This document shows, in pieces, positions 1 through 64,000 of a stretch of 64,000 nucleotides of DNA. The translations under genes were made by a program, and so were the position numbers. The stretch lies in the NCBI RefSeq assembly GCF_009865215.1, contig NZ_WWJX01000161.1, positions 1 through 64,000 of the forward strand, read 5' to 3'. How positions within the stretch are numbered: position 1 is the stretch's first letter; each line of letters begins with the position of its first letter. The notes beneath the pieces were generated by a model. The model was not told where the DNA came from. It ran no database searches and saw nothing but the letters and a program-made list of their open reading frames with translations. Source of the DNA: Streptomyces sp. SID3343. GTDB lineage: Bacteria > Actinomycetota > Actinomycetes > Streptomycetales > Streptomycetaceae.

Positions 1-860
1 CCCAGGGTTCCGTCGGGCCGCAGGACGACCTCGGGATCGCCCGTGACGGCCATCGCTCCGCCGGGTGTGGTCTGTTGCCACGGCTTGAAGTCGCTTCCCG
101 GGCCCGCCTTGTTGCCCGTCCCCATCACCACCCCGCCCGTGGTCCGCACGTACACGCTGATCGTGCCGTCGGCGTATCGCACGACCGAGGGCCGACCCGC
201 GAACCCGCCCTGCGAGCTCAACTGTTGCCACGGACCGAAGCCCGCCCCGGGCGCGGACTGCCCCCGCCCGTACACGTTTCCGTCCGCCTGTACCGCGTAC
301 GTCCCGATCGTGCCGTTTCCCCACAGCACCATCTCCGGACCACCCAGAACGGATTCGGTCCACCATGTCGTCTGCTTGCGCGCACCCGGCCAGCCGAAAC
401 TGATGTGCACGTGATCGGTATGCGGGCTGCTTCCGCTGTACGCGGACCACGATTTCGTGTTCGCCGCCCAGATGCGGCGGTTCCAGATGAGGTACATGAC
501 GCCCATGCGCCGGGCGAGGGCATGCTGGTTGTTCCATCGGTCGGTCGCCAACAACCAGGCGACCAGAGCGTCCCCCTGCGCTCGTTGATTTCCGTCGTTT
601 GCGTTGAAGGGATAGTCGAGCGCTCGACCCTCCTTGTGTTCGCTGCGCCCTTCCGCACCGCACGACCGGCCGATTCCGAGGTCGCCGCGACCGTACGTGG
701 CCTTCAGCAGGTCGCGGATGCTCAGGACGCCCGGCTTGGGTGTCGGATCGCATCCGGTCTGGCCCTGGTAGGGCTGGTATCCGTCGATGCGGGGACCGAA
801 ATCCGGAGCCGAGGGGTGCAGGGCGGCCACCGCCGACCGACCTTGGGTTTCAGTTGACAT
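1..860 (-). CDS. M15-like peptidase domain plus beta-propeller/lectin-like repeats, 3' end cut by window edge
   Basis: The reading frame is open from an ATG at 860 to the window edge, so the C-terminus is missing. Residues 1-155 contain an EHKEGRALDY segment and an HTDHVHISF segment, the paired zinc-binding His/Asp and His/His motifs of M15-like (ARB_07466-type) peptidase domains. After that come repeated blocks (VLWGNGTIGTYAVQADGNVYGRG and a degenerate second copy, seen only in part) like the tachylectin/PLL-type propellers fused to secreted actinobacterial proteins. A GGAG element lies 11 bases before the chosen ATG. No signal peptide is visible at this start, which is odd for the family; a missed upstream start or non-classical export is possible. 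The substrate is unknown; a cell-wall peptide is the family-based guess. Confidence 0.75.
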   Translation of the reverse strand, partial: MSTETQGRSAVAALHPSAPDFGPRIDGYQPYQGQTGCDPTPKPGVLSIRDLLKATYGRGDLGIGRSCGAEGRSEHKEGRALDYPFNANDGNQRAQGDALVAWLLATDRWNNQHALARRMGVMYLIWNRRIWAANTKSWSAYSGSSPHTDHVHISFGWPGARKQTTWWTESVLGGPEMVLWGNGTIGTYAVQADGNVYGRGQSAPGAGFGPWQQLSSQGGFAGRPSVVRYADGTISVYVRTTGGVVMGTGNKAGPGSDFKPWQQTTPGGAMAVTGDPEVVLRPDGTL

Positions 861-1436
861 GGACTGCTCCGATCCTCGTACGTGTGGTGCTCGGCGCGAA
901 CCGCTTCTTCCGTCGCGGTGCGGGTGTGACCCATCCGTGAGGTCGGCGACCACGCGACACTCACCAAAACGAGTCGATGTCCCCGGAGTGACGAGCGAGC
1001 CGGTGGTGGTCGACATCGATTCCATCGCCGGCTCGTTCCTTCTCCTCGCCGGGGAATCCGGTCGACTCCCTCTGTGGGGAGAACGCTGCGGGTGGCCTTC
1101 TCGTATGACAGGCCGCCCGACAAAAATCGATACACCCGGGCTGTTGGCCTCGACCCGCCCGAGTCCGGTGGCGCCGTCGACGGATCCACCCCGACGGCGC
1201 CGGTCGCCCCTTCTGCGTCATCGCGCTCGATCGGATCGGCACGGGTGACTCTCCAACCGCGGATTCACGCGTCGGCGCGAAAATCGTGACCGGCCCGGCA
1301 CGGCATCCGCGTCGCGAGGCCGTCCGGGTCTTGACGGTTCACTTCTCGGCGAGTCCGACCGGCGCGGGTGCCGTCGCGGCCCAGGCTGTTTCCGTGACCG
1401 TGTCAGCGCGGACGCGGCGCGAGCGAAAGGACGAAC
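861..1436. other. Intergenic region between divergent genes
   Basis: I see no convincing gene here; the open frames lack codon bias and homology. A perfect 10-bp inverted repeat (GGCGCCGTCG, 1170-1179, pairing with 1192-1201 across 12 bases) is the only notable structure. The region should hold the two divergent promoters, but I cannot place them. Confidence 0.5.
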
Positions 1437-2831
1437 ATGACGAGCACGCGCGGCCGCATCGCCGCCCTGCTGGGCGCCCTCGCAATGATCGCCGGCGCCA
1501 CCCCCGTCACCCCTTCGGCCGGTGTCGCCGGCCCGGTCGAATCCGCCCGCGTCGGCGAGATCACCGGTCGGGCACCGTGCCCGGACGCCCCCGAGTTCAC
1601 CTGCGCAACCCTGACCGTCCCGTTCGACCACAGCGGTGCCACTCCCGGCACCCTCGGCCTCGATGTGGCCGTCACCGGCAACACCACGGCGCCCAAAGGC
1701 GACCTGCTGTTCCTCACCGGTGGCCCCGGCCAGCCCGGAGTCTCGGCGATGAGGCGGATGGCGAGCCGGCTGGCGCCCGTCCTGAAGGCCTACCGGCTGG
1801 TGATGTACGACCAGCGCGGCACCGGCCGGGGCGCGCTCCGCTGCCCGGGCCTCCAGGCGGACATGGGCTCCTCCGACCTCGCCGTACCACGCAGGCAGTC
1901 GATCGCCGAGTGCGCCGCCGCTCTCGGCCCCAACGCCCGTCACTACAGCACGGCGGACACCGTCGCCGACATCGACCTGCTGCGCCGCGCCCTCGGCGAC
2001 CGGCGCCTGACCCTGGACGGGGTCTCGTACGGCAGCTTCGTCGCCGAACGGTACGCGCTCGCCCACCCGGCGCACGTGACCCGGCTGGTGCTCGACTCGG
2101 TGGTGCCGCAACAGGGTTACGACCCGCTGGACCTGGCCGCGCTGCCCGCGAGTGCCCGGGTTCTGCGGGCCGCGTGCCTGGCCACCGACTGCACGACCGA
2201 CCCGGCCGCCGACCTCGCCGCCACCGTTCGGCGCTACGGCAACGGGGCGCAGATCCTGAGCACGCTCACCGGCTACGGGTTCGTCGACCCGGACTACGCA
2301 GGGGTCCCGGAAACCCTGCACGAGGCCGCCGCCGGGCAGCCCGCGAAGCTCCGTGACCTCTTCGAGCTCGTCCGCCGGCAGGTCGACACCGCGTCGGCCG
2401 AAGAGCTCAGCCAGGGGCTGCACTCCGCCGCCCTGTGCGCCGACTCGCACTTCCCGTGGGGCACCACCGACACCCCCATCGCGGGCCGCGCGGCGGCGCT
2501 CGAGCACACCGGGCGGCGGCTGACGGCCGAGCAGACCTGGCCCTACGACCCGGCGACCGCCACCGGGCTCGGCAGCCTCCTGGTCTGCCTCGCCTGGCCG
2601 CGCGAACAGGTGCCTCCCACGCCCCCGGGCCACCGCATGCTGCCGAACGTTCCGGTCCTGCTGCTCGGCGGCGACCGGGACCTTTCCACGCCGTACGAAC
2701 TGCTCCACCAGCAGGCCCGCTCGGTGCACGATCCGCGGATCGTGATCGTGCCCGGGGCGGCGCACTCGGTGCAGAACCGGGCGACGAACCCGGCCGGACG
2801 GCAGGCGGTGTACGACTTCCTACTGAAGTAG
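1437..2831 (+). CDS. Secreted alpha/beta hydrolase with TAP-like C-terminal domain
   Basis: The 464-residue protein starts with a Sec-type signal peptide (Arg-rich start, hydrophobic core, small-residue cleavage region near residue 30). The alpha/beta hydrolase core shows the oxyanion-region LTGGPGQPG segment, YDQRGTGRG, and the nucleophile elbow GVSYGS with the catalytic Ser. The C-terminal TAP-like lid/domain carries LLLGGDRDLSTP with the acid and GAAHSVQ with the catalytic His. Members are extracellular tripeptidyl aminopeptidases or esterases of streptomycetes, so peptide release outside the cell is the likely role. An AAGGAC ribosome site precedes the ATG. It stands alone between a divergent and a convergent neighbour. 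Confidence 0.9.
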   Translation: MTSTRGRIAALLGALAMIAGATPVTPSAGVAGPVESARVGEITGRAPCPDAPEFTCATLTVPFDHSGATPGTLGLDVAVTGNTTAPKGDLLFLTGGPGQPGVSAMRRMASRLAPVLKAYRLVMYDQRGTGRGALRCPGLQADMGSSDLAVPRRQSIAECAAALGPNARHYSTADTVADIDLLRRALGDRRLTLDGVSYGSFVAERYALAHPAHVTRLVLDSVVPQQGYDPLDLAALPASARVLRAACLATDCTTDPAADLAATVRRYGNGAQILSTLTGYGFVDPDYAGVPETLHEAAAGQPAKLRDLFELVRRQVDTASAEELSQGLHSAALCADSHFPWGTTDTPIAGRAAALEHTGRRLTAEQTWPYDPATATGLGSLLVCLAWPREQVPPTPPGHRMLPNVPVLLLGGDRDLSTPYELLHQQARSVHDPRIVIVPGAAHSVQNRATNPAGRQAVYDFLLK

Positions 2832-2989
2832 CGCACGCCGTCGCCGAGCGGTCCCACAGGCGGACGAAGCCGCCCGGCGCCTCGCCGACAACCGGAATCC
2901 GCTCGGCCCGGCACCTGGTGTTCCCGATCCACCACGGGCCGCGGTGGCTGGGGCTGCCCCCTTTCGCGAACCGGGCAACGGTCTCGTCC

Positions 2990-3499
2990 TTACTCCGGGG
3001 CCGGTACGAACACCACCGGCGTGCGGCTGTGGCGCAGGCAGTACAGGCCGACTCCGCCCGGGTTCTCCGGCGAGTGGATACTCGTCGTGCCCAGGACCAG
3101 CAGCTCCGCTTCCTTCGCCCGGTTCACCAGCACGCTTCCGGGCGGCCCCTCGATCGGGGCCGCCAAGACCCGGGTCGGCGCCTCCGGGTCGCGGAACAAC
3201 TCGGCCAATGCGTGCCGCAGGCGCTCGCGAGCCACCTCCACCGGGGCATCACTTCCCGGGAAGTCCGGCTTCGCGTCATCGGGTTGCTGCCATACCGCCA
3301 CCACATCCAGCACCGACCCCCGCTCGCGCGCCTGCTTTGCCGCCCAGCGCAGGGCGACAACGCACCCGTAGGAACCATCCAGGCCCACCACGACCCGCCG
3401 CCGGCGATCGTGCGGCTCCATGGCGGCCTCGTACACCTCATGTACCCGCGCCGTCACGGCTGCGGCGCCCGGTGCCTGGTGCTTGTTGTTCGTGTGCAT
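2990..3499 (-). CDS. Universal stress protein, UspA family
   Basis: A single Usp domain of 169 residues. The N-terminal strand and helix read RRVVVGLDGSYGCVVALRWAA and the C-terminal ligand-loop region reads LLVLGTTSIHSPENPGGVGLY. The loop only partly keeps the G-2x-G-9x-G(S/T) ATP-binding pattern, so nucleotide binding is uncertain. The start ATG (3497-3499) is set by a GGGAG site 7 bases upstream; a longer frame exists but has no coding character. A GGGCC-N4-GGCCC box lies at 3610-3623. Usp genes are standard members of DevR/OsdR dormancy regulons, which matches the kinase/regulator pair downstream. Confidence 0.85.
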   Translation of the reverse strand: MHTNNKHQAPGAAAVTARVHEVYEAAMEPHDRRRRVVVGLDGSYGCVVALRWAAKQARERGSVLDVVAVWQQPDDAKPDFPGSDAPVEVARERLRHALAELFRDPEAPTRVLAAPIEGPPGSVLVNRAKEAELLVLGTTSIHSPENPGGVGLYCLRHSRTPVVFVPAPE

Positions 3500-4190
3500 A
3501 TCGGTCTCCCTGTCGTGTGTGGTCGGGGCGGCCGGCGCCCCTCGCGGCGGGCGGCTGCGGGCGCCATGGCTCACCTCACCAGCCTGCGTCGGCGGCGGGA
3601 TCGTCGCCAGGGCCGGGTGGCCCGTTTGAACGGAGGACACCAGGTCGCGCGTACGAGGCGTACGGGGCACATCCGGATGGTTCCGGCGACCCGCAGGCCG
3701 ACATCCTGCGCGGCCCTGGCGTGCGCCGGCACCTCGTCGTAGTCGTTGCGCCCGACCGCGCCGCCTCGGTAGGGCCGCGGACCGGCGCCGCACGCGCACG
3801 CCGTGGACCGCACGATGTGGTTCACCCGCCCCCGCGGCACCGTCCGTCGACCGGCCGACCCGGACCGGGCGACGACGGTACGCGCCCCGAGAGGACCGGC
3901 TCGACGGCCACTGTGATCGTGCGTCCCGCCGGATCGACGACCGAGCGGACATTCAGCCATCGGGTGAACTCTTGCCGACGAAGCCGGCCGACGAAGCCGA
4001 TGACACGTGGATTCGTGCGACTTCGGAGCTCGTGATCAGACTCTTTTATGTCTTATACAGAGAAAATTCTATCAATAGAGCCATTTCGAGAAATAAAACA
4101 AGTGCAAACGGGGGAATAGGATATTTCGGCGTAGGCTGTTCTTTTGTCGGCCGGAGAATTTCTCCGACCGCGCAATCGGAAGGCATTCCC
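3500..4190. other. Intergenic region with a DevR-type box and an AT-rich promoter
   Basis: The left half carries the box at 3610-3623. No gene is supported; a start-less open stretch on the minus strand at about 3860-4040 was considered and set aside. From about 4030 to 4140 the base composition drops sharply in GC, unlike everything around it, and probably holds the promoter of the glycine-rich gene. CGGAGA (4152-4157) and TCTCCG (4161-4166) form a tight inverted repeat 25 bases before that gene's start. Confidence 0.5.
3610..3623. promoter_or_regulatory. Candidate DevR/OsdR box (GGGCC-GGGT-GGCCC)
   Basis: A 14-bp inverted repeat of the form GGGCC-N4-GGCCC, 111 bases upstream of the minus-strand usp start. 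It is one of seven such sites in the first 14 kb. Confidence 0.55.
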
Positions 4191-4814
4191 ATGCGCTTCA
4201 TGCGCACTCCCGCCATTTCCCGGACCCTTGTGGTCGCCGCGATCGCCGTGGCCGGCCTCGCGACCCCAACCCTTGCCTCCGCGTCGGCGCGGGCCGACGC
4301 CGGTGGCGCCGGGACCCGCATCAGCCTTGGCATTCTCGGCCTGCCCGGTGCCAACGGTGCCAACGGCGTGGGCTCCAACGGCGGTCTCGGCGGCCTGGGT
4401 GGCACCGGTGGCGCTGCCGGAGCGAACGGCAACGGCGGCCTCGGTGGTGCCGGTGGCAACGCCGACGGCAACGGAAGCATCGGTGGTGCCGGTGGCACCG
4501 GTGGCGCGGGCGGAGCGAACGGAAACGGCGGCAACGGCGGCCTCGGCGGTGGTGCCACACTCGGCGGGACCGGTGGCAAGGGCGGCGTAGGTGGCGTCGG
4601 CAACGCCGGCACCGGGATCGCCGGCGGCAAGGGCGGCAACGGCGGCGCCTCCACGGCGGGCGGCGGTCACCAGGGCGGCCTTGGAGGCGCCGGGGGCGCG
4701 GCCAGCCCGGTGTGCCCCGGCAAGCCCGGTGGCAACGGCACCGCCGCCACTTTCGGCGCGGACGGTACGACCGGGGCGACCGGCGCAGCCGGCCGCTCCA
4801 CTCTTCCCTGCTGA
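4191..4814 (+). CDS. Secreted glycine-rich (PGRS/collagen-like) protein
   Basis: The 207-residue product has a clear signal peptide (MRFMRTPAISRTLVVAAIAVAG..., Ala-rich cleavage region near residue 35) followed by about 150 residues of irregular GGxGGxGG repeats rich in Asn, Ala, Leu and Thr. This resembles mycobacterial PGRS tails or glycine-rich surface proteins rather than strict Gly-X-Y collagen. Two Cys residues near the C-terminus (VCPGKP and the final LPC) could form a disulfide. An upstream in-frame start exists, but ATG 4191 follows a GGAAGG site and gives the signal peptide. The function is unknown; an extracellular matrix or surface role is inference. Its 3' end overlaps the convergent flavoprotein gene by about 148 bases. 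Confidence 0.8.
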   Translation: MRFMRTPAISRTLVVAAIAVAGLATPTLASASARADAGGAGTRISLGILGLPGANGANGVGSNGGLGGLGGTGGAAGANGNGGLGGAGGNADGNGSIGGAGGTGGAGGANGNGGNGGLGGGATLGGTGGKGGVGGVGNAGTGIAGGKGGNGGASTAGGGHQGGLGGAGGAASPVCPGKPGGNGTAATFGADGTTGATGAAGRSTLPC

Positions 4815-5248
4815 GACGCCATCGGCGGCCTCGGGGCGGCGATCCCGTGTATGAGGTGACCGGTGACGAGCTCCGAGGTGACGCGAAACCACGCCTGTTG
4901 TTCGTCACCGCCCTCGACTTGGGGCAGCAGGCGGTCCAGACGAGCGACGATCGCGGGGTCCTGGACGAGGGACGCGTGGCCGGTGATGGTGCCCGTCCAG
5001 CCGGTATCCGCAGCCTGGTCGATGTGGTCCGCCTGGAACGCGACCACCGTGTCACGGGCCGCCTTGACCAGTGACGAGCCGATCGGGGTGCGAAACACCA
5101 CACACTCCCGGTCGAGCGCGAAGGCCACCAGGTGGACGGCGGGAAGAGCGCTCTCGCTCACGATGACGCGTCCCAGCGATGCGCTCGCCATCAGCTCCAG
5201 GGTCTCGTGGCGACCCAGAGGGCGTTTCGTCGGGGCGTGTTCGCTCAT
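4667..5248 (-). CDS. Pyridoxamine 5'-phosphate oxidase-family FMN-binding protein
   Basis: Residues 1-140 match the small flavin-binding split-barrel proteins common in actinobacterial hypoxia regulons: RHETLELMASASLGRVIVSE, then AVHLVAFALDRECVVFRT, the VAFQADHIDQAADTGWTGTITG core, and WFRVTSELVTGHLI at the end. These bind FMN or F420, but the substrate cannot be told from sequence. The 193-residue frame runs on past the usual end as a Pro/Ala-rich tail that is antisense to the 3' end of the glycine-rich gene; part of the tail may be an accident of a missing stop. The ATG at 5248 follows a GGTGGGGA site. A box at 5284-5297 ends only 36 bases upstream, an ideal activator position. Confidence 0.8.
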   Translation of the reverse strand: MSEHAPTKRPLGRHETLELMASASLGRVIVSESALPAVHLVAFALDRECVVFRTPIGSSLVKAARDTVVAFQADHIDQAADTGWTGTITGHASLVQDPAIVARLDRLLPQVEGGDEQQAWFRVTSELVTGHLIHGIAAPRPPMASQQGRVERPAAPVAPVVPSAPKVAAVPLPPGLPGHTGLAAPPAPPRPPW

Positions 5249-5283
5249 TTCCCCACCCTCGAATCCCGACCCGATCCAGGGAA

Positions 5284-5297
5284 GGGCCGAAGGGCCC
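5284..5297. promoter_or_regulatory. Candidate DevR/OsdR box (GGGCC-GAAG-GGCCC)
   Basis: This 14-bp inverted repeat begins 36 bases upstream of the flavoprotein start on the minus strand. Confidence 0.65.
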
Positions 5298-5688
5298 TGT
5301 GGTCGCGGGACGGACCCAACTCTCCAGAACAAATCCTCGGGTGGAAAGCCTCGGCGGAAACCGGTGGGGCGGATCAGGACTCGTCGGTCCTCGAAGCGGC
5401 ACAACCGTCGCCGGACCCGGATGTCGCCGTGCGAGTGCACCGCCGGCGGGCTCGGAACCGGCGTGCCCGGCGGCGCCGCATGCGCGAGCCACCGCCATAG
5501 CAGCTCGGGAAGTTCGTCTTCGGGATCGCGGCGCATGGGATCGGGGGTCGGCGTGGGGGCGGGTTCCTCCGGATGTGCGGACGGGTCCTCGCGTGATGCC
5601 GGGCCCCCTGGGGCGGCTGACGTGTGGGATGACTAAACAGGTTCGGCCGGCAACCGTCGCATGGGCTCCCGGCCGAGCCGCAGATGGG

Positions 5689-6333
5689 TCAGAGCAGCCA
5701 GCGGTTGCGTCGGACGATCGGCAGACGGGCCCACACGGCGCCCAGGCCCAGTCGGCTGCCTACGGCGATCGCGGCCAAGGCGATCAGGGATGTCGCGTAG
5801 ACGACGTGGTAGTCGGTGAACGGGTTGGTGGAGGAGGTGGCCCTGCCGGTGTCCAAGTGTTTGGCGGGCGGCCATTCGGCGATCCACATCAGCGCCATCA
5901 TGGCGGTGCCGGCCAGGGCCGCCAAGCGAATGCCGACGCCCAGGATCAAGGCGACGCCGACGCTGAGCAGGCCGAGCATGAACAGCCAGTCCGCCCATGG
6001 CTCGCCGGCCCAGCCGCGCAGCCACCCCGCCATCGGTCCGACGTGCACGTGCGACAGGAAGCCCTGGGTGGGGGAGCCGCCGTCGACCCAACCCTTGCCA
6101 CCCGCAGTGGCGTAGCCGAACCCGAAGGCCTTGTCGAGGAATGCCCACAAGAACACGAAACCCAGCACGATCCGAAGTCCCGCAATGGCGACATCGGCGC
6201 GAACCGACGCGATCGCCGAGGACGCCGTCGTCACGTCGCGCGCGGTGTTGTCGGCCGCAGGCCGGCTTGCGGGGGTCGAGCGGTTCTGCAGATGGAAGCG
6301 CGGAGTCAAACGGTGGCCGTGCGACGTCGCCAT
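5689..6333 (-). CDS. DoxX-family membrane protein
   Basis: The 214-residue protein has four hydrophobic segments: AIAGLRIVLGFVFLWAFLDKAF, the region around WADWLFMLGLLSVGVALILGVG, LAALAGTAMMALMWIAEW, and a last one near YATSLIALAAIAVG. The order and the FLDKAFG motif match the DoxX/DoxD (thiosulfate:quinone oxidoreductase-like) family. A strong GGGAGGGAA site precedes ATG 6333. Related DoxX genes in streptomycetes sit beside Usp and DevS/DevR genes. A redox or quinone-linked membrane role is inferred. A box at 6441-6454 lies 108 bases upstream. Confidence 0.85.
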   Translation of the reverse strand: MATSHGHRLTPRFHLQNRSTPASRPAADNTARDVTTASSAIASVRADVAIAGLRIVLGFVFLWAFLDKAFGFGYATAGGKGWVDGGSPTQGFLSHVHVGPMAGWLRGWAGEPWADWLFMLGLLSVGVALILGVGIRLAALAGTAMMALMWIAEWPPAKHLDTGRATSSTNPFTDYHVVYATSLIALAAIAVGSRLGLGAVWARLPIVRRNRWLL

Positions 6334-6440
6334 GTCGGTTCCCTCCCGATGGACGCCGGGCGCATCGCCCGGCGCTCGACCGCCGACGTGATTCCTGCGG
6401 TCGTGACATCAGCCTCCAGCGGGGCGGGGTCCCGGCCACA

Positions 6441-6454
6441 GGGCCGACCGGCCC
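6441..6454. promoter_or_regulatory. Candidate DevR/OsdR box (GGGCC-GACC-GGCCC)
   Basis: This 14-bp inverted repeat lies upstream of the minus-strand doxX-like gene. Confidence 0.6.
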
Positions 6455-6606
6455 GACCCGCCGGGTCCAACAGCCGGTTGCCGTCAGCCGAAAGGCGCGA
6501 CCAGGCGGAGGCACCCGTGGTGGAACCCGGTGTGCCCGGCCCGGCCCGGCCCGACCGGACGGGTGCGGTGCGAAGCTGTAGGGAGCGTGTCGTAGAGAGC
6601 GTGTCG

Positions 6607-8310
6607 TCAGGCCAGCGGGACACACCATTCCAGGATCGCGCCGCCGTTCGATCCGGGGCCGAAGGAGCAGGAGCCGCCCAGACTTTCGGCCCGTTCGCGC
6701 AGATTGCCCAAGCCGCTCTCGCGGGTCGTGGTGGCGGGTGGTCCCACACCGTCGTCGAGTATTCGCACCCGCAGTCGCTCGTCGTTCGTTTCCACGTGCG
6801 TCTCGACGCGACTCGCGTGTGCGTGCCGAGCCGCGTTCGCCAGCGCTTCGCGCAGGACCGCGATGACGTGTACGGCAATCGGGTCCGGAACCAGAGTGTC
6901 CACCAGACCGTCCACACGCAGCATCGGGGCGAAGCCGAGCATCTCGGTGGCCGCGTCCATTTCGCGCAGGCAGCGTGCACGCAGCCCGGTGCCGGTGTCA
7001 CGGCCCTGGGCCTTGAGCGAAAAGATCGTCGAGCGGATGACCTTGATCGTGTCATCCAACGCGTCGACCGCGGACTCGACACGCTCCAGCGCCTCCGGGT
7101 GGTCGATGAAGCGGGTCGCGCTCTGCAGGGTCATGCCGGTGGCGAACAGGCGCTGGATGGCCAGGTCGTGCAAGTCACGCGCGATCCGGTCGCGGTCCTG
7201 GAAGACGGTCAGCAACTCCGCGTCGCGACGCCGTTCGGCGATCTCCAGTGCCAGCGCCGCATGGTCGGCGAAGCCGGTGATCATGCGCACCACGGCCTCC
7301 GCCAGTTGTGGACGATCCACTCGGTTGGCGATCTGGAGCACACCTCGGACCCGCTCGGGCGTGCCCAACGGCACCAGGAACGCCGATCCGAGATCGAGCC
7401 CCACCGCATGGGCGACCACTGCGCCCGGGTCATGGCTGAGTTCCGTGCTGGTGATCGTCTCGCCCGAGCTGAACACCTTGCCCATCAACGTGCTTTCGCC
7501 CGTCAGGACCAACCCTCGGATCCGCTCCGCGAACGGGCCCTCGGCGGCTTCGACAACCAGGTCCCCGGTCCCGGGGACCGGGACCGCCAGAGTGACCAGG
7601 TCGGCATCGGCCATGTCGCGGATGGTCGCGGTGAAGGATTGCAGGACGTCCGTGGGGGCGTCGCCGGAGAGCAGACTGCGGGTCAGTTCCGAACTGGCGG
7701 CCAACCAGCGCTCGCGTCGGCGCACGTCGTCGAACAGGCGCGCGTTGTCGATGGCGACGCCGGCCGCGGCCGCGAGTGTGCGCAACACCGCCTCGTCGTC
7801 CTCGTCGAAGTCCACACCGCCGCGTTTCTCGGTGAGGTAGAGGTTGCCGAACACCGTGTTACGGATGCGGATCGGGACACCCATGAAGGTGTTCATCGGC
7901 GGGTGGCCGTCCGGAAAGCCGAACGAATCCTCGTGTTGCGAGAGGTCGTGCAGGCGCAGCGGGTGGGGGTCGCGGATGATCAGCCCCAGGATGCCGCGTC
8001 CGGTGGGGTACGGTCCGATCCGCCGGCTCGTCTCGGGGTCCAAGCCCACCGTCAGGAACCGCGCGAGTTGTTCCTCGTCGCCGATCACGCCGAGGGCGCC
8101 GTACTCGGCGTCGACGAGCGTCGCCGCCGACTCGACGATCCGGCGGAGCACGGTCTCCAAGTCCAGGTCGCTGCCCACCGACAGTACGGCCTCCAGTAAC
8201 CCGCTCACTCGATCCCGGGTCGCGCGGACCACCTCGACATGGGCCTGGAGCTCGTCCAGCAACTCGTCCAGGCGCATACGTGGCAGCGCGGGTTGCTGGT
8301 CCGACGTCAC
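6607..8310 (-). CDS. devS: DevS/DosT/OsdK-like GAF-GAF sensor histidine kinase
   Basis: The product has two GAF domains (about 55-195 and 220-360), a HisKA_3 H-box RDRIARDLHDLAIQRLF with phospho-His near residue 381, and a HATPase_c domain with NAARHAHAS, LDDGVG and GLGNLRERAESLGG. GAF-A contains GHPPMNTFMGVP; the His (about 136) aligns with the proximal heme ligand His149 of M. tuberculosis DevS, so a heme-based oxygen/redox sensor is likely. The frame is open further upstream, but GTG 8310 follows GGAGGGG at good spacing and matches family length (567 residues). It is oriented away from its partner regulator at 9139. Confidence 0.92.
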   Translation of the reverse strand: MTSDQQPALPRMRLDELLDELQAHVEVVRATRDRVSGLLEAVLSVGSDLDLETVLRRIVESAATLVDAEYGALGVIGDEEQLARFLTVGLDPETSRRIGPYPTGRGILGLIIRDPHPLRLHDLSQHEDSFGFPDGHPPMNTFMGVPIRIRNTVFGNLYLTEKRGGVDFDEDDEAVLRTLAAAAGVAIDNARLFDDVRRRERWLAASSELTRSLLSGDAPTDVLQSFTATIRDMADADLVTLAVPVPGTGDLVVEAAEGPFAERIRGLVLTGESTLMGKVFSSGETITSTELSHDPGAVVAHAVGLDLGSAFLVPLGTPERVRGVLQIANRVDRPQLAEAVVRMITGFADHAALALEIAERRRDAELLTVFQDRDRIARDLHDLAIQRLFATGMTLQSATRFIDHPEALERVESAVDALDDTIKVIRSTIFSLKAQGRDTGTGLRARCLREMDAATEMLGFAPMLRVDGLVDTLVPDPIAVHVIAVLREALANAARHAHASRVETHVETNDERLRVRILDDGVGPPATTTRESGLGNLRERAESLGGSCSFGPGSNGGAILEWCVPLA

Positions 8311-8448
8311 AGCCCCTCCAACGGTTCGGTGACGCGTCGGGACGGTCCCGAGTGCCATCGTGTCAAACCCGGTCGCCCGCGTCTGCACTCGGCCTCGGGC
8401 GCACCTCGCGGTTCGGTTCGACCGGTGCCGGCTGCGGATCCGATCGAG

Positions 8449-8462
8449 GAGCCGAACGGCCC
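8449..8462. promoter_or_regulatory. Candidate DevR/OsdR box, one mismatch (GAGCC-GAAC-GGCCC)
   Basis: It lies in the divergent region between the kinase and the second usp gene, 34 bp centre-to-centre from the perfect box at 8483-8496. Confidence 0.5.
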
Positions 8463-8482
8463 TGGGGAGAGGGCCGAGAGCG

Positions 8483-8496
8483 GGGCCGGAAGGCCC
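8483..8496. promoter_or_regulatory. Candidate DevR/OsdR box (GGGCC-GGAA-GGCCC)
   Basis: It ends 32 bases before the proposed GTG start of the second usp gene, the same geometry as the box before the flavoprotein gene. Confidence 0.6.
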
Positions 8497-8528
8497 TGTG
8501 CGGCGCCACCGAGGCAGAGCAGGCCGAG

Positions 8529-9035
8529 GTGCACGTCCCAGCGGAGGAAACGACGGACCCGCGCCCGCAGCACTGCGTCCCGCCGTGCGTCGTGGTCGGG
8601 ATCGACGCCGACCCCTTGCTCAACCACGGACCCGTTCTGTGGGCCGCACACGAGGCGGCTCTGCGGGGAGCGGCAGTGCGCCTGGTGCACGCCTGGGAAC
8701 CGGCCCCCGCCCACCGCGCGCACGACGCGCCGATGCGCGACCTCGTCGACCCGATCGCGCGGCGCGGGCGGGTCCGCGAACCGATGGACACGGCCGAACA
8801 GGCCGCGCACCACGCGCGTTTCGGACCGACGGTGATTCGGCAGCCGAGCGAGGGGCCCGCCGTCGCGGTCCTGCTCGACGCCGCGAACGAGGCATCGCTG
8901 CTCGTCCTGGGCAGTCGCTCGCGCCATGCGGACCGGCGCCCGCTCGGACCCGTCACCCGCGACTGCCTGCGTTGCGCACGGTGTCCCGTCGTCACCGTCG
9001 GCGCCGCGCCCGTCGTGGTATCCGCTGATCGGTGA
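8529..9035 (+). CDS. Universal stress protein, UspA family (second copy)
   Basis: The 168-residue Usp domain opens with PCVVVGIDADPLLNHGPVLWAAHEAALRGAAVRLVHAWEP-type sequence (seen in sections) and ends with LLVLGSRSRHADRRPLGPVTRDCLRCARCPVVTVGA. The C-terminal loop again only partly keeps the ATP-binding glycines. The start is the weakest part of this call: no strong ribosome site is seen, and GTG 8529 was chosen because it leaves the 8483-8496 box in promoter position; the frame stays open to 8280. It is divergent from devS and just upstream of devR. Confidence 0.75.
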   Translation: MHVPAEETTDPRPQHCVPPCVVVGIDADPLLNHGPVLWAAHEAALRGAAVRLVHAWEPAPAHRAHDAPMRDLVDPIARRGRVREPMDTAEQAAHHARFGPTVIRQPSEGPAVAVLLDAANEASLLVLGSRSRHADRRPLGPVTRDCLRCARCPVVTVGAAPVVVSADR

Positions 9036-9052
9036 CAGTTGCGGTTCCGGTG

Positions 9053-9066
9053 GGGCGGTACCGCCC
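9053..9066. promoter_or_regulatory. Perfect 14-bp palindrome GGGCGGTACCGCCC
   Basis: It lies between the second usp gene and the response regulator, 73 bases before the GTG start. It has the same length and symmetry as the GGGCC-N4-GGCCC boxes but different arms, so it could be an autoregulatory variant or an unrelated operator. Confidence 0.4.
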
Positions 9067-9138
9067 ACTACGGTGAGAGGTGAGGACGCGTTTTTCGGTG
9101 CCCGACAACGGAGTCCGACCGACCTCCCGAGGAGGGCC

Positions 9139-9801
9139 GTGTCCACATCACCCATTCGCGTGTTCCTGTTGGACGATCACGAGGTGGTCCGCAGGGGCCT
9201 GGCGGATCTGCTCGGCGGCGAACCCGACATCGAGATCGTGGGCGAATCGGGCTCCGCCGTCGAGGCCGCGCGACGCATTCCGGCGCTGCGACCGGACGTT
9301 GCCATACTGGACGGCCGACTGCCGGACGGCACCGGCATCGACGTGTGCCGTGAGGTCCGCTCTCGGTTCCCGGAGATCAACGCGCTGATCCTGACGTCGT
9401 ACGACGACGAGGACGCGTTGTTCGCGGCGATCATGGCGGGTGCCGCCGGCTACGTGCTCAAGCAGATCCGCGGGCAGGACCTGATCGCGGCCGTGCGCGC
9501 GGTGGCCGCCGGGCAGTCGCTGCTGGACCCGGCGGTGACCACACGCGTCCTGGACCGAGTCCGCAACGGCCCTGCGGCCGAGCCGGGCCCGGCCGGGCTC
9601 AGCGAGCGCGAGAAGCAGGTCCTGGGGCACATCGCCCAGGGCCAGACGAACCGGGAGATCGCCGAGAGCCTGGGTCTGGCGGAGAAGACCGTCAAGAACT
9701 ACGTCTCGGCGGTGCTGAACAAGCTCGGTCTCGAACGCCGGGTCCAGGCAGCCGTGTACGTGACCCAACTACACCAAGGCAACGAGCGACACCGGAGCTG
9801 A
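9139..9801 (+). CDS. devR: DevR/DosR/OsdR-like NarL-family response regulator
   Basis: The receiver domain (residues 5-120) has the acidic pair LDDH, the phospho-acceptor Asp near residue 58 (AILDGRLPDG) and the LTSYDDEDALFAAIMAGAAGYVLKQ switch region. The C-terminal LuxR-type HTH (about 153-215) reads LSEREKQVLGHIAQGQTNREIA and AEKTVKNYVSAVLNKLG, very close to M. tuberculosis DevR. GTG 9139 follows GGAGGGCC. It lies 100 bases downstream of the usp gene and near devS, so a two-component pair activating hypoxia or dormancy genes is well supported by family and context. Confidence 0.93.
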   Translation: MSTSPIRVFLLDDHEVVRRGLADLLGGEPDIEIVGESGSAVEAARRIPALRPDVAILDGRLPDGTGIDVCREVRSRFPEINALILTSYDDEDALFAAIMAGAAGYVLKQIRGQDLIAAVRAVAAGQSLLDPAVTTRVLDRVRNGPAAEPGPAGLSEREKQVLGHIAQGQTNREIAESLGLAEKTVKNYVSAVLNKLGLERRVQAAVYVTQLHQGNERHRS

Positions 9802-9979
9802 CCACCCGGGTATGCCGGAGGCCGCCCTCGGACACGATGCCGAGCACGCGACTCGTAGGCCACCACCGGTAGCGCACTGACCCGCCACGTCTTTGGCAGG
9901 CCTGCGATGTCCCGGTAATCGAGGTCGGATTCGGCAGTGACGACGTTCTCGGTGTGTCGCCGATGTCGCACGCGAGTCA

Positions 9980-9993
9980 GGGCCGCACTACCC
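9980..9993. promoter_or_regulatory. Possible weak second DevR/OsdR site (GGGCC-GCAC-TACCC)
   Basis: One perfect half-site with a degenerate partner, 22 bp centre-to-centre from the perfect box at 10002-10015. Confidence 0.3.
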
Positions 9994-10001
9994 CGAGCAC
10001 A

Positions 10002-10015
10002 GGGCCGTTCGGCCC
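10002..10015. promoter_or_regulatory. Candidate DevR/OsdR box (GGGCC-GTTC-GGCCC)
   Basis: A perfect inverted repeat ending 46 bases before the small gene that overlaps ackA. Confidence 0.65.
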
Positions 10016-10061
10016 GGGCGCGCGAGCCCGGGATGCGGTGTGCTGGGAACCGGATCGACGC

Positions 10062-10409
10062 ATGAACCACCAGGAGGCGGCCGCCGTGTTCTCGTTCGCT
10101 CACCATCGCACGGATCTCGCGTCTCCGCGCGGCCGGTTCGCAGGCCGCCGCGCGAAGTCGTGCACGCTGTACCTGCGCTCGATGAACATCGGACCGGCAC
10201 CGGGCACGGTAACCTCGTCGCCGGCGCCGATGTCTCTCGTCCTGGCAGACCTCGAATGGGGTAAGCGCGAAACCCACTTGCGCGCCGGACGACCGCCGTG
10301 GTGGCAGCCGATCGGCCGCCGGTGGGAACAGGTGAGTGACGCCGAACTCGCCGCCGACCGCGAGCGGCTGCGGACTCCGGCCGACATGGTGGTCCGCGAT
10401 GCGTGCTGA
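10062..10409 (+). CDS. Small hypothetical protein coupled to ackA
   Basis: I do not recognise this 115-residue product. It is polar, has no signal or membrane segment, and ends in a Trp/Arg/Glu-rich part (PPWWQPIGRRWEQVSDAELAADRERLR) that looks like a structured helix-containing tail. It begins 47 bases after a perfect box and its stop overlaps the ackA start by 11 bases, which suggests translational coupling. The ribosome site is poor. It may be a real small member of the hypoxia operon or only the ackA leader. Confidence 0.4.
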   Translation: MNHQEAAAVFSFAHHRTDLASPRGRFAGRRAKSCTLYLRSMNIGPAPGTVTSSPAPMSLVLADLEWGKRETHLRAGRPPWWQPIGRRWEQVSDAELAADRERLRTPADMVVRDAC

Positions 10410-11530
10410 ACCGGAGTACGGTCCGAACCCGGCCAACCCCGGACGGGTCCTGGTGGTCAACGCGGGCTCGTCGAGCCTGAAACTGTCGGTGGTCGAGCCG
10501 GACGACTCGATCGCCCGCACGACGGACTTGCGCTGCGTCGAAACGATGCCCTCCGAGGCGATCGCCGACTTCGTACGCTCGGCGGATTCCATTCGTGCCG
10601 TCGGGCATCGGATCGTGCATGGTGGCCCCGACTTCACCGGCCCGGTCCGGCTTGATCCCAGGGTGTACGCGCGGATCGTCGCCCTACGCTCGTTGGCGCC
10701 CCTGCACCAGGACCGCGCGATCGCCGGCATCGACGCGGTCCGCGAGTTGTGCCCTGAACTTCCTTCCGTCGCCTGCTTCGACACCGCCTTCCACCACACG
10801 CTTTTCGGCCGAGGCGAGCACGTATGCGCTCCCCCAGGAGTGGCGCGCCAGGTGGGGTCTGCGTCGCTACGGCTTCCATGGCCTGTCGCACGCCTACGCC
10901 TCGGCGCGGGCGAGCGAACTCACCGACCTCGATGCGACATCGGCGCGCGTGGTCAGTTGCCACCTCGGCGCCGGAGCGTCGCTGGCCGCGGTCCGAGGCG
11001 GCGTATCCGTCGACACCACCATGGGCTTCACCCCTACCGAGGGTCTGGTGATGGCCACCCGCGCGGGCGACCTGGACCCGGGAATGCTCGTATGGCTGCA
11101 ACGAAACGGCGTCGAACTCGACCGACTCGAGAACGTGTTGGAACACGAGGCCGGACTGAGCGCGCTGGCCGGACACGGCGGTGACATGCGCGCGATCCGG
11201 GTCGACGCCGACGCGGGCGACCTCCGCGCCCGACTGGCCCGCGCCATCTATGCCTACCGGGTGCGTACCGGGATCGCGGCCATGGCCGCCGCGATGGGCG
11301 GCATGGACATCCTGGTGTTCACCGGCGGCGTGGGCGAACACGACGACGGCGTACGGGCCCAGGCGGTTGCCGAACTGGGGTTCTTGGGCGTGGGCTTGGA
11401 CCCGGGCGCCAACGCGCGAGCGGTGGGCGACGCCGAGATCGGAGCGTCGGACGCACCGGTGCGAACCGTCGTGGTCACCGCCCGCGAGGACGTGTGGATC
11501 GCGCGCGAGACCCGCGGGGTGTCGGGCTGA
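10399..11530 (+). pseudogene. ackA: Acetate kinase with an apparent +1 frameshift near 10802-10805
   Basis: The first frame (from ATG 10399) gives VLVVNAGSSSLKLSVVEP, VGHRIVHGG and VACFDTAFHHT, the ATP and substrate motifs of acetate kinase. The second frame resumes with YALPQEWRARWGLRRYGFHG, SCHLGAGASLAAV and FTGGVGEHD through to the normal C-terminus at 11530. The break is in CTTTTC; removing one T joins the frames without loss (HHTLSAEASTYALP). The restored protein is about 376 residues, a little under the usual 400. AckA makes ATP from acetyl phosphate, the product of the phosphoketolase encoded convergently at 14006. A homopolymer sequencing error is at least as likely as a real mutation. 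Confidence 0.85.
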
Positions 11531-11642
11531 TCGTCCGCCCGCCACCGGGATGCGCCCCGGACGTGTCCGGCGCGACGCTTCGTCGGCGGCTCGGCATGCG
11601 AGCCCGCGGATACCGGCGGCCGTCTTCACGGTCCCTGGGCGC

Positions 11643-14006
11643 TCAGTGCGTACTCGGGGAGTCCGACGACCAGGTCCAGTCCCGAACCTCGGGCACGTCC
11701 TCACCGTGTTCAAGGATCCATCCGCGATGCCTGGCCCGTGCGTCGAGCATGGTCTGACGCACGGTGGCGGCGCGTGCCCTCAGACCGGGGACGCGGTCGA
11801 TGACGTCGATCACGCGCTGGTAGCGGTCCATGTCGTTGAGCACGACCATGTCGAACGGCGTGGTGGTGGTGCCGTTCTCCTTGTACCCGCGTACGTGCAA
11901 CTCGTCGTGGTTGTGGCGACGATAGGCGAGCCGGTGGATCAGCCACGGATAGCCGTGGTACGCGAAGATCACCGGCACGTCGGTGCCGAACAGCGCGTCG
12001 TAATCCGCGTCGGGCATGCCGTGCGGGTGCTCGCTCTCGGGCAGCAGGCGCATCAGGTCGACCACGTTGACCACGCGTACTCGCAGATCCGGCAGGTGCC
12101 GACGGATCAGGTCGACGGCGGCGAGCGTCTCCAGGGTCGGCACGTCACCGGCGCAGGCCAAAACCACGTCGGGGTCGCCGTCGTCGTTGGAGGCCCACTC
12201 CCAGATACCGGCGCCGCGCGCGCAGTGCAACATCGCCTCGTCCATCGTCAGCCAGTTCGGGCCGGGGGTCTTGCCGGCGACGATCACGTTGACCAGGCCG
12301 CGGCTGCGCAGTACATGGTCGCCCACCGACAGCAGGGTGTTGGTGTCCGGTGGCAGGTACACCCGGACGACTTCCGGGCGTTTGTTGATCACATGGTCGA
12401 CGAACCCGGGATCCTGGTGTGAGAAGCCGTTCTGGTCCTGGCGCCACACGTGAGAGGTGAGCAGGTAGTTGAGCGACGCGATCGGCGGACGCCAGCCGAT
12501 CTCCCGGGAGGCGTGCAGCCACTTGGCATGCTGGTTGAACATCGACGACACGATGTGCGTGAACGCCTCGTAGCACGAGAACACGCCGTGACGTCCCGTC
12601 AGGAGGTAGCCCTCCAGCATCCCCTGGCAGGTGTGCTCGGACAGGATCTCCACGACCCGCCCGTCCGGAGCCAGATGCGCGTCGAGGTCGGTGATCGGCT
12701 CCTGCCAGGCCTTGGCCGTCGCGCCGTAGACCGCGCCGAGCCGATTCGACTCGGTCTCGTCCGGCCCGAACAAACGAAAATCGCGTCGAGCCGCGGTCCG
12801 GGCGAACACCTCGCACAGATACTCGCCGAGCGCCCGGGTGGGCTCCGACGAGGACACGCCGGGCTCGGTCACCTTGACCGCGAAGACGTGCGGGTCCGGC
12901 AGCGGTAGATCCCGCAGCACGGTACCGCCGTTGGCCTCGGGGACCGCGCCCAGGCGGGCGCGGCCGGTGGGCACGTTGGCAAGCACGGCCGCGGTCGGCC
13001 GGCCGTCCCGGTCGAAGAGCTCGTCCGGGCGGTAGGAACGCATCCACGTCTCGAGGGCTGCCAAGTGCTCCGGGTTCTCGCGCACGCCGGCCAGCGGGAC
13101 CTGGTGCGCGCGCCACGTACCCTCGACCGGGAGGGCGTCCACCGTGCGCGGGCCGGTCCAGCCCTTCGGGGTGCGCAGCACGATCATCGGCCACCGCGGG
13201 CGTCCCCCAGAGGTGGCCTTGAGGTCGGTGATCTCGTCCAGTGCCTCGTCCAACGCGGCGGCGAACGCGGCGTGCACGCACGTGGGTTCGTCGCCCTCGA
13301 CATGGATGGGGCGCCAGCCGTAGCCGGTCAGCAGCGCGTCCAGTTCCTCGCGTGGCATCCGGGCGAGCAGTGTCGGGTTGGCGATCTTCCAGCCGTTCAG
13401 GTGCAGGATCGGCAACACCGTGCCGTCGGTTCGCGGGCTGAGGAACTTGGTGCCGTGCCAGGACGCGGCCAGCGGGCCGGTCTCGGCTTCGCCGTCACCG
13501 ATCACGCAGGCCACGACCAGGTCGGGATTGTCGAAGGCCGCCCCGAACGCGTGCGAGAGGCTGTACCCGAGCTCGCCCCCCTCGTGGATGGAGCCGGGCA
13601 CGCCTGGTGCGATATGGCTGGGCACACCACCCGGGTAGGAGAACTGGCGGAACAGCGCGGCCATGCCGGCCTCGTCCCGCGAGACGTTCGGGTAGCGCTC
13701 GCTGTAGGTGCCGTCCAGCCAGGAACCGGCAAGGGCGGCGGGGCCACCGTGCCCGGGGCCCGTGACGTGCATCGCGTGCGTGCCGCGTTCGCGGATCACC
13801 CGGTTCAGGTGCGCGTAGATCAGGTTCAGGCCGGGGGAGGTACCCCAGTGCCCAAGCAGGCGCGGCTTGATGTGGTCGGGCCGCAGCGGTTCGACCAGAA
13901 GTGGGTTGCCTTTCAGATAGATCTGGCCCACCGCGAGATAATTCGCGGCCCGCCACCAAGCGTCGACCATCGTCAGATCGGGTCCTGCGGGAATCGCCAT
14001 CGTCAT
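11643..14006 (-). CDS. xfp: Xylulose-5-phosphate/fructose-6-phosphate phosphoketolase
   Basis: The 787-residue protein matches phosphoketolase along its length: [18 protein letters not shown] and [10 protein letters not shown] in the N-terminal thiamine diphosphate domain, [13 protein letters not shown] (cofactor/Mg site), [11 protein letters not shown], then [11 protein letters not shown] and [14 protein letters not shown] in the middle domain and [21 protein letters not shown] at the C-terminus. It cleaves xylulose 5-phosphate or fructose 6-phosphate to acetyl phosphate plus an aldose phosphate. ATG 14006 follows AGAGGAAG; ATG 14000 is an alternative. A box at 14074-14087 lies 68 bases upstream. 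With AckA it forms an ATP-yielding fermentative bypass suited to low oxygen. Confidence 0.95.
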
Positions 14007-14303
14007 CGGTCTTCCTCTCGTGCGCCCGGGTCTCGCTCGACTCCACGCTGGTGCTTGAAGCGGAGAGGGTGAAGGGCCGAACGGCCCTACGAGAGGGGGC
14101 CGTCCAGGCCCGACCGGCCGAGACGGCGGGCCGTGCCCGGAGGTGGTCTGTCGACGGCGGCCCCGAACGGCGGTATTTCACGAAGCGGCCGTATTTGTAC
14201 GCCCTTTCGGGGGCGTTCCGGGAACGCTCGTGTGGCGCCTGGGGCGAAAGGTGTCGTGGGGGGTGTCGGCCTCGATGGGCCACGGCCCAGGTCCGTCGGG
14301 AGG
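14007..14303. other. Regulatory region upstream of xfp
   Basis: It contains the box at 14074-14087 and a second imperfect site at 14097-14111. From about 14115 to 14303 I see no further feature before the convergently placed end of the CHAT gene. Confidence 0.5.
14074..14087. promoter_or_regulatory. Candidate DevR/OsdR box (GGGCC-GAAC-GGCCC)
   Basis: This inverted repeat is 68 bases upstream of xfp. A second site with a 5-base spacer (GGGCC-GTCCA-GGCCC, 14097-14111) follows about 24 bases further away, resembling the tandem sites used by DevR. Confidence 0.65.
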
Positions 14304-16859
14304 CTACACCCCGATGTGTACGAACGGCACCCAGCCGCTCGGGTGGTGTGGGCGTGCCGCGCGTTCCTTCAGGGTGGCCTCGTGTAGCAGGCGCGCGCTG
14401 TTGTCGGGTCTGATTCGTCCGTCGCGGGCGAGGGAGCGGTAAAGGGTCTCGGCCACGCGGGCGGAGGCGCGATCGGAGATCGTCGTCTGCGTGCCGATCA
14501 CGTGCTGGTATCCCCCATATTGCAGAGCCGAGGTCAGCGAGACCACTTCGTCGGGCATCAGGGCGTGCGGCCGGGCCGTCGTACAGGCCGCGAGGAAGGC
14601 GAACTCCGGTCGGCCGGTGCGGATCCCGACGAGGTCGGCCACGGTCAGCGTGCGGTCCTGGAGGACCAGCCCCGTTCGCGACGGGTGATCGAGGTCCTGG
14701 ACTCCGTGGCAGTCGAAGTGGACCCAGGGGTGCGTTCCCAGGCTCCCGGTGACCGATTGCCAGGTGGCGTCCGGGCCTTCGAGCAGCGACAGGCGGTGGG
14801 GCGGAATCAGATACCTGAGCTGGTCGCGGGTCCTGGCCGCCGCCGGGATGGCCACGTCTCCAGGCCGGTCGGAGACCGACACGAGCAGGAACCGACGGAC
14901 GTCCTGCGCACCGGTACGTCGATTGGCACCCCGCAGATCTCGGGCCGCCCGGGCCCAGACGAGGACACGGAGTGTGGGTGTATACGAGGAGACGACGCGC
15001 GCGGGCAGCGAGGCAGTGGGGTTGCCCGGCCCGAACCACGGAGCGGTGGCCGCGTGCAGTGGCAGCGCGCCCAGAACTCCCGAAGGGCACCACCACACCC
15101 GTGGTAGTCGACCCTCTTCTTCCGAGGGCGCGAGTACCCGAAGCACGGGAGAGGCGAGGGTGCGCCAGAGCCAGAGGATGGTGTCGTCGACGGCGCGTTC
15201 ACGGGTGGGCCCCGGGCCACCGTTGAGGGCCCGTAGGTAGCGATCGGCCCGCTTCCCGGCCGATTCGGCATCGAGGTCGGGAAGTTCGACCACGTCCGGT
15301 ACGTCGCGATCGCTCCGTACGATCAGCGCGTAGCAGCCGAAGCGACTGACGACGACCACGACGACCGGGCCCTCGCTCGCGGCGGGCCGGAGGTCGTGCT
15401 TGTAGATCGGCACGCGCAGGGTCGCAGGGAGTTGCGTCTTCGCCGTACGGGCAGCGATGTGCCAGCGCAGTCGTTGCCAGGTACGACCGGCGATTTCCCA
15501 TGCGTCGGCTCCCGCATCGAGGAAAGACCATCGACGGGCCTGGATCATATCCGGATTCGTGGGTGTTCGAGCGTGTCTGTGTTCGCTCGCGACCACGCGT
15601 TCGATGCGCCTGGCGAGGCGGGGCTGCACCACGTACGTCTCCGCCCTGATGGAGCGATGCAGCAGCGCGTCCCACTGGAGCGCGCGTCCGGCCTCGAAGA
15701 GTTCCAAGGCTCGCACGGAGTGGCCGGCCGCGATGGCGCAGGCGGCCGCGTCGGCGGCGAGCCCGGTGCCCTCGGTCAACAGCTTTGCGTGGGTGGCCGC
15801 GTCGGTGATGTCTGCGGGATCGACGGCAAAGTGATGTCCCGCGACGGCGCGGGGCAGGAGCCTCACGGCTGCCGCGAGGTCGCGGTATCCGGCGGCGGGC
15901 CCCGCGGCGCTCGCCATCGCGTACCCGGACGAGCGCAGGGCCTGGACACGCGCCGGGACGGGCAGCGAGGTCATGGCGCCCAGTTGGCCTTGGACCGCGG
16001 CGATACCGGCCGCCGGTGGTGACGGCTCGACGGACGTTCCCACGGAGTCGACATCCGGCTCCGGGCCTCGGCCCTCCAGCAGTTGCCGTAACGGCCCCGG
16101 CGGAGGGCGGCGTGGTGCCCGGGGGCGCGACCGGGTTTTCGCAACGTCGTCTTTCTTCTTCAGGGCGTCGAGGAGGGCGACCAGTCGGGCGGCCTCGGCG
16201 GAACGGTCGCCGAGGCGCTGCGACGCCTCGTGGCTCAGCGTACGGATGGCCCGGTTCAGGTCGTCCGGATTGCCGTCGCGATCGAAGCGGCTCAGCAGGG
16301 CGACGGCGAGATTGTTGGCACCGATTACCCGTCGCCGCCGTTGGGGCACGGTCACCCGCCGCCGTGCCTGGGAGAGTTCGCGTACCGACGCGTCCAGTTC
16401 GCCCCGGTCGCCGGTGGCCAGGTAGCGGGTGTAATGGCGAAGACCACGGCGGGTACGGACGACGAAACCCGGCTCGTGTCGCCCCCGCCAACTGTCGAGG
16501 AAGTACGCGATCACGAATCGGGGATAGGGCCCCGGCAACGGCGGAACGAACCCCAACGACGTGCGCTTTTCGTATTGGGGACAGGGAGAGCGACGCCGAT
16601 ATCGCAGCCGGAGGAAATGGGCCGGCAGACCGATCAGAACCCGGAGCGCCCCCATGAGCCGGGCAATCCCGGCGGATCGACGACGGACCCGCCACCCGCG
16701 ACCTACCCCACGTCGGTTCGCGGCGCGCTGCTTCGCCAACTCGGCGCGTTGTTCGGGACCCATATTCGCGACGTGGTCGTACCGGACGTGCGGGCGGACC
16801 GCCCGACGACCTCGTTCCGGATCGCCGCCGTCGGGTCCCCGGTATTGAACGAACGACAT
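14304..16859 (-). CDS. CHAT-domain caspase-like protease with TPR-like region (CATRA-type conflict system effector)
   Basis: The 851-residue protein has an N-terminal basic region, a short TPR-like helical region (about 130-220, with NNLAVALLSRFDRDGNPDDLNRAI), a helical linker, and a C-terminal CHAT domain. The caspase-type dyad is visible: His near 718 in WVHFDCHG and Cys near 759 in FAFLAACTTAR. CHAT proteases cleave partner proteins after a trigger and often drive abortive-infection-type defence. ATG 16859 follows AAGGAG 6 bases upstream; a TTG just before is an alternative. It lies 19 bases behind the CATRA-like membrane protein in one operon. Confidence 0.88.
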   Translation of the reverse strand: MSFVQYRGPDGGDPERGRRAVRPHVRYDHVANMGPEQRAELAKQRAANRRGVGRGWRVRRRSAGIARLMGALRVLIGLPAHFLRLRYRRRSPCPQYEKRTSLGFVPPLPGPYPRFVIAYFLDSWRGRHEPGFVVRTRRGLRHYTRYLATGDRGELDASVRELSQARRRVTVPQRRRRVIGANNLAVALLSRFDRDGNPDDLNRAIRTLSHEASQRLGDRSAEAARLVALLDALKKKDDVAKTRSRPRAPRRPPPGPLRQLLEGRGPEPDVDSVGTSVEPSPPAAGIAAVQGQLGAMTSLPVPARVQALRSSGYAMASAAGPAAGYRDLAAAVRLLPRAVAGHHFAVDPADITDAATHAKLLTEGTGLAADAAACAIAAGHSVRALELFEAGRALQWDALLHRSIRAETYVVQPRLARRIERVVASEHRHARTPTNPDMIQARRWSFLDAGADAWEIAGRTWQRLRWHIAARTAKTQLPATLRVPIYKHDLRPAASEGPVVVVVVSRFGCYALIVRSDRDVPDVVELPDLDAESAGKRADRYLRALNGGPGPTRERAVDDTILWLWRTLASPVLRVLAPSEEEGRLPRVWWCPSGVLGALPLHAATAPWFGPGNPTASLPARVVSSYTPTLRVLVWARAARDLRGANRRTGAQDVRRFLLVSVSDRPGDVAIPAAARTRDQLRYLIPPHRLSLLEGPDATWQSVTGSLGTHPWVHFDCHGVQDLDHPSRTGLVLQDRTLTVADLVGIRTGRPEFAFLAACTTARPHALMPDEVVSLTSALQYGGYQHVIGTQTTISDRASARVAETLYRSLARDGRIRPDNSARLLHEATLKERAARPHHPSGWVPFVHIGV

Positions 16860-16878
16860 CAACTTCTCCTTCCGAGCT

Positions 16879-18405
16879 TCATCGGCGGTGCCGTGCGCGA
16901 GCGAGTGCCGCAGCCACGGCCGTGCCGACGAGGAAGCCGAACCCCGCGCAGGAGAGCGTCGTACTCGGCGGGGGAGTCGAGCCCTGTACCGCGGCGATCG
17001 TCACCCAGCCGAGCGAGGCCGTGACCATCCCGATCGAGGCCTGCAACACGAACAGTGACCATCGGCGGTCCGGCAGCAGGACGCGCACGACGGCGAGTGA
17101 GGCCGACAGCGCGAAGGCACCGAGGGCCGTGACGACGGCGGGTTTGACGGCTGCCGGGACCGGAACGGTGTATTCGAGGGACTGCACAGCCGCCAGACAC
17201 ATCAACACCGCCCCCACCACGCCGGCCAGCCCCGCGTTGAGGCTCTCCTGACGGCGTTGCCGACCGCGTTGCGACAGTTGGTCCAGCACGGTCCCGATCC
17301 GCTCACACCGTTGGAGCGTGTGTTCGAGGTAGATCGCGTCATCGTCGAGTTGCCGACCGAACCACTCGGCCAACGCGCGATCATCGGCGAAGGGTCCGAC
17401 GGGGCGGGCGACACCGGAAGCCGGAGGCGGCGCCGACGACCCCTCCTCCGACGGATCCAGGACCCGGAGGTTGTCCGCGACGATCTCCACGGTGCGACGC
17501 ATCTCCCGCAGGCGCGTCGACCGGTCGATCAGGGCCAGGACCCGCGCCTGGAGGTCGTCCAAGAGTCGCGCCGCCGATGTCCCCGGGATGCGTTCGGAGG
17601 GCTGGTGCCGGGCCGGTGGCACCACCCTCAGGAGCTCTCGCAGGCACGCGTCGGTCTCCTGCCGCAGCCGCCACAGGCCCGGATGGGCGGCGCGCCACAC
17701 TCGCAGTTGGTGGCGCAGACGCCCAGCATGGAGCAAGTAGTGCGCCAGGGGCGGAAGTTCCCGTACCGATCCCGCGACGACCCAGGCCAGCGCGCTCAGT
17801 TCGGCGTCGCCGTCCGGGCCTGCGATCACCGCGAGACGGCGGACGGTGCGGTCGTCGCCCGGCCCGCAGCTCTCCCACACCGCGACGCGGCCGCCCAGCA
17901 ACGCCCCCGGCCCCGAGCGCACGCCCGTCCCCGAGCCGTCCGTGGGAACGGAGTCCTGCACCGACTCGGGGCACGCCCGGACGGGCGTGGCGGGATCGGT
18001 CAGGCGGGCCAGGAACAAACGCGCCGAACCGAGTACGCCCGACGGAGCGGCGCCGGCCGCCCTTTCGACCCGTGACCACCGGGCGTCCAATTCCGACCAG
18101 GTCACGCCCTCGACGGTGTCCGGTTCCAACACCGCCGACAGGCAGAACGTGTCGTACTCGCGGCGCAGGACGACCTGGTGCATTCCTCCCGGCCGGGACC
18201 GGGCGGCCGACAGGCCCGGTGGCGCCTGCGCCCAAGCCGGACCGAGGTCGGCGTTCATGCCGGGTACGGGCTCGGTCATCCCGAGTACGTCGCCGCACGC
18301 GCGCCACATGCGGTGCAGGTAGGCCAGGTCGGCGACCGAATCCTCGCCGTCGGCGGCGACAAACACGTGAACGACCAGAGCTCTAGCGCCGAGTCGTGCC
18401 GACAT
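16879..18405 (-). CDS. CATRA system CASPASE/TPR-associated membrane protein
   Basis: The 508-residue product has a soluble N-terminal domain (about 1-330) with ARALVVHVFVAA, YLHRMWRACGDVLGM and HQVVLRREYDTFCLSAVLEP segments, a helical middle with ARLLDDLQARVLALIDRSTRLREM, and a C-terminal block of about four membrane helices (395-505). This layout and the gene neighbourhood match the actinobacterial CATRA (caspase and TPR repeat-associated) conflict-system protein. I infer that it senses a signal and holds the CHAT protease at the membrane. ATG 18405 follows GAGGG and overlaps the small upstream gene by 23 bases. Confidence 0.75.
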   Translation of the reverse strand: MSARLGARALVVHVFVAADGEDSVADLAYLHRMWRACGDVLGMTEPVPGMNADLGPAWAQAPPGLSAARSRPGGMHQVVLRREYDTFCLSAVLEPDTVEGVTWSELDARWSRVERAAGAAPSGVLGSARLFLARLTDPATPVRACPESVQDSVPTDGSGTGVRSGPGALLGGRVAVWESCGPGDDRTVRRLAVIAGPDGDAELSALAWVVAGSVRELPPLAHYLLHAGRLRHQLRVWRAAHPGLWRLRQETDACLRELLRVVPPARHQPSERIPGTSAARLLDDLQARVLALIDRSTRLREMRRTVEIVADNLRVLDPSEEGSSAPPPASGVARPVGPFADDRALAEWFGRQLDDDAIYLEHTLQRCERIGTVLDQLSQRGRQRRQESLNAGLAGVVGAVLMCLAAVQSLEYTVPVPAAVKPAVVTALGAFALSASLAVVRVLLPDRRWSLFVLQASIGMVTASLGWVTIAAVQGSTPPPSTTLSCAGFGFLVGTAVAAALARARHRR

Positions 18406-18757
18406 CGTCGCGGCCCTCGCCGTGCCGTCCGTCGTCCTGTTCGGCCCCCGCCCGGTTCGACGTCCCCGGTAGGCCGGCGCTTTCCAGGGTGTGCACGAGC
18501 CGATCGATGCGCACCCGTACCGCCGCCGGCGCGGGGGCCGGCATCGCGGCGTTCGCGGCCTCGAGGCCGGCGACCCTCTCGGGCCCTGCGGCCTCCAGCG
18601 AATGAACCGCGTGCCGAAAGCCGCAGGCATCCCCGGCCTTCAGCGCCGCGTCCACCGACTGCAACAGTTGCTCGACACGTGTCCAACGATCGGTATCGAG
18701 TCGCCAGATCAGTGCTTCCCGTAGTACTTCGACACTCTCCTCGCAGTACCCGTTCAC
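18383..18757 (-). CDS. Small CATRA-system-associated protein
   Basis: The 124-residue protein starts at GTG 18757 behind GGGAGAAACG. It is mostly alpha-helical, with EVLREALIWRLDTDRWTRVEQLL and DAALKAGDACGFRHAVHSLEA, followed by a flexible polar tail. A short helical protein of this type is the usual first gene of CATRA operons. Its 3' end overlaps the next gene, so the three genes are probably co-translated. The biochemical role is unknown; an adaptor or regulator of the membrane partner is a guess. Confidence 0.7.
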   Translation of the reverse strand: MNGYCEESVEVLREALIWRLDTDRWTRVEQLLQSVDAALKAGDACGFRHAVHSLEAAGPERVAGLEAANAAMPAPAPAAVRVRIDRLVHTLESAGLPGTSNRAGAEQDDGRHGEGRDDVGTTRR

Positions 18758-18852
18758 CGTTTCTCCCCCGGTCGGATTCCTCTCGCGGCGGCAACCTACC
18801 GATACCCGGGCTCCCGTGTCCGACGAAGCGCCAACGTTCCCCCGTACGGGGT

Positions 18853-18954
18853 GAGCACGTGCAGTTCGTCGGTTGCACCACCGCCCGGATCGGCGAGGTC
18901 TCCGGCGTGCGGGCCCGCGACATCGACACGAGGGCCCGGGTGTGGGGTTGGTGG
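18853..18954 (+). pseudogene. Tyrosine recombinase (integrase) fragment with the catalytic Arg motif
   Basis: The frame encodes CTTARIGEVSGVRARDID, which matches the Arg-I box region of a streptomycete integrase subfamily (FVGCT-ARIGEVSG---DID). The rest of the catalytic domain is missing on both sides, and the segment lies antisense to the region just beyond the AraC gene. It is a relic, probably of an integrated element. Confidence 0.55.
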
Positions 18955-18991
18955 TTCGCCGAACACGTCGACGACCGCGGCGGCGACGCGT

Positions 18992-19975
18992 TCAGCGAAC
19001 AACGGGAGTGCCGGCCGCCCGGGTCGCGGCCCGGTATTGGCTGGGAGTCATCCCCGTCGCGCTCCGGAAGGCGCGGGTGAAATCGGAGGGCTGGGCGAAG
19101 CCCCACCGGTTGGCGATGGCGTGGATGGTGAGGTGACGCAGGGAGGGTTCCGCCAGGTCGTGCCGGCAGCGGTCCAGGCGCCGGTGTCTGATGTACGCGC
19201 CGACGGACGCGCCGTGCTGCTGGAAGATCCGATGCAGGTATCGCAGCGAGATCTGATGCGCCGCCGCGACCGTGCTGGGACCCAACTCGCGGAGGTGAAG
19301 GTGTTGGTCGATGAAACTCGTGATGCGCAGGAACAGGACGTCTCCCGGCGACCGCGAGGGGGCGATCGTCTCGCCGTCGAGATGGTGGGCCAGCGTGGCT
19401 GTGGCCAGGTCGAGGGCGATGCCGCCCAGCCTTGTCGCGTCTTGCGGGGTGAACCGCTCGGGTTCGTCGGCCAAGGTGGTCATGAACCGAGCCAGGAGGT
19501 GACCTACGCCGTGCGTGCCCGACAGCGGTGTCGCCAACAGCCGGTCGGCGTGTGGCAGCGGCAGTAGTCGCTTCGGGAACTGTACGAGAACCGACTCGGA
19601 CCGGCCGGCGGGACCGGACTCGACGGCAGCGACGAATGGACGGGAGCTGTCGTAGAAGACCAGGTCCCCTGGCTCCAGGAGAGCACTCGACCTGGCTTGC
19701 TCGATGCCCTGACACCCGGTGCGGATCAGCGCGAGTTGGTACTGCTCGGGGTCCGACTGCCGGATCAGAGCGGGCGTCCGTTGGGACACCAGGGGCCCGT
19801 AAGCCATCGAGGTGACCTGTGTGGGTCCCAACTGCATGGCCTGAAGGCGTGCCCCGAACGTGGTCGGGTCCAATGACTTGAACTTCGTGGTCACCAGCGC
19901 CAAAGCCGTCGTCTCCACCCACGCCCCGACGCGGTCGTCGACGGGCAAGTCGGCGCTGTCGAAGACCGTTTCCAT
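18992..19975 (-). CDS. AraC-family transcriptional regulator
   Basis: The 327-residue protein has an N-terminal cupin-like ligand domain of the AraC_binding_2 type (VFYDSSRPFVA is characteristic) and a C-terminal double HTH (about 225-320) with ISLRYLHRIFQQHGASVGAYIRHRRLDRCRHDL and a final WGFAQPSDFTRAFRSATGMTPSQYR, seen in sections. No target is obvious; the nearest divergent gene is the small secreted protein at 20213. The ATG is preceded by GGGGA. Confidence 0.88.
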   Translation of the reverse strand: METVFDSADLPVDDRVGAWVETTALALVTTKFKSLDPTTFGARLQAMQLGPTQVTSMAYGPLVSQRTPALIRQSDPEQYQLALIRTGCQGIEQARSSALLEPGDLVFYDSSRPFVAAVESGPAGRSESVLVQFPKRLLPLPHADRLLATPLSGTHGVGHLLARFMTTLADEPERFTPQDATRLGGIALDLATATLAHHLDGETIAPSRSPGDVLFLRITSFIDQHLHLRELGPSTVAAAHQISLRYLHRIFQQHGASVGAYIRHRRLDRCRHDLAEPSLRHLTIHAIANRWGFAQPSDFTRAFRSATGMTPSQYRAATRAAGTPVVR

Positions 19976-20212
19976 GGGAATCCCCGTTCACCGTAAGGCG
20001 CGACGGAAAAATTGTTCCCCGTGTTCGGCCTCACCAGTGCGCCGAGTGCCAAGCAATGTGCGCTCGGTGACAACGACTCGTCGTGGCTCCGGCGCCAGCA
20101 TGGGAGTCCTGGCCCCCGGAAGACTCCGGTGCGCCCCCGGTGTCCGCGGGATCTCCCGGGAACCGGTGTGCGCGGGCCATGGCCGATCGACCACGAGAAG
20201 AGGCAACACCCC

Positions 20213-20557
20213 ATGAAACGTGCACTCTTCGGCGCCTTCGTCGCCGTCACGGTCGCCACCGGCGGCATGGTGGTCACCGCCGGGACGGCTCAGGCTCGGA
20301 CGTCTCCCTCCGTCGCGGGTATGACCGTACATACCGCGGACGGACAATTGGTCGCCGCCAAGCTGTGTCAGCCGTGGCACGACAAGAACACCTTCGGCGT
20401 GCGGTGCAACACCAACCGGGCCTACTACGCGTGGGCCAAGTGCAAGAACGGGCAAACGGCCACCGGCGTCGTGACCAACAGCAACCGCTGGTCCTACGCC
20501 TACTGCACGTCCCGCGGCTCGTCCCTCGACTACGGCAAGGGGAAGTGGGCTCCCTGA
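20213..20557 (+). CDS. Small secreted Cys-rich protein
   Basis: The 114-residue precursor starts MKRALFGAFVAVTVATGGMVV and has an Ala-Gln-Ala cleavage site near residue 28. The mature part of about 85 residues contains four Cys (CQPW, RCNT, KCKN, YCTS), probably two disulfides, and is rich in aromatic residues and Lys. I do not recognise a family; it resembles small basic secreted proteins of streptomycetes. An AAGAGG site precedes ATG 20213. It is divergent from the AraC-type gene. Confidence 0.75.
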   Translation: MKRALFGAFVAVTVATGGMVVTAGTAQARTSPSVAGMTVHTADGQLVAAKLCQPWHDKNTFGVRCNTNRAYYAWAKCKNGQTATGVVTNSNRWSYAYCTSRGSSLDYGKGKWAP

Positions 20558-21076
20558 CCGGCAGACCTGCCCGACCCGGCACATACCGGGCCGGGCAGGT
20601 CGACTGACGTAATGGGCGGACCGCCGGCATCACGGCACGGGCATTTCCCGGCCTGCGTGCGGCGCTTGTACGCCGGCGCTTCGTCAGTCCTTGAGCGCCG
20701 CTCGGTAGGGGCCGAACAGGCCCGATACTCCGCATCGATCGCGATGGTCGACACCGTTTGGTCGTCGTTGTCGGCACGTAGTCGAGTCGGTCGACCGACC
20801 TGACCCCGGCCCCGAACGGTTCCTGCCGGTCAACGGCCTCGTGTGTCCGCTGTCGTCCATCGTGTCAGGGAGCACACGTCGGCGAGCTGCGCACCGGCAA
20901 TTGCCTTGAGACGAGACGGGCTTGAGACGAGACGGGCGAGCGATCCGGCCGGGATCACGGGGCTTGGACGTCACGGGGTCGACGTCTCAATGGTCTAGTC
21001 GGCTCCGGCAAGCGCCGACCAGACAAGCGAACAGAACCGCAAAGACCCTGCGAGGCGGGTTCTCATGATGTGACCT
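20558..21076. other. Intergenic region with small repeats
   Basis: No gene is supported. It contains an inverted repeat GGGCC-GAACA-GGCCC at 20709-20723, similar to the DevR-type boxes but with a 5-base spacer, and a tandem 16-bp duplication at 20905-20936. Confidence 0.5.
20905..20936. repeat. Tandem 16-bp direct repeat, two copies
   Basis: CTTGAGACGAGACGGG occurs twice back to back with no mismatches in non-coding DNA. Confidence 0.8.
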
Positions 21077-22365
21077 CTACGGCTTGGCCGACGAGGTTAT
21101 CGCCGATCCGGCCGGGGCCGCAGAGTCCGGAACCCCCGCGTAGTCGGGCAGCTCGACGCCGTTGATCGCGCGTCCGACCAGCTCGGTGAACCATTCACCG
21201 GCGAAATTGGGGCTCGGCTCGGCGTCCGGGCCGGGAACGTCGCGGCTGCGGGCGTTCAATCGGCCGATCTCCTGGTTGGCCTCGACGAACGAGCGCATCC
21301 GCGCCTCGTAGCGGGCGAACCCCGCGTCGGGGTCCCACCCGGCAGCGGCCAGCTCCCCGGCCAGCAGGTAGGCACCGACCAGGGCCAGCCCGGTGCCCTG
21401 TCCGGACATCGGCGACGAGCTGAACGCCGCGTCCCCGAGCAAACCCACCGCCCACTCGACCAGCGGTCCATCACCACCTGGGCGACCTGGTCGAGGTAGA
21501 AGTCCGGGGTGTCGTCCAGGTGCGCGAGGATGTCCGGGGTCAACCAGCCCAGGCCCGCCATCCGCTCCCGCAGCAGGACCTTCTGGGCCGCGACGTCACG
21601 GTGGTCGACGTCGAAGTCGGCCGAGGCGAAGTAGAACATGGCCATCGCCCGGGTGGCGTCCCGGATGGGCCGCAGGAGGGCGGAGCGCCCGGACTCCCGA
21701 TCCTGGTACTCGAGCAGCCAACGGTCCAACCCGAACTCGTTGGGCACACTGTAGAAGGCCAACACGTGCCCGAGGTGGCGGAGAAACCGCTCATGCGGCC
21801 CGAAGACCATCGCTCGCAGCTCCGAGTGCGGCCCGTCTGCCCCGACCACCAAGTCGAAGCGCCGCCGGTCGCCGCCCGCGAAGACCACGTCGACTCCGTC
21901 CGCGTCCTGGACGAGGTCGGCGATTCGGTCGTCGAAGACGTACTCGACGCCGTCGCGGGTGTCCTCGTAGAGCACCCGGGACAGGTCCCCGCGCAGGATC
22001 TCGATGTCCGCGATGAACCCGTCGCCCCCGTCGTCGTCGGCACGGAAGGTCTCCAGCACCTGCCCGTCCGCGTCCACGGTGTGCGCACCCGCGGTGTCGG
22101 TACACGCCGCGCGCACCGCCGCGGCCAACCCCATGCGCTCGATGGCCTCCCTGGCGACCCCGCGCGCGTCCACCGCCTGCCCGCCGGGACGCAGCTCGGG
22201 AGCCCGCTCCACCACGGTCACCTCAGCCCCCCGCCTGCGCAGCCAGTGGGCCAGCGCGGGTCCCGCGATGCTCGCCCCCGCCACCAACACCCTGGGACCG
22301 CTCACCCGCGTCCCCTGCCCGCCCGTCCGGATCGCGTGCCCCTGGCCGGAGTCGTCGACACTCAT
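21077..22365 (-). pseudogene. FAD-dependent monooxygenase with an apparent frameshift near 21444-21455
   Basis: The first frame holds the Rossmann motif VLVAGASIAGPALAHWL, the Arg-rich RPGGQAVDARG segment and the second FAD motif DLVVGADGPHSELR, typical of PHBH-fold aromatic hydroxylases such as tetracycline/anthraquinone monooxygenases. The third FAD motif, GLLGDAAFSSSPMSGQG, is only in another frame, which continues to the stop at 21077. Adding one G in the G-rich GGGCGGTGGG (minus-strand sense) restores SSGRVGLLGDAA. The ATG at 22365 follows GGAGG. The substrate is unknown. A G-run sequencing error is a serious alternative to true inactivation. Confidence 0.82.
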
Positions 22366-23098
22366 CACTGCCTCCATGTGCTTCCTCCCGCGCTGGAACG
22401 TTCCCGGCACAGGCCCATCGCTGTCGGTGTGTCCAGCCGTATCGACCACCGATCCGCACAAAACTCATCGGTCGCGGCAGACATCGACGAGGAATGCCGA
22501 CTCCGACCAGCCTCGTATGAACCCAGACTGGTGAAAACCAGGCGAACCAGCCTGCCGGCCAGGCCGCCGCCTGAGACTTCGCCGAATCTGCGCGCAACAC
22601 AGGTGGCCCCGTCGAGCGCCGCCGACCTGGGGCTGGGCTGAACGCGGCACGAAGCAGAGTGGTTGTCACCGACGCCGAGTGTGCAACAGATGAATACGAA
22701 CCACCGCCGTCCCACCGTACGGACGGCACGGGCGGCTGGTACACGGCCCGATGTCGTGGGTGGCCGCGACGCATGCGCGCACTCGTGAAGAACCGCAAAG
22801 TCGGTCTTGGTGCCGGTGTCGGTGCCTCGTCGACGTCATGAATCGTCCCGGGGTGGGTCGGCGGGTTCCGCGGAAGCCGTGGGTGGTTCGACGAGAGTCA
22901 CTGCCTGGGCGAAGAGAGCGGGAACCGCCCGGTGTGATGGTGTGAGGCATGCCGTAGATGGAGTAATGGGCGATGGGGCTGCTTGGCGGCGCCAGGCTGT
23001 GGTCGTTGATCACGGACCACCGCCGGGCCTGCTCTCCCCTGTGCCGGGAGGCCCGACTCGGCGGCCCGGGTGCCCCCCCGACACACGAAGGACACGTC
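22366..23098. other. Intergenic region before the RhoGDI-like gene
   Basis: More than 700 bases lie between the monooxygenase and the RhoGDI-like gene. Open frames here are short, have poor codon bias and no recognisable motifs. I see no RNA gene. A promoter for the downstream gene must lie here, but I cannot place it. Confidence 0.5.
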
Positions 23099-23557
23099 AT
23101 GCCGGAGACCGACCCGCAGCCCTTGAGCCTGCGCACGCTGACCCTGATCGTCGAGGGCATGCCCTCCACCACGTGGTGCCTCGACGACGAAGGGGTGCTT
23201 ACCGACTTGAAGGCGAAGCCGTTCGTGCTCGCCGAGGGCTCGCACTACAAGCTCGTGATCGGCTTCGTGGTCGACCACGAGAACGTGTTCGGCCTCAGAT
23301 ACGTGAAGCACGTCTACCGCAAGGGGGTCAGGGTCGCCAAGGACGATCGGATGCTGGGTTCCTTCGGTCCGACGAAGGAGACACACGAAGTGACCATTCC
23401 TCAGCGTGGCTGGGAGGAGACCCCCGGCGGGACCTTGAACCGTGGTCCCTACACCGCCAAGGTGACCTTGACGGACGACGGCGGTGTGACGCACGGGGCG
23501 TTCGAGTACGGCTTCGAGATCAGGACGAGTCGGCCTGCCACCGAACCGATCAGCTGA
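23099..23557 (+). CDS. RhoGDI-like (Rho GDP-dissociation inhibitor fold) protein
   Basis: The 152-residue protein aligns by eye with the C-terminal immunoglobulin-like domain of eukaryotic RhoGDI. KPFVLAEGSHYKLVIGFVV matches the FVLKEG-Y-I-F-V strand, YRKGVRVAKDDRMLGSFGP matches YRKGVKIDK--YMVGSYGP, and TPGGTLNRGPYTAKVTLTDD matches APKGMLARGSY---F-DDD, followed by an FEYGFEI strand. The N-terminal arm that contacts the GTPase switch regions in eukaryotes is absent. ATG 23099 follows GAAGGA. No small GTPase or prenyltransferase is nearby, so Rho regulation is not implied; binding a lipid or prenyl group in the beta-sandwich is the reasonable inference. Confidence 0.85.
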   Translation: MPETDPQPLSLRTLTLIVEGMPSTTWCLDDEGVLTDLKAKPFVLAEGSHYKLVIGFVVDHENVFGLRYVKHVYRKGVRVAKDDRMLGSFGPTKETHEVTIPQRGWEETPGGTLNRGPYTAKVTLTDDGGVTHGAFEYGFEIRTSRPATEPIS

Positions 23558-23926
23558 GGAACCTCCCCCATCGCCACCGCAGGGCCGCCGTACCTCAGAG
23601 ACGATTCGCTATCCATCGGCGATTTCGCGCCCTTCGGGGTAACTCCTGGCGAACAACGAAGTTTCGAACACGCCACCCCGATGGGTCTCGGCATATCAGC
23701 CTATGCAAGTCCACCGGCAACCACCTTCGCCTACATCACCGACAACCGATGCCTGAACAGCGAACTGTGGCCTGCCGCATGTGTGTTCTCGCGATGAGGT
23801 AGGTCAGGCAGTCGACAAGTTCCCTTGCAGCCGCCCCAGTTCGAGATGCTGATCGGGACGGGGATGCGCAAGGGTGAGGTGTGGGTCTGCATTTCGGCGG
23901 ACGTGCATCTGGACGGTGCCTGGTCT
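23558..23926. other. Intergenic stretch with an integrase relic
   Basis: Directly after the RhoGDI-like stop, the same frame stays open for about 72 codons but has no start and only modest codon bias. The decayed integrase fragment at 23840-23923 fills the end. Nothing else was seen. Confidence 0.45.
23840..23923 (+). pseudogene. Second integrase fragment (catalytic Arg motif), decayed
   Basis: FEMLIGTGMRKGEV...ADVHLDGAW matches the Arg-I region of phage-type tyrosine recombinases (LIGTGMRKGEALALHWADVHLD). The central residues are scrambled in a way explained by two compensating indels. It differs from the fragment at 18853, so at least two integrases left traces here. Confidence 0.6.
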
Positions 23927-24106
23927 TCAGCAGGGCTCAGGGGAACTCACGGGACGCATCACAACAGTTCCACCCCCGCGGATCACCTGCCCGTCGTAGG
24001 GTCGGCTGCCGGCGCTGTGGCGAGTGATGGTGGACGTCTCGAAGAGGAACTGTGTCAGCAGGTCTTCGTGGCGATCTTCGATGTCCGGATCGCCGACACG
24101 CGTCAT
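23927..24106 (-). CDS. Small unknown protein coupled to the oxidoreductase
   Basis: A 59-codon frame begins inside the ATGA that ends the oxidoreductase gene (ATG at 24104-24106), a classic coupling arrangement. The product starts MTRVGDPDIEDRHEDLL and ends with SRPYDGQVIRGGGTVVMRP; I do not recognise it. It could be a short real gene or chance. Confidence 0.35.
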   Translation of the reverse strand: MTRVGDPDIEDRHEDLLTQFLFETSTITRHSAGSRPYDGQVIRGGGTVVMRPVSSPEPC

Positions 24107-25089
24107 CGGAACACCTGCAGGACTGTCTTCCCGCGAGCCCCGGTCTCCGCATGGATGTGGGCTTCGGCGGCGGCATCAAGAGGGAAGACCTTGTCGAGGT
24201 GAACGGCCAGTGCGCCGGTCCCCACCAGCCGAGCGAGCTCACCGAGGCCGTGTCCGTCGGGTTCGACCAGGGGTTCGGGCGCGACGTGGACGCCGGCCGC
24301 TGCGGCTGCTTCGGTGAAATTTGCCGGCCGGCCGGGAGCTACGCCCAGGAAGAGGCCGCCGGGCCTCAGGACGGTGAGGGAGCGGGTGGCGGTGTCCGGC
24401 TGGGCGATACCGACGAGGTCGAGCACGACGTCGATGTTCCCGGTGGCCTCCTCGAAGGGCGTGGCCCGGTAGTCGATGACCTCGTCGGCCCCCAAGGCGC
24501 GCAGCCAGTCGTGCTTGTCGGCGGAGGCGGTGGCAATGACGTGCGCTCCCAGATGCTTGGCGATCTGGACGGCGAGGTGGCCGACGCCTCCGCCCGCAGC
24601 GTGGATCAGCACGCGCTCGCCGCCGTCGAGCCGGGCGATGTCGGTCAGGCCCTGCCAGGCCGTCAGCCCGGCCAGGGGTAGCGCTGCGGCGTGTTCGTGG
24701 TCGATGTTCGCGGGCTTGAGGGCGAACTGCCGGGAGGGCGCGGTGACGTACTGCGCGTATGCGCCGGCGGGGCGGGGCAGCCAGAGCAGACCAAAGACCT
24801 CGTCGCCGGGCGCGTAGAGGAACTCACCTGGCCCGGTCGCCACCACCGTGCCCGAAACGTCCCAACCCAAGATGTGCGGCCCCGCTCCGAGGGCTGCCCT
24901 GGCGGGGGTGGGAAGTCCGGACCGGGTTCGCAGGTCCAGCGGGTTGATCCCGGCAGCATGCACCCGCACCAGAATCTCCGTGGGCAGGGGAGCCGGGCGC
25001 GGCACCATCATCGGCACCAGAACCTCCGGGCCGCCGAAGTCGGTGAAAACCACGGCCCGCATCGCGGAACCGGCGTCCTGCTCAGCCAT
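24103..25089 (-). CDS. Zinc-independent NADP-dependent quinone oxidoreductase-like MDR protein
   Basis: The 328-residue protein shows the medium-chain reductase pattern: MRAVVFTDFGGPEVL at the start, GWDVSGTVVATGPG in the catalytic domain, and the nucleotide-binding HAAGGGVGHLAVQIAKHLGAHVIATASADKHDWL with GADEVIDYR. The structural-zinc cysteines of alcohol dehydrogenases are absent, which fits quinone oxidoreductase/enoyl reductase-like members. ATG 25089 follows GGAAGAGG. It is divergent from an HxlR repressor, a common pair in which the repressor senses reactive quinones or aldehydes. Confidence 0.9.
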   Translation of the reverse strand: MAEQDAGSAMRAVVFTDFGGPEVLVPMMVPRPAPLPTEILVRVHAAGINPLDLRTRSGLPTPARAALGAGPHILGWDVSGTVVATGPGEFLYAPGDEVFGLLWLPRPAGAYAQYVTAPSRQFALKPANIDHEHAAALPLAGLTAWQGLTDIARLDGGERVLIHAAGGGVGHLAVQIAKHLGAHVIATASADKHDWLRALGADEVIDYRATPFEEATGNIDVVLDLVGIAQPDTATRSLTVLRPGGLFLGVAPGRPANFTEAAAAAGVHVAPEPLVEPDGHGLGELARLVGTGALAVHLDKVFPLDAAAEAHIHAETGARGKTVLQVFR

Positions 25090-25228
25090 GCAGACCTCTT
25101 CCAGTAGGAGCGGCCACGCTCCTCGGGCGACCGCAGCGGCAATGCGCGCCACCGTAGGACGGCACCCTCTGTGACCCGCAAGCACCGTTGCTTCCCTTTG
25201 GGTAGGGTCGCAGGCAGGAGGCATTTTC

Positions 25229-25582
25229 ATGACAACGACACCTGCCGATTCCCCCCGCCGCACCGCAGACGTCTACGCCACCCTGTGCCCGGCCCGCGAC
25301 GTCTTGGACGTCCTGTCCGGCAAGTGGTCGGCCCTGGTCATCGGAGCCCTCGAAGAAGGCCCGCGCCGATTCACCAGCCTCCAGCACCGCCTCCAAGGCG
25401 TCAGCCCGAAGGTCCTGACCCGAACCCTGCGCCGACTGGAGGACTATGGCTTCATCACCCGCACCGTGATCGCGCAAGTCCCGGTCCGCGTCGACTACGC
25501 CCTCACGGACCTCGGGCGCGGCGCCGCAGCCCCGCTGGCCCATCTGCGCCACTGGGTCGAGACGAACACCCGGATCGGGTAG
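25229..25582 (+). CDS. HxlR-family winged-helix regulator
   Basis: The 117-residue protein contains CPARDVLDVLSGKWSALVIGAL, RRFTSLQHRLQGVSPKVLTRTLRRLEDYGFI and RVDYALTDLGR, the full HxlR signature with the conserved N-terminal Cys of redox/electrophile-sensing members. ATG 25229 follows a perfect GGAGG. It probably represses itself and the divergent oxidoreductase from the 139-base intergenic region, where GCAA-N6-TTGC is the only visible small dyad. Confidence 0.92.
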   Translation: MTTTPADSPRRTADVYATLCPARDVLDVLSGKWSALVIGALEEGPRRFTSLQHRLQGVSPKVLTRTLRRLEDYGFITRTVIAQVPVRVDYALTDLGRGAAAPLAHLRHWVETNTRIG

Positions 25583-25892
25583 TCCCGGCTTCGACCATCG
25601 GCCTTGACGGACCGGCGTTCGCACGGCTTGCTACGCCGGCAGTGTCTTCCCCCCGGTACAGCCGGGCAGAGTTTCGATCCCCACGGTCCGGGCCGTGTTC
25701 GCCGCACGCACCCTGCTTATCGGCCGACCCTTCTCTGCCTCATTGTCGGGGACAGGTGGTTCGTGCGCTTTTGGTGTCCAACCTTTTGCACAGATTCGTC
25801 GTGGTGTCTTCCGCAGCGTTCGTGAACCTTTCTTAATGTGTGCAGCCGCCGAAATGACTCGGCGACACAACTCACCTGAGGTGGAAATAGCT

Positions 25893-27416
25893 GTGAGTCC
25901 TTTCAAGAATGCTGTCACCGGAAGCCCGGGGCGCGGGAAGGGGTCCCGTCGCTGGTCCCGGGCCGGGATCGCCGCATCGGCGGTGGCCACACTGGCGGCC
26001 ACGAGCATGCTGGTTCCGGCCACCGCGGTAGGCGCGCCGGCCGCAGGAACGGCCGCGTCCGGTACGACGACCTCGTCGGTCTCCGGCGCGCCGGGCCGGT
26101 TCCTCCTCGTCGGCGGTACCGGCACCGGCCACGTCGCCGCGTTCGGGGTCGCCCGTGACGGTGCGCTGTCCAAGGCGGGCGCCCCGTTCGCCGCGGACGC
26201 GGGTTTCGCGGTCGTGGTATCGCCCGACGGCAAGAAGGCGTACGTCGCCAGCCTGTCGAAGAAGACAGTCAAGGGTTACTCGATCGGTGCGAACGGAGCG
26301 TTGAGCGCCATCCCCGGCGCCGTCGCCCAGTACGACGCGGCCGTCGTGGGACTGGCGTTCTCCCCTGATGGTTCGCGGCTGTTCGCTACGGTCGGGGGCC
26401 AGACCAGCGGCACCGTGCGCACCATCGCAGTCGCCCAGAACGGCGCACTGACCCAGGTCGGCCGGCCGGGCACGATACCCGGGACGAGCTACCTCAGCCA
26501 GCCGACCGTCTCCCCGGACGGTCGCTTCGTGTTCGCGACCAGCTTCTCCTCGAACACGGTGACCGGCTTTCGGATCGGAGCCGACGGCAGCCTCATCCAG
26601 AACGGTGAGCCGCTCGCCGCGGGCACCGGCCCCGCCCTGCCGAACATCACCCCCGACGGCCGTTTTCTGTACGTGACCAACGAGCAGAGCGCCGGCATCT
26701 CCGGCTACGCGATCGCAGCCGACGGTTCGCTGACGCCGACGCCCGGATCCCCGTACGCGACCGGCAACTTGCCGCACGGTGCGGCCGTGACCCCGGACTC
26801 GAAGCGCCTGTATCTCCCCGAGGCCGGCAGCAACGCGGTCTCCGGCTTCTCGATCGCCGACGACGGCGCACTCGTCCCGCTGGCCGGTTCGCCCTATGCC
26901 GGGCCGGCAAACAGCATGCCCGGGCGGATCGTGCTCAGCCCGGACGCGAGGCGCATGTTCCTCGTCGATGTCCTGACGCTGAGCCTGACCACGAAGGTGC
27001 ACAGCTACGCGGTCGACGGGGTGGACGGCAGCCTGGCCCGAACCTCGTACCCGGCGGCGGACACCGGCGTGTTCTTCGCCGACGGCCCGTCCAGCGTGAT
27101 GACTCCCAACCAGGGGCCGGCGGCGAAGATCAGCACCCTCTACAGCCACGACCGGACGGGAGTCTTCTCCGCCACGGGCTCGACCGACTCCGACGGCTCG
27201 GTCGTGCGCTACGAGTGGTCGTTCGGCGACGGCACGACCGCGACCACGACGACGCCCGAAATCACCCACACGTACGCCCAGTCCGGCTCTCGGACCGTCA
27301 CCGTCACCGCGGTCGACGACGAGGGCTGCTCGGCCAACCGTGTCTTCAACGGCCAGGTCGTGACCTGTAACGGTGGTGCGAAGGGAAGCGCTTCGACGGT
27401 TCTCAACCTCGGCTGA
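25893..27416 (+). CDS. Secreted seven-bladed beta-propeller protein with C-terminal PKD domain
   Basis: GTG 25893 gives a 507-residue precursor with a twin-Arg-like basic start (GKGSRRWSRAG) and a hydrophobic signal segment. Residues about 70-390 are repeats of SPDGxxxYVAS/NxVxGFxIGADGxL type, the YVTN/lactonase-like (PgL/YncE) propeller. Residues about 405-490 form a PKD domain with STDSDGSVVRYEWSFGDGTT and HTYAQSGSRTVTVTAVDD. A GAGGTGG element is upstream. Neither catalytic residues nor a partner is obvious; a surface adhesion or carbohydrate-binding role is inferred from the domains. A strong terminator follows. Confidence 0.85.
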   Translation: MSPFKNAVTGSPGRGKGSRRWSRAGIAASAVATLAATSMLVPATAVGAPAAGTAASGTTTSSVSGAPGRFLLVGGTGTGHVAAFGVARDGALSKAGAPFAADAGFAVVVSPDGKKAYVASLSKKTVKGYSIGANGALSAIPGAVAQYDAAVVGLAFSPDGSRLFATVGGQTSGTVRTIAVAQNGALTQVGRPGTIPGTSYLSQPTVSPDGRFVFATSFSSNTVTGFRIGADGSLIQNGEPLAAGTGPALPNITPDGRFLYVTNEQSAGISGYAIAADGSLTPTPGSPYATGNLPHGAAVTPDSKRLYLPEAGSNAVSGFSIADDGALVPLAGSPYAGPANSMPGRIVLSPDARRMFLVDVLTLSLTTKVHSYAVDGVDGSLARTSYPAADTGVFFADGPSSVMTPNQGPAAKISTLYSHDRTGVFSATGSTDSDGSVVRYEWSFGDGTTATTTTPEITHTYAQSGSRTVTVTAVDDEGCSANRVFNGQVVTCNGGAKGSASTVLNLG

Positions 27417-27511
27417 CGACGGTTACCACCGTCCGCCGATGATCGCCGCACACTGAATTCCGCGGCCCCGATCGGTGCCCGCGATATTCGACCGTTTTCC
27501 TGAATGACTTT

Positions 27512-27540
27512 GTTCCCCCGTCATGCAACGACGGGGGAAC
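27512..27540 (+). terminator. Hairpin terminator after the propeller/PKD gene
   Basis: GTTCCCCCGTC (27512-27522) pairs perfectly with GACGGGGGAAC (27530-27540) across a 7-base loop. Confidence 0.85.
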
Positions 27541-27734
27541 AGAGCCATTTCAGGAGCGTTCATTGCCGCCCCTCCACAATATGTATCAGTTGGAAAGAGG
27601 TGGGCGGTGTCGAAGTCGGTGACTCGGCGACGGTGTGACCGGGGTCTCGCCCTCGATGTGGGCGGCGCGCGCAGCACAACTGCCCGGTCGAGCGTGGCGT
27701 GGAGCAGAGGACCGCTCCACCGGTGTACGGCATA

Positions 27735-27785
27735 CCGGTGAGCCGACCCCGGTGCCCCCTGCGGGACAACGGGTCGGCTCACCGG
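27735..27785 (-). terminator. Hairpin terminator after the aldehyde dehydrogenase
   Basis: A perfect 15-bp stem (CCGGTGAGCCGACCC, 27735-27749, with 27771-27785) encloses a 21-base loop, 35 bases past the stop of the minus-strand gene. Confidence 0.75.
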
Positions 27786-27820
27786 ACTTCGGTCGAAAGC
27801 GACCGGCGCGACGAGTGCTC

Positions 27821-29371
27821 TCAGGCGGCCGGCGGGGTGCCGAGCACCAATCCGTAGGCGCGGCGGTCGACACGGCCGGTCAGGTCGATGGTGATCGCCT
27901 TCTGCTCGGTGAACTCGTCGAAGGCGTCCTCGCCGAGCTCGCGACCCACACCGCTCTGCTTGAAGCCGCCGAACGGCATGTGCTGAGAGATGTTGTGCCA
28001 GTCGTTGATCCAGACCGAACCCGCCTGGAGCCGACCGGCCACCTCCAAGGCGCGCGGCACGTCCCGGCTCCACACACCGGCCGACAGGCCGTACTCCGTG
28101 TCGTTGGCGATGTCGACGGCCTCGTCGACGGAGTCGTACGAGAGCACCGACAGCACCGGGCCGAAGATCTCCTCGCGAGCGATGCACATGTCGTTACGGA
28201 CACCGGTGAAAACGGTCGGCTCGATCCAGAAACCCTTCTCGTAGCCCGGCCCCTGCGGAGTTCCGCCGCCGTGGACCACGGTGGCTCCCTCCCTTTTTCC
28301 GCTCTCGATGTAGCCGAGGATCCGATCGCGCTGGACGGCCGACATCACGGGGCCGATGTCGGTCGTCGGATCGAAGGGGTCTCCCACCTTCAGCGACTTG
28401 AGACGGGCCGTCAGCCGCTCCACGAACTCGTCGTGCAGGGAAGAGGGCAGCAGCAGCCGCGTGCCGGACTCGCACGCCTGGCCGGCGTGGAGCAGGAAGG
28501 CGTAGATCGAGCCGTCGACCGCCGCCTCGAGGTCGGCATCGTCGAGGACGATGTTCGGTCCCTTGCCGCCGAGTTCGAGGGTGACCCGCTTGATCGTGTC
28601 CGCGGCGCCACGCATCACCTTGCGGCCGACCTCGGTCGAGCCGGTGAACGACACCTTCCGCACGTCGGGGTGTCGGACGAGGTGTGCGCCGACCGTCTCG
28701 CCGTCACCGGTGACCACGTTGAACACACCGGCCGGGAGCCCGGCGTCGCGCAGGATCGCGGCCAACTCCAGCGCCGCGATGGGCGTTTTCTCGTCGACCT
28801 TGAGCACCACACTGTTGCCGGCCGCGAGCGCGGGTATCGCCTTCCACACCGCGATGACCAGCGGAAAATTCCACGGCGCGATGCCGACGCAGACCCCGAT
28901 CGGCTCCCGGCGGACGAGCTGGGTGCTCAGCACCATGCCGGTGACCGGGCCCGGACGCTCCCACGCGTACGAGCGGGTCAGGTCCGCGTAGTGCCGCAGG
29001 TGCGCGAGCGGGAAACCGACACAGATGGCCTGCGACAGACGCAGCGGGAAGCCGCACTCGCGGGCGCCGATCTCGGTGAACTCCTCCACGCGCGCGCCCA
29101 ACGCCGCGATCACGCGATCCAGGACCGCGGCCCGCGCCGCCGGCGCAGTGTTGCGCCAGGTGCCTTCCTCGAAGGCTTGCTTGGCGGCGGCGACCGCCGC
29201 GTCCGCGTGGCCCGTGTCGCCCTTGGCAGCGGTGGCCACCAGTTCTTCGGTGGCGGGGTTGATCAGCTCGTATCGCTCGTCCGTGTCCACCCATTCGCCG
29301 CCGATGTACATCCGGTAGTGCGAGACGCCATCCCGATCCACGGCGGGGCCCTCGGTCATTACAGCGGCCAC
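27821..29371 (-). CDS. Aldehyde dehydrogenase family protein
   Basis: The 516-residue NAD(P)-dependent aldehyde dehydrogenase has the oxyanion Asn in APWNFPLVIAVWKAIPALAAGN, FTGSTEVGR for NAD binding, the general-base ELGGKGPNIV, the nucleophile HAGQACESGTR, and EEIFGPVLSV. GTG 29371 follows AGGAG; an internal ATG is an alternative. It is transcribed away from a Fis-type activator at 29697, and the shared region has two copies of an 18-bp palindrome, so it is the probable target of that activator. The substrate is not deducible. Confidence 0.92.
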   Translation of the reverse strand: MAAVMTEGPAVDRDGVSHYRMYIGGEWVDTDERYELINPATEELVATAAKGDTGHADAAVAAAKQAFEEGTWRNTAPAARAAVLDRVIAALGARVEEFTEIGARECGFPLRLSQAICVGFPLAHLRHYADLTRSYAWERPGPVTGMVLSTQLVRREPIGVCVGIAPWNFPLVIAVWKAIPALAAGNSVVLKVDEKTPIAALELAAILRDAGLPAGVFNVVTGDGETVGAHLVRHPDVRKVSFTGSTEVGRKVMRGAADTIKRVTLELGGKGPNIVLDDADLEAAVDGSIYAFLLHAGQACESGTRLLLPSSLHDEFVERLTARLKSLKVGDPFDPTTDIGPVMSAVQRDRILGYIESGKREGATVVHGGGTPQGPGYEKGFWIEPTVFTGVRNDMCIAREEIFGPVLSVLSYDSVDEAVDIANDTEYGLSAGVWSRDVPRALEVAGRLQAGSVWINDWHNISQHMPFGGFKQSGVGRELGEDAFDEFTEQKAITIDLTGRVDRRAYGLVLGTPPAA

Positions 29372-29455
29372 CAGTTGCTCCTGTCCGATTCCGTTGCCGC
29401 CGAGCGTTGTGCCGGCGGCTTCGCCCTCACGTTAGGAAGGAACCCGCCGCCTCGG

Positions 29456-29473
29456 TGTCCAAGTAGTTGGACA
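29456..29473. promoter_or_regulatory. 18-bp palindromic operator candidate TGTCCAA-GTAG-TTGGACA
   Basis: A perfect dyad 85 bases upstream of the aldehyde dehydrogenase start. A second copy with two mismatches (TGTACAG-ACTC-TTGGACA) is at 29539-29556. Confidence 0.65.
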
Positions 29474-29636
29474 TCCGCGCGCCCCGAGGTCCGCACGGTT
29501 CCCCGGGGAAGTCCCCTTGTGGAGCCCCCGCGCGAATGTGTACAGACTCTTGGACACTTCCGGGCCCGGACCTTCCCAACGGAGGACGTGCCCGGTCCAA
29601 TGAGCCGACCGGAGGGTGGTGCGTCCAGGCCCGCCG

Positions 29637-29674
29637 CGCCCCGAGAACCGGGGAACGCCCCGAGAACCGGGGAA
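29637..29674. repeat. Two tandem 19-bp repeats containing CCCCGAGAACCGGGG
   Basis: Identical units at 29637-29655 and 29656-29674, each with a CCCCG/CGGGG dyad, just upstream of the activator gene. Confidence 0.75.
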
Positions 29675-29696
29675 CAGGGAACCCGAGGAGGCCCGC

Positions 29697-31304
29697 GTGC
29701 CCGCCGCCCCCGAGAAGCTTCACGTTCGACGGATCAGCCCCGACATCGAGTCGTCGTGGGCGAGGTCGCGGTTGAACGGTCTGCACGAGGACGACAGACC
29801 GCAGCTCGTGCAGGGCACGCCGGCCAGGGACGGCAGCCTGGCCCGTGCGGCTGCCCCGGTTCTCGAACAGGCGCGGGCGGAACTGGCCGGCACCTCGCTG
29901 GTCCTCGTTCTCGCCGACTGCGAGGCGCGTCTGTTGTCCATCCACTGCGAGGACAGGTCGATGCGGGGGGCGCTCGACGGTGCCGGCCTCGTGCTCGGGG
30001 TCGAACTCGGCGAGGACCAGGTGGGCACCAACGCGGTCGGCACCCCGCTGGAGATCCGGCAGCCGCTCACGGTCCGCAAGGACGACCACTTCATGGAGGC
30101 GTTTCGTCGGTTCGGCTGCCACGGACATCCGGTCGTCCACCCGATCACCCGCAGGCTCGAAGGCGTCCTCGACCTCGGCGGTATCCGGGACCACGAGTAC
30201 TCGTTGGTCCCGGCTTTCGTACGGCGACTGGTCCGCGACATCGAGGAGCGCCTCCTGCTCGACTCCACCCGCCGGCAGCAGCGGTTGCTCGCGGCGTTTC
30301 AGGCGGCGTCGCGCGATCACCGGCGCCGGGTGCTGGTCGTCGGGCAGGGCCTGGTCCTCGCCGACCCGCCGGCCCTGGCCCTGCTCCAACCGGCCGACCA
30401 CGCCGCAGTGCGGGCCTGTGCGGACGGGGCGCGGGAGATGGGCGCGGCGACACTTCGGCTGCCCCTGCTCTCCGGCCGTACGGTCACGCTGCGGTGTGTG
30501 CCGGTCGACGGCAGCGACGGGGTGTTGATCGACATCGTCGCGGACGAGCGCGAAGGCTCGCTCGTGGACGTCGGCGAAGTGACGCTCGACTGGCCGCTGC
30601 TCGTTGTGGGCGAGCCCGGCAGCGGACGAACCACCGAGGCGCAGCGGGCCGTCGGGCGAAACAGGAGCACCCTCGACGCGACGGACGTCCTGCGGCAGGG
30701 AGAACAGGCCTGGATCACCCGGATGACCGAACTGCTGGCGCTCGAAGGGCCGCCGCTGATCATCGAGAACATCCAACTGCTGTCCGAGCCGCTGACGGCG
30801 CTGCTCGCCTCCCGCCTGCGCCGGGCACGGCGCAGGACGACGCTGACATCGACACCGGGCGAGCACCTGGACGGGCCCCACGCTTCGCTGGTGGCGTTGT
30901 GCAACGCGCGCCGTGACCTCGTCCCGCTGCGCCGCAGGCCGTACGAGGTGCCCCGCCTCGCGGAGCACATGCTGGCCGACCTCGACGTGCCCGGCCGTCC
31001 CCGCTTCACCGCCGACAGCCTGCGGGTGCTCGCCACGCAACCGTGGCCCGGGAACCTCGCCGAACTGCGCCGGGTGGTCGCGACCGTCGCGAGCACCCGT
31101 CCGGAGGGCGACATCGCGCCCTCGGACCTGCCCGCCTCGCACCGGGACGCGCCCGCGCCCGCTTCGCCGTTTCGCCAGGCGGAGCGCGAGGTCATCGTCG
31201 CCGCGATCGAGGCCGCCGGGGGGAACAAGCTCCGGGCGGCCCGTGCGCTGAGTATGAGCCGGTCCACCCTCTACAACCGGATGCGGGTGCTGCGCATCAC
31301 GTGA
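29697..31304 (+). CDS. AcoR-like GAF-domain regulator with Fis-type HTH and degenerate AAA+ region
   Basis: The 535-residue protein has an AcoR-type sensory part (about 1-230: SPDIESSWARS, GVELGEDQVGTNAVGTPL, CHGHPVVHPITRRLEGVLDLGG), a central ATPase-like section with a Walker A-like GEPGSGRT, and a C-terminal Fis HTH (AAGGNKLRAARALSMSRSTLYNRM). The GAFTGA loop that contacts sigma-54 is missing, in keeping with the absence of sigma-54 in streptomycetes, so it should act on another sigma factor. GTG 29697 follows GGAGG. It is divergent from an aldehyde dehydrogenase, typical for AcoR-like activators. A paralogue is at 32178. Confidence 0.88.
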   Translation: MPAAPEKLHVRRISPDIESSWARSRLNGLHEDDRPQLVQGTPARDGSLARAAAPVLEQARAELAGTSLVLVLADCEARLLSIHCEDRSMRGALDGAGLVLGVELGEDQVGTNAVGTPLEIRQPLTVRKDDHFMEAFRRFGCHGHPVVHPITRRLEGVLDLGGIRDHEYSLVPAFVRRLVRDIEERLLLDSTRRQQRLLAAFQAASRDHRRRVLVVGQGLVLADPPALALLQPADHAAVRACADGAREMGAATLRLPLLSGRTVTLRCVPVDGSDGVLIDIVADEREGSLVDVGEVTLDWPLLVVGEPGSGRTTEAQRAVGRNRSTLDATDVLRQGEQAWITRMTELLALEGPPLIIENIQLLSEPLTALLASRLRRARRRTTLTSTPGEHLDGPHASLVALCNARRDLVPLRRRPYEVPRLAEHMLADLDVPGRPRFTADSLRVLATQPWPGNLAELRRVVATVASTRPEGDIAPSDLPASHRDAPAPASPFRQAEREVIVAAIEAAGGNKLRAARALSMSRSTLYNRMRVLRIT

Positions 31305-31325
31305 CCCGTCGCCGTGCCGGCACGG

Positions 31326-32006
31326 TCAGGACGAGGCTTCGTCCTTCCAGAGCCCGCGGGCCTCCAGCATCTCGATGAGGTGGTCGGCGCTCTCCAGGAT
31401 GTGCTGTTCCATCAGGGAGCGGGCCATGCGGGCGCTGCGCCGGCGGAGCGCTTCGAGGATGAGCGGGTGCTCCTCGCGGGTGGCCGCGACCCGGCCTTCG
31501 ATGGAGACGTAGAAGCGGTTCGGCAGGTGCCGGACGACGGAGCGGAGCAACAGGCTGAGGCGGTGGGAGTCGGCGGCGAGATTGATCTGCCGGTGGAAGG
31601 CGTGGCCGTGTTCGACCATGGCTTCCTCGTCGCCGGCTTCGGCTGCCGCCTCCTGCATCTTGACGATGCTCTCGAGCTCGTCGAGCTGCTCGGCGGTGAT
31701 GTCCTTGGCCGCCCGGGCGGCCAACTCGCCTCCGAGCTGGGCCTGGACCCAGAACAGGTCGCGCACGTCCTGCCGGGAGAACGCGGTGACGACGAAGCCG
31801 CGGCGGGGAACCAGCTCGATGAAACCCTCGCTGCTCAGGGCGACCAGCCCTTCGCGGACCGGCGTGTTGCTGACGCCGACGGCTTCGGCGATGGGCTCCA
31901 TGCGCAGGAACTCGCCGGGCCGTACCTCACCGGAGATGATCAGCTCACGGACGTAACTCGCGACCTCTTCGGAGAGTTGCTGCCGCTTGGATTCGCCGCG
32001 CGCCAT
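31326..32006 (-). CDS. GntR-family (FCD) repressor 1
   Basis: A 226-residue regulator. The winged HTH (VASYVRELIISGEVRPGEFLRMEPIAEAVGVSNTPVREGL, seen in parts) is followed by an all-helical FCD ligand domain with the metal-binding pattern HGHAFHRQINLAADSHRL. Ligands of FCD regulators are usually carboxylates or acyl-CoAs, which suits the cluster. ATG 32006 is chosen by family length; the frame extends to 32090. An AT-rich site lies 55 bases upstream. It is about 60% identical by eye to the second GntR at 33864, so duplicated regulation is likely. Confidence 0.9.
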   Translation of the reverse strand: MARGESKRQQLSEEVASYVRELIISGEVRPGEFLRMEPIAEAVGVSNTPVREGLVALSSEGFIELVPRRGFVVTAFSRQDVRDLFWVQAQLGGELAARAAKDITAEQLDELESIVKMQEAAAEAGDEEAMVEHGHAFHRQINLAADSHRLSLLLRSVVRHLPNRFYVSIEGRVAATREEHPLILEALRRRSARMARSLMEQHILESADHLIEMLEARGLWKDEASS

Positions 32007-32060
32007 GAGTGCCCCGTTCGCCTGTGCCTGTCGATCCTTCGCCGACGACGCATCCTGTTG

Positions 32061-32076
32061 ACACATCATATAGGAA
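32061..32076 (-). promoter_or_regulatory. AT-rich motif upstream of gntR1
   Basis: Minus-strand TTCCTATATGATGTGT resembles the GGAATATATTATATGT motif found before other cluster genes. Confidence 0.4.
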
Positions 32077-32177
32077 GTTCCGCAGCCCACTCCGGCCGGA
32101 AGACGGTCCTGCCCTGGCCTTCGACTTCGCCCCGTACGCCGCGCGGGCGGGCGACCGTACCCGGATCGGGGCCCGGG

Positions 32178-33737
32178 TCAGTGGATGTGCAGCGACCGCA
32201 TCTTGTTGTAAAGCGTGGAACGGCTGACTCCGAGGGCACGCGCCGCCCGGAGTTTGTTTCCCCCTGCGGCGTCGATCGCGGCCAGGATGATCTCGCGCTC
32301 CGCCTGACGAAGCGGGGAGGCCGACGGTGGGGTGCGGCGGTGCGAGAACGGCAGGTCCGAGGGAATGATGTCGCCCGCCGAACGGATGTCGGCGAGTATC
32401 CGGACGACGCCGCGCAGTTCCGTGAGATTTCCGTGCCAGGGCTGTTCGCTCAGGATGCGCACGGCGTCGGGGGCGAGCCGGACCCGGCCGGGCCCGGCGA
32501 TGTCGGCGAGCATCCGCTCCGCGAGCGGGGCGATGTCGTGCCGGCGCTGCCGAAGGGGTGTCAGGTCCTGCCGCGCCGCGTAGACCCCCACGAGCGGCGC
32601 GTGCGTGGTCTCCAGATGCTTGCCCGGGGAGGTGGTGAGTACGACGTCGCGCCGTGTGGCGCGCAGGAAGCGGGCCAGCAGCGTCACCAGATGTTCGGAC
32701 AGGTACGGGAGATTGTCCACGACGACCGCCGGGCCGTCCGACTCCAGCAGCGTCTTCACCACCGCGACCCAGTCCTGCTCGCCCTGTCTGCGCACGTCCG
32801 CCGCGTCGAGCACGCACGCATCGGCGCCTGCCGCCCGGCGGGCCTGCGTGGTACGCCCGGTGCCGGATTCGCCGACGATCAGGAGAGGTCGGGCCGCCCC
32901 GGTGGCGTGGCCGGCGCGACCGCGCGGGGCGCCCTCTTCGGGAACGATGCGGATTCGTACCCCGTCGGCTCCTTCGATCCGGGTGCAACCCAGCCGGACC
33001 TTCCGGCCGGAGGCCAGGGTGAGCCGTCGAGTCGCCTCGCCGACCGATTGCGCCGTCTCGGACCAGGTGCGGATGATCGCCTGGTCAGCCGGCTGGAGCA
33101 GGTCCAGGGCAAGGGGAGTGGAGAGCACGAGCCCCTGCCCGATCACCATGACCGCGTGGCCGCGACGGCGTGCAGCGCTGTGGAAGTCCGCGAGAAGCCG
33201 TTGCTGCGCGTGGTCCGCGTCGAGCCGGAGCCGGTTCTCGATGTCTCGGACCACGCGCCGGGCCAGGGGTTCCAGCAGGGGGTGCTCGTCCTTCGTACGG
33301 CAACTGATGCTGAAGACGCCTTCGAGCCGATGCGTCACCGGGTGGACGACGGGGTGCCCGTAGCAGACGAACGGCCGGAACGCGGACACGGCATGCTCGT
33401 GCCCGCGCACGAGCACTCCGCGCCCGGTCACGGCGGGAGTGCCGAGGGCGTTGGTCCCCAGGTTCTCTTCACTGGCCCGGATCCCCACGGCGATTCCCAG
33501 GTCCGTCATCTCTTGGCGAACGGCCCGGTTCACGTACCGGATGTCGACCACGGATGCCGAGATGTCGCCGAGAAGGAGGATTGCCGGGGCGCCGTCGAGT
33601 TCGCGTCCCACCTGTTCGAGGACCGGACGCGCGGCACGAACGAGCGGGCCGTCGAGGCCGGCGGACCGTGGAGGCTCCACGTCGGATTCGCCGCATGGCT
33701 GCGAGCGCGTTCCTGACGACTTGATTTCCGATCGCAT
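32178..33737 (-). CDS. AcoR-like GAF/Fis-type regulator 2
   Basis: A paralogue of the protein at 29697 with the same order: sensory region (GIRASEENLGTNALGTPAV, CYGHPVVHPVTHRLEGVFSI), ATPase-like middle with a GESGTGRT Walker A motif, and C-terminal Fis HTH (AAGGNKLRAARALGVSRSTLYNKM). GAFTGA is again missing. ATG 33737 follows GGTGG; longer starts lack a ribosome site. An AT-rich site is at 33798-33813. It is flanked by the two GntR genes, so three or four regulators sit together at the head of the catabolic cluster. Confidence 0.87.
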   Translation of the reverse strand: MRSEIKSSGTRSQPCGESDVEPPRSAGLDGPLVRAARPVLEQVGRELDGAPAILLLGDISASVVDIRYVNRAVRQEMTDLGIAVGIRASEENLGTNALGTPAVTGRGVLVRGHEHAVSAFRPFVCYGHPVVHPVTHRLEGVFSISCRTKDEHPLLEPLARRVVRDIENRLRLDADHAQQRLLADFHSAARRRGHAVMVIGQGLVLSTPLALDLLQPADQAIIRTWSETAQSVGEATRRLTLASGRKVRLGCTRIEGADGVRIRIVPEEGAPRGRAGHATGAARPLLIVGESGTGRTTQARRAAGADACVLDAADVRRQGEQDWVAVVKTLLESDGPAVVVDNLPYLSEHLVTLLARFLRATRRDVVLTTSPGKHLETTHAPLVGVYAARQDLTPLRQRRHDIAPLAERMLADIAGPGRVRLAPDAVRILSEQPWHGNLTELRGVVRILADIRSAGDIIPSDLPFSHRRTPPSASPLRQAEREIILAAIDAAGGNKLRAARALGVSRSTLYNKMRSLHIH

Positions 33738-33797
33738 CCGCCGACCACCGCTCCGTGTTTCAGTCCGGTCAGTTGACATGAACGCATGAACGAGTCT

Positions 33798-33813
33798 GGA
33801 ATAAAATATATAC
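33798..33813. promoter_or_regulatory. AT-rich motif upstream of regulator 2
   Basis: GGAATAAAATATATAC, 12 of 16 positions as in the site at 50141. Confidence 0.45.
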
Positions 33814-33863
33814 CCGGATCGAGGGGTCCACCGACCGCCGGACAAGGACGTCACGGCACTCGG

Positions 33864-34571
33864 TCAGGGCGACCGTTCCCGATCGCGCCAGAGCCCCCGC
33901 TCCTCGAGCACCTCGACGAGCCGATCGGCACCCGCCAGGATATGACGTTCCATCAGCACGCTCGCTCGGTGTGCCTGCCGACGCCGCAGGGCGTCCAGAA
34001 GGAGCGGATGTTCGACCCGGGTGTCGGCGACCTGGCCCTCGATAGCGGCGTAGAACCGGTTGGGCAGGTGCTTGACGACCGAGCCGAGCAAGAGGGCGAG
34101 CCGGTGCGAGTCCGCCGTCAGATTGATCTCGCGGTGGAAGGCGTGGCCCAGGTCGGCGACGCGGTCGGTCGCGCCGTCGTCGACGGCTTCCTGATAGGCG
34201 CCGAGGGTGGCCTCCAATCGAGCGAGCCTCGCCGGTGAGATGCGCTGCGCCGCGCGAGCGGCCAGCCTCGCGGAGAGCTGCGCCTGGACCCAGAACAGGT
34301 CCCGGACGTCCTGCCGAGTGAACGGCGCGACCACAAAGCCGCGGCGGGGGACCAGTCGGACGAGACCCTCGCTCTTGAGCATGAGCAGGCCTTCGCGCGC
34401 CGGCGTGCTGCTGACGCCGACGGCCTCGGCGACGCGCTCGATGCGCAGGAACTCGCCCGGCCGTACCTGCCCCGAAATGATCAGTTCGCGTACGTGGCTC
34501 GCCACTTCGGCGGGGAGGGACCGCCTTCCGTGCGGTCGAGCCCGCACGGTGTCCCCCTCGTTGGTTGCCAT
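33864..34571 (-). CDS. GntR-family (FCD) repressor 2
   Basis: The 235-residue protein carries VASHVRELIISGQVRPGEFLR, a wHTH with AVGVSSTPAREGL, and the FCD domain with LGHAFHREINLTADSHRLALLLGS. ATG 34571 follows GGAAAG. It is divergent from the maoC-ligase-dehydrogenase operon, and the shared 120-base region contains an AT-rich dyad at 34634-34649; repression of that operon by this protein is the simplest model. Confidence 0.92.
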   Translation of the reverse strand: MATNEGDTVRARPHGRRSLPAEVASHVRELIISGQVRPGEFLRIERVAEAVGVSSTPAREGLLMLKSEGLVRLVPRRGFVVAPFTRQDVRDLFWVQAQLSARLAARAAQRISPARLARLEATLGAYQEAVDDGATDRVADLGHAFHREINLTADSHRLALLLGSVVKHLPNRFYAAIEGQVADTRVEHPLLLDALRRRQAHRASVLMERHILAGADRLVEVLEERGLWRDRERSP

Positions 34572-34633
34572 GAGCTTTCCGCCCTTCCCGCCGGATCGCC
34601 GAGCACCCCTGTGAGCTGCGACGGCGCTTGCGT

Positions 34634-34649
34634 ATACATAATATATTCC
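34634..34649. promoter_or_regulatory. AT-rich operator candidate between gntR2 and maoC
   Basis: The minus strand reads GGAATATATTATGTAT, identical over its first 12 bases to the site at 50141. It lies 42 bases before maoC and 62 before gntR2. Confidence 0.55.
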
Positions 34650-34691
34650 GTATCTTCGCGTTACCAGGAGCGCATAGCGAAAGGACCTCCC

Positions 34692-35171
34692 ATGGCCGGC
34701 CTCTACTTCGAGGAGTTCGAACCCGGTGCCGTCATCGAGCACGTCAACCGCCGAACGGTCACCGAGACGGACAACGTCCTTTTCAGCACCCTGACGCTGA
34801 ACCTGGCGCCGCTGCACTTGGACGCGGAGTACAGCAAGAACAGCATCCACGGCCAACGCCTGGTGAACAGCCTCTTCATCCTGGGGCTCGTCTCGGGCAT
34901 CTCGGTCCCGGAGACCACCCAGGGCACCACATTGGGCAACCTCGGCTTCCAGGAGATCAAGTTCCCCAAGCCCGTCTTCCACGGCGACACGATCCACGTG
35001 CGTACCGAGATCGTCGACAAGCGTGAGTCCAAGAGCCGCACCGACTCCGGCATCGTCACCTTCCGGCACTACGGCATCAACCAGCGCGACGAGATCGTCT
35101 GCGACGCGACCCGCGTCGGTCTGATGCTCAAGCGGTCCGCGGCCGAGAAGGCGACGACGGCGGCCTCCTGA
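34692..35171 (+). CDS. MaoC-family hydratase, candidate mesaconyl-CoA/beta-methylmalyl-CoA hydratase
   Basis: A 159-residue single hot-dog protein with VTETDNVLFSTLTLNLAPLHLDAEYS, the NSLFILGLVSGISV helix and FPKPVFHGDTIHVRTEI. The Asp/His pattern and the FHGDT turn follow the MaoC branch containing mesaconyl-CoA (2-methylfumaryl-CoA) hydratases. Canonical Mch proteins are double hot dogs of about 350 residues, so this would be a single-domain form acting as a dimer. ATG 34692 follows GAAAGGA. It leads the operon ligase, dehydrogenase, racemase, CoA transferase. Itaconyl-CoA hydratase is an alternative. Confidence 0.8.
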   Translation: MAGLYFEEFEPGAVIEHVNRRTVTETDNVLFSTLTLNLAPLHLDAEYSKNSIHGQRLVNSLFILGLVSGISVPETTQGTTLGNLGFQEIKFPKPVFHGDTIHVRTEIVDKRESKSRTDSGIVTFRHYGINQRDEIVCDATRVGLMLKRSAAEKATTAAS

Positions 35172-35198
35172 GGACGCGACTCACCGAGAGGAGTCGGT

Positions 35199-37145
35199 AT
35201 GGGCAACACGAGCCTGTTCGGTTCGTCGAGAACCCCGGTGTGGGTGCCCGGCGAAGCCGAACGCGAGCGCAGTCGCCTGCTGAAGGCCATGCGGCGCTGG
35301 GGCTACGAAACGCCGGCAGACCTGCACCGGGCGTCCGTCGACGATCCCGAGTGGTTTTGGCGGGCCGCCGTCGAGGACCTCGACATCACCTTCACGAAGC
35401 CGTTCGAGCGCGTCCTCGACGACCGCGAGGGCAAGCCGTTCCCGCGCTGGTTCCCCGGAGGAATCCTCAACGCGGCACAGGTCTGCGCCCACCGCCACGC
35501 GGTCGGTGCGCTCGCCGAGAAGACCGCCGTGGTCTACGAGGGCGACGACGGCCGGCGGCGTACCCTGACCTACGCGCAACTGGACGCCGACGTACGGCGG
35601 TTCGCGGCCAACCTCGCCGGTCTCGGCGTCACGCGCGGCGACCGGGTCGTTCTCTTCCTGCCGGTCGTCCCCGAGGCCACGGTGGCCTTCCTGGCCTGCG
35701 CGATGATCGGAGCCGTCTCGGTTCCCGCCTTCACCGGCTTCGGCTCCGAGGCGCTCGCCACTCGGCTGCGAGGCTCGGAGGCGGTCGTCCTCGTCACCGC
35801 GGACGGGACCACCCGCCGCGGCAAGCGCGTGCCGCTGAAGCAGACCGCCGACGAGGCACTGGCGTCCGCGCCCTCCGTCCGACACACCGTGGTGGTTCGC
35901 CACCTCGCCGACGGCGTCTCCATGCGGGAGGGCCGGGACCTCTACTGGGACGAACTCGAACCGAACCCGGCCCCGGTCGACACGGTCGCCACCGACCCCA
36001 ACGACCCGCTGGTCATCGTCTACACCTCCGGTACCACCGGCGCCCCCAAGGGCATCGTCCACTCCCACGCGGGCCTGGCCGTCAAGGCCGCCTCGGACTT
36101 CGGTTACGGGTTCGACGTGCACAGCGAGGACGTCATCGCCTGGATCAGCGACATGGGCTGGATGGTCGGCCCACTCCTGATCATGGGCGGCCTGCAACTG
36201 GGCGCCACCGTCGTCTTCACCGAGGGCGTGCCCAACCACCCCACCCCCGCGCGGTTCTGGGAGATCGTCGAGCGCAACGGCGTCACCGTGCAGGGTGTCG
36301 CACCCACCGCCATTCGGGCCGTCATGGCCGCCGGCGACACCACGTTCGGCAACCTCGACAGCCTTCGCTCGTTCGTCTCCACCGGCGAGGCCTGGGACGA
36401 ACCCACCTGGCGCTGGCTGTTCGAGACCGTCGGCGAGGGCCGGCGCCCGATCGTCAACTACAGCGGCGGCACCGAAGTCGGCGGCGGACTGCTCAACAGC
36501 TTCCCGTTCCTGCCCATGGACCCGGCGTCGTTCAACGGGCCGCTGCCGGGCATCGACGTCGCCGTCCTCGACCAGGACGGCAAACCCGTCGTGGGCGAGA
36601 TCGGCGAACTCGCGGTGCTCAACACCTTCCCGGGCATGACCCACGCCTTCTGGCAGGACCGTGAGCGCTACCTGGCGACCTACTGGAGCCGCTGGGACGG
36701 GGTTTGGGTCCACGGCGACCTCGCCGCCGTCGACAGCGACGGCACCTGGCGGATCCACGGCCGATCCGACGACGTCATCAAGGTATCCGGCCGCCGGGTG
36801 GGCCCCGCCGAGATCGAAACGTCCCTCCTCAAGGACCGCAGGATCGCCGAGGCCGCCGTCATCGGAATCCCCGACCCACAGCGCGGGCAGCGCGTGGTGG
36901 CCTTCGTCGTGCCGAACGACCCCGACGTCGACCACGTGGCCCTCGCCGCCACGGCGGTCCACAACGTCGGCCGCTCCTTCGCCCCGACGCTGCATGTCGT
37001 GGCGACGTTGCCCAAGACCAAGAACGGCAAGATCATGCGCCGCGCCATCCGCGCCCGCTATCTGGGGGGCTCGCCGGGCGACATGTCCTCACTCGACCCC
37101 GCGACCCCCCTGGAAGACATCCCTGTGCACGAAGGAGAGAAGTGA
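35199..37145 (+). CDS. Acyl-CoA ligase (acetyl/acetoacetyl-CoA synthetase-like)
   Basis: The 648-residue AMP-forming ligase has an ACAS-type N-terminal region (DDPEWFWRAAVEDLDITF), the P-loop-like YTSGTTGAPKG, YSGGTEVGGG, the hinge/adenylation WVHGDLAAVDSDGTWRIHGR, SDDVIKVSGRRVGPAEIE, and the C-terminal catalytic Lys in PKTKNGKIMRR. It activates a carboxylic acid with ATP and CoA. The neighbours suggest a short methyl-branched mono- or dicarboxylate. Its stop overlaps the next ATG by one base. Confidence 0.93.
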   Translation: MGNTSLFGSSRTPVWVPGEAERERSRLLKAMRRWGYETPADLHRASVDDPEWFWRAAVEDLDITFTKPFERVLDDREGKPFPRWFPGGILNAAQVCAHRHAVGALAEKTAVVYEGDDGRRRTLTYAQLDADVRRFAANLAGLGVTRGDRVVLFLPVVPEATVAFLACAMIGAVSVPAFTGFGSEALATRLRGSEAVVLVTADGTTRRGKRVPLKQTADEALASAPSVRHTVVVRHLADGVSMREGRDLYWDELEPNPAPVDTVATDPNDPLVIVYTSGTTGAPKGIVHSHAGLAVKAASDFGYGFDVHSEDVIAWISDMGWMVGPLLIMGGLQLGATVVFTEGVPNHPTPARFWEIVERNGVTVQGVAPTAIRAVMAAGDTTFGNLDSLRSFVSTGEAWDEPTWRWLFETVGEGRRPIVNYSGGTEVGGGLLNSFPFLPMDPASFNGPLPGIDVAVLDQDGKPVVGEIGELAVLNTFPGMTHAFWQDRERYLATYWSRWDGVWVHGDLAAVDSDGTWRIHGRSDDVIKVSGRRVGPAEIETSLLKDRRIAEAAVIGIPDPQRGQRVVAFVVPNDPDVDHVALAATAVHNVGRSFAPTLHVVATLPKTKNGKIMRRAIRARYLGGSPGDMSSLDPATPLEDIPVHEGEK

Positions 37146-38308
37146 TGGCCGTGACCGAACCCGGCGACCTGGAGCTGATCCGAAAGTCGGTGCGGGAGTT
37201 GGCCCGCCGCTTCGACCTGGGGTACTGGCGCGAGAAGGACAAGAAGCACGAATACCCCTGGGAGTTCGTCAAGGCGTTCGCCGACGGGGGCTGGCTCGGC
37301 GCGATGATCCCCGAGGAGTACGGCGGCCTGGGGCTCGGCCTCACCGAGTCGGCGCTGATGATGACGGAGATCGCCGAGTCCGGGGCCGGCATGAGCGGTG
37401 GTTCGGCCATCCACTTCTACGTCTTCCCGCCGGCCCCGATCCTGCGATACGGCTCCGAGGAGATGAAGCGCCGCTACCTGCCCAAGCTGGCCACCGGCGA
37501 AATGCTCATGGCGTTCGGCATCACCGAACCCACCGCCGGAGTGGACACCTCCCGCATCCGGACGAAGGCCGACAAGGTCGACGGCGGCTGGGTGATCAAC
37601 GGCCAGAAGGTCTGGATCACCAACGCGCAGAACGCCCACAAGATCCTGCTCCTCGCCCGCACCTCGCCGCGCGACGACAGCAAGCCGCTCGACGGCATGT
37701 CGCTCTTCTTCACCGACCTGGACCGCTCGCGGATCACCGTGCGCGAGATCGACAAGCTCGGCCGCGCCGCGATCGACTCCAACGAGCTGTTCATCGACAA
37801 CCTGGAGGTCGGCGACGACGAGGTGGTCGGCGAGGTCGGCCAAGGCTTCCGCTACCTCATCGACGGCCTCAACCCCGAGCGCATCGTGGTGGGCATGGAG
37901 GGCGTCGGTCTGGGCCGTGCCGCGCTCGACCTGGCCGCTACCTACGCCAACGAGCGGGTCGTGTTCGACCGGCCCATCGGCAAGAACCAGGCCGTCGCCC
38001 ACCCGTTGGCCGACTCGTGGATACGCCTGGAGGCGGCCGAACTCGTCTGCATGAACGCCGCCCGGCTCTTCGACGCCGAGCAGGCCTGCGGCAAGGAGGC
38101 CGCCGCCGCGAAGTTCCTCGGGGCCGAGGCCGGCTTCCAGGCGTGCGACCGCGCGATGCAGACCCACGGGGGCTTCGCGTACGCGAAGGAGTACCACATC
38201 GAGCGGCTGTGGCGAGAGGCACGCCTGCTGCCGATCGCGCCGTTCTCCCAGGAGATGGTGCTCAACTACATCTCCGCCAAGGCGCTCAACCTCCCCAGGT
38301 CCTACTGA
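37145..38308 (+). CDS. Acyl-CoA dehydrogenase 1 (no canonical catalytic Glu)
   Basis: The 387-residue flavoprotein has the full fold: IPEEYGGLGLG, MAFGITEPTAGVDTSR, WVINGQKVWITNAQNA, and KLGRAAIDSNELF. At the C-terminus the usual YEGTSEIQ, which carries the base Glu, is replaced by PIAPFSQEMVLNYI with a terminal LNLPRSY, a known actinobacterial variant. The base must be elsewhere if the enzyme is active. A role in oxidising the CoA ester made by the upstream ligase, for example methylsuccinyl-CoA to mesaconyl-CoA, is inferred. Confidence 0.9.
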   Translation: MAVTEPGDLELIRKSVRELARRFDLGYWREKDKKHEYPWEFVKAFADGGWLGAMIPEEYGGLGLGLTESALMMTEIAESGAGMSGGSAIHFYVFPPAPILRYGSEEMKRRYLPKLATGEMLMAFGITEPTAGVDTSRIRTKADKVDGGWVINGQKVWITNAQNAHKILLLARTSPRDDSKPLDGMSLFFTDLDRSRITVREIDKLGRAAIDSNELFIDNLEVGDDEVVGEVGQGFRYLIDGLNPERIVVGMEGVGLGRAALDLAATYANERVVFDRPIGKNQAVAHPLADSWIRLEAAELVCMNAARLFDAEQACGKEAAAAKFLGAEAGFQACDRAMQTHGGFAYAKEYHIERLWREARLLPIAPFSQEMVLNYISAKALNLPRSY

Positions 38309-38319
38309 CCGAGTGTCGT

Positions 38320-38338
38320 CGGGGGGAGCGACCCCCCG
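38320..38338 (+). terminator. Short GC hairpin after acyl-CoA dehydrogenase 1
   Basis: CGGGGGG and CCCCCCG pair across AGCGA, 12 bases past the stop. It may attenuate rather than end transcription, since the operon seems to continue. Confidence 0.45.
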
Positions 38339-38459
38339 CGGCCCGATCGCGAGGAACGACCGTTCGGCGCGGAACCCGGAGCAGGTACTCCGCAGTCCGC
38401 GCCGGACGCGCAGGGGATTCCCCAGACGCGCAGGCGATCCGAAAGAACGTGAGGAAGAC

Positions 38460-38543
38460 ATGCGTGAGGTAGCGGTCCGCCTACCGGCCGGCGGTTTGGG
38501 CACGGACGAGCGGCACAGGCCGGTTGCCGGTGATCTCGGATGA
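38460..38543 (+). CDS. 27-codon leader ORF overlapping the racemase start
   Basis: An ATG behind GTGAGGAAG opens a 27-residue frame whose stop shares ATGA with the next gene's start (38540-38543). It may be a translational-coupling leader; no homology is apparent. Confidence 0.3.
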   Translation: MREVAVRLPAGGLGTDERHRPVAGDLG

Positions 38544-39724
38544 GCGGGCCCTTGGCGGGCGTTCGCGTGGTCGCCCTCGCCGGAATGGGCCCGGTTCCGT
38601 TCGCGTGCATGCTCCTCGCGGACATGGGTGCCCACGTCGTCCGGGTGACCCGGCCGGCCAACCGGGTCTCCCGCGCCCTGAGTCAGACCGACGGCCTGCG
38701 CGAGGAGCACGACCTGGCCAACCGGGGCGTGGACACCGTCACCCTGGATCTGAAGGCCCCCGAGGGCGTGGAGTCGGTCCTGCGCCTGGTCGAGGCGGCC
38801 GACGTCCTCGTCGAGGGCTACCGACCGGGCGTGGCCGAACGATGCGGCCTCGGGCCGGAGACCGTACTCGGGCGAAACCCCGCCGTGGTGTACGCCCGCC
38901 TCACCGGATACGGGCAGAGCGGACCGCTGTCCAAGACGGCCGGCCACGACATCAACTACGTCGCGCAATCCGGGGCGCTGCACGCCATGGCTCGGGTCGG
39001 CGAAGCCCCCCGCCCGCCGATCAACCTGCTCGGCGACTACGCGGGCGGCGGAACCCTGGCCGCGTTCGGGATCGTGTGCGCCGTACTGGAGGCGCGGACG
39101 TCGGGCCGCGGGCAGGTCCTGGACGCCGCGATGATCGACGGTGTGGCGCTGCTGACCGCCAAGCTCCAGGGGCTTCGGGCCGCCGGGCTCTACGACGACG
39201 TGCCCGGAACGAACTATCTCGACTCCGGGGCGCCGTTCTACGACACGTACTCGTGCAAGGACGGTGGCTACCTAGCGGTCGGGGCGCTGGAGCCGGACTT
39301 CTACCGGGAGTTCGTCTCGCGCCTGGGCGTGGACGTCGGCGACTGGCCGGATCAGGACGACCGCAGCGGCTGGCCGCGGCTGCGCGAACTGATCGCCGCG
39401 TCGATCGCGACCAGGACGCGCGCGGAGTGGGCGGAGGTCTACGCCGGCACCGACGCCTGTGTCACGCCCGTGCTCTCGTTCGACGAAGCGGCCGAGGATC
39501 CCCACAATGCGCACCGTCGGGTCTTCCAGCGCGTCGAGGGTGTGCTTCACCCGTCGCCCGCGCCACGCCTGAGCCGCACACCCGGGCGTAGGCCCGCGAC
39601 GCCGAACTCGCAGCCCGAGGACGTGCGTCGGCTGATCGAGTCCTGGAACTCCCGGGCGGCCCCGGTGGCCGACTCCGCGGGTGACCACCGCGGCCATGCC
39701 CCGGCAACCGCCTCTTCCTCCTGA
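38540..39724 (+). CDS. Alpha-methylacyl-CoA racemase-like CaiB/BaiF enzyme
   Basis: The 394-residue protein fits the family III fold but has racemase residues: His136/Asp137 in KTAGHDINY, Asp166 in NLLGDYAGGG and Glu251 in GALEPDFY. These align, with a constant offset of 10, to His126, Asp156 and Glu241 of M. tuberculosis MCR. It should interconvert (2R)- and (2S)-methylacyl-CoA esters, letting a stereospecific dehydrogenase use both, such as methylsuccinyl-CoA. The C-terminus has a long polar tail. Confidence 0.85.
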   Translation: MSGPLAGVRVVALAGMGPVPFACMLLADMGAHVVRVTRPANRVSRALSQTDGLREEHDLANRGVDTVTLDLKAPEGVESVLRLVEAADVLVEGYRPGVAERCGLGPETVLGRNPAVVYARLTGYGQSGPLSKTAGHDINYVAQSGALHAMARVGEAPRPPINLLGDYAGGGTLAAFGIVCAVLEARTSGRGQVLDAAMIDGVALLTAKLQGLRAAGLYDDVPGTNYLDSGAPFYDTYSCKDGGYLAVGALEPDFYREFVSRLGVDVGDWPDQDDRSGWPRLRELIAASIATRTRAEWAEVYAGTDACVTPVLSFDEAAEDPHNAHRRVFQRVEGVLHPSPAPRLSRTPGRRPATPNSQPEDVRRLIESWNSRAAPVADSAGDHRGHAPATASSS

Positions 39725-39795
39725 ACCGAAAATCTCCGAGTTCCGTGTGCGCGCGACCGTGCGCCGGCGCTTGCGTCGAAGCCGAAAGGACGGCC

Positions 39796-40992
39796 ATGCC
39801 CCCCGTGGAACGACCGCCGCAGAACGGGCTGTTGTCCGGCCTCAGGGTCGTCGAGGTGTCGAGCTACGTGGCCACTCCGCTGTGTGGGCTCACCCTCGCC
39901 CAACTGGGGGCCGACGTCCTCCGGGTCGAGCCCCTCGGCGGCGCGGCCGACCGCACCAGATGGCCGCTGGCGGACTCCGGCACCAGCCTCTACTGGGCGG
40001 GCCTGAACAAGGGCAAGCGCGCCGTCGCCGTCGACATGGCGTCCGCGCGCGAACGCGCGAGAGTGGCGGACCTGATCGTCCGGGGCGGCCCGTGTGTCGT
40101 GGTGAGCAACAGCGACCGATACCCGGAACTCGGTTACCCGGAGCTCAGTGCCCGCCGCCCGGACGTGATCCACGTCCTGCTGCAGGGACGGGCCGACGGG
40201 GGCGCGGGGGTGGACTACACGGTCCAGGCCGGAACCGGATTCCCGCTGGTCACCGGCCCGGCGGAGCGCGCGGAGCCGGTCAACCACGTGCTCCCCGCGT
40301 GGGACATCGCCGCCGGTCTGTACCTGGCGATCGGACTGCTCGCCGCCGAGCGCGACCGGCTGCTGACCGGACAGGGCCGGGCGATCCGCGTCGCGCTCGA
40401 CGAGGTCGCGCTCGCCACCGCGGGGAACCTCGGATATCTCGCCGAGGCGCAGGTCACCACCCACGACCGCGGGAAGTCGGGCAACGACGTCTTCGGCACG
40501 TACGGCCGCGACTTCGAGACGGCGGACGGGGAGCGGGTGATGGTAGTGGTCCTGACGAAGCGACACTGGGCCAAACTGCTGGCCGCGACCGGACTGACGG
40601 CCGCTTTCGACGGCCTGTCGAACGCCCTGGGTATCGACTTCTCCGGTGAGTCGCAGCGCTACGAACACCGCGAGCTGATCTCGACGTTGCTGGCGCGTTG
40701 GTTCGCCGCGACGCCGTTCGCCGAGGTGGCACGGCTCCTGGACGAGCACCGGATTCTGTGGGAGCGCTACCGGAGCTTCGCGGAACTCGGACGCCACGGC
40801 GGTGCCGAGTTGCGCAAGCGTGACCTGTTCGCCGTCGTCGACCAGCCCGGTGTGGGCCCGCACCTGGCCCCGAAGTCCCCGATCGTCGTGGACGGTGTGC
40901 GGCTGCCACCGCTGCCGTCCCCGACGGTCGGTCAACACAACGCGGAGCTGCCGCCGTCGGCGGGGGACCGCGAGGGTTCTACCGGCGCTTGA
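39796..40992 (+). CDS. mct: Mesaconyl-CoA C1-C4 CoA transferase-like (2-methylfumaryl-CoA isomerase)
   Basis: The 398-residue CaiB/BaiF protein departs from ordinary formyl-CoA transferases and carries features I associate with Mct of the 3-hydroxypropionate bicycle: TPLCGLTLAQLGADVLRVEP, YWAGLNKGKRAVAVDM, GGAGVDYTVQAGTGFPLVTG, VNHVLPAWDIAAG, and GRDFETADGERVMVVVLT. Mct moves CoA within one molecule, turning mesaconyl-C1-CoA into mesaconyl-C4-CoA. ATG 39796 follows AAAGGA. Its presence beside a mesaconyl-C4-CoA hydratase-like gene makes this reading much stronger. A plain intermolecular CoA transferase is the alternative. Confidence 0.78.
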   Translation: MPPVERPPQNGLLSGLRVVEVSSYVATPLCGLTLAQLGADVLRVEPLGGAADRTRWPLADSGTSLYWAGLNKGKRAVAVDMASARERARVADLIVRGGPCVVVSNSDRYPELGYPELSARRPDVIHVLLQGRADGGAGVDYTVQAGTGFPLVTGPAERAEPVNHVLPAWDIAAGLYLAIGLLAAERDRLLTGQGRAIRVALDEVALATAGNLGYLAEAQVTTHDRGKSGNDVFGTYGRDFETADGERVMVVVLTKRHWAKLLAATGLTAAFDGLSNALGIDFSGESQRYEHRELISTLLARWFAATPFAEVARLLDEHRILWERYRSFAELGRHGGAELRKRDLFAVVDQPGVGPHLAPKSPIVVDGVRLPPLPSPTVGQHNAELPPSAGDREGSTGA

Positions 40993-41001
40993 TCCGTCGA
41001 C

Positions 41002-41041
41002 AACGCGTCGGCCCGGCCCCACGAGGCCGGGACGACGCGTT
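41002..41041. terminator. Bidirectional hairpin terminator between converging operons
   Basis: A 17-bp stem with one mismatch (41002-41018 with 41025-41041) and a 6-base loop lies just past the mct stop and before the minus-strand lyase stop. Confidence 0.75.
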
Positions 41042-41135
41042 CAGTGCGTGCGGGGCAAAGGAATCCAGCACGAGGGTGCGCAGTCGCGCGACAGGCGGTC
41101 CGTCGAGTGGTGGGACGGACGGCGGAGTGTCGTAC

Positions 41136-41945
41136 TCAGCCGTCGGCGGCGAGGATCCGGCGGGCCCGTTCCAGCACGGGCTTGTCGACCATGTGCCCGT
41201 CGATCACGGTGACCGATTCGCCCGCGGCGAGCACGGCCCGCGCCCACTCCCGCTCGCTCGCGGTCGGCGCGAACCGCTCCGCCACAACGGCGACCTGCGC
41301 GGGGTGGATGCACAGTTTCCCGGTGAAGCCGAGCCGGCGCGCGTGGTCGATGTCCGCGGCGAGGACGTCGAGATCCCGCACGTTGGTCGTGACCCCGTCC
41401 ACCGGGGCGCCCAGACCCCTGGCCACCGACGCCGAGACCAGCCGGGAACGGGCATACGCGAGTGCCGTGTGGTCGTCGTGGGCGACCCCGAGTTGCCCGG
41501 CGAGGTCGACATTGCCCAGGGCCACCCGTACCGCGCCGGCGGTGGCGCACACCTCCATCGCCCGCTCGATGCCTGCCGCCGTCTCCACCAGGGGGATCAG
41601 CGCGGATTTCCCGGCCGCACGATGGGCGACGACCGCGAGGATGGAGGGGTCCTCGGACTTGGGCACCATCACGGGCATGCCGAAGCCGATCGCCATCGCC
41701 AGATCGTCGTCGCTCCACGGCGTGCCGGGCGCGTTGATCCGGACCACGGCGCTGTGGCCCGCGCCCAGCCACGCGGCGACGTGGTCGCGCGCGCGATCCT
41801 TGTCCGGTGCCGCTACGGCGTCCTCGAGGTCGACGATGACCGCGTCCGCGCCCGTGGCGACGGCCTTGTCGAACCGGTCCGGCCGGTCGCCGGGCACGAA
41901 CAGCAGACTGCGCGCCGCTTCGACGCGGCTCACGAACAGGCTCAT
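41136..41945 (-). CDS. CitE-like lyase, candidate (S)-citramalyl-CoA lyase
   Basis: A 269-residue TIM-barrel protein of the HpcH/HpaI-CitE family: RSLLFVPGDRPDRFDKA, ADAVIVDLEDAVAAPDK, PLVETAAGIERA with the metal-binding Glu, and VALGNVDLAGQLG with the metal-binding Asp, ending KLCIHPAQVAVV. Such enzymes cleave citramalyl-CoA, malyl-CoA or beta-methylmalyl-CoA. Its start overlaps the hydratase stop by ATGA, so the pair hydratase-lyase would turn mesaconyl-C4-CoA into acetyl-CoA and pyruvate. Confidence 0.85.
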   Translation of the reverse strand: MSLFVSRVEAARSLLFVPGDRPDRFDKAVATGADAVIVDLEDAVAAPDKDRARDHVAAWLGAGHSAVVRINAPGTPWSDDDLAMAIGFGMPVMVPKSEDPSILAVVAHRAAGKSALIPLVETAAGIERAMEVCATAGAVRVALGNVDLAGQLGVAHDDHTALAYARSRLVSASVARGLGAPVDGVTTNVRDLDVLAADIDHARRLGFTGKLCIHPAQVAVVAERFAPTASEREWARAVLAAGESVTVIDGHMVDKPVLERARRILAADG

Positions 41946-42811
41946 ACGAAGGTCACCTCCGCCGTCGCGTGGCGCTCCTCGCGGTGCGTCGCGATCCGCA
42001 GCGCGGCCCCCTGATCCGTCGGTGCCCCCGACGCCAGCAGGCGTTCGCCCGCGAACACCGGGCGCCGCAGTCGGTAGGACAGCGAACGGACGGGACGGGT
42101 GGGGGAGTTGCGACGTACGAGCTCCAGCATCGCGAGCACCAAGAGCGGGCCGTGGACGACGAGTCCGGGATAGCCCTCCCGGTCGGTGACGTAGGGCATG
42201 TCGTAGTGGATGCGGTGTGCGTTCGCGGTCAGCGCGCTGAAACGAAAGAGCATGGTGGGGTCCACGTCCAGCGGGAACTGCCACTCCTGTCCGGACCGCG
42301 CCGCGGCGGCGGTGTCGAGTTCCGCCGGGTGCCCGCCGGCGCTGCGTCCCGACCGGTAGACGATGTCCTGGTCCTCCACCACGCACGTCTGGCCCTGTTG
42401 GAGGAACTCGCTGCGTACCGTGACGAAGAGCATTTCCCCGGTCGAACCCTGCTTGGTCGTCACCGAGTTCAGGCTGCTGACGCGCCGGACCGGCTCGCCG
42501 ACGACCAGGGGCCGAGTGAACAGGCAGCGGCCGCCGGCGAACATCCGTTGGCGGTCGGGGATGGGCGGCAGGAAGTGGCCGTTCAGGGGATGTCCGTCGG
42601 AGCCCAGGTCCTGCTGCGCGGGCCACCGCAGGAAGTACAGCCAGTGCCAGAGTGGTGGCAGCGGATCACCGGCCCCCGAGACGGGGTGCGGCAGGTCGAG
42701 GACGGCCGAGAGCGCGGCGACCGGGCCGGGGGACAGTACGTCGTCGTCCGTGGTGGCTTGCGGACTCCAAGACTGCACGTACGGACTCAGCCCGCTCGGG
42801 ATGATCTGCAT
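41942..42811 (-). CDS. meh: Mesaconyl-C4-CoA hydratase-like protein (3-methylfumaryl-CoA hydratase)
   Basis: The 289-residue protein is a two-part hot-dog of the FAS1-like dehydratase/HTD2 type. It shows LPPLWHWLYFLRWPAQQDLGSDGHP, RMFAGGRCLFTRPLVVGEPVRR in the first half, and FRFSALTANAHRIHYDMPY with GLVVHGPLLVLAMLEL in the second half, where the Asn/His pair is catalytic. Meh proteins hydrate mesaconyl-C4-CoA to (S)-citramalyl-CoA. ATG 42811 follows a perfect AAGGAG. It heads a two-gene operon with the CitE-like lyase and converges on mct. Confidence 0.82.
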   Translation of the reverse strand: MQIIPSGLSPYVQSWSPQATTDDDVLSPGPVAALSAVLDLPHPVSGAGDPLPPLWHWLYFLRWPAQQDLGSDGHPLNGHFLPPIPDRQRMFAGGRCLFTRPLVVGEPVRRVSSLNSVTTKQGSTGEMLFVTVRSEFLQQGQTCVVEDQDIVYRSGRSAGGHPAELDTAAAARSGQEWQFPLDVDPTMLFRFSALTANAHRIHYDMPYVTDREGYPGLVVHGPLLVLAMLELVRRNSPTRPVRSLSYRLRRPVFAGERLLASGAPTDQGAALRIATHREERHATAEVTFV

Positions 42812-42981
42812 GCCTCTCCTTGACAGGGTTCGAGAGCCTCCACCATGCGCAATGATGCGTGGCCCTGAGTGATAGAGAGCCGTGATGAGGGCGTGCCGGG
42901 GGCGCAAGGGCAGCAGCCGGCCCGGCTCCGACGCCGGCGGGCGCGAACGGTGCGGTCGATTGCCCTTACTCCTTGGTTGAC

Positions 42982-43005
42982 AAGTATAATATAAAAAATA
43001 TGACA
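42982..43005. promoter_or_regulatory. AT-rich promoter/operator upstream of acyl-CoA dehydrogenase 2
   Basis: AAGTATAATATAAAAAATAT followed by GACA stands out in GC-rich DNA and includes a TATAAT-like element 16 bases after a TTGAC-like one only if a short spacer is accepted. It shares ATATGACAG with the site at 55118. Confidence 0.4.
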
Positions 43006-43019
43006 GCCTTGTCGGGAGG

Positions 43020-43224
43020 ATGACCGGATGCCCGAGTGCGATCCGCAGGTCGCGTGCGTCGATCATCGGCACGTCGACCGGATCGGCCCCGTCTCACCCG
43101 TCCTTCGGGACGCTGTCGGGCAACTCGGTGCCGGCCCTCGGCGAGCACACCGAACGGGGTCTCGCCGAACTCGCCCACACCGCGGCCCGAATCGAGGCAC
43201 AGCGAGCCGCGGGCGCCGTCCGAC
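43020..43224 (+). pseudogene. CaiB/BaiF CoA-transferase C-terminal remnant
   Basis: An ATG directly behind GGGAGG opens a frame whose residues 38-68 read PALGEHTERGLAELAHTAAR then IEAQRAAGAV, matching the conserved C-terminal end of CaiB/BaiF CoA transferases (LGEHT-EVLAELG---EI-ALRAAGVV). Everything before it is unrelated, and the frame runs on into the next gene in another phase. It looks like a leftover from a deletion that placed the promoter before acyl-CoA dehydrogenase 2. Confidence 0.5.
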
Positions 43225-43281
43225 CCGGAACGACCGACCGCTTGTCGCGGCACCGAAAACCCCGAAACACGAGGAGCACAT

Positions 43282-44448
43282 GTGAGCACCCTGGACGCCC
43301 TCTCCGAGGACGAGCAGTTCGTCGTCAAGACGGTGCACGAGTTCGTCAACAAGGACGTGAAGCCCGTCGTCCGGGAACTCGAGCACTCCAACACTTACCC
43401 TGAAGCGCTGATCGAGCAGATGAAGAAGCTCGGGATCTACGGGCTCGCCATCCCCGAGGAATACGGCGGCAACGCCGTCTCCATGCCCTGTTACGTCCTG
43501 GTCACCGAGGAACTGTCCCGGGGCTGGATGAGCCTGGCCGGCGCCATGGGCAGCCACACCGTGGTCGCCAAGCTGCTGCTGCACTTCGGCACCGAGGAGC
43601 AAAAGCGTCGCTACCTGCCGAGGATGGCCACCGGCGAGGTCCGGGGCACCATGGCGCTGACCGAAGCCGGCGGCGGCTCCGACCTGCAGGCCATGCGTAC
43701 CGTCGCCCGCAAGGACGCCGACGGCTACCTGATCAACGGCTCGAAGACCTGGATCACCAACTCCCGGCGCGCGCAGCTCATCGCGCTCATGTGCAAGACC
43801 GACCCGGACGCGAATCCCGCCCATCAGGGCATCTCGATCCTCCTCGTCGAGCACGGTCCCGGACTCACGGTTTCCCGCGACCTGCCCAAGCTCGGCTACA
43901 AGGGCGTGGAGAGCTGCGAGTTGGCCTTCGACGACTATCGCGCCCCGGCCGACGCCGTCCTCGGTGGGGTCGAGGGCAAGGGCTTCGCCCAGATGATGAA
44001 GGGTTTGGAGACCGGCCGTCTCCAGGTCGCGGCCCGCGCTCTCGGTGTCGGCCGGGCCGCCCTGGAGGACTCCCTCGCCTACGCCCAGGAGCGCGAGTCC
44101 TTCGGCAAGCCCATCTGGCAGCACCAGGCGATCGGCCACTACCTCGCCGACATGGCCACCCAGCTGACCGCCGCCCGCCAACTCACCCTGTACGCCGCGC
44201 GCGAGGCCGAGGCCGGCCGTCGGGTGGACATGGAGGCCGGCATGGCCAAGCTGTTCGCCTCCGAGACGGGCATGCAGATCGCACTCGACGCGCTTCGGAT
44301 CCACGGCGGTTACGGCTACTCGACCGAGTTCGACGTCGAGCGCTACTTCCGGGACGCCCCGCTGATGATAGTCGGCGAGGGCACCAACGAAATCCAGAAG
44401 AACGTGATCGCGAGCCAACTCGTCAAGCGTGGCGGACTCGACGCCTGA
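43282..44448 (+). CDS. Acyl-CoA dehydrogenase 2
   Basis: The 388-residue flavoenzyme has IPEEYGGNAVSMPCYVLVTEEL, MALTEAGGGSDLQAMRT, YLINGSKTWITNSRRAQ, KLGYKGVESCELAFDD, and the C-terminal GEGTNEIQKN with the catalytic Glu. GTG 43282 follows GAGGAG. It is directly upstream of etfB-etfA-etfD, so its electrons probably go to that ETF. Substrate range is not evident; a short branched or aromatic-derived acyl-CoA would fit. Confidence 0.93.
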   Translation: MSTLDALSEDEQFVVKTVHEFVNKDVKPVVRELEHSNTYPEALIEQMKKLGIYGLAIPEEYGGNAVSMPCYVLVTEELSRGWMSLAGAMGSHTVVAKLLLHFGTEEQKRRYLPRMATGEVRGTMALTEAGGGSDLQAMRTVARKDADGYLINGSKTWITNSRRAQLIALMCKTDPDANPAHQGISILLVEHGPGLTVSRDLPKLGYKGVESCELAFDDYRAPADAVLGGVEGKGFAQMMKGLETGRLQVAARALGVGRAALEDSLAYAQERESFGKPIWQHQAIGHYLADMATQLTAARQLTLYAAREAEAGRRVDMEAGMAKLFASETGMQIALDALRIHGGYGYSTEFDVERYFRDAPLMIVGEGTNEIQKNVIASQLVKRGGLDA

Positions 44449-44465
44449 CGGTACGCGGAAAGCGG

Positions 44466-44491
44466 CGCTCCACCACGGCAGTGGTGGAGCG
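44466..44491 (+). terminator. Hairpin between acyl-CoA dehydrogenase 2 and etfB
   Basis: CGCTCCACCAC and GTGGTGGAGCG pair perfectly across GGCA, 17 bases past the stop; it may set expression ratios within the operon. Confidence 0.6.
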
Positions 44492-44547
44492 GGCAAGTCA
44501 AGCAGGCGGCCCGGACGAGGGCTGCCAGGAAAAACAGGAGCGCCCTC

Positions 44548-45330
44548 ATGGCGAACATCGTTGTCTGTGTGAAGTACGTGCCCGACGCCACCGGCGATCG
44601 GCACTTCGCCGACGACCTGACCGTCGACCGCGACGACGTCGACGGCCTGTTGTCGGAGCTGGACGAGTACGCGGTCGAGCAGGCGCTGCGGATCGCGGAG
44701 GAGTGGGACGACGCCGAGGTCACCGTGGTCACGGTCGGCCCCGACGACGCCACGGACGCGTTGCGCAAGGCACTGGCGATGGGGGCCGACAAGGCGATCC
44801 ACGTCCTGGACGACGACCTGCACGGTTCCGACGTCATGGGTACCTCGTTGGTGCTGGCAAAGGCGATCGAGAAGGCGGGATACGACCTGGTCGTGTGCGG
44901 TATGGCCTCCACCGACGGCACCATGGGCGTCCTGCCGGCGATCCTCGCCGAGCGCCTGGAAGTCCCGCAGCTCACCCTGCTCTCCGAGGTCTCGGTGGAC
45001 GACGGACGCGTGACGGGCCGCCGCGACACCGACTCCGCCACCGAGCAACTGGAGGCATCCCTGCCCGCGCTGGTCTCGGTGACGGACCGGTCGGGCGAGG
45101 CGCGTTACCCGTCCTTCAAGGGCATCATGGCCGCCAAGAAGAAGCCGGTGCAGACGTGGGAGCTCGCCGACCTCGACATCGAGGCCGGGGAAGTGGGCCT
45201 GAACGGCGCGTGGACCGCGGTCGACTCGGCGGCGGAGCGTCCGGCCCGCACGGTCGGCACGGTCGTCAAGGACGAGGGCGAGGGCGGCAAGCAGCTCGCT
45301 GCCTTCCTCGCGCAGCGAAAGTTCGTCTAG
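44548..45330 (+). CDS. etfB: Electron transfer flavoprotein beta subunit
   Basis: The 260-residue protein starts MANIVVCVKYVPDATGDRHF and has DEYAVEQALRIAEE, VTVGPDDATDALRKALAMGADKAIHV (AMP-binding region) and GYDLVVCGMASTDGTMGVLPAILAERL, the ETF beta pattern. Its 3' end has been copied twice downstream as a 32-bp repeat. With EtfA it takes electrons from acyl-CoA dehydrogenases. Confidence 0.96.
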   Translation: MANIVVCVKYVPDATGDRHFADDLTVDRDDVDGLLSELDEYAVEQALRIAEEWDDAEVTVVTVGPDDATDALRKALAMGADKAIHVLDDDLHGSDVMGTSLVLAKAIEKAGYDLVVCGMASTDGTMGVLPAILAERLEVPQLTLLSEVSVDDGRVTGRRDTDSATEQLEASLPALVSVTDRSGEARYPSFKGIMAAKKKPVQTWELADLDIEAGEVGLNGAWTAVDSAAERPARTVGTVVKDEGEGGKQLAAFLAQRKFV

Positions 45331-45409
45331 GACACAGTCTCGCGGAGCGAAAGTTCGTCCAGGACACAGTCTCGCGGAGCGAAAGTTCGTCCAGGACACA
45401 GTCTCGCGA
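45315..45409. repeat. Three tandem 32-bp copies of the etfB 3' end
   Basis: The unit GCGAAAGTTCGTC... repeats at 45315, 45347 and 45379. The first copy contains the etfB stop (TAG), while the two later copies have CAG at that place, and the third ends one base short. Confidence 0.9.
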
Positions 45410-45447
45410 GCCCGAAGTCCGTTCACATTGCTAGGAGTTGCATTCCC

Positions 45448-46410
45448 ATGGCTGAGATTCTCGTTTACGTCGACCACGTCGCCGGAGCCGTTCACAAGCC
45501 CACCCTGGAGCTGCTGACGCTGGCCCGCCGCCTCGGCGATCCCGTCGCCGTCGCGTTGGGCAACGGCGCCGAGGGCACTGCCGCGGTCCTGGCCGAGCAC
45601 GGCGCGGTGAAGGTGTTGATCGCCGACGCGCCGGAGTTCGCCGAGTACCTGGTCGTCCCGAAGGTGGACGCATTGCAGGCCGCGTACGAGGCTGTCGGCC
45701 CGACTGCGGTGCTCGTCCCGTCCTCCGCCGAAGGCAAGGAGATCGCGGCCCGGCTCGCAGCCCGGATCGGCTCGGGCATCATCACCGATGCCTCGGACCT
45801 GGAGAACGGCGCGGACGGTCCCGTCGCGACGCAGTCGGCGTTCGCCGCCTCCTACACCACCAAGTCCCGTGTCTCCAAGGGAACCCCGGTCATCACGGTC
45901 AAGCCGAACTCGGCGCCCGTGGAAGCCGCCCCGGCCGCCGGTACGGTCGAGGCACTCGCCGTCACCTTCTCCGCGCAGGCCACCGGTACGAAGGTCACCG
46001 CCCGCGCCCCGCGCGAATCGACCGGCCGCCCGGAGCTGACCGAAGCCGCGATCGTCGTCTCCGGCGGCCGCGGCGTGGGCGGTGCCGACAACTTCTCGAT
46101 CATCGAGACGCTCGCCGACGCGCTCGGCGCGGCCGTCGGCGCCTCACGCGCCGCCGTCGACGCCGGCTGGTACCCGCACACCAACCAGGTCGGTCAGACC
46201 GGCAAGTCGGTATCGCCGCAGCTGTACATCGCCTCGGGTATCTCCGGCGCGATCCAGCACCGCGCCGGCATGCAGACCTCGAAGACCATCGTGGCGATCA
46301 ACAAGGACGCCGACGCCCCGATCTTCGACCTCGTCGACTACGGCGTGGTCGGCGACCTCTTCGAGGTCGTCCCGCAGTTGACCGAAGCGGTCAAGGCCCA
46401 CCAGGGCTGA
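45448..46410 (+). CDS. etfA: Electron transfer flavoprotein alpha subunit
   Basis: The 320-residue protein has an N-terminal half with [28 protein letters not shown] and a C-terminal FAD-binding domain with [62 protein letters not shown] and [20 protein letters not shown], all standard ETF alpha motifs. AGGAG lies upstream of ATG 45448. It forms a heterodimer with EtfB. Confidence 0.97.
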
Positions 46411-46430
46411 CCGCGCACTCCCGCGCGCTC

Positions 46431-46459
46431 GGCCTGCCGGGTTCATCGCCCGGCGGGCC
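46431..46459 (+). terminator. Imperfect GC hairpin between etfA and etfD
   Basis: GGCCTGCCGGG pairs with CCCGGCGGGCC with one mismatch across a 7-base loop. It is probably an attenuator, since etfD follows in the same direction. Confidence 0.45.
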
Positions 46460-46489
46460 GGTGCGGACGAATGAGAAGGTGTTCCGCTG

Positions 46490-48736
46490 ATGCAACTCGT
46501 CGCGATCGGCGTGTCGCTGACGCTGACCTTGGTCGGCGTCCTGCTGCTCGCCCGCGCCGTCGGCCGGTTCGTCCGGTTCTTCAGGCTCGGCCAGTCCGTC
46601 CCCCGGGGCAGCCGGACCGACAATCCGTACCAGCGCAGTGTGACGTTGGTCCGGGAGTTCCTCGGTCACACGCGGATGAACCGCTGGGGCATCGTCGGTT
46701 TCGCGCACTGGTTCGTCGCGATCGGCTTCCTGACCCTGCCGCCCACGCTGGCGCAGGCGTACGGACAACTCTTCGACGCCGAGTTCACGCTGCCGGTGAT
46801 CGGCGACTTCACGCCGTTCGAGATGTATACCGAGTTCATCGGCGTCATGACGATCCTGGGTATCGCGGTGCTGATCGTGATTCGCCTGCTGAGCCTCCCC
46901 TCCCGGGCCGGGCGCAAGTCGCGTTTCGCGGGTTCGACGGCATGGCAGGCGTACTTCGTCGAGTACGTGATCCTCACCATCGGCCTGGCGATCTACGTGC
47001 TGCGCGGCCTGGAGGGCGCGATCCACCACGTGGACCACTACGAGGCCGGGTACTTCGCCTCGTACCCGCTGGTGGCGGCCTTCAAGGGCCTCTCGTTCCC
47101 CACCCTGGAGACCCTTGTCCCGCTGGTCGCGATGGTGAAGATCGGCGTGTCCTTCATCTGGATGATCGTGGTCTCGCTGAACACCGCCATGGGTGTGGCG
47201 TGGCACCGGTTCCTGGCCTTCCCGAACATCTGGTTCAAGCGCAACGCGACCGGGGCGACCGCCCTGGGCGCACTGCAGCCGATGACGACCGCAGGCAAGG
47301 AGATCGACTTCGAAGATCCGGGCGAGGACGCCGTCTTCGGTGTCTCCCAGGTCGAGCAGTTCTCCTGGAAGGGCATCCTCGACTTCTCCACGTGCACCGA
47401 GTGCGGGCGCTGCCAGTCGCAGTGTCCCGCCTGGAACACGGGCAAGCCGCTCTCTCCCAAGCTCTTGATCATGTCGCTGCGCGACCACGCGCACGCCAAG
47501 GCCCCGTACCTGTTGGCGGGCGGTGGCAAGGACGCGGAGGGCAACGAGAAGGCGACGCCGGAACAGCTCGCCGGGGTCCCGGCCGCGGCTCTCGCGGAAG
47601 CCGAACGCCCGCTGATCGGCACCGCGAACGCCGGCCCGAACGGACTGGGCGGCATCATCGACCCGGACGTGCTGTGGTCGTGCACCACGTGCGGTGCCTG
47701 TGTCGAGCAGTGTCCGGTCGACATCGAGCACATCGATCACATCGTCGACATGCGCCGCTATCAGGTGATGATCGAGTCCGCGTTCCCCTCCGAGGCGGGC
47801 ACGATGCTCAAAAACCTGGAGCGCAAGGGCAACCCCTGGGGGTTGGCGAAGAAGCAGCGCGTCGACTGGACCAAGGAGGTCGACTTCGAGGTCCCGATCG
47901 TCGGCAAGAACGTCGACGACCTCACCGAAGTCGACTACCTGTACTGGGTCGGCTGCGCCGGCGCCCTGGAGGACCGGGCGAAGAAGACCACCAAGGCCTT
48001 CGCCGAGCTGATGCACATGGCGGGCGTCAGGTTCGCGATCATGGGCGGCGAGGAGAAGTGCACCGGTGACTCGGCCCGTCGCCTGGGCAACGAGCCGCTG
48101 TTCCAACAGTTGGGTCAGGAGAACGTCGCCACGCTGAACGCGGCGTTCGGCGAGGACGACGAGGACGAGTCGACGAGGAAGCCGAAGTCGGCCAAGAGGA
48201 TCGTCGCCACCTGCCCGCACTGCTACAACACGATCGCGAACGAATACCCGCAACTGGGCGGCGAGTTCGAGGTCGTTCACCACACTCACCTGCTGCAGAA
48301 CCTCATCGACGAGGGCGCGTTGGTCCCGGTCACCCCGGTCGACGGTCTGATCACCTACCACGACCCCTGCTACCTGGGCCGGCACAACAAGATCTACACG
48401 CCTCCGCGCGAGATCATGTCCGCCGTCCCCGGCCTGCGCCAACAGGAGATGCACCGCCACAAGGAGCGCGGCTTCTGCTGTGGCGCCGGCGGTGCGCGGA
48501 TGTGGATGGAAGAGCGGATCGGCAAGCGCATCAACAACGAGCGCGTCGACGAGGCCCTGTCCCTGAACCCGGACATCGTTTCCACCGCGTGCCCGTTCTG
48601 CCTCGTCATGCTGACCGACTCGGTCAACGGCAGGAAGAACGAGGGCCGGGCCGAGGAGTTCGTCCAGGTCGTGGACGTGGCACAACTGCTTCTCGACTCG
48701 GTGAGGAAGCCGGCCGCTCCCGACCCGGCCGGGTAA
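46490..48736 (+). CDS. etfD: Membrane iron-sulfur ETF:quinone oxidoreductase, EtfD-like
   Basis: The 748-residue protein has an N-terminal membrane part (about five helices to residue 250, NarI/DsrM-like), two [4Fe-4S] motifs (CTECGRCQSQCP and CTTCGACVEQCP) and two CCG-type cysteine regions (YHDPCYLGRHN and FCCGAGG). This order matches M. tuberculosis EtfD (Rv0338c) and FadF-type proteins, which pass electrons from reduced ETF to menaquinone. Placement after etfBA supports that. A very strong terminator follows. Confidence 0.93.
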   Translation: MQLVAIGVSLTLTLVGVLLLARAVGRFVRFFRLGQSVPRGSRTDNPYQRSVTLVREFLGHTRMNRWGIVGFAHWFVAIGFLTLPPTLAQAYGQLFDAEFTLPVIGDFTPFEMYTEFIGVMTILGIAVLIVIRLLSLPSRAGRKSRFAGSTAWQAYFVEYVILTIGLAIYVLRGLEGAIHHVDHYEAGYFASYPLVAAFKGLSFPTLETLVPLVAMVKIGVSFIWMIVVSLNTAMGVAWHRFLAFPNIWFKRNATGATALGALQPMTTAGKEIDFEDPGEDAVFGVSQVEQFSWKGILDFSTCTECGRCQSQCPAWNTGKPLSPKLLIMSLRDHAHAKAPYLLAGGGKDAEGNEKATPEQLAGVPAAALAEAERPLIGTANAGPNGLGGIIDPDVLWSCTTCGACVEQCPVDIEHIDHIVDMRRYQVMIESAFPSEAGTMLKNLERKGNPWGLAKKQRVDWTKEVDFEVPIVGKNVDDLTEVDYLYWVGCAGALEDRAKKTTKAFAELMHMAGVRFAIMGGEEKCTGDSARRLGNEPLFQQLGQENVATLNAAFGEDDEDESTRKPKSAKRIVATCPHCYNTIANEYPQLGGEFEVVHHTHLLQNLIDEGALVPVTPVDGLITYHDPCYLGRHNKIYTPPREIMSAVPGLRQQEMHRHKERGFCCGAGGARMWMEERIGKRINNERVDEALSLNPDIVSTACPFCLVMLTDSVNGRKNEGRAEEFVQVVDVAQLLLDSVRKPAAPDPAG

Positions 48737-48753
48737 CGGACTCCCGCGCCAAC

Positions 48754-48794
48754 GCCGAATGTCCCCCGCCCGAAGTGGGCGGGGGACATTCGGC
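48754..48794 (+). terminator. Strong hairpin terminator after etfD
   Basis: A perfect 18-bp stem (48754-48771 with 48777-48794) and a 5-base loop. It probably works for the convergent CoA transferase as well. Confidence 0.9.
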
Positions 48795-48837
48795 ACAGGT
48801 ACGGCGTGGGCGGCGCGGCGCCCGATCGCCACCTCCC

Positions 48838-50013
48838 TCAGGAATCCGCGAAGAGGACCCCCGCAGCGAGCAACTCCTCGATGCGCGACGCGTCGTACAC
48901 CTCGCCGGCGATCTCGCGCGTGTGCTGGCCGACGCGCGGGGCGGCCCCGCCGCGATCGGGCCGGGCCCCGTCGAATCGCCACGGCGGTCGCAGGAGCGAG
49001 ACGCCGTTGTCCTCCGGCTCGAAGAGTTCGAGCCACTTGGTCTGCGGGTGGTTCATCACGCCGGACATGGTGAGGACGAGGGCGAACGGGACGTCCGCGT
49101 CGGTGAGCCGCCTTTCCCACTCGACCGACGGTCGGGTGAGGAATTCCGCCTGCACGACCTCCACCAGTTCGAAGTAGTTGCGCTCGCGCTCGGGGTACGT
49201 GGTGAACCTCGGGTCCTCTCCGAGATCCTGTCGGCCCATCGCCTCCAGCAGGCAATGCCAGAACTTCTGCGAGGAGGACAGGTGGATCGCGATGTCCTCG
49301 CCGACGGCGGTCTTGAGGCAGAAGTTCTGCGCCTGGGGGTGCCGGCTCTGCCGGCTGGGGTCCGTGTACCCGTCGTCGAAGTACTGGCTGACGGCGTCGG
49401 CGGTGAGGGTGCTGACCGCCTCCATGACGGAGGTCTCCATGTGCTGACCGGCGCCGGTGACGGCGCGGCCCACCAAGGCGGCCAGGACTCCGGTGGCGGT
49501 GGAGACGCCGGTGATCAGGTCGGCGAGGATGGTGCCGGACAACTGGGGGGAATCGGCGTCGCTGAGCAGGGAGTACAGGCCCGCGGACGACTGGCCGATG
49601 GTGTCGTAGGCGGGTCGTTGCGCGAGCGGGCCGCCGTTGCCGAAGCCGGTGACGGACGCGTACACGAGGTCGGGCCGCAGCGCGGTGCATTCCTCGGGTC
49701 CCAGACCGAGGGCGGACAGTTTTCCGGCGCGCAGGTTCTCCAGGACCACGTCGAAGCGGGGGATGAGCGCCTTCACCAGCTCGATGCCCTCGGGGGTCTT
49801 GAGGTCGACCGCGAGGCTGTGCTTGCCCGCGTTGTACTGGATGAAGTACGGGCTGCGGTCGTTCTTGAGGCGTCGAAAGTCCTCTCCGGTGCCCGGCTTC
49901 TCGACCTTCACCACCTCGGCGCCCAGTGCGCACAGGAGTGAGCTGGCGTAGGGGGCCGAGATGTATCCCCCCAGCTCCAGGATCCGGATACCGCTGAGCG
50001 GCTTGTGCTGCAT
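48838..50013 (-). CDS. CaiB/BaiF (family III) CoA transferase
   Basis: The 391-residue enzyme shows LSGIRILELGGYISAPYAS, LGAEVVKVEKPGTGEDFR, NAGKHSLAVDLKTPEG, and the catalytic Asp region LSGTILADLITGVSTATGVLAAL. It transfers CoA between carboxylates through an aspartyl-CoA anhydride. The ribosome site is weak. It is divergent from the fused family I CoA-transferase gene. No specific substrate can be named; succinyl-CoA is the common donor. Confidence 0.9.
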   Translation of the reverse strand: MQHKPLSGIRILELGGYISAPYASSLLCALGAEVVKVEKPGTGEDFRRLKNDRSPYFIQYNAGKHSLAVDLKTPEGIELVKALIPRFDVVLENLRAGKLSALGLGPEECTALRPDLVYASVTGFGNGGPLAQRPAYDTIGQSSAGLYSLLSDADSPQLSGTILADLITGVSTATGVLAALVGRAVTGAGQHMETSVMEAVSTLTADAVSQYFDDGYTDPSRQSRHPQAQNFCLKTAVGEDIAIHLSSSQKFWHCLLEAMGRQDLGEDPRFTTYPERERNYFELVEVVQAEFLTRPSVEWERRLTDADVPFALVLTMSGVMNHPQTKWLELFEPEDNGVSLLRPPWRFDGARPDRGGAAPRVGQHTREIAGEVYDASRIEELLAAGVLFADS

Positions 50014-50140
50014 CGGGGGGCCTCGTTCCGTTCGTGCGGTCGCCAGATGTCACGGGTAAGAAATACGAAGTGTTGCCTGCGAAAGGTCCGGAGGTCTTCG
50101 TCGCCGCAGCGACCCGCCTCTTCTTGCCTCCGACAGATGA

Positions 50141-50156
50141 GGAATATATTATATGT
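50141..50156. promoter_or_regulatory. AT-rich operator candidate GGAATATATTATATGT
   Basis: This is the clearest copy of the recurrent motif, 35 bases before the fused CoA-transferase start and within the divergent region shared with the CaiB gene. Confidence 0.55.
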
Positions 50157-50191
50157 GAACTCAAGCGAGTGGTACAGAGGGAGACCCCGAC

Positions 50192-51952
50192 ATGGATGAA
50201 CCCGCACGGCGGTCTGTGGACTTCTGCCGGCTGGACGAGGCGATCTCCCGCTATGTGCAACCAGGGGATGCCGTACACGTCATGATGGGGCACAGCCGCT
50301 GGAGCGCCCTGATCCGGGAGCTCGCCCGACAGCACTGGGGGAAGCCCTCCGAATTCACCCTGATCATGGCGAGCCTGTCCTCGCTGGGCGCGGTCCTCTT
50401 TCGATCGGGGAGCCTCAAGAAGGTCGTCACCGTCTACTCCGGCGACTCGTTTCCCGTCTTCACCCCCAACCCCGTGTTCCAGCAGGCCTACGCCTCGGGC
50501 GCGGTGGAGGTCGAGAACTGGTCCTTCCTCACCTACATCCAAAGGCTCCGTGCCGCGGCCACCGGTGTTCCGGCGGTCGTGACCGGATCGGTGCGCGATT
50601 CCTCGATGGTCGAGAACGACGCGTACCGGGAAGTGGATACCGACTTCGGCCGAGTCGGCCTGGTCGCCCCCCTGGTGCCGGACGTCACGCTGGTGCACGC
50701 CGCAGTGGCCGACCGGCAGGGGAACCTGGCGATCGCGCCGCCGATGTTCGAGGGCGTGGTCGGTGCCCTCGCCTCACGGCGCGGCGTGATCGCCACCGTC
50801 GAGAAGATCGTCGACGACCTGCGCCCGTGGTCCACGATGGTGCGCATCCCCGCCCACCGGGTCCTGGGCATCGTCGAAGCCCCCTTCGGAGCCCACCCCG
50901 GCGGCGTGTACCCGGGACCCTCGGGGGCGAGGCTGCCCGTCCAAGGCTACGTCGAGGACGTCCCCTATTGGATCTCCGTCCGCGAGGCGACCAGGCGGCC
51001 CGACTTCGACAACTGGATCAAGGAATGGATCCTGGAGCCCGTCGACCACGACGCCTACCTGGCGAAACTCGGACCGCAACGGCTCGAAGACCTGGTCCGG
51101 GCGGCCGAGAGCCCGGTGTGCGTGCCCGCCGGCACACGGCGGGACGAGCCGCCGACCGGCGCCGAACGCGCGGCGGTCTGGCTCGCCGATCTCGTCGCCC
51201 GACGCGTCGCCGAGACCGGGGCCGACACCGTCCTCGCCGGAGCCGGCCTCGCGAACCTCGCGGCCTGGGTCGGTGTCGCACGCGCCAAGGAGGAAGGCCA
51301 CCGGGTCGCCCTCGCCGCGGAACTGGGACTGTGGGACTACACCCCCACCCCCGGTGACCCCTTCATCTTCAGCTTCGCCAACTTCCCGTCCTCGACCATG
51401 CTGCTCGACACCGAGCAGGTCCTCGGAAGCCTGGTCAACGGTCGGTTCTTCCGTTCGATCGCCTGCGTCGGCGCGGCCCAGATCGACCGGCAGGGCAACA
51501 TCAACACGACCAGGATCGACGGCGGCCCCTACCTCGTCGGGTCCGGCGGCGGCAACGACGTGATCACCAACGCGGACGAGGTCCTGGTCGTCGGCACGAT
51601 GGACCGCCGGCGCTTCGTCGAGCGGTGCGGCTATGTGACCAGCCCCGGCGGACGCGTCACCACCGTCGTCACCGACCTCGGAGTGCTGTCGAAGGAAGAC
51701 GGGGAACTCGTCCTCACCCACGTGGCACCCGGTCCACGATCGCAGGCCCACCGCATCGCCCGCGTCCGGGAGCACTGCGGCTGGGACGTGACCGTCAGCC
51801 CGCTCCTGCGCGAACTCCGCGAGGTCACGGCCTCGGACGTCGAGGAACTCCGCTCCTTCGACCCCCAGGGGTACTTCCTCGGCCGCGCCCGCACCCAGGT
51901 TTCTCCCACAGCTTCCGGCACAGAAAGGAAGGCCGATGTCCGCACCCGTTGA
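50192..51952 (+). CDS. Fused alpha-beta family I CoA-transferase (glutaconate/3-oxoacid type)
   Basis: The 586-residue protein joins both halves of a family I transferase. Residues 1-290 form the alpha half (RYVQPGDAVHVMMGHSRWSALIRELARQ, DVTLVHAAVADRQGNLA). From about 310 the beta half follows with AVWLADLVARRVAETGADTVLAGAG, ALAAELGLWDYTP with the probable catalytic Glu, ERQGN-like DRQGNINTTRI and GSGGGNDVITNADEV. Such enzymes load CoA from acetyl- or succinyl-CoA onto an acid through a glutamyl thioester. It overlaps the next gene by 17 bases. Confidence 0.88.
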   Translation: MDEPARRSVDFCRLDEAISRYVQPGDAVHVMMGHSRWSALIRELARQHWGKPSEFTLIMASLSSLGAVLFRSGSLKKVVTVYSGDSFPVFTPNPVFQQAYASGAVEVENWSFLTYIQRLRAAATGVPAVVTGSVRDSSMVENDAYREVDTDFGRVGLVAPLVPDVTLVHAAVADRQGNLAIAPPMFEGVVGALASRRGVIATVEKIVDDLRPWSTMVRIPAHRVLGIVEAPFGAHPGGVYPGPSGARLPVQGYVEDVPYWISVREATRRPDFDNWIKEWILEPVDHDAYLAKLGPQRLEDLVRAAESPVCVPAGTRRDEPPTGAERAAVWLADLVARRVAETGADTVLAGAGLANLAAWVGVARAKEEGHRVALAAELGLWDYTPTPGDPFIFSFANFPSSTMLLDTEQVLGSLVNGRFFRSIACVGAAQIDRQGNINTTRIDGGPYLVGSGGGNDVITNADEVLVVGTMDRRRFVERCGYVTSPGGRVTTVVTDLGVLSKEDGELVLTHVAPGPRSQAHRIARVREHCGWDVTVSPLLRELREVTASDVEELRSFDPQGYFLGRARTQVSPTASGTERKADVRTR

Positions 51953-53114
51953 AGAGACGGTCGGCGCCGAGGACTTCGCACAAATCCGCACGCAGGTAAG
52001 GCGGTTCATCCGCGAGGAGGTCGTCCCTCGGGAGCGGGAGATCGCCGACACCGATGCGATCCCCGAGGACCTGCGCCGCAAGGCCGCGGCGATGGGGCTC
52101 TTCGGCTACGCCCTGCCGCAGGCGTACGGCGGCCTGGGCCTGGTCATTACGCAGGATGTGGATCTGGCCTTCGAGTTCGGCTACACCGCGCTCGCCTTCC
52201 GGTCGCTGTTCGGCACCAACAACGGCATCGCCGGCCAAGTGCTCGTCGGCTACGGCACGCCCGAGCAGAAGAAGCAGTGGCTGGAGCCGATGGCGGAGGG
52301 CGAATGCCTCGCCTCCTTCGCGCTGACCGAGCCCGAGGCCGGGTCCGACCCGTCCGGCATGCGTACCACCGCCACGTGGACCGGGAACGGCTGGTCGATC
52401 AGTGGCGGAAAGCGGTTCATCACCAACGCGCCCCTGGCGAACCTCTTCGTCACCTTCGCCCGCGTCAAGGGCACCGAGGCCGAGGGCAAGATCGCGGTCT
52501 TCCTGGTGCCGGCGGGCACCGCGGGCCTGACCGTGGGCCCCAAGGACCGCAAGATGGGCCAGGAGGGCGCGAGCACCGCCGACGTCTACTTCGACGACGT
52601 GCGGGTCGGCGCCGACGCGCTGGTCAGCGGCGAGGTGGAGACCGGCTTCCGGGCCGCGATGACCGTCCTGGCCCGGGGCCGGGTGCACATCTCCGCCCTG
52701 GCGGTCGGTCTGGCCGAGCGGGCGCTCGACGAGTCGGTCACCTACTCCGCGCACAACCTGCAGGGCGGCGTGCCGACCGGCGACCGGCAACTGGTCCAGG
52801 CCATGTTGGCCGAGCAGCAGTCGCTGGTGATGGCCGGGAAGGCGCTGGCCCGCGACGCCGCCCGGCACTACCTCGACGGCACCGACCGCCGTATCGCACC
52901 GTCCGCGGCGAAGCTGTTCTGCACCGAGGCGGCCGGCCGGGTCGCCGACCTCGCCGTCCAGGTGCACGGCGGCAGCGGCTACATGCGCGAGACGGCAGTG
53001 GAGCGGGTCTACCGCGACGCGCGCCTGCTGCGGCTCTACGAGGGCACCAGCGAAATCCAGAAGCTGATCATCGGACGCGAGCTCATGCGCCGGGAACGCG
53101 CCGCCGGCGCCTGA
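51936..53114 (+). CDS. Acyl-CoA dehydrogenase 3
   Basis: A 392-residue acyl-CoA dehydrogenase with LPQAYGGLGLV, ASFALTEPEAGSDPSGMRT, WSISGGKRFITNAPLANL, KMGQEGASTADVYFDDVRV and the catalytic LYEGTSEIQKLIIGREL. It is translationally linked to the CoA-transferase, so the transferase product is its likely substrate; an enoyl-CoA hydratase-like gene follows. Together they resemble a short beta-oxidation segment. Confidence 0.94.
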   Translation: MSAPVEETVGAEDFAQIRTQVRRFIREEVVPREREIADTDAIPEDLRRKAAAMGLFGYALPQAYGGLGLVITQDVDLAFEFGYTALAFRSLFGTNNGIAGQVLVGYGTPEQKKQWLEPMAEGECLASFALTEPEAGSDPSGMRTTATWTGNGWSISGGKRFITNAPLANLFVTFARVKGTEAEGKIAVFLVPAGTAGLTVGPKDRKMGQEGASTADVYFDDVRVGADALVSGEVETGFRAAMTVLARGRVHISALAVGLAERALDESVTYSAHNLQGGVPTGDRQLVQAMLAEQQSLVMAGKALARDAARHYLDGTDRRIAPSAAKLFCTEAAGRVADLAVQVHGGSGYMRETAVERVYRDARLLRLYEGTSEIQKLIIGRELMRRERAAGA

Positions 53115-53165
53115 TTCCAGGGCTTGCCCCGTCCGTAGAGCGCAGATCCGAAAGGAACCACAGCA

Positions 53166-53957
53166 ATGAGTCGCTACGCACGCTTCGCCCACCTGAGGGT
53201 GGACGGACCGGACCAGGCAGGGGTGATCGAGCTCGTGCTCGACGCCCCGAAACTCAACGCGGTCAGCGAGGAAGCCCACGCGGACCTGGCCGAGATCTGG
53301 CGTGAGTTCGACGCCGACCCCGGGGTGAAGGTCGTGCTGCTCCGGGGCGAGGGCAAGGGCTTCTCGGCCGGTGGCTCCTTCGACCTGGTCGAGAAACTGA
53401 CCAACGACTACGACACCCGCACCCGCACCATGCGCGAGGCCAGGGACCTGGTCTACAACGTCATCGACTGCTCGAAACCGATCGTCTCGGCGATGCACGG
53501 GCCTGCCGTCGGCGCGGGCCTGGTGGCCGGCGTCCTCGCCGACGTGTCCGTGGTCAGCCGGACGGCGAAGCTCATCGACGGGCACACCAGGCTCGGCGTC
53601 GCCGCCGGAGACCACGCGGCGGTGTGCTGGCCGCTGCTGTGCGGCATGGCGAAGGCCAAGTACTACCTGATGACCTGCCGCCCGCTCACCGGCGAGGAGG
53701 CGGAGCGGATCGGGCTGGTGTCCCTGTGCGTCGACGAGGACGAACTCCTGCCTACCGCGCGCGAGATCGCCCTGGAACTCGCGCAGGGCGCCCCCACCGC
53801 GATCCGCTGGACCAAGCAGTCCCTGAACAACTGGTACCGCCAGGTCGCCGGATCCATCTTCGACGCCTCGCTCGCCCTGGAGTTCTACGGCTTCGGCGGC
53901 CCCGAGGTCCGGGAAGGGCTCGCCTCGCACCGCGAGCGCCGTAAGCCGTCGTTCTGA
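53166..53957 (+). CDS. Enoyl-CoA hydratase/isomerase-family protein lacking the usual Glu pair
   Basis: A 263-residue crotonase-fold protein with [19 protein letters not shown] (oxyanion loop) and [25 protein letters not shown]. Where crotonase has PE--LG and a second Glu, this protein has [19 protein letters not shown] and [10 protein letters not shown], so both catalytic Glu are replaced. The GDHAAxxWP branch is widespread in actinobacteria. The reaction may differ from plain hydration, with the Asp/His of GDH as candidates. AAAGGA precedes ATG 53166. Confidence 0.88.
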
Positions 53958-54048
53958 TCGGGCTTGCGCCCACTCCCCGGTGTCCCTTCACCGGTGTCCA
54001 CTCACCCGTGTCCACTCACCCGTGCCCACCGCCCCAAGGAGTTCTCTG

Positions 54049-54939
54049 ATGAAGCCGTACCGGTCCATGCTGTTCGTCCCCGGCCACAAGCCCACGTGGG
54101 CGGCCAAGGCCATCGCCGCGGGCACCGACGCGGTCATCCTCGATCTGGAGGACTCGGTGCCGGCCGCGGACAAGGCCGACGCGCGCAAGACCGTTCGGGA
54201 GACGATCGAGCGGCTGCGGGCGGAGGGCGTGCGCGCCGACATCTGGGTGCGCCCCAACAGCGTCGACAGCGGTCTGTTCGGTGCCGACGTCGAGGAGGTC
54301 GTGACCGCAGGTCTGGCCGGACTGTTCCTGCCCAAGGTCTTCACCGCTCAGGAGATCGTCCGCATCGACGCGATCGTCTCGCACATCGAGGCCCGGGAAG
54401 GCCTCGAGGCGGGCTCGATCGGCCTCATCGTCAGCTACGAGACCGCGATTTCGATGGCGCACTGCGAAGAGATCGCGGCAGCGAGCCCCCGGATCTCCAG
54501 CCTGCTGGGCGCGACCGGCCCCAACGCCGACGTCGGCCGCGAACTCGGCTTCGAGTTCACCCCCGAGGGCCTGGAGACGCTCTACCTGCGCAGCCGGATC
54601 GTGCTCGCGGCCCGGGCGGCCGGTCTGCACCACCCGGTGTCGGGGGTCTGGCAGGACATCGCCGACCTCGACGGGTTCCGGCGCTTCGCCGAGGACAATC
54701 GCCGACTCGGCTACCGCGGCATCGTTCTCATCCACCCGTCGCACGTGGCCTTGGCGAACGAGGTCTTCACGCCCGCTCCGGAGGTCGTGGAGCACTACCG
54801 ACGGATGATCGCGGCCTTCCGCGAGGCCGAGGCGCAGGGCAGCGCGGCCGTCGACTTCGAGGGGCAGCACATCGACCTCGCGCACGCCAAGACGGCGCAG
54901 GGCGTACTCGATCTCGCCGCGGCCATCGGCCGGGAGTAA
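54049..54939 (+). CDS. CitE-like lyase 2, candidate malyl/beta-methylmalyl-CoA lyase
   Basis: The 296-residue protein has YRSMLFVPGHKPTWAAKA, TDAVILDLEDSVPAADKADAR, VRPNSVD, LIVSYETAISM with the metal-binding Glu, and GATGPNADVGRELG with the Asp, ending GIVLIHPSHVALANEVF. It is longer and distinct from the lyase at 41136. A malyl-CoA/beta-methylmalyl-CoA lyase would release glyoxylate plus acetyl- or propionyl-CoA. AAGGAG precedes ATG 54049. Degenerate 15-bp repeats (GTGTCCACTCACCC) lie just upstream. Confidence 0.85.
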   Translation: MKPYRSMLFVPGHKPTWAAKAIAAGTDAVILDLEDSVPAADKADARKTVRETIERLRAEGVRADIWVRPNSVDSGLFGADVEEVVTAGLAGLFLPKVFTAQEIVRIDAIVSHIEAREGLEAGSIGLIVSYETAISMAHCEEIAAASPRISSLLGATGPNADVGRELGFEFTPEGLETLYLRSRIVLAARAAGLHHPVSGVWQDIADLDGFRRFAEDNRRLGYRGIVLIHPSHVALANEVFTPAPEVVEHYRRMIAAFREAEAQGSAAVDFEGQHIDLAHAKTAQGVLDLAAAIGRE

Positions 54940-55117
54940 CAGGCGGCCGAGCCCGGGTGACGGCGGCATCCCCGCCCGGCGAGGCGACGCGGGGATGCCG
55001 CCCGCAGGAGCCGGCAGCCGCTGAAGGACCTGGACGGCTCGGATGTCACCGGCTCGCGCCCGCCGGAGACGGCGCCCCGATCGTTGCCCTGGAAGGGGGT
55101 GACATGTGAACAGCACA

Positions 55118-55140
55118 GAAATATTATCTGTCATATATCC
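55118..55140. promoter_or_regulatory. AT-rich promoter/operator upstream of prpD-like 1
   Basis: GAAATATTATCTGTCATATA is followed by TCC in otherwise GC-rich DNA, 64 bases before the proposed start; it shares ATATGACAG (minus strand) with the site at 42982. Confidence 0.4.
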
Positions 55141-55203
55141 CGAGTGGGCCCGGCTCCGATGTGGTCCCCACCCGGGCTCTCTGCCAACGGAAGGCCCTGT
55201 GAC

Positions 55204-56640
55204 GTGCTCGGATCGAACGAGACCCTCGTGGAGCGCCTCGCGGCCTTCACCGCGGACAGCGACTTCGACCGGCTGCCCGCCGACGTGATCGACGAGAGCA
55301 AGCGGATCCTCCTCGACTCGATCGGCTGCGCCCTGGGCGCGATCGACGAGCCCAAGGGCCGCATCGGCATCGAGTACGGCCGGATGACCGGAGGAACGGG
55401 CGGCGACGCGACGATCATCGGCACCGGCGACAAGGTGTCGGTCTTCGGCGCCGCGTTCGCCAACGGCGAGCTGATCAACACCCTCGACGCCGACGCCGTG
55501 CTGCCGCCCGGACACGTCACCCCGTACGTGCTGCCGGGCGCCATGGCCGTCGGCGAGAGCGTGCGCGCGTCCGGGAAGGACGTCATCGCCGCGGTGGCCG
55601 TGGCGCACGAGATGTCGTACCGCATCGGCAAGGCCATGGATTACCTGCGGGACTTCAAGGACGGCAAGGTGTCCCCGCCGCCGGTATACGGCTACAGCAG
55701 CACGGTGTTCGGCGCCACCGCCGCCGTCATGAAGCTCAAGGGGATCGACCGGGGCGTCCTGTCCCACGGCCTCGGAATCGCGGGAAGCATCGCCCCGGTC
55801 AACTCCTTTCGCGCGTGGAGCGAGCATGCCCCGACCTCCACGATCAAGTACCTGCTGGCCGGCGCGCTGACCCAGGCGGCGCTGACGGCGGCGCACATGG
55901 GGGAGTTGGGGCACCGCGGGGACCTGCGCGTCCTCGACGACCGGGAGTTCGGGTTCGCGCGCTTCATCGGCACCAGCCGCTGGGAGCCGCAGGCCATCAC
56001 CGACGAACTCGGCGAGGACTGGCGGTTCCCCACCGAGCAGTCGTACAAGCCGTACCCCCACTGCCGGATTCTCCACGCCCTGCTCGACTCCCTGACCGAG
56101 ATCGTCACGGAGAACGACATCAAACCGGCGGAGATCGACGGGATCAAGGCCTGGGTCGAGGGTTTCGTCGAGCAGCCGCTGTGGGTGAACCGCACCATCG
56201 AGCACGTCCACGACGCCCAGTTCAGCATCGCCCACGGCCTCGCGGTCGGTGCGCATCGGCTGCCGCCCACCAAGGCGTGGCACGACCCGGCGCTGGTCTT
56301 CGGCGACTCGGTAATGGGCCTGATGGACCGGGTGACCTACGAGGTCCACCCCGATTACGTGGAGCTGATCTCCGGAAACCCGGCGAGCCGCCCCGCCAGA
56401 ATCGAGGTCTCGGCGCGCGGTACCACGTTCGTCGGCGAACGACGCTACCCCAAGGGCAGCAAGTCGCCGGAGCCAGAGACGACCATGACCACGGACGAGT
56501 TGGTCACCAAGTTCCGCGGCCACGCCGAGGGAGTCCTCCCGGACGCGAACATCGACCGGGTGGTGGACGCCGTCCTCGACCTCGAAACGGTCGGCGACTT
56601 CGGCGAGGTCATGAGCCTGGTGGGTAGGACGGACGGCTGA
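55204..56640 (+). CDS. MmgE/PrpD-family protein 1
   Basis: The 478-residue protein has the family pattern: DVIDESKRILLDSIGCALGAID, the FANGELINTLDADAVLPPGHVTPYVLPGAMA active-site stretch (seen in parts), VAHEMSYRIGKAM, and EQSYKPYPHCRILHALLDSL. The family includes 2-methylcitrate dehydratase, cis-aconitate decarboxylase and iminodisuccinate epimerase. It lacks the usual HALDFDD motif in full, so the activity is open. GTG 55204 follows GGAAGG; the frame extends further upstream without a good site. Confidence 0.85.
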   Translation: MLGSNETLVERLAAFTADSDFDRLPADVIDESKRILLDSIGCALGAIDEPKGRIGIEYGRMTGGTGGDATIIGTGDKVSVFGAAFANGELINTLDADAVLPPGHVTPYVLPGAMAVGESVRASGKDVIAAVAVAHEMSYRIGKAMDYLRDFKDGKVSPPPVYGYSSTVFGATAAVMKLKGIDRGVLSHGLGIAGSIAPVNSFRAWSEHAPTSTIKYLLAGALTQAALTAAHMGELGHRGDLRVLDDREFGFARFIGTSRWEPQAITDELGEDWRFPTEQSYKPYPHCRILHALLDSLTEIVTENDIKPAEIDGIKAWVEGFVEQPLWVNRTIEHVHDAQFSIAHGLAVGAHRLPPTKAWHDPALVFGDSVMGLMDRVTYEVHPDYVELISGNPASRPARIEVSARGTTFVGERRYPKGSKSPEPETTMTTDELVTKFRGHAEGVLPDANIDRVVDAVLDLETVGDFGEVMSLVGRTDG

Positions 56641-56686
56641 CCCCGCCCGTGGAGCCCTTGAGGCACCCGCAGTTCGTGGAGTGACG

Positions 56687-56729
56687 CACGGCTCGGCCCC
56701 CACGCCGCGAAGGCGGGAACCGAGCCGTG
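56687..56729 (+). terminator. Hairpin after prpD-like 1
   Basis: A 10-bp stem (CACGGCTCGG with CCGAGCCGTG) encloses a GC-rich loop, 47 bases past the stop. Confidence 0.55.
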
Positions 56730-56893
56730 TCTCGCTCCCGCGGCCGCCGCCGGCCCAACCGGAGAGCAGCACGCCGACCAACTCCCGGTGCAGGCCGGCG
56801 AAACGACAGAAGTGGGAATCGGCGCCGCCCGCATCGGCGGGCCGCGTCCTCGCGGGAGATCGCGCGAGGGACTGGCGAAAGGGAGTACCGGCA

Positions 56894-58363
56894 ATGGCCG
56901 TCTGGCAAGGCAACTACTCGAAGCTCTACATCGGTGGCCAGTGGGTCACCCCGGCCGGCGACGAGTCGATCGCCGTGGTGTCGCCGTTCACCGAGGAGGT
57001 CGTGGCGCACGTTCCCGCCGCCTCCCGGGCGGACGTCGATCGGGCCGTGGCGGTGGCGCGGGACGCGTTCGACAACGGCCCTTGGCCGAGAATGCCGCTC
57101 GCCGACCGGCTGGCGGTCCTGCGCCGCCTCAGCGAGGAACTCGCAAGCCGGCACGAGCAGATGGCCACCCTGATCTCACAGGAGATGGGCTGCCCGATCG
57201 CTCTCTCCCGGACGATGCAGACGGCCGGCGGCCGGCTGCTGCTCGACAGCTTCATCGACCTCGCACCCCGGTACGAGTGGAGCACCCTGCGCCGGTCGAA
57301 CACCGGAAACGCGCTCGTCACTCGCGAACCGGTCGGCGTGGTGGCGGCCGTCGTGCCCTGGAACGCGCCGCTCCTGGTGACCCTGCTCAAGCTGGTGCCG
57401 GCGCTCCTGTCCGGCTGCACCGTGGTCCTCAAGCCCTCGCCCGAGGCCCCGCTCGACGCGTACCTCTTCGCCGACATGCTGGGCGAGACCGGGCTGCCGG
57501 CCGGCGTGGTCGGCATCCTCCCCGCCCACCGTGACGTGAGTGAGTACCTCGTGTCCCATCAAGGCGTCGACAAGGTGTCGTTCACGGGTTCCACGGCGGC
57601 CGGCCGCCGCATTGCCGCACGCTGTGGACAGGATCTGCGCCGGGTCACCCTGGAACTCGGTGGCAAGTCCGCCGCCGTCATCCTCGACGACGCCGACCTG
57701 GACGTGGCGATGGAGTCGATTCGGGCACTCTCGCTGCGTAACAGCGGGCAGGCGTGCAGCAACAAGACCCGGATCGTCGTCTCACGGACGCGCGAGGCCG
57801 AACTGCTCGACCGCATGGTCGAGATGGTGGGCTCACTGAACGTCGGGGACCCCGCGGACGCGGCCACGCACGTCGGCCCCGTGGTCAGCGCACGCCAGCG
57901 CGAGTGCGTGGAGGGCTACATCGGTATCGGCCGCCAGGAGGGCGCCAAGGTCTTGGTGGGCGGCGGCCGTCCCGCCGGTCTCGATCGTGGGTGGTTCGTC
58001 GAGCCGACGGTCTTCACCGACGTGGAGCCGTCCATGCGAATCGCGCGGGAGGAGATCTTCGGCCCGGTCCTGTCGGTCATCGGCTTCGACAGTGAAGACG
58101 AGGCCGTGGCCATCGCGAACGACTCCGACTACGGGCTCAACGGTTCGGTGTTCACGTCGGACCCGGAGCACGCGCTGGCCGTCGCTCGCCGCATTCGCAC
58201 CGGCACCGTCGAACTCAACGGCCACGGGGCGGGCTTCCACGCTCCGATCGGCGGCTTCAAGGACAGCGGCATCGGCCGCGAGGCCGGCTTGGAGGGCTTC
58301 GACGCGTATGTGGAGCTCAAGTCGTACGGGCTCCCGGCCGCGCTGGCCGACGCCCTGTCCTGA
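56894..58363 (+). CDS. Aldehyde dehydrogenase family protein 2
   Basis: The 489-residue enzyme has VPWNAPLLVTLLKLVPALLSGCTVVLKPSPEAP, FTGSTAAGRRIAA, the base ELGGKSAAVIL, the nucleophile NSGQACSNKTR and EEIFGPVLSVIGF. ATG 56894 follows GGGAG. It resembles the betaine/gamma-aminobutyraldehyde-type group but the substrate is not clear. It lies between prpD-like 1 and the thiolase operon, each with its own AT-rich promoter. Confidence 0.93.
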   Translation: MAVWQGNYSKLYIGGQWVTPAGDESIAVVSPFTEEVVAHVPAASRADVDRAVAVARDAFDNGPWPRMPLADRLAVLRRLSEELASRHEQMATLISQEMGCPIALSRTMQTAGGRLLLDSFIDLAPRYEWSTLRRSNTGNALVTREPVGVVAAVVPWNAPLLVTLLKLVPALLSGCTVVLKPSPEAPLDAYLFADMLGETGLPAGVVGILPAHRDVSEYLVSHQGVDKVSFTGSTAAGRRIAARCGQDLRRVTLELGGKSAAVILDDADLDVAMESIRALSLRNSGQACSNKTRIVVSRTREAELLDRMVEMVGSLNVGDPADAATHVGPVVSARQRECVEGYIGIGRQEGAKVLVGGGRPAGLDRGWFVEPTVFTDVEPSMRIAREEIFGPVLSVIGFDSEDEAVAIANDSDYGLNGSVFTSDPEHALAVARRIRTGTVELNGHGAGFHAPIGGFKDSGIGREAGLEGFDAYVELKSYGLPAALADALS

Positions 58364-58403
58364 CCGTCCGCGTCGACAGCCGGCCTTGCTCGAAAAATGG
58401 AGA

Positions 58404-58427
58404 TCAGATATTTTATTTTAAGTTTTA
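58404..58427. promoter_or_regulatory. AT-rich promoter/operator upstream of the thiolase operon
   Basis: CAGATATTTTATTTTAAGTT is followed by TTAT, ending about 20 bases before ATG 58449. Confidence 0.4.
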
Positions 58428-58448
58428 TCGAGAGAGAGGCGTGAAGCC

Positions 58449-59645
58449 ATGCGGCGCGCAGCCATTGTCAGCCCCGTGCGGACACCCGTCGGAACCTTCG
58501 GGGGATCCCTGAAGGCGGTCCCGGTCGAGGACCTCGCCGCCACCGTCGTCAAGGCGGTGGTCGAGCGGACCGGAATCGATCCCGCACGGATCGACGACGT
58601 CGCGATGGCCCAGTCCTACGCCAACTCCGAGACGCCCTGCATCGGCCGCTGGGCGGCGCTGCACGCCGGCCTGCCGCTCTCGGTGCCCGGCTTCCAGACC
58701 GACCGCCGGTGCGGGAGCGGACTCCAGGCCGTGGTCACCGCCGCGATGATGGTCCAGACGGGAGCCTGCGACGTCGTCCTGGCCGGCGGCGTCGAGAGCA
58801 TGTCGAACATCGAGCACTACACCACGTCGATGCGGTGGGGACGGCGCTCGGGCAACGTCGAGATGTACGACCGGCTCGATCGCGGCCGGGAACGCTCCCA
58901 GCCCGAGCACCGGTTCGGGAAGATCTCCGGGATGGTGGAGACCGCGGAGAACCTGGCGCAGCGCTACGGCATCACCCGCGAGGCCGCCGACGCGTTCGCC
59001 GTGACCAGCCACCAGCGCGCCGCCGCGGCCTGGGACTCCGGTTGCTTCAAGGACGAGATCGTGCCGGTCCACGTGCCGCAACGGCGAGGTGACTCCCTCC
59101 TGGTCGACCGGGACGAGGGCGTGCGCGCGGACTCCACCGTCGAGATCCTCGGCAGGCTCCGCACCTTGCGGCCCGCCGGCACCGTGACGGCGGGCAACGC
59201 GAGCCAACAAAACGATGCCGCCGCCGCGTGCCTCGTGGTCGCCGAGGACAAGTTGGAGGAACTCGGCCTGGAGCCCCTCGGATACCTCGAGGGCTGGGCG
59301 GCGGCCGGCTGCGACCCGGCGGTCATGGGCATCGGCCCGGTACCGGCGGTGGCCAAGTTGTTCGCCCGTACCGGCAAGTCCTTCGACGACCTCGACCTCG
59401 TCGAGATCAACGAGGCGTTCGCCGTCCAGGTGCTCGCAGTCCTGGCCGAGTGGAACTGGCACGACACCGAACGCCTCAACGTCAACGGCTCGGGCATCTC
59501 GCTCGGCCACCCGATCGGCGCGACCGGCGTGCGCATCATGACCACCATGCTCCACGAACTGCGGCGCCGGGGCGGCCGGTACGCCCTGGAGACCATGTGC
59601 ATCGGCGGTGGCCAGGGCATGGCCGCCCTCTTCTCCGCGGCGTGA
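58449..59645 (+). CDS. Thiolase (acetyl-CoA acyltransferase)
   Basis: The 398-residue thiolase has the acyl-accepting Cys in TDRRCGSGLQAVV, GGVESMSN, VTAGNASQQNDAAAACL, NEAFAVQVLAV, the catalytic His in GSGISLGHPIGATG and the second Cys in METMCIGGGQG-type sequence. It cleaves 3-oxoacyl-CoA with CoA (or condenses acyl-CoAs). It heads an operon with a MaoC hydratase and a FabG-like reductase, together one beta-oxidation spiral or a short PHA-type route. Confidence 0.95.
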   Translation: MRRAAIVSPVRTPVGTFGGSLKAVPVEDLAATVVKAVVERTGIDPARIDDVAMAQSYANSETPCIGRWAALHAGLPLSVPGFQTDRRCGSGLQAVVTAAMMVQTGACDVVLAGGVESMSNIEHYTTSMRWGRRSGNVEMYDRLDRGRERSQPEHRFGKISGMVETAENLAQRYGITREAADAFAVTSHQRAAAAWDSGCFKDEIVPVHVPQRRGDSLLVDRDEGVRADSTVEILGRLRTLRPAGTVTAGNASQQNDAAAACLVVAEDKLEELGLEPLGYLEGWAAAGCDPAVMGIGPVPAVAKLFARTGKSFDDLDLVEINEAFAVQVLAVLAEWNWHDTERLNVNGSGISLGHPIGATGVRIMTTMLHELRRRGGRYALETMCIGGGQGMAALFSAA

Positions 59646-59703
59646 GCACCGCCCGGTTCGATCGCCACGAACACGAAACCGCCGGACTGCGACAGGACAC
59701 GCG

Positions 59704-60159
59704 ATGACCAAGGTCTTCCCCTCCCCGGCCGCGCTCGCCGAGGCCGTCGGCACGCATGTCGGCACCGGCGACTGGATCACCGTCGACCAACGCCGGATCG
59801 ACCTCTTCGCCGAGGCGACCGGCGACCACCAGTGGATCCATGTCGATCCCGAGCGCGCCGCCTCCGGTCCCTTCGGTACCCCGATCGCGCACGGATTCCT
59901 GACGCTGTCCCTGATCCCCGTCCTGGTCAAGGACGTCTACCGGACCGAGGGCGTGGCCATGGCCGTCAACTACGGCCTGAACAGGGTTCGCCTGATGAAC
60001 CCGGTGCGAGTCGGCGCCAGGGTCAGGGCTTCGGTGGACCTCGTCTCGGTCGAGGCGGTGCCCGGCGGCCACCAGATCGTCGCCCGGGTGACCGTCGAGA
60101 TCGACGGCGCGGACAAGCCGGCCTGCGTCGCGGAGACGGTCACCCGCCTCTACGGCTGA
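59704..60159 (+). CDS. MaoC-family (R)-enoyl-CoA hydratase
   Basis: The 151-residue hot-dog protein shows RIDLFAEATGDHQWIHVDPERA with the catalytic Asp/His and GPFGTPIAHGFLTLSL, the classical hydratase 2 motif. It hydrates trans-2-enoyl-CoA to the (R)-3-hydroxyacyl-CoA, which fits the following FabG-like reductase. It differs clearly from the MaoC at 34692. Confidence 0.92.
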   Translation: MTKVFPSPAALAEAVGTHVGTGDWITVDQRRIDLFAEATGDHQWIHVDPERAASGPFGTPIAHGFLTLSLIPVLVKDVYRTEGVAMAVNYGLNRVRLMNPVRVGARVRASVDLVSVEAVPGGHQIVARVTVEIDGADKPACVAETVTRLYG

Positions 60160-60219
60160 CCGCGCCGCCCGCCGTACTCGCGCTCCCTTTCCCGACACCC
60201 CCGCTCAAGGAGTACGACC

Positions 60220-60990
60220 GTGTCCGAACCCACCACCCCCGGCCGGCGCGTCGCCGTCGTCACCGGTGCCGCCCGCGGCATCGGCGCCGCCACCGCCCTG
60301 CGTCTGGCCCGCGACGGTTTCGCCGTCGCCGTCCTCGACCTCGACGAGGCCGCCTGCGCCGCCACCGTCACCGCCATCGAGAAGGCAGGCGGGCGCGCCC
60401 TGGCCGTCGGCGTGGACGTGGTCGACCCCGCCCGCGTCGAGTCGGCCGTGGCGCGGGTAGCCGCCGAACTGGGCCCGCCCGCCGTGCTGGTGAACAATGC
60501 CGGCGTCACGCGCGACAACCTGCTGTTCAAGATGGACGAGGCCGACTGGGACGCCGTCATCGGCGTGCATCTGCGCGGCGCCTTCCTGATGACCCGGGCC
60601 GCTCAGGCACACATGACCAAGGCCGGCTGGGGCCGGGTGGTCAACTTGTCGTCCGTCGCCGCGCTCGGCAACCGCGGCCAGGCGAACTACTCCGCCGCCA
60701 AGGCGGGTCTGCAAGGCTTCACCAAGACCCTGGCCATCGAGCTCGGCAAGTTCGGCGTCACCGCGAACGCGGTTGCCCCCGGCTTCATCGTCACCGAGAT
60801 GACCGCCGCCACCGCGGAGCGTTTGGGCGTGCCCTTCGAGGAGTTCAAGGCGCAGCGCGCGGCCGTCACCCCCGTTCCGCGGGTGGGCGAGCCCGACGAC
60901 ATCGCCCACGCGGTTTCGTTCTTCGCGAGCGAGGGTGCCGGTTTCGTGACCGGACAGGTCCTGTATGTGGCAGGTGGACCGCGAGGCTGA
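60220..60990 (+). CDS. SDR-family 3-oxoacyl reductase (FabG-like)
   Basis: The 256-residue short-chain dehydrogenase has the cofactor motif VTGAARGIGAATA, NNAGVTRDN, the catalytic Ser in VVNLSSVAALGNRGQANYSAAKAG with Tyr and Lys in YxxxK, and a C-terminal FVTGQVLYVAGG. GTG 60220 follows AAGGAG. It would interconvert (R)-3-hydroxyacyl- and 3-oxoacyl-CoA between the MaoC hydratase and the thiolase. Confidence 0.94.
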   Translation: MSEPTTPGRRVAVVTGAARGIGAATALRLARDGFAVAVLDLDEAACAATVTAIEKAGGRALAVGVDVVDPARVESAVARVAAELGPPAVLVNNAGVTRDNLLFKMDEADWDAVIGVHLRGAFLMTRAAQAHMTKAGWGRVVNLSSVAALGNRGQANYSAAKAGLQGFTKTLAIELGKFGVTANAVAPGFIVTEMTAATAERLGVPFEEFKAQRAAVTPVPRVGEPDDIAHAVSFFASEGAGFVTGQVLYVAGGPRG

Positions 60991-61023
60991 GTGTCGTATC
61001 GCCCGCCGGACCCGTAAACGAGA

Positions 61024-61068
61024 ACAGTCCCGGGCCGCCGACCGATGTGGTCGGCGGCCCGGGACTGT
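61024..61068 (+). terminator. Very strong hairpin terminator after the SDR gene
   Basis: A perfect 20-bp stem (61024-61043 with 61049-61068) and the loop GATGT. Confidence 0.92.
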
Positions 61069-61090
61069 CGTGTTCGGCCCGCAGCAGGTG

Positions 61091-61190
61091 TCAGACGGCG
61101 ATGTCCATCTCGGGGCCGATGTACTCCTCCGCCGAAACGACCCGGCCGTCCTCGACGCACGCCACCTGGACGACGTGCACGTTCGGGCGA
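61091..61190 (-). pseudogene. C-terminal fragment resembling a SnoaL/NTF2-like protein
   Basis: The minus strand encodes NVHVVQVACVEDGRVVSAEE then YIGPEMDIAV before a stop at 61091, which looks like the last two strands of a nuclear transport factor 2-like/SnoaL domain. Upstream the frame loses all coding character, so the rest of the gene is gone. Confidence 0.4.
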
Positions 61191-61368
61191 TGAGGGGGCC
61201 TGTCGTGTCCCGGGCTCTTTTCCGCCCCTGTTCCCGCTCTCCCGAAGCGTGTGAGTCTGCCCCGGGCCAGGGGGTCCGGCGCGGCATGGGCACCGTTTCG
61301 GAGCGCCGCCGGTCCGAACGGGGGTGGTCTTCGCACGCACTTCGCGAGTGCTCTGGCCAAGTCACGAA

Positions 61369-61384
61369 ACATAAAATATATTCA
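61369..61384 (-). promoter_or_regulatory. AT-rich operator candidate upstream of prpD-like 2
   Basis: The minus strand reads TGAATATATTTTATGT, two differences from the site at 50141, and lies 46 bases before the GTG start. Confidence 0.55.
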
Positions 61385-61430
61385 GCTTTCTTCTTGAGTT
61401 TACTTTCGCCCGGAAGACGAGGCGCACATC

Positions 61431-62828
61431 GTGCAGATCACCCCCCCAGTCGAAGCACAGGTCGCTCGTTTCGTGGTCGAGTCGGACTACGACTGCCTTC
61501 CGCCCGAGGCCGTACAGGGCGCGCGGCGCCTGATGCAGGACCAGTTGGCCGTGCAGATCGGCTGCGCGACCCTGCCGTGGAGCCGGACCGTGTTGGGACT
61601 GACCCGAAACCGCCAGGTACCCGGCGTGTCCCACGTGGCCCTGACCGGCGACATGATGAGCGCCGCGGACGCGGCGTTCGTCAACGCGACCTTCGGCCAC
61701 GGCTTCGAGTACGACGACGCCCACCGCGCCAGCTCCAGCCACCCCGGGAGCTGCGTGGTCTCCACGGCCCTCGCGGTGGGCGAGGAAATCGGCGCCACGA
61801 TGCGGGAAGTGCTGCTCGGCATCATCGTGGGCTACGAGGTCTACACCCGGATCGGTGTGCTCGCCGCGCCGCAACTCCTGGAACGTGGATTCCACCCGCA
61901 TGCGGTCCTGTCGAGTTTCGGCGCCGCCGCGGTGGTCGCCAAGATGCGCGGCTTCGACCGCGAGCGCACCACCCACGCCCTGGCCGTCGCGCTGAGCCAC
62001 TGCGCGGGAACCACCGAGTACACCTCCTCGGGCGGTTCCGTGAAGCGGGTGCACGCGGGCATCGGCACGCGCAACGGCATCCGCGCGGCCGAGATGGCCG
62101 AGGCGGGCGTCACCGGCCCCCTGGCCTACCTCACGGGATCGAAGGGCTTCTTCCCCACCTTCGTCGGGCGCGAGATCGACGCGCCCGCCGCTGCCACCGC
62201 GTTCTCCCCGGACGCTCCGTTCCAGATCACGCGGATCTGGATCAAGCCCTACTGCTGCTGCGGCATCAACCACGCCTACATCGACGGCGCACGGCAACTC
62301 GCGGACCGCCTCGAACTCATCGAGAGCATCGAGCTGGGCATCCAGACCGGCGGCAACGTCATCGTCGGCACCCGCAACGTCAACGCCTACACACCCGAGA
62401 GCATCGAGAACCTGCAGTACAGCCTGCCGTTCCAGTTCGCCCTGTCGCTCCTCGGCCGAGGCAACGGTTTCGTCACGCACCGGGCCTACCTGGACGGCGA
62501 ACTCGACCTGTCCGAGGGCAGCGAGATCGCGGAGCTCGCGCACCGGGTCCGCATCACGCCCAAGCCCGAGCTGGACACCGCGTACGCCGGCAAGTGGGTC
62601 GGGGACATCACCGTCACCTACCGCGACGGTTCGAGCGAGAGCGTCTTCGTCGACAGCCCCGTCGGCACCGCCGAGAACCCGATGTCGCAGGCCGACCTCG
62701 ACGCCAAGTTCCGCGACCTGACCGTGGCGAGCATGGGCTCGGAACAGAGCGAGGAACTGCTCCGGGCCATCGTCGGCGGGGACCCGGACATGCCCGCCGC
62801 GACCATGGCCAAGCTCCTCGTGGTCTGA
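61431..62828 (+). CDS. MmgE/PrpD-family protein 2
   Basis: The 465-residue protein keeps the active-site region better than its relative at 55204: NATFGHGFEYDDAHRASSSHPG, followed by CVVSTALAVGEE, VGYEVYTRIG, GFHPHAVLSSFGAAA and KPYCCCGINHAYIDGA. The H--EYDD-H and SSHPG elements match those of 2-methylcitrate dehydratase and cis-aconitate decarboxylase. GTG 61431 follows GAGG. It is followed by an aldehyde dehydrogenase. A dehydratase or decarboxylase for a C5-C7 tricarboxylate or related acid is the family-level guess. Confidence 0.87.
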   Translation: MQITPPVEAQVARFVVESDYDCLPPEAVQGARRLMQDQLAVQIGCATLPWSRTVLGLTRNRQVPGVSHVALTGDMMSAADAAFVNATFGHGFEYDDAHRASSSHPGSCVVSTALAVGEEIGATMREVLLGIIVGYEVYTRIGVLAAPQLLERGFHPHAVLSSFGAAAVVAKMRGFDRERTTHALAVALSHCAGTTEYTSSGGSVKRVHAGIGTRNGIRAAEMAEAGVTGPLAYLTGSKGFFPTFVGREIDAPAAATAFSPDAPFQITRIWIKPYCCCGINHAYIDGARQLADRLELIESIELGIQTGGNVIVGTRNVNAYTPESIENLQYSLPFQFALSLLGRGNGFVTHRAYLDGELDLSEGSEIAELAHRVRITPKPELDTAYAGKWVGDITVTYRDGSSESVFVDSPVGTAENPMSQADLDAKFRDLTVASMGSEQSEELLRAIVGGDPDMPAATMAKLLVV

Positions 62829-62902
62829 AAACCGCCGGCCCTTCCGAGCCTTCTTCGCACGGAACCCCCCGCATATACGACGAACCAGAAAGAGGAATGC
62901 AC

Positions 62903-64000
62903 ATGTTCGCTGCGTCGGAGACCACCTCGCTGCTCCCGGAGTTCGTCACGGGTCCCAAGAAGCTCCTGATCGGCGGAAAATGGGTCGAAGCCGCCTCCGG
63001 CAAGCAGATCGACGTGGTCAATCCGGCGACCGGCCGGACGCTCGGCACGATCGCCCAGGGCGACGCGTCCGACATCGACCGGGCGGTCGCAGCCGCCAGG
63101 CGTGCCTTCGAGGGCGAGTGGAGCCGCTGGACGCCGCATCAGCGCCGCATGCTCCTGCTGAAGATCCACGACGTCGTCCTCGACCACTTCGACGAACTCG
63201 CCCTGATCGAGACGCTGGACATGGGCGCGCCCCTGGCCAGGACGAAGGGCCTCGCCGGGTGGACCTCGCAGGTCCTGCAGTTCTTCGCCTCGCAGTGCGA
63301 CGCCGGTGGCACGGCGACACCGCCGAACTCGCTTCCCGGCAACTTCCTGACCCTGCGGCACCAGGCCCCGGTCGGCGTGGTGGGCGGCATCATCCCCTGG
63401 AACGGCCCGTTGATCGGCCTCTGGTGGATCTTCGGTCCGGCGCTGGCCACCGGTTGTACCGCGGTTCTCAAACCGGCCGAGGACGCCTCCCTTTCGGTGC
63501 TGCGCGTCGCCGAGCTGCTGACCGAGGCCGGTGTACCCGACGGCGTCGTCAACGTCGTGACCGGGTACGGCACCGACGCGGGCCAGGCCCTGGCGGAGCA
63601 CAAGGACGTCGACCGCCTGGCGTTCACCGGCTCCGTCGGCACGGCGCGGGCGATCGTCAAGGCATCGGCCGGCAACCTCAAGCGTCTGCAGCTCGAACTC
63701 GGTGGCAAGTCGCCCGACATCGTCTTCGCCGACGCCGACCTCGACAAGGCCGTGCCCGGCGCCGCCATGGGCGTCTACACCAACAGCGGCCAGGTATGCG
63801 TCGCCGGGACTCGGATCCTCGTACAGCGGTCCGTGCACGACGAGTTCGTCGAGCGCATGCGGGAGTTCACCAAGACGATTCGGGTGGGGGACGGCCTCGA
63901 CCCGCACACCCAGCTCGGCCCCTTGGTCTCGCAGCGCCAGCTCGAAAGAGTCATGCACTACATCGACGTGGGTGGCGGCGAGGCCCGACTGGCCGGCGGC
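62903..64000 (+). CDS. Aldehyde dehydrogenase family protein 3, cut by window edge
   Basis: The first 366 residues are present. It shows LLIGGKWVEAASGKQIDVVNPAT, PWNGPLIGLWWIFGPALATGCTAVLKPAED, FTGSVGTARAIVK, the base ELGGKSPDIVFADADL, and the nucleophile NSGQVCVAGTRI. It resembles betaine/phenylacetaldehyde-type dehydrogenases. ATG 62903 follows AGAGGA at 6-7 bases; an in-frame ATG at 62897 is too close to it. The C-terminal third lies outside the window. Confidence 0.93.
   Translation, partial: MFAASETTSLLPEFVTGPKKLLIGGKWVEAASGKQIDVVNPATGRTLGTIAQGDASDIDRAVAAARRAFEGEWSRWTPHQRRMLLLKIHDVVLDHFDELALIETLDMGAPLARTKGLAGWTSQVLQFFASQCDAGGTATPPNSLPGNFLTLRHQAPVGVVGGIIPWNGPLIGLWWIFGPALATGCTAVLKPAEDASLSVLRVAELLTEAGVPDGVVNVVTGYGTDAGQALAEHKDVDRLAFTGSVGTARAIVKASAGNLKRLQLELGGKSPDIVFADADLDKAVPGAAMGVYTNSGQVCVAGTRILVQRSVHDEFVERMREFTKTIRVGDGLDPHTQLGPLVSQRQLERVMHYIDVGGGEARLAGG

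Follow-up and report, generated by a model that had tools for sequence, protein, structure and literature searches.

RhoGDI is a eukaryotic regulator of Rho GTPases, inhibiting the release of GDP and escorting lipid-tagged Rho proteins off membranes. A small gene in the soil actinomycete Streptomyces sp. SID3343, lying within the 64,000 nucleotides of DNA analysed here (the window), is on balance probably what remains of a RhoGDI acquired from a eukaryote by a streptomycete lineage: its prenyl-binding half, kept as a binder of a hydrophobic chain. In outline, a whole RhoGDI would have been acquired; its Rho-binding arm, useless where there are no prenylated Rho proteins, would have been lost in the window strain; and the remaining beta-sandwich would have been retained, a small soluble protein that binds a polyprenyl, a quinone or another lipid. 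The domain itself is already known. The variant described here is a eukaryote-type copy, together with an entire RhoGDI, in bacteria that have no detectable Rho system. A search of the open-access literature found no paper on a bacterial RhoGDI, although bacterial members of PF02115 may already have been noted in databases.

The open reading frame is intact, running from an ATG through 152 codons with no internal stop, and a codon-usage gene caller trained on streptomycete loci independently calls it as coding (Table 1). Its product matches the Rho_GDI profile (PF02115) over positions 60-191 of 193 with E 8.1e-35 and 120.6 bits (cut-off 26.5). The protein is about 41% identical to mammalian RhoGDI1, human RhoGDI1 is paired with it by phmmer at E 4.2e-24, and a sequence search of the PDB returned RhoGDI1 and RhoGDI2 chains as the sole credible matches (E 4e-24 to 3e-21). 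No NCBIfam model matches it or its Rho_GDI relatives. The first-pass annotation had read three RhoGDI blocks in order along the translation (FVLAEG, then the block at residues 73-91, then TPGGTLNRGPY with TDD downstream) and had argued against a chance motif; the profile search it proposed is significant, chance is excluded, and the gene is a true RhoGDI homologue. With a GC content of 64% and a GC3 of 88% its composition is host-like, and the gene is therefore at home in its genome.

Table 1. Features of the RhoGDI-like gene and its left-hand boundary, in window coordinates
Feature	Position	Strand	Remarks
CDS of a RhoGDI geranylgeranyl-binding (Ig-like, by homology) domain without N-terminal arm	23099..23557	+	152 aa; PF02115, phmmer and codon usage
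Shine-Dalgarno-like GAAGGA	23087..23092	+	6 nt ahead of the ATG; direct reading of the sequence
Block FVLAEG (residues 42-47)	23222..23239	+	Aligns with human FVLKEG
Block YRKGVRVAKDDRMLGSFGP (residues 73-91)	23315..23371	+	Aligns with human YRKGVKIDKTDYMVGSYGP
Three-residue insertion RGW (residues 103-105)	23405..23413	+	HGW in the G1318 protein; missing from the four eukaryotic sequences aligned
Block TPGGTLNRGPY (residues 108-118), TDD downstream	23420..23452	+	Aligns with human APKGMLARGSY
C-terminal pocket strand AFEYGFEI (residues about 135-142)	23501..23524	+	Tyr/Phe/Ile where RhoGDI1 has Trp194/Leu196/Ile198; residue table
Breakpoint, where homology to G002, a genome of the same genus, stops (95% identity from 21068 onward)	22506		RhoGDI segment lies beyond

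Mammalian RhoGDI1 and RhoGDI2 (PF02115; PDB 1CC0, 1DOA and 1DS6) have the same domain over residues 11-142 of the window protein, sharing with it the blocks FVLxEG, HxYRKGV, KxDxMxGSxGP, PxGxLxRGxY and DD and an aromatic/aliphatic pocket strand. Unlike them, the window protein has neither the arm nor the acidic N-terminus, carries the RGW insertion, replaces Asp140 with Ala and Asp185 with Gly (RhoGDI1 numbering), has lost the final Trp202, and comes from a cell in which no Rho partner was found. Of the acidic residues with which RhoGDI1 grips the Rho tail (Asp140, Glu163 and Glu164), two of three are kept, as Ala/Glu/Glu. Absence of the GTPase-inhibiting arm, already remarked on in the first-pass annotation, is confirmed by a profile match that begins at position 60 of 193 and by a tblastn search upstream of the gene that found no arm remnant. 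The protein thus belongs to the RhoGDI domain family, yet is not a complete RhoGDI, the switch-binding arm (the Asp45 and Leu55/Leu56 region) being absent. In RhoGDI, Asp45 touches switch I of Rho proteins, and RhoGDI1 deprived of residues 1-58 fails to bind Rac (PMC8622166). Loss of the very arm that RhoGDI1 needs for Rac binding counts against an extracellular role for the window protein, in which it would target Rho GTPases belonging to nearby eukaryotes, for instance amoebae or fungi; such a role would suit a sequence of eukaryote type with a relative that retains the arm and its Asp45, but the sequence shows no evident signal peptide, no adjacent secretion genes were recognised, and we consider it very improbable.

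The pocket residues of RhoGDI1 have been named as Trp194, Leu196 and Ile198 (PMC9313812), and in an alignment with RhoGDI1 the pocket-strand residues of the window protein are conserved in kind. Because its C-terminal strand carries Tyr, Phe and Ile at these three places, we infer that the hydrophobic pocket survives, now with another hydrophobic ligand. An Ig-like beta-sandwich fold is implied by homology; a single-sequence AlphaFold model is all-beta, but has a pLDDT of 46.9, and a Foldseek search with that model gave no match at E<=0.001, only noise.

A counterpart of the window protein lies in a Streptomyces-type genome, that is, one from genus g9, by far the largest genus of Streptomycetaceae among the genomes sampled. 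Here, in G1318 (G1318:C1:8035224-8035778, in L064), a full-length RhoGDI of 184 aa is encoded 43 kb from the end of a single-contig chromosome of 8,078,361 bases. It matches PF02115 at 150.9 bits over profile positions 12-192, aligns with residues 21 to 202 of RhoGDI1 (E 2.5e-27), and retains the human arm residues Ser34, Asp45, Leu48, Tyr51, Glu53 and Leu55. The two bacterial proteins are 54% identical over 136 aa and have in common a three-residue insertion ending in GW; they differ in that the window protein begins at the start of the sandwich, whereas the G1318 protein extends through the arm. A phosphoketolase gene lies within 10 kb of the RhoGDI gene in both, accompanied in G1318, over the same distance, by genes for a ferritin-like (Dps-type) protein and DJ-1/PfpI. 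A third eukaryote-like copy, in G620 (L006), is arm-less and scores 119 bits against PF02115.

Tree reconstruction places these three proteins with eukaryotes. A branch of length 1.2 with 100/100 support parts the eukaryotic sequences, the window protein and the G1318 and G620 proteins from 31 divergent bacterial rows. Eukaryotic sampling was thin, comprising human GDI1 and GDI2 (checked against the PDB) and presumed GDI sequences of yeast and Arabidopsis, which score 209 and 290 bits against PF02115; the same split without the yeast and Arabidopsis rows still receives 100/100. The window and G1318 proteins pair with support of 96/93, and the G620 protein stands apart, a single clade of all three eukaryote-like bacterial proteins not being rejected (AU p 0.44). 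Capture from a eukaryote, raised in the first-pass annotation as one of two options, emerges as the best account, given this tree, the full-length armed relative and the patchy distribution described below. The reverse history, in which eukaryotes received a domain native to streptomycetes, with the divergent, stress-linked family as its bacterial root and the window protein as the least changed member of that family, seems to us quite unlikely. A diverse bacterial family does exist (the 31 divergent rows), the tree is unrooted, and a branch with support of 84/73 can have every bacterial row on one side; against this, the domain was seen in only one bacterial family among the genomes sampled, and the G1318 protein bears a Rho-binding arm, sensible only in the presence of Rho GTPases.

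Eukaryotic contamination of the assembly is scarcely credible as the source of the gene, even though the assembly is fragmented (1645 contigs) and its reported contamination is 6.69%. Host-like codon composition (GC3 0.88) and the copy on the single-contig chromosome of G1318 speak against it, and actinobacterial neighbours share the contig of the window gene.

The first-pass annotation noted no Rho-like GTPase nearby, and this extends genome-wide: across four genomes, the Ras profile PF00071 matches one protein per genome, in an open frame of 665 to 1063 aa that by its size is taken as initiation factor IF2, and no protein prenyltransferase alpha (PF01239) was found in four of the genomes examined. 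In those four genomes neither profile yields a prenylated Rho GTPase for the domain to partner. With PF01239 missing and PF00071 confined to IF2-sized proteins, a Rho-escort role inside these cells is unlikely, as judged from a GTPase search that covers PF00071 members. Should it have been kept without a Rho GTPase, the prenyl-binding domain would have a use of its own.

The principal rival to a retained hydrophobic-chain binder is that the window gene is a decaying passenger, a RhoGDI that after its acquisition was stripped of its arm and is functionless in the window strain, and much of the genomic setting suits such a reading. The gene occurs in one of four genomes of its genus, being the single PF02115 match in the 11 Mb genome of the window strain and without a match in the three other genomes of the host genus. 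Its neighbourhood is mosaic: a FAD monooxygenase gene to its left is 95% and 89% identical in two same-genus genomes, the homology stops at 22506 and 22333, respectively, and RhoGDI was not found beyond these ends in either genome. The 'accessory stretch' of the first-pass annotation is borne out by the end of homology at 22506, unlike its 'two integrase relics', since two frames flanking the gene (22659-22838 and 23825-24199) have no Pfam hit at E<=0.1. With its immediate neighbours both on the opposite strand, the window gene is not in an operon, nor was a conserved operon partner found. Between the window and G1318 genes dN is 0.35 and dS 0.52, the latter depressed by GC3 bias, and the resulting dN/dS of about 0.67 gives no strong sign of purifying selection. 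Yet the frame is intact, codon usage is host-like, the ribosome-binding site is good, and the conserved blocks have been retained despite an overall identity of only 54% to the G1318 protein. We regard decay as rather unlikely, and a retained binder as the better reading of a gene in this condition.

Pfam places CHAT and CATRA proteins, an AraC regulator and the FAD monooxygenase to the left of the gene, and a zinc dehydrogenase and a HxlR regulator to its right. The FAD monooxygenase segment (21068-22506) has quite different neighbours in a same-genus genome, as expected of a mobile or mosaic module. A stretch at about 23844-23911, 'GTGMRKGEV...ADVHLD', looks integrase-like by eye only.

Distribution of the domain is patchy well beyond the host genus. 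PF02115 matches 4 of 395 genomes across the class, all of them Streptomycetaceae, 11 of 298 across the family and 25 of 393 across genus g9. A broader, 12-sequence profile run on 396 genomes of the phylum, with ten candidates per genome scored, matched only the genome of the window. Nothing was found on plasmids, phages or viral contigs with the window protein, on plasmids with three relatives, on viral contigs with an alignment and the G1318 protein, or in a genome-contig collection. The relatives recovered are of two sorts, the eukaryote-like pair in G620 and G1318 and a divergent Streptomyces family of Rho_GDI-like proteins (L002-L005, L007-L030 and L065-L067) that scores 22 to 80 bits against PF02115. 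Its members share the domain with the window protein at 23-35% identity, but are set apart from it by the signature RxGGPYExxLPPERLP and by the 100/100 branch.

Genomic context links the divergent family with the general stress response. Across 29 neighbourhoods of 14-20 kb, a STAS protein is present in 17, an ANTAR-SpoIIE phosphatase in 16, and an anti-sigma-type HATPase_c_2 protein and a SigB-type sigma-70 r2-r4 factor in 15 each, with representatives of the STAS/anti-sigma/sigma module confirmed by Pfam; genes for DJ-1/PfpI, CsbD, Usp and hemerythrin also adjoin. About half of the divergent genes lie within 20 kb of such a module. Streptomyces coelicolor has nine SigB homologues (PMC8346170), and at nine per genome one would be expected by chance in about 2% of 20-kb stretches, a rough yardstick given that many of the loci are related. 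SigB-type promoters precede 15 of 32 Rho_GDI genes, compared with 100 of 483 (Fisher p 0.0015, with two patterns tried and related genes non-independent); none was found ahead of the window, G1318 or G620 genes. For the window gene a stress role is only a lead, drawn from these divergent neighbourhoods and from an island of stress genes 9 kb away.

It is possible, if doubtful, that a RhoGDI captured from eukaryotes was converted in streptomycetes to a new purpose, its prenyl pocket becoming a carrier or sensor, under stress regulation, for a bacterial isoprenoid or lipid. The series would then run from the whole RhoGDI of G1318, through the arm-less eukaryote-type copies of the window and G620, to the divergent SigB-linked family, and makes testable which ligand the pocket holds once the GTPase is gone. 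If true, the general stress response of Streptomyces would gain an undescribed component, and the transfer of signalling proteins from eukaryote to bacterium a clear added case. A precedent, for transfer only, is glxA of Streptomyces coelicolor, which encodes a galactose oxidase-like protein unrelated to RhoGDI, is thought to be fungal in origin and is needed under osmotic stress (PMC3543389). A further lead, to salt tolerance, came from a fungal RhoGDI cDNA among randomly sequenced clones (PMC4212599, Table 2); it was dropped as evidence because the cDNA was not seen among the tolerance-conferring clones in the portion of Table 3 of that paper examined.

Elsewhere in the window, the island at 2990-13970 is of a stress or dormancy type, with two universal stress proteins, a GAF histidine kinase, a LuxR-type regulator, acetate kinase and phosphoketolase. 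Parts of it are conserved in Embleya records, its phosphoketolase being 91% identical to the counterpart in Embleya sp. NBC_00888. From this identity, and because the nearest genomes all fall in one family of Actinomycetes, we take the host to be Embleya-like and a member of the Streptomycetaceae. Only the C-terminal half of the acetate kinase is called (10949-11530, profile 203-392), the front being perhaps frameshifted or missed by the caller. Between this island and the RhoGDI gene, on the reverse strand at 14304-18366, the CHAT-domain protein adjoins a CATRA-N/CATRA-C (caspase and TPR-associated) protein, in what by its Pfam domains is likely a bacterial conflict system.
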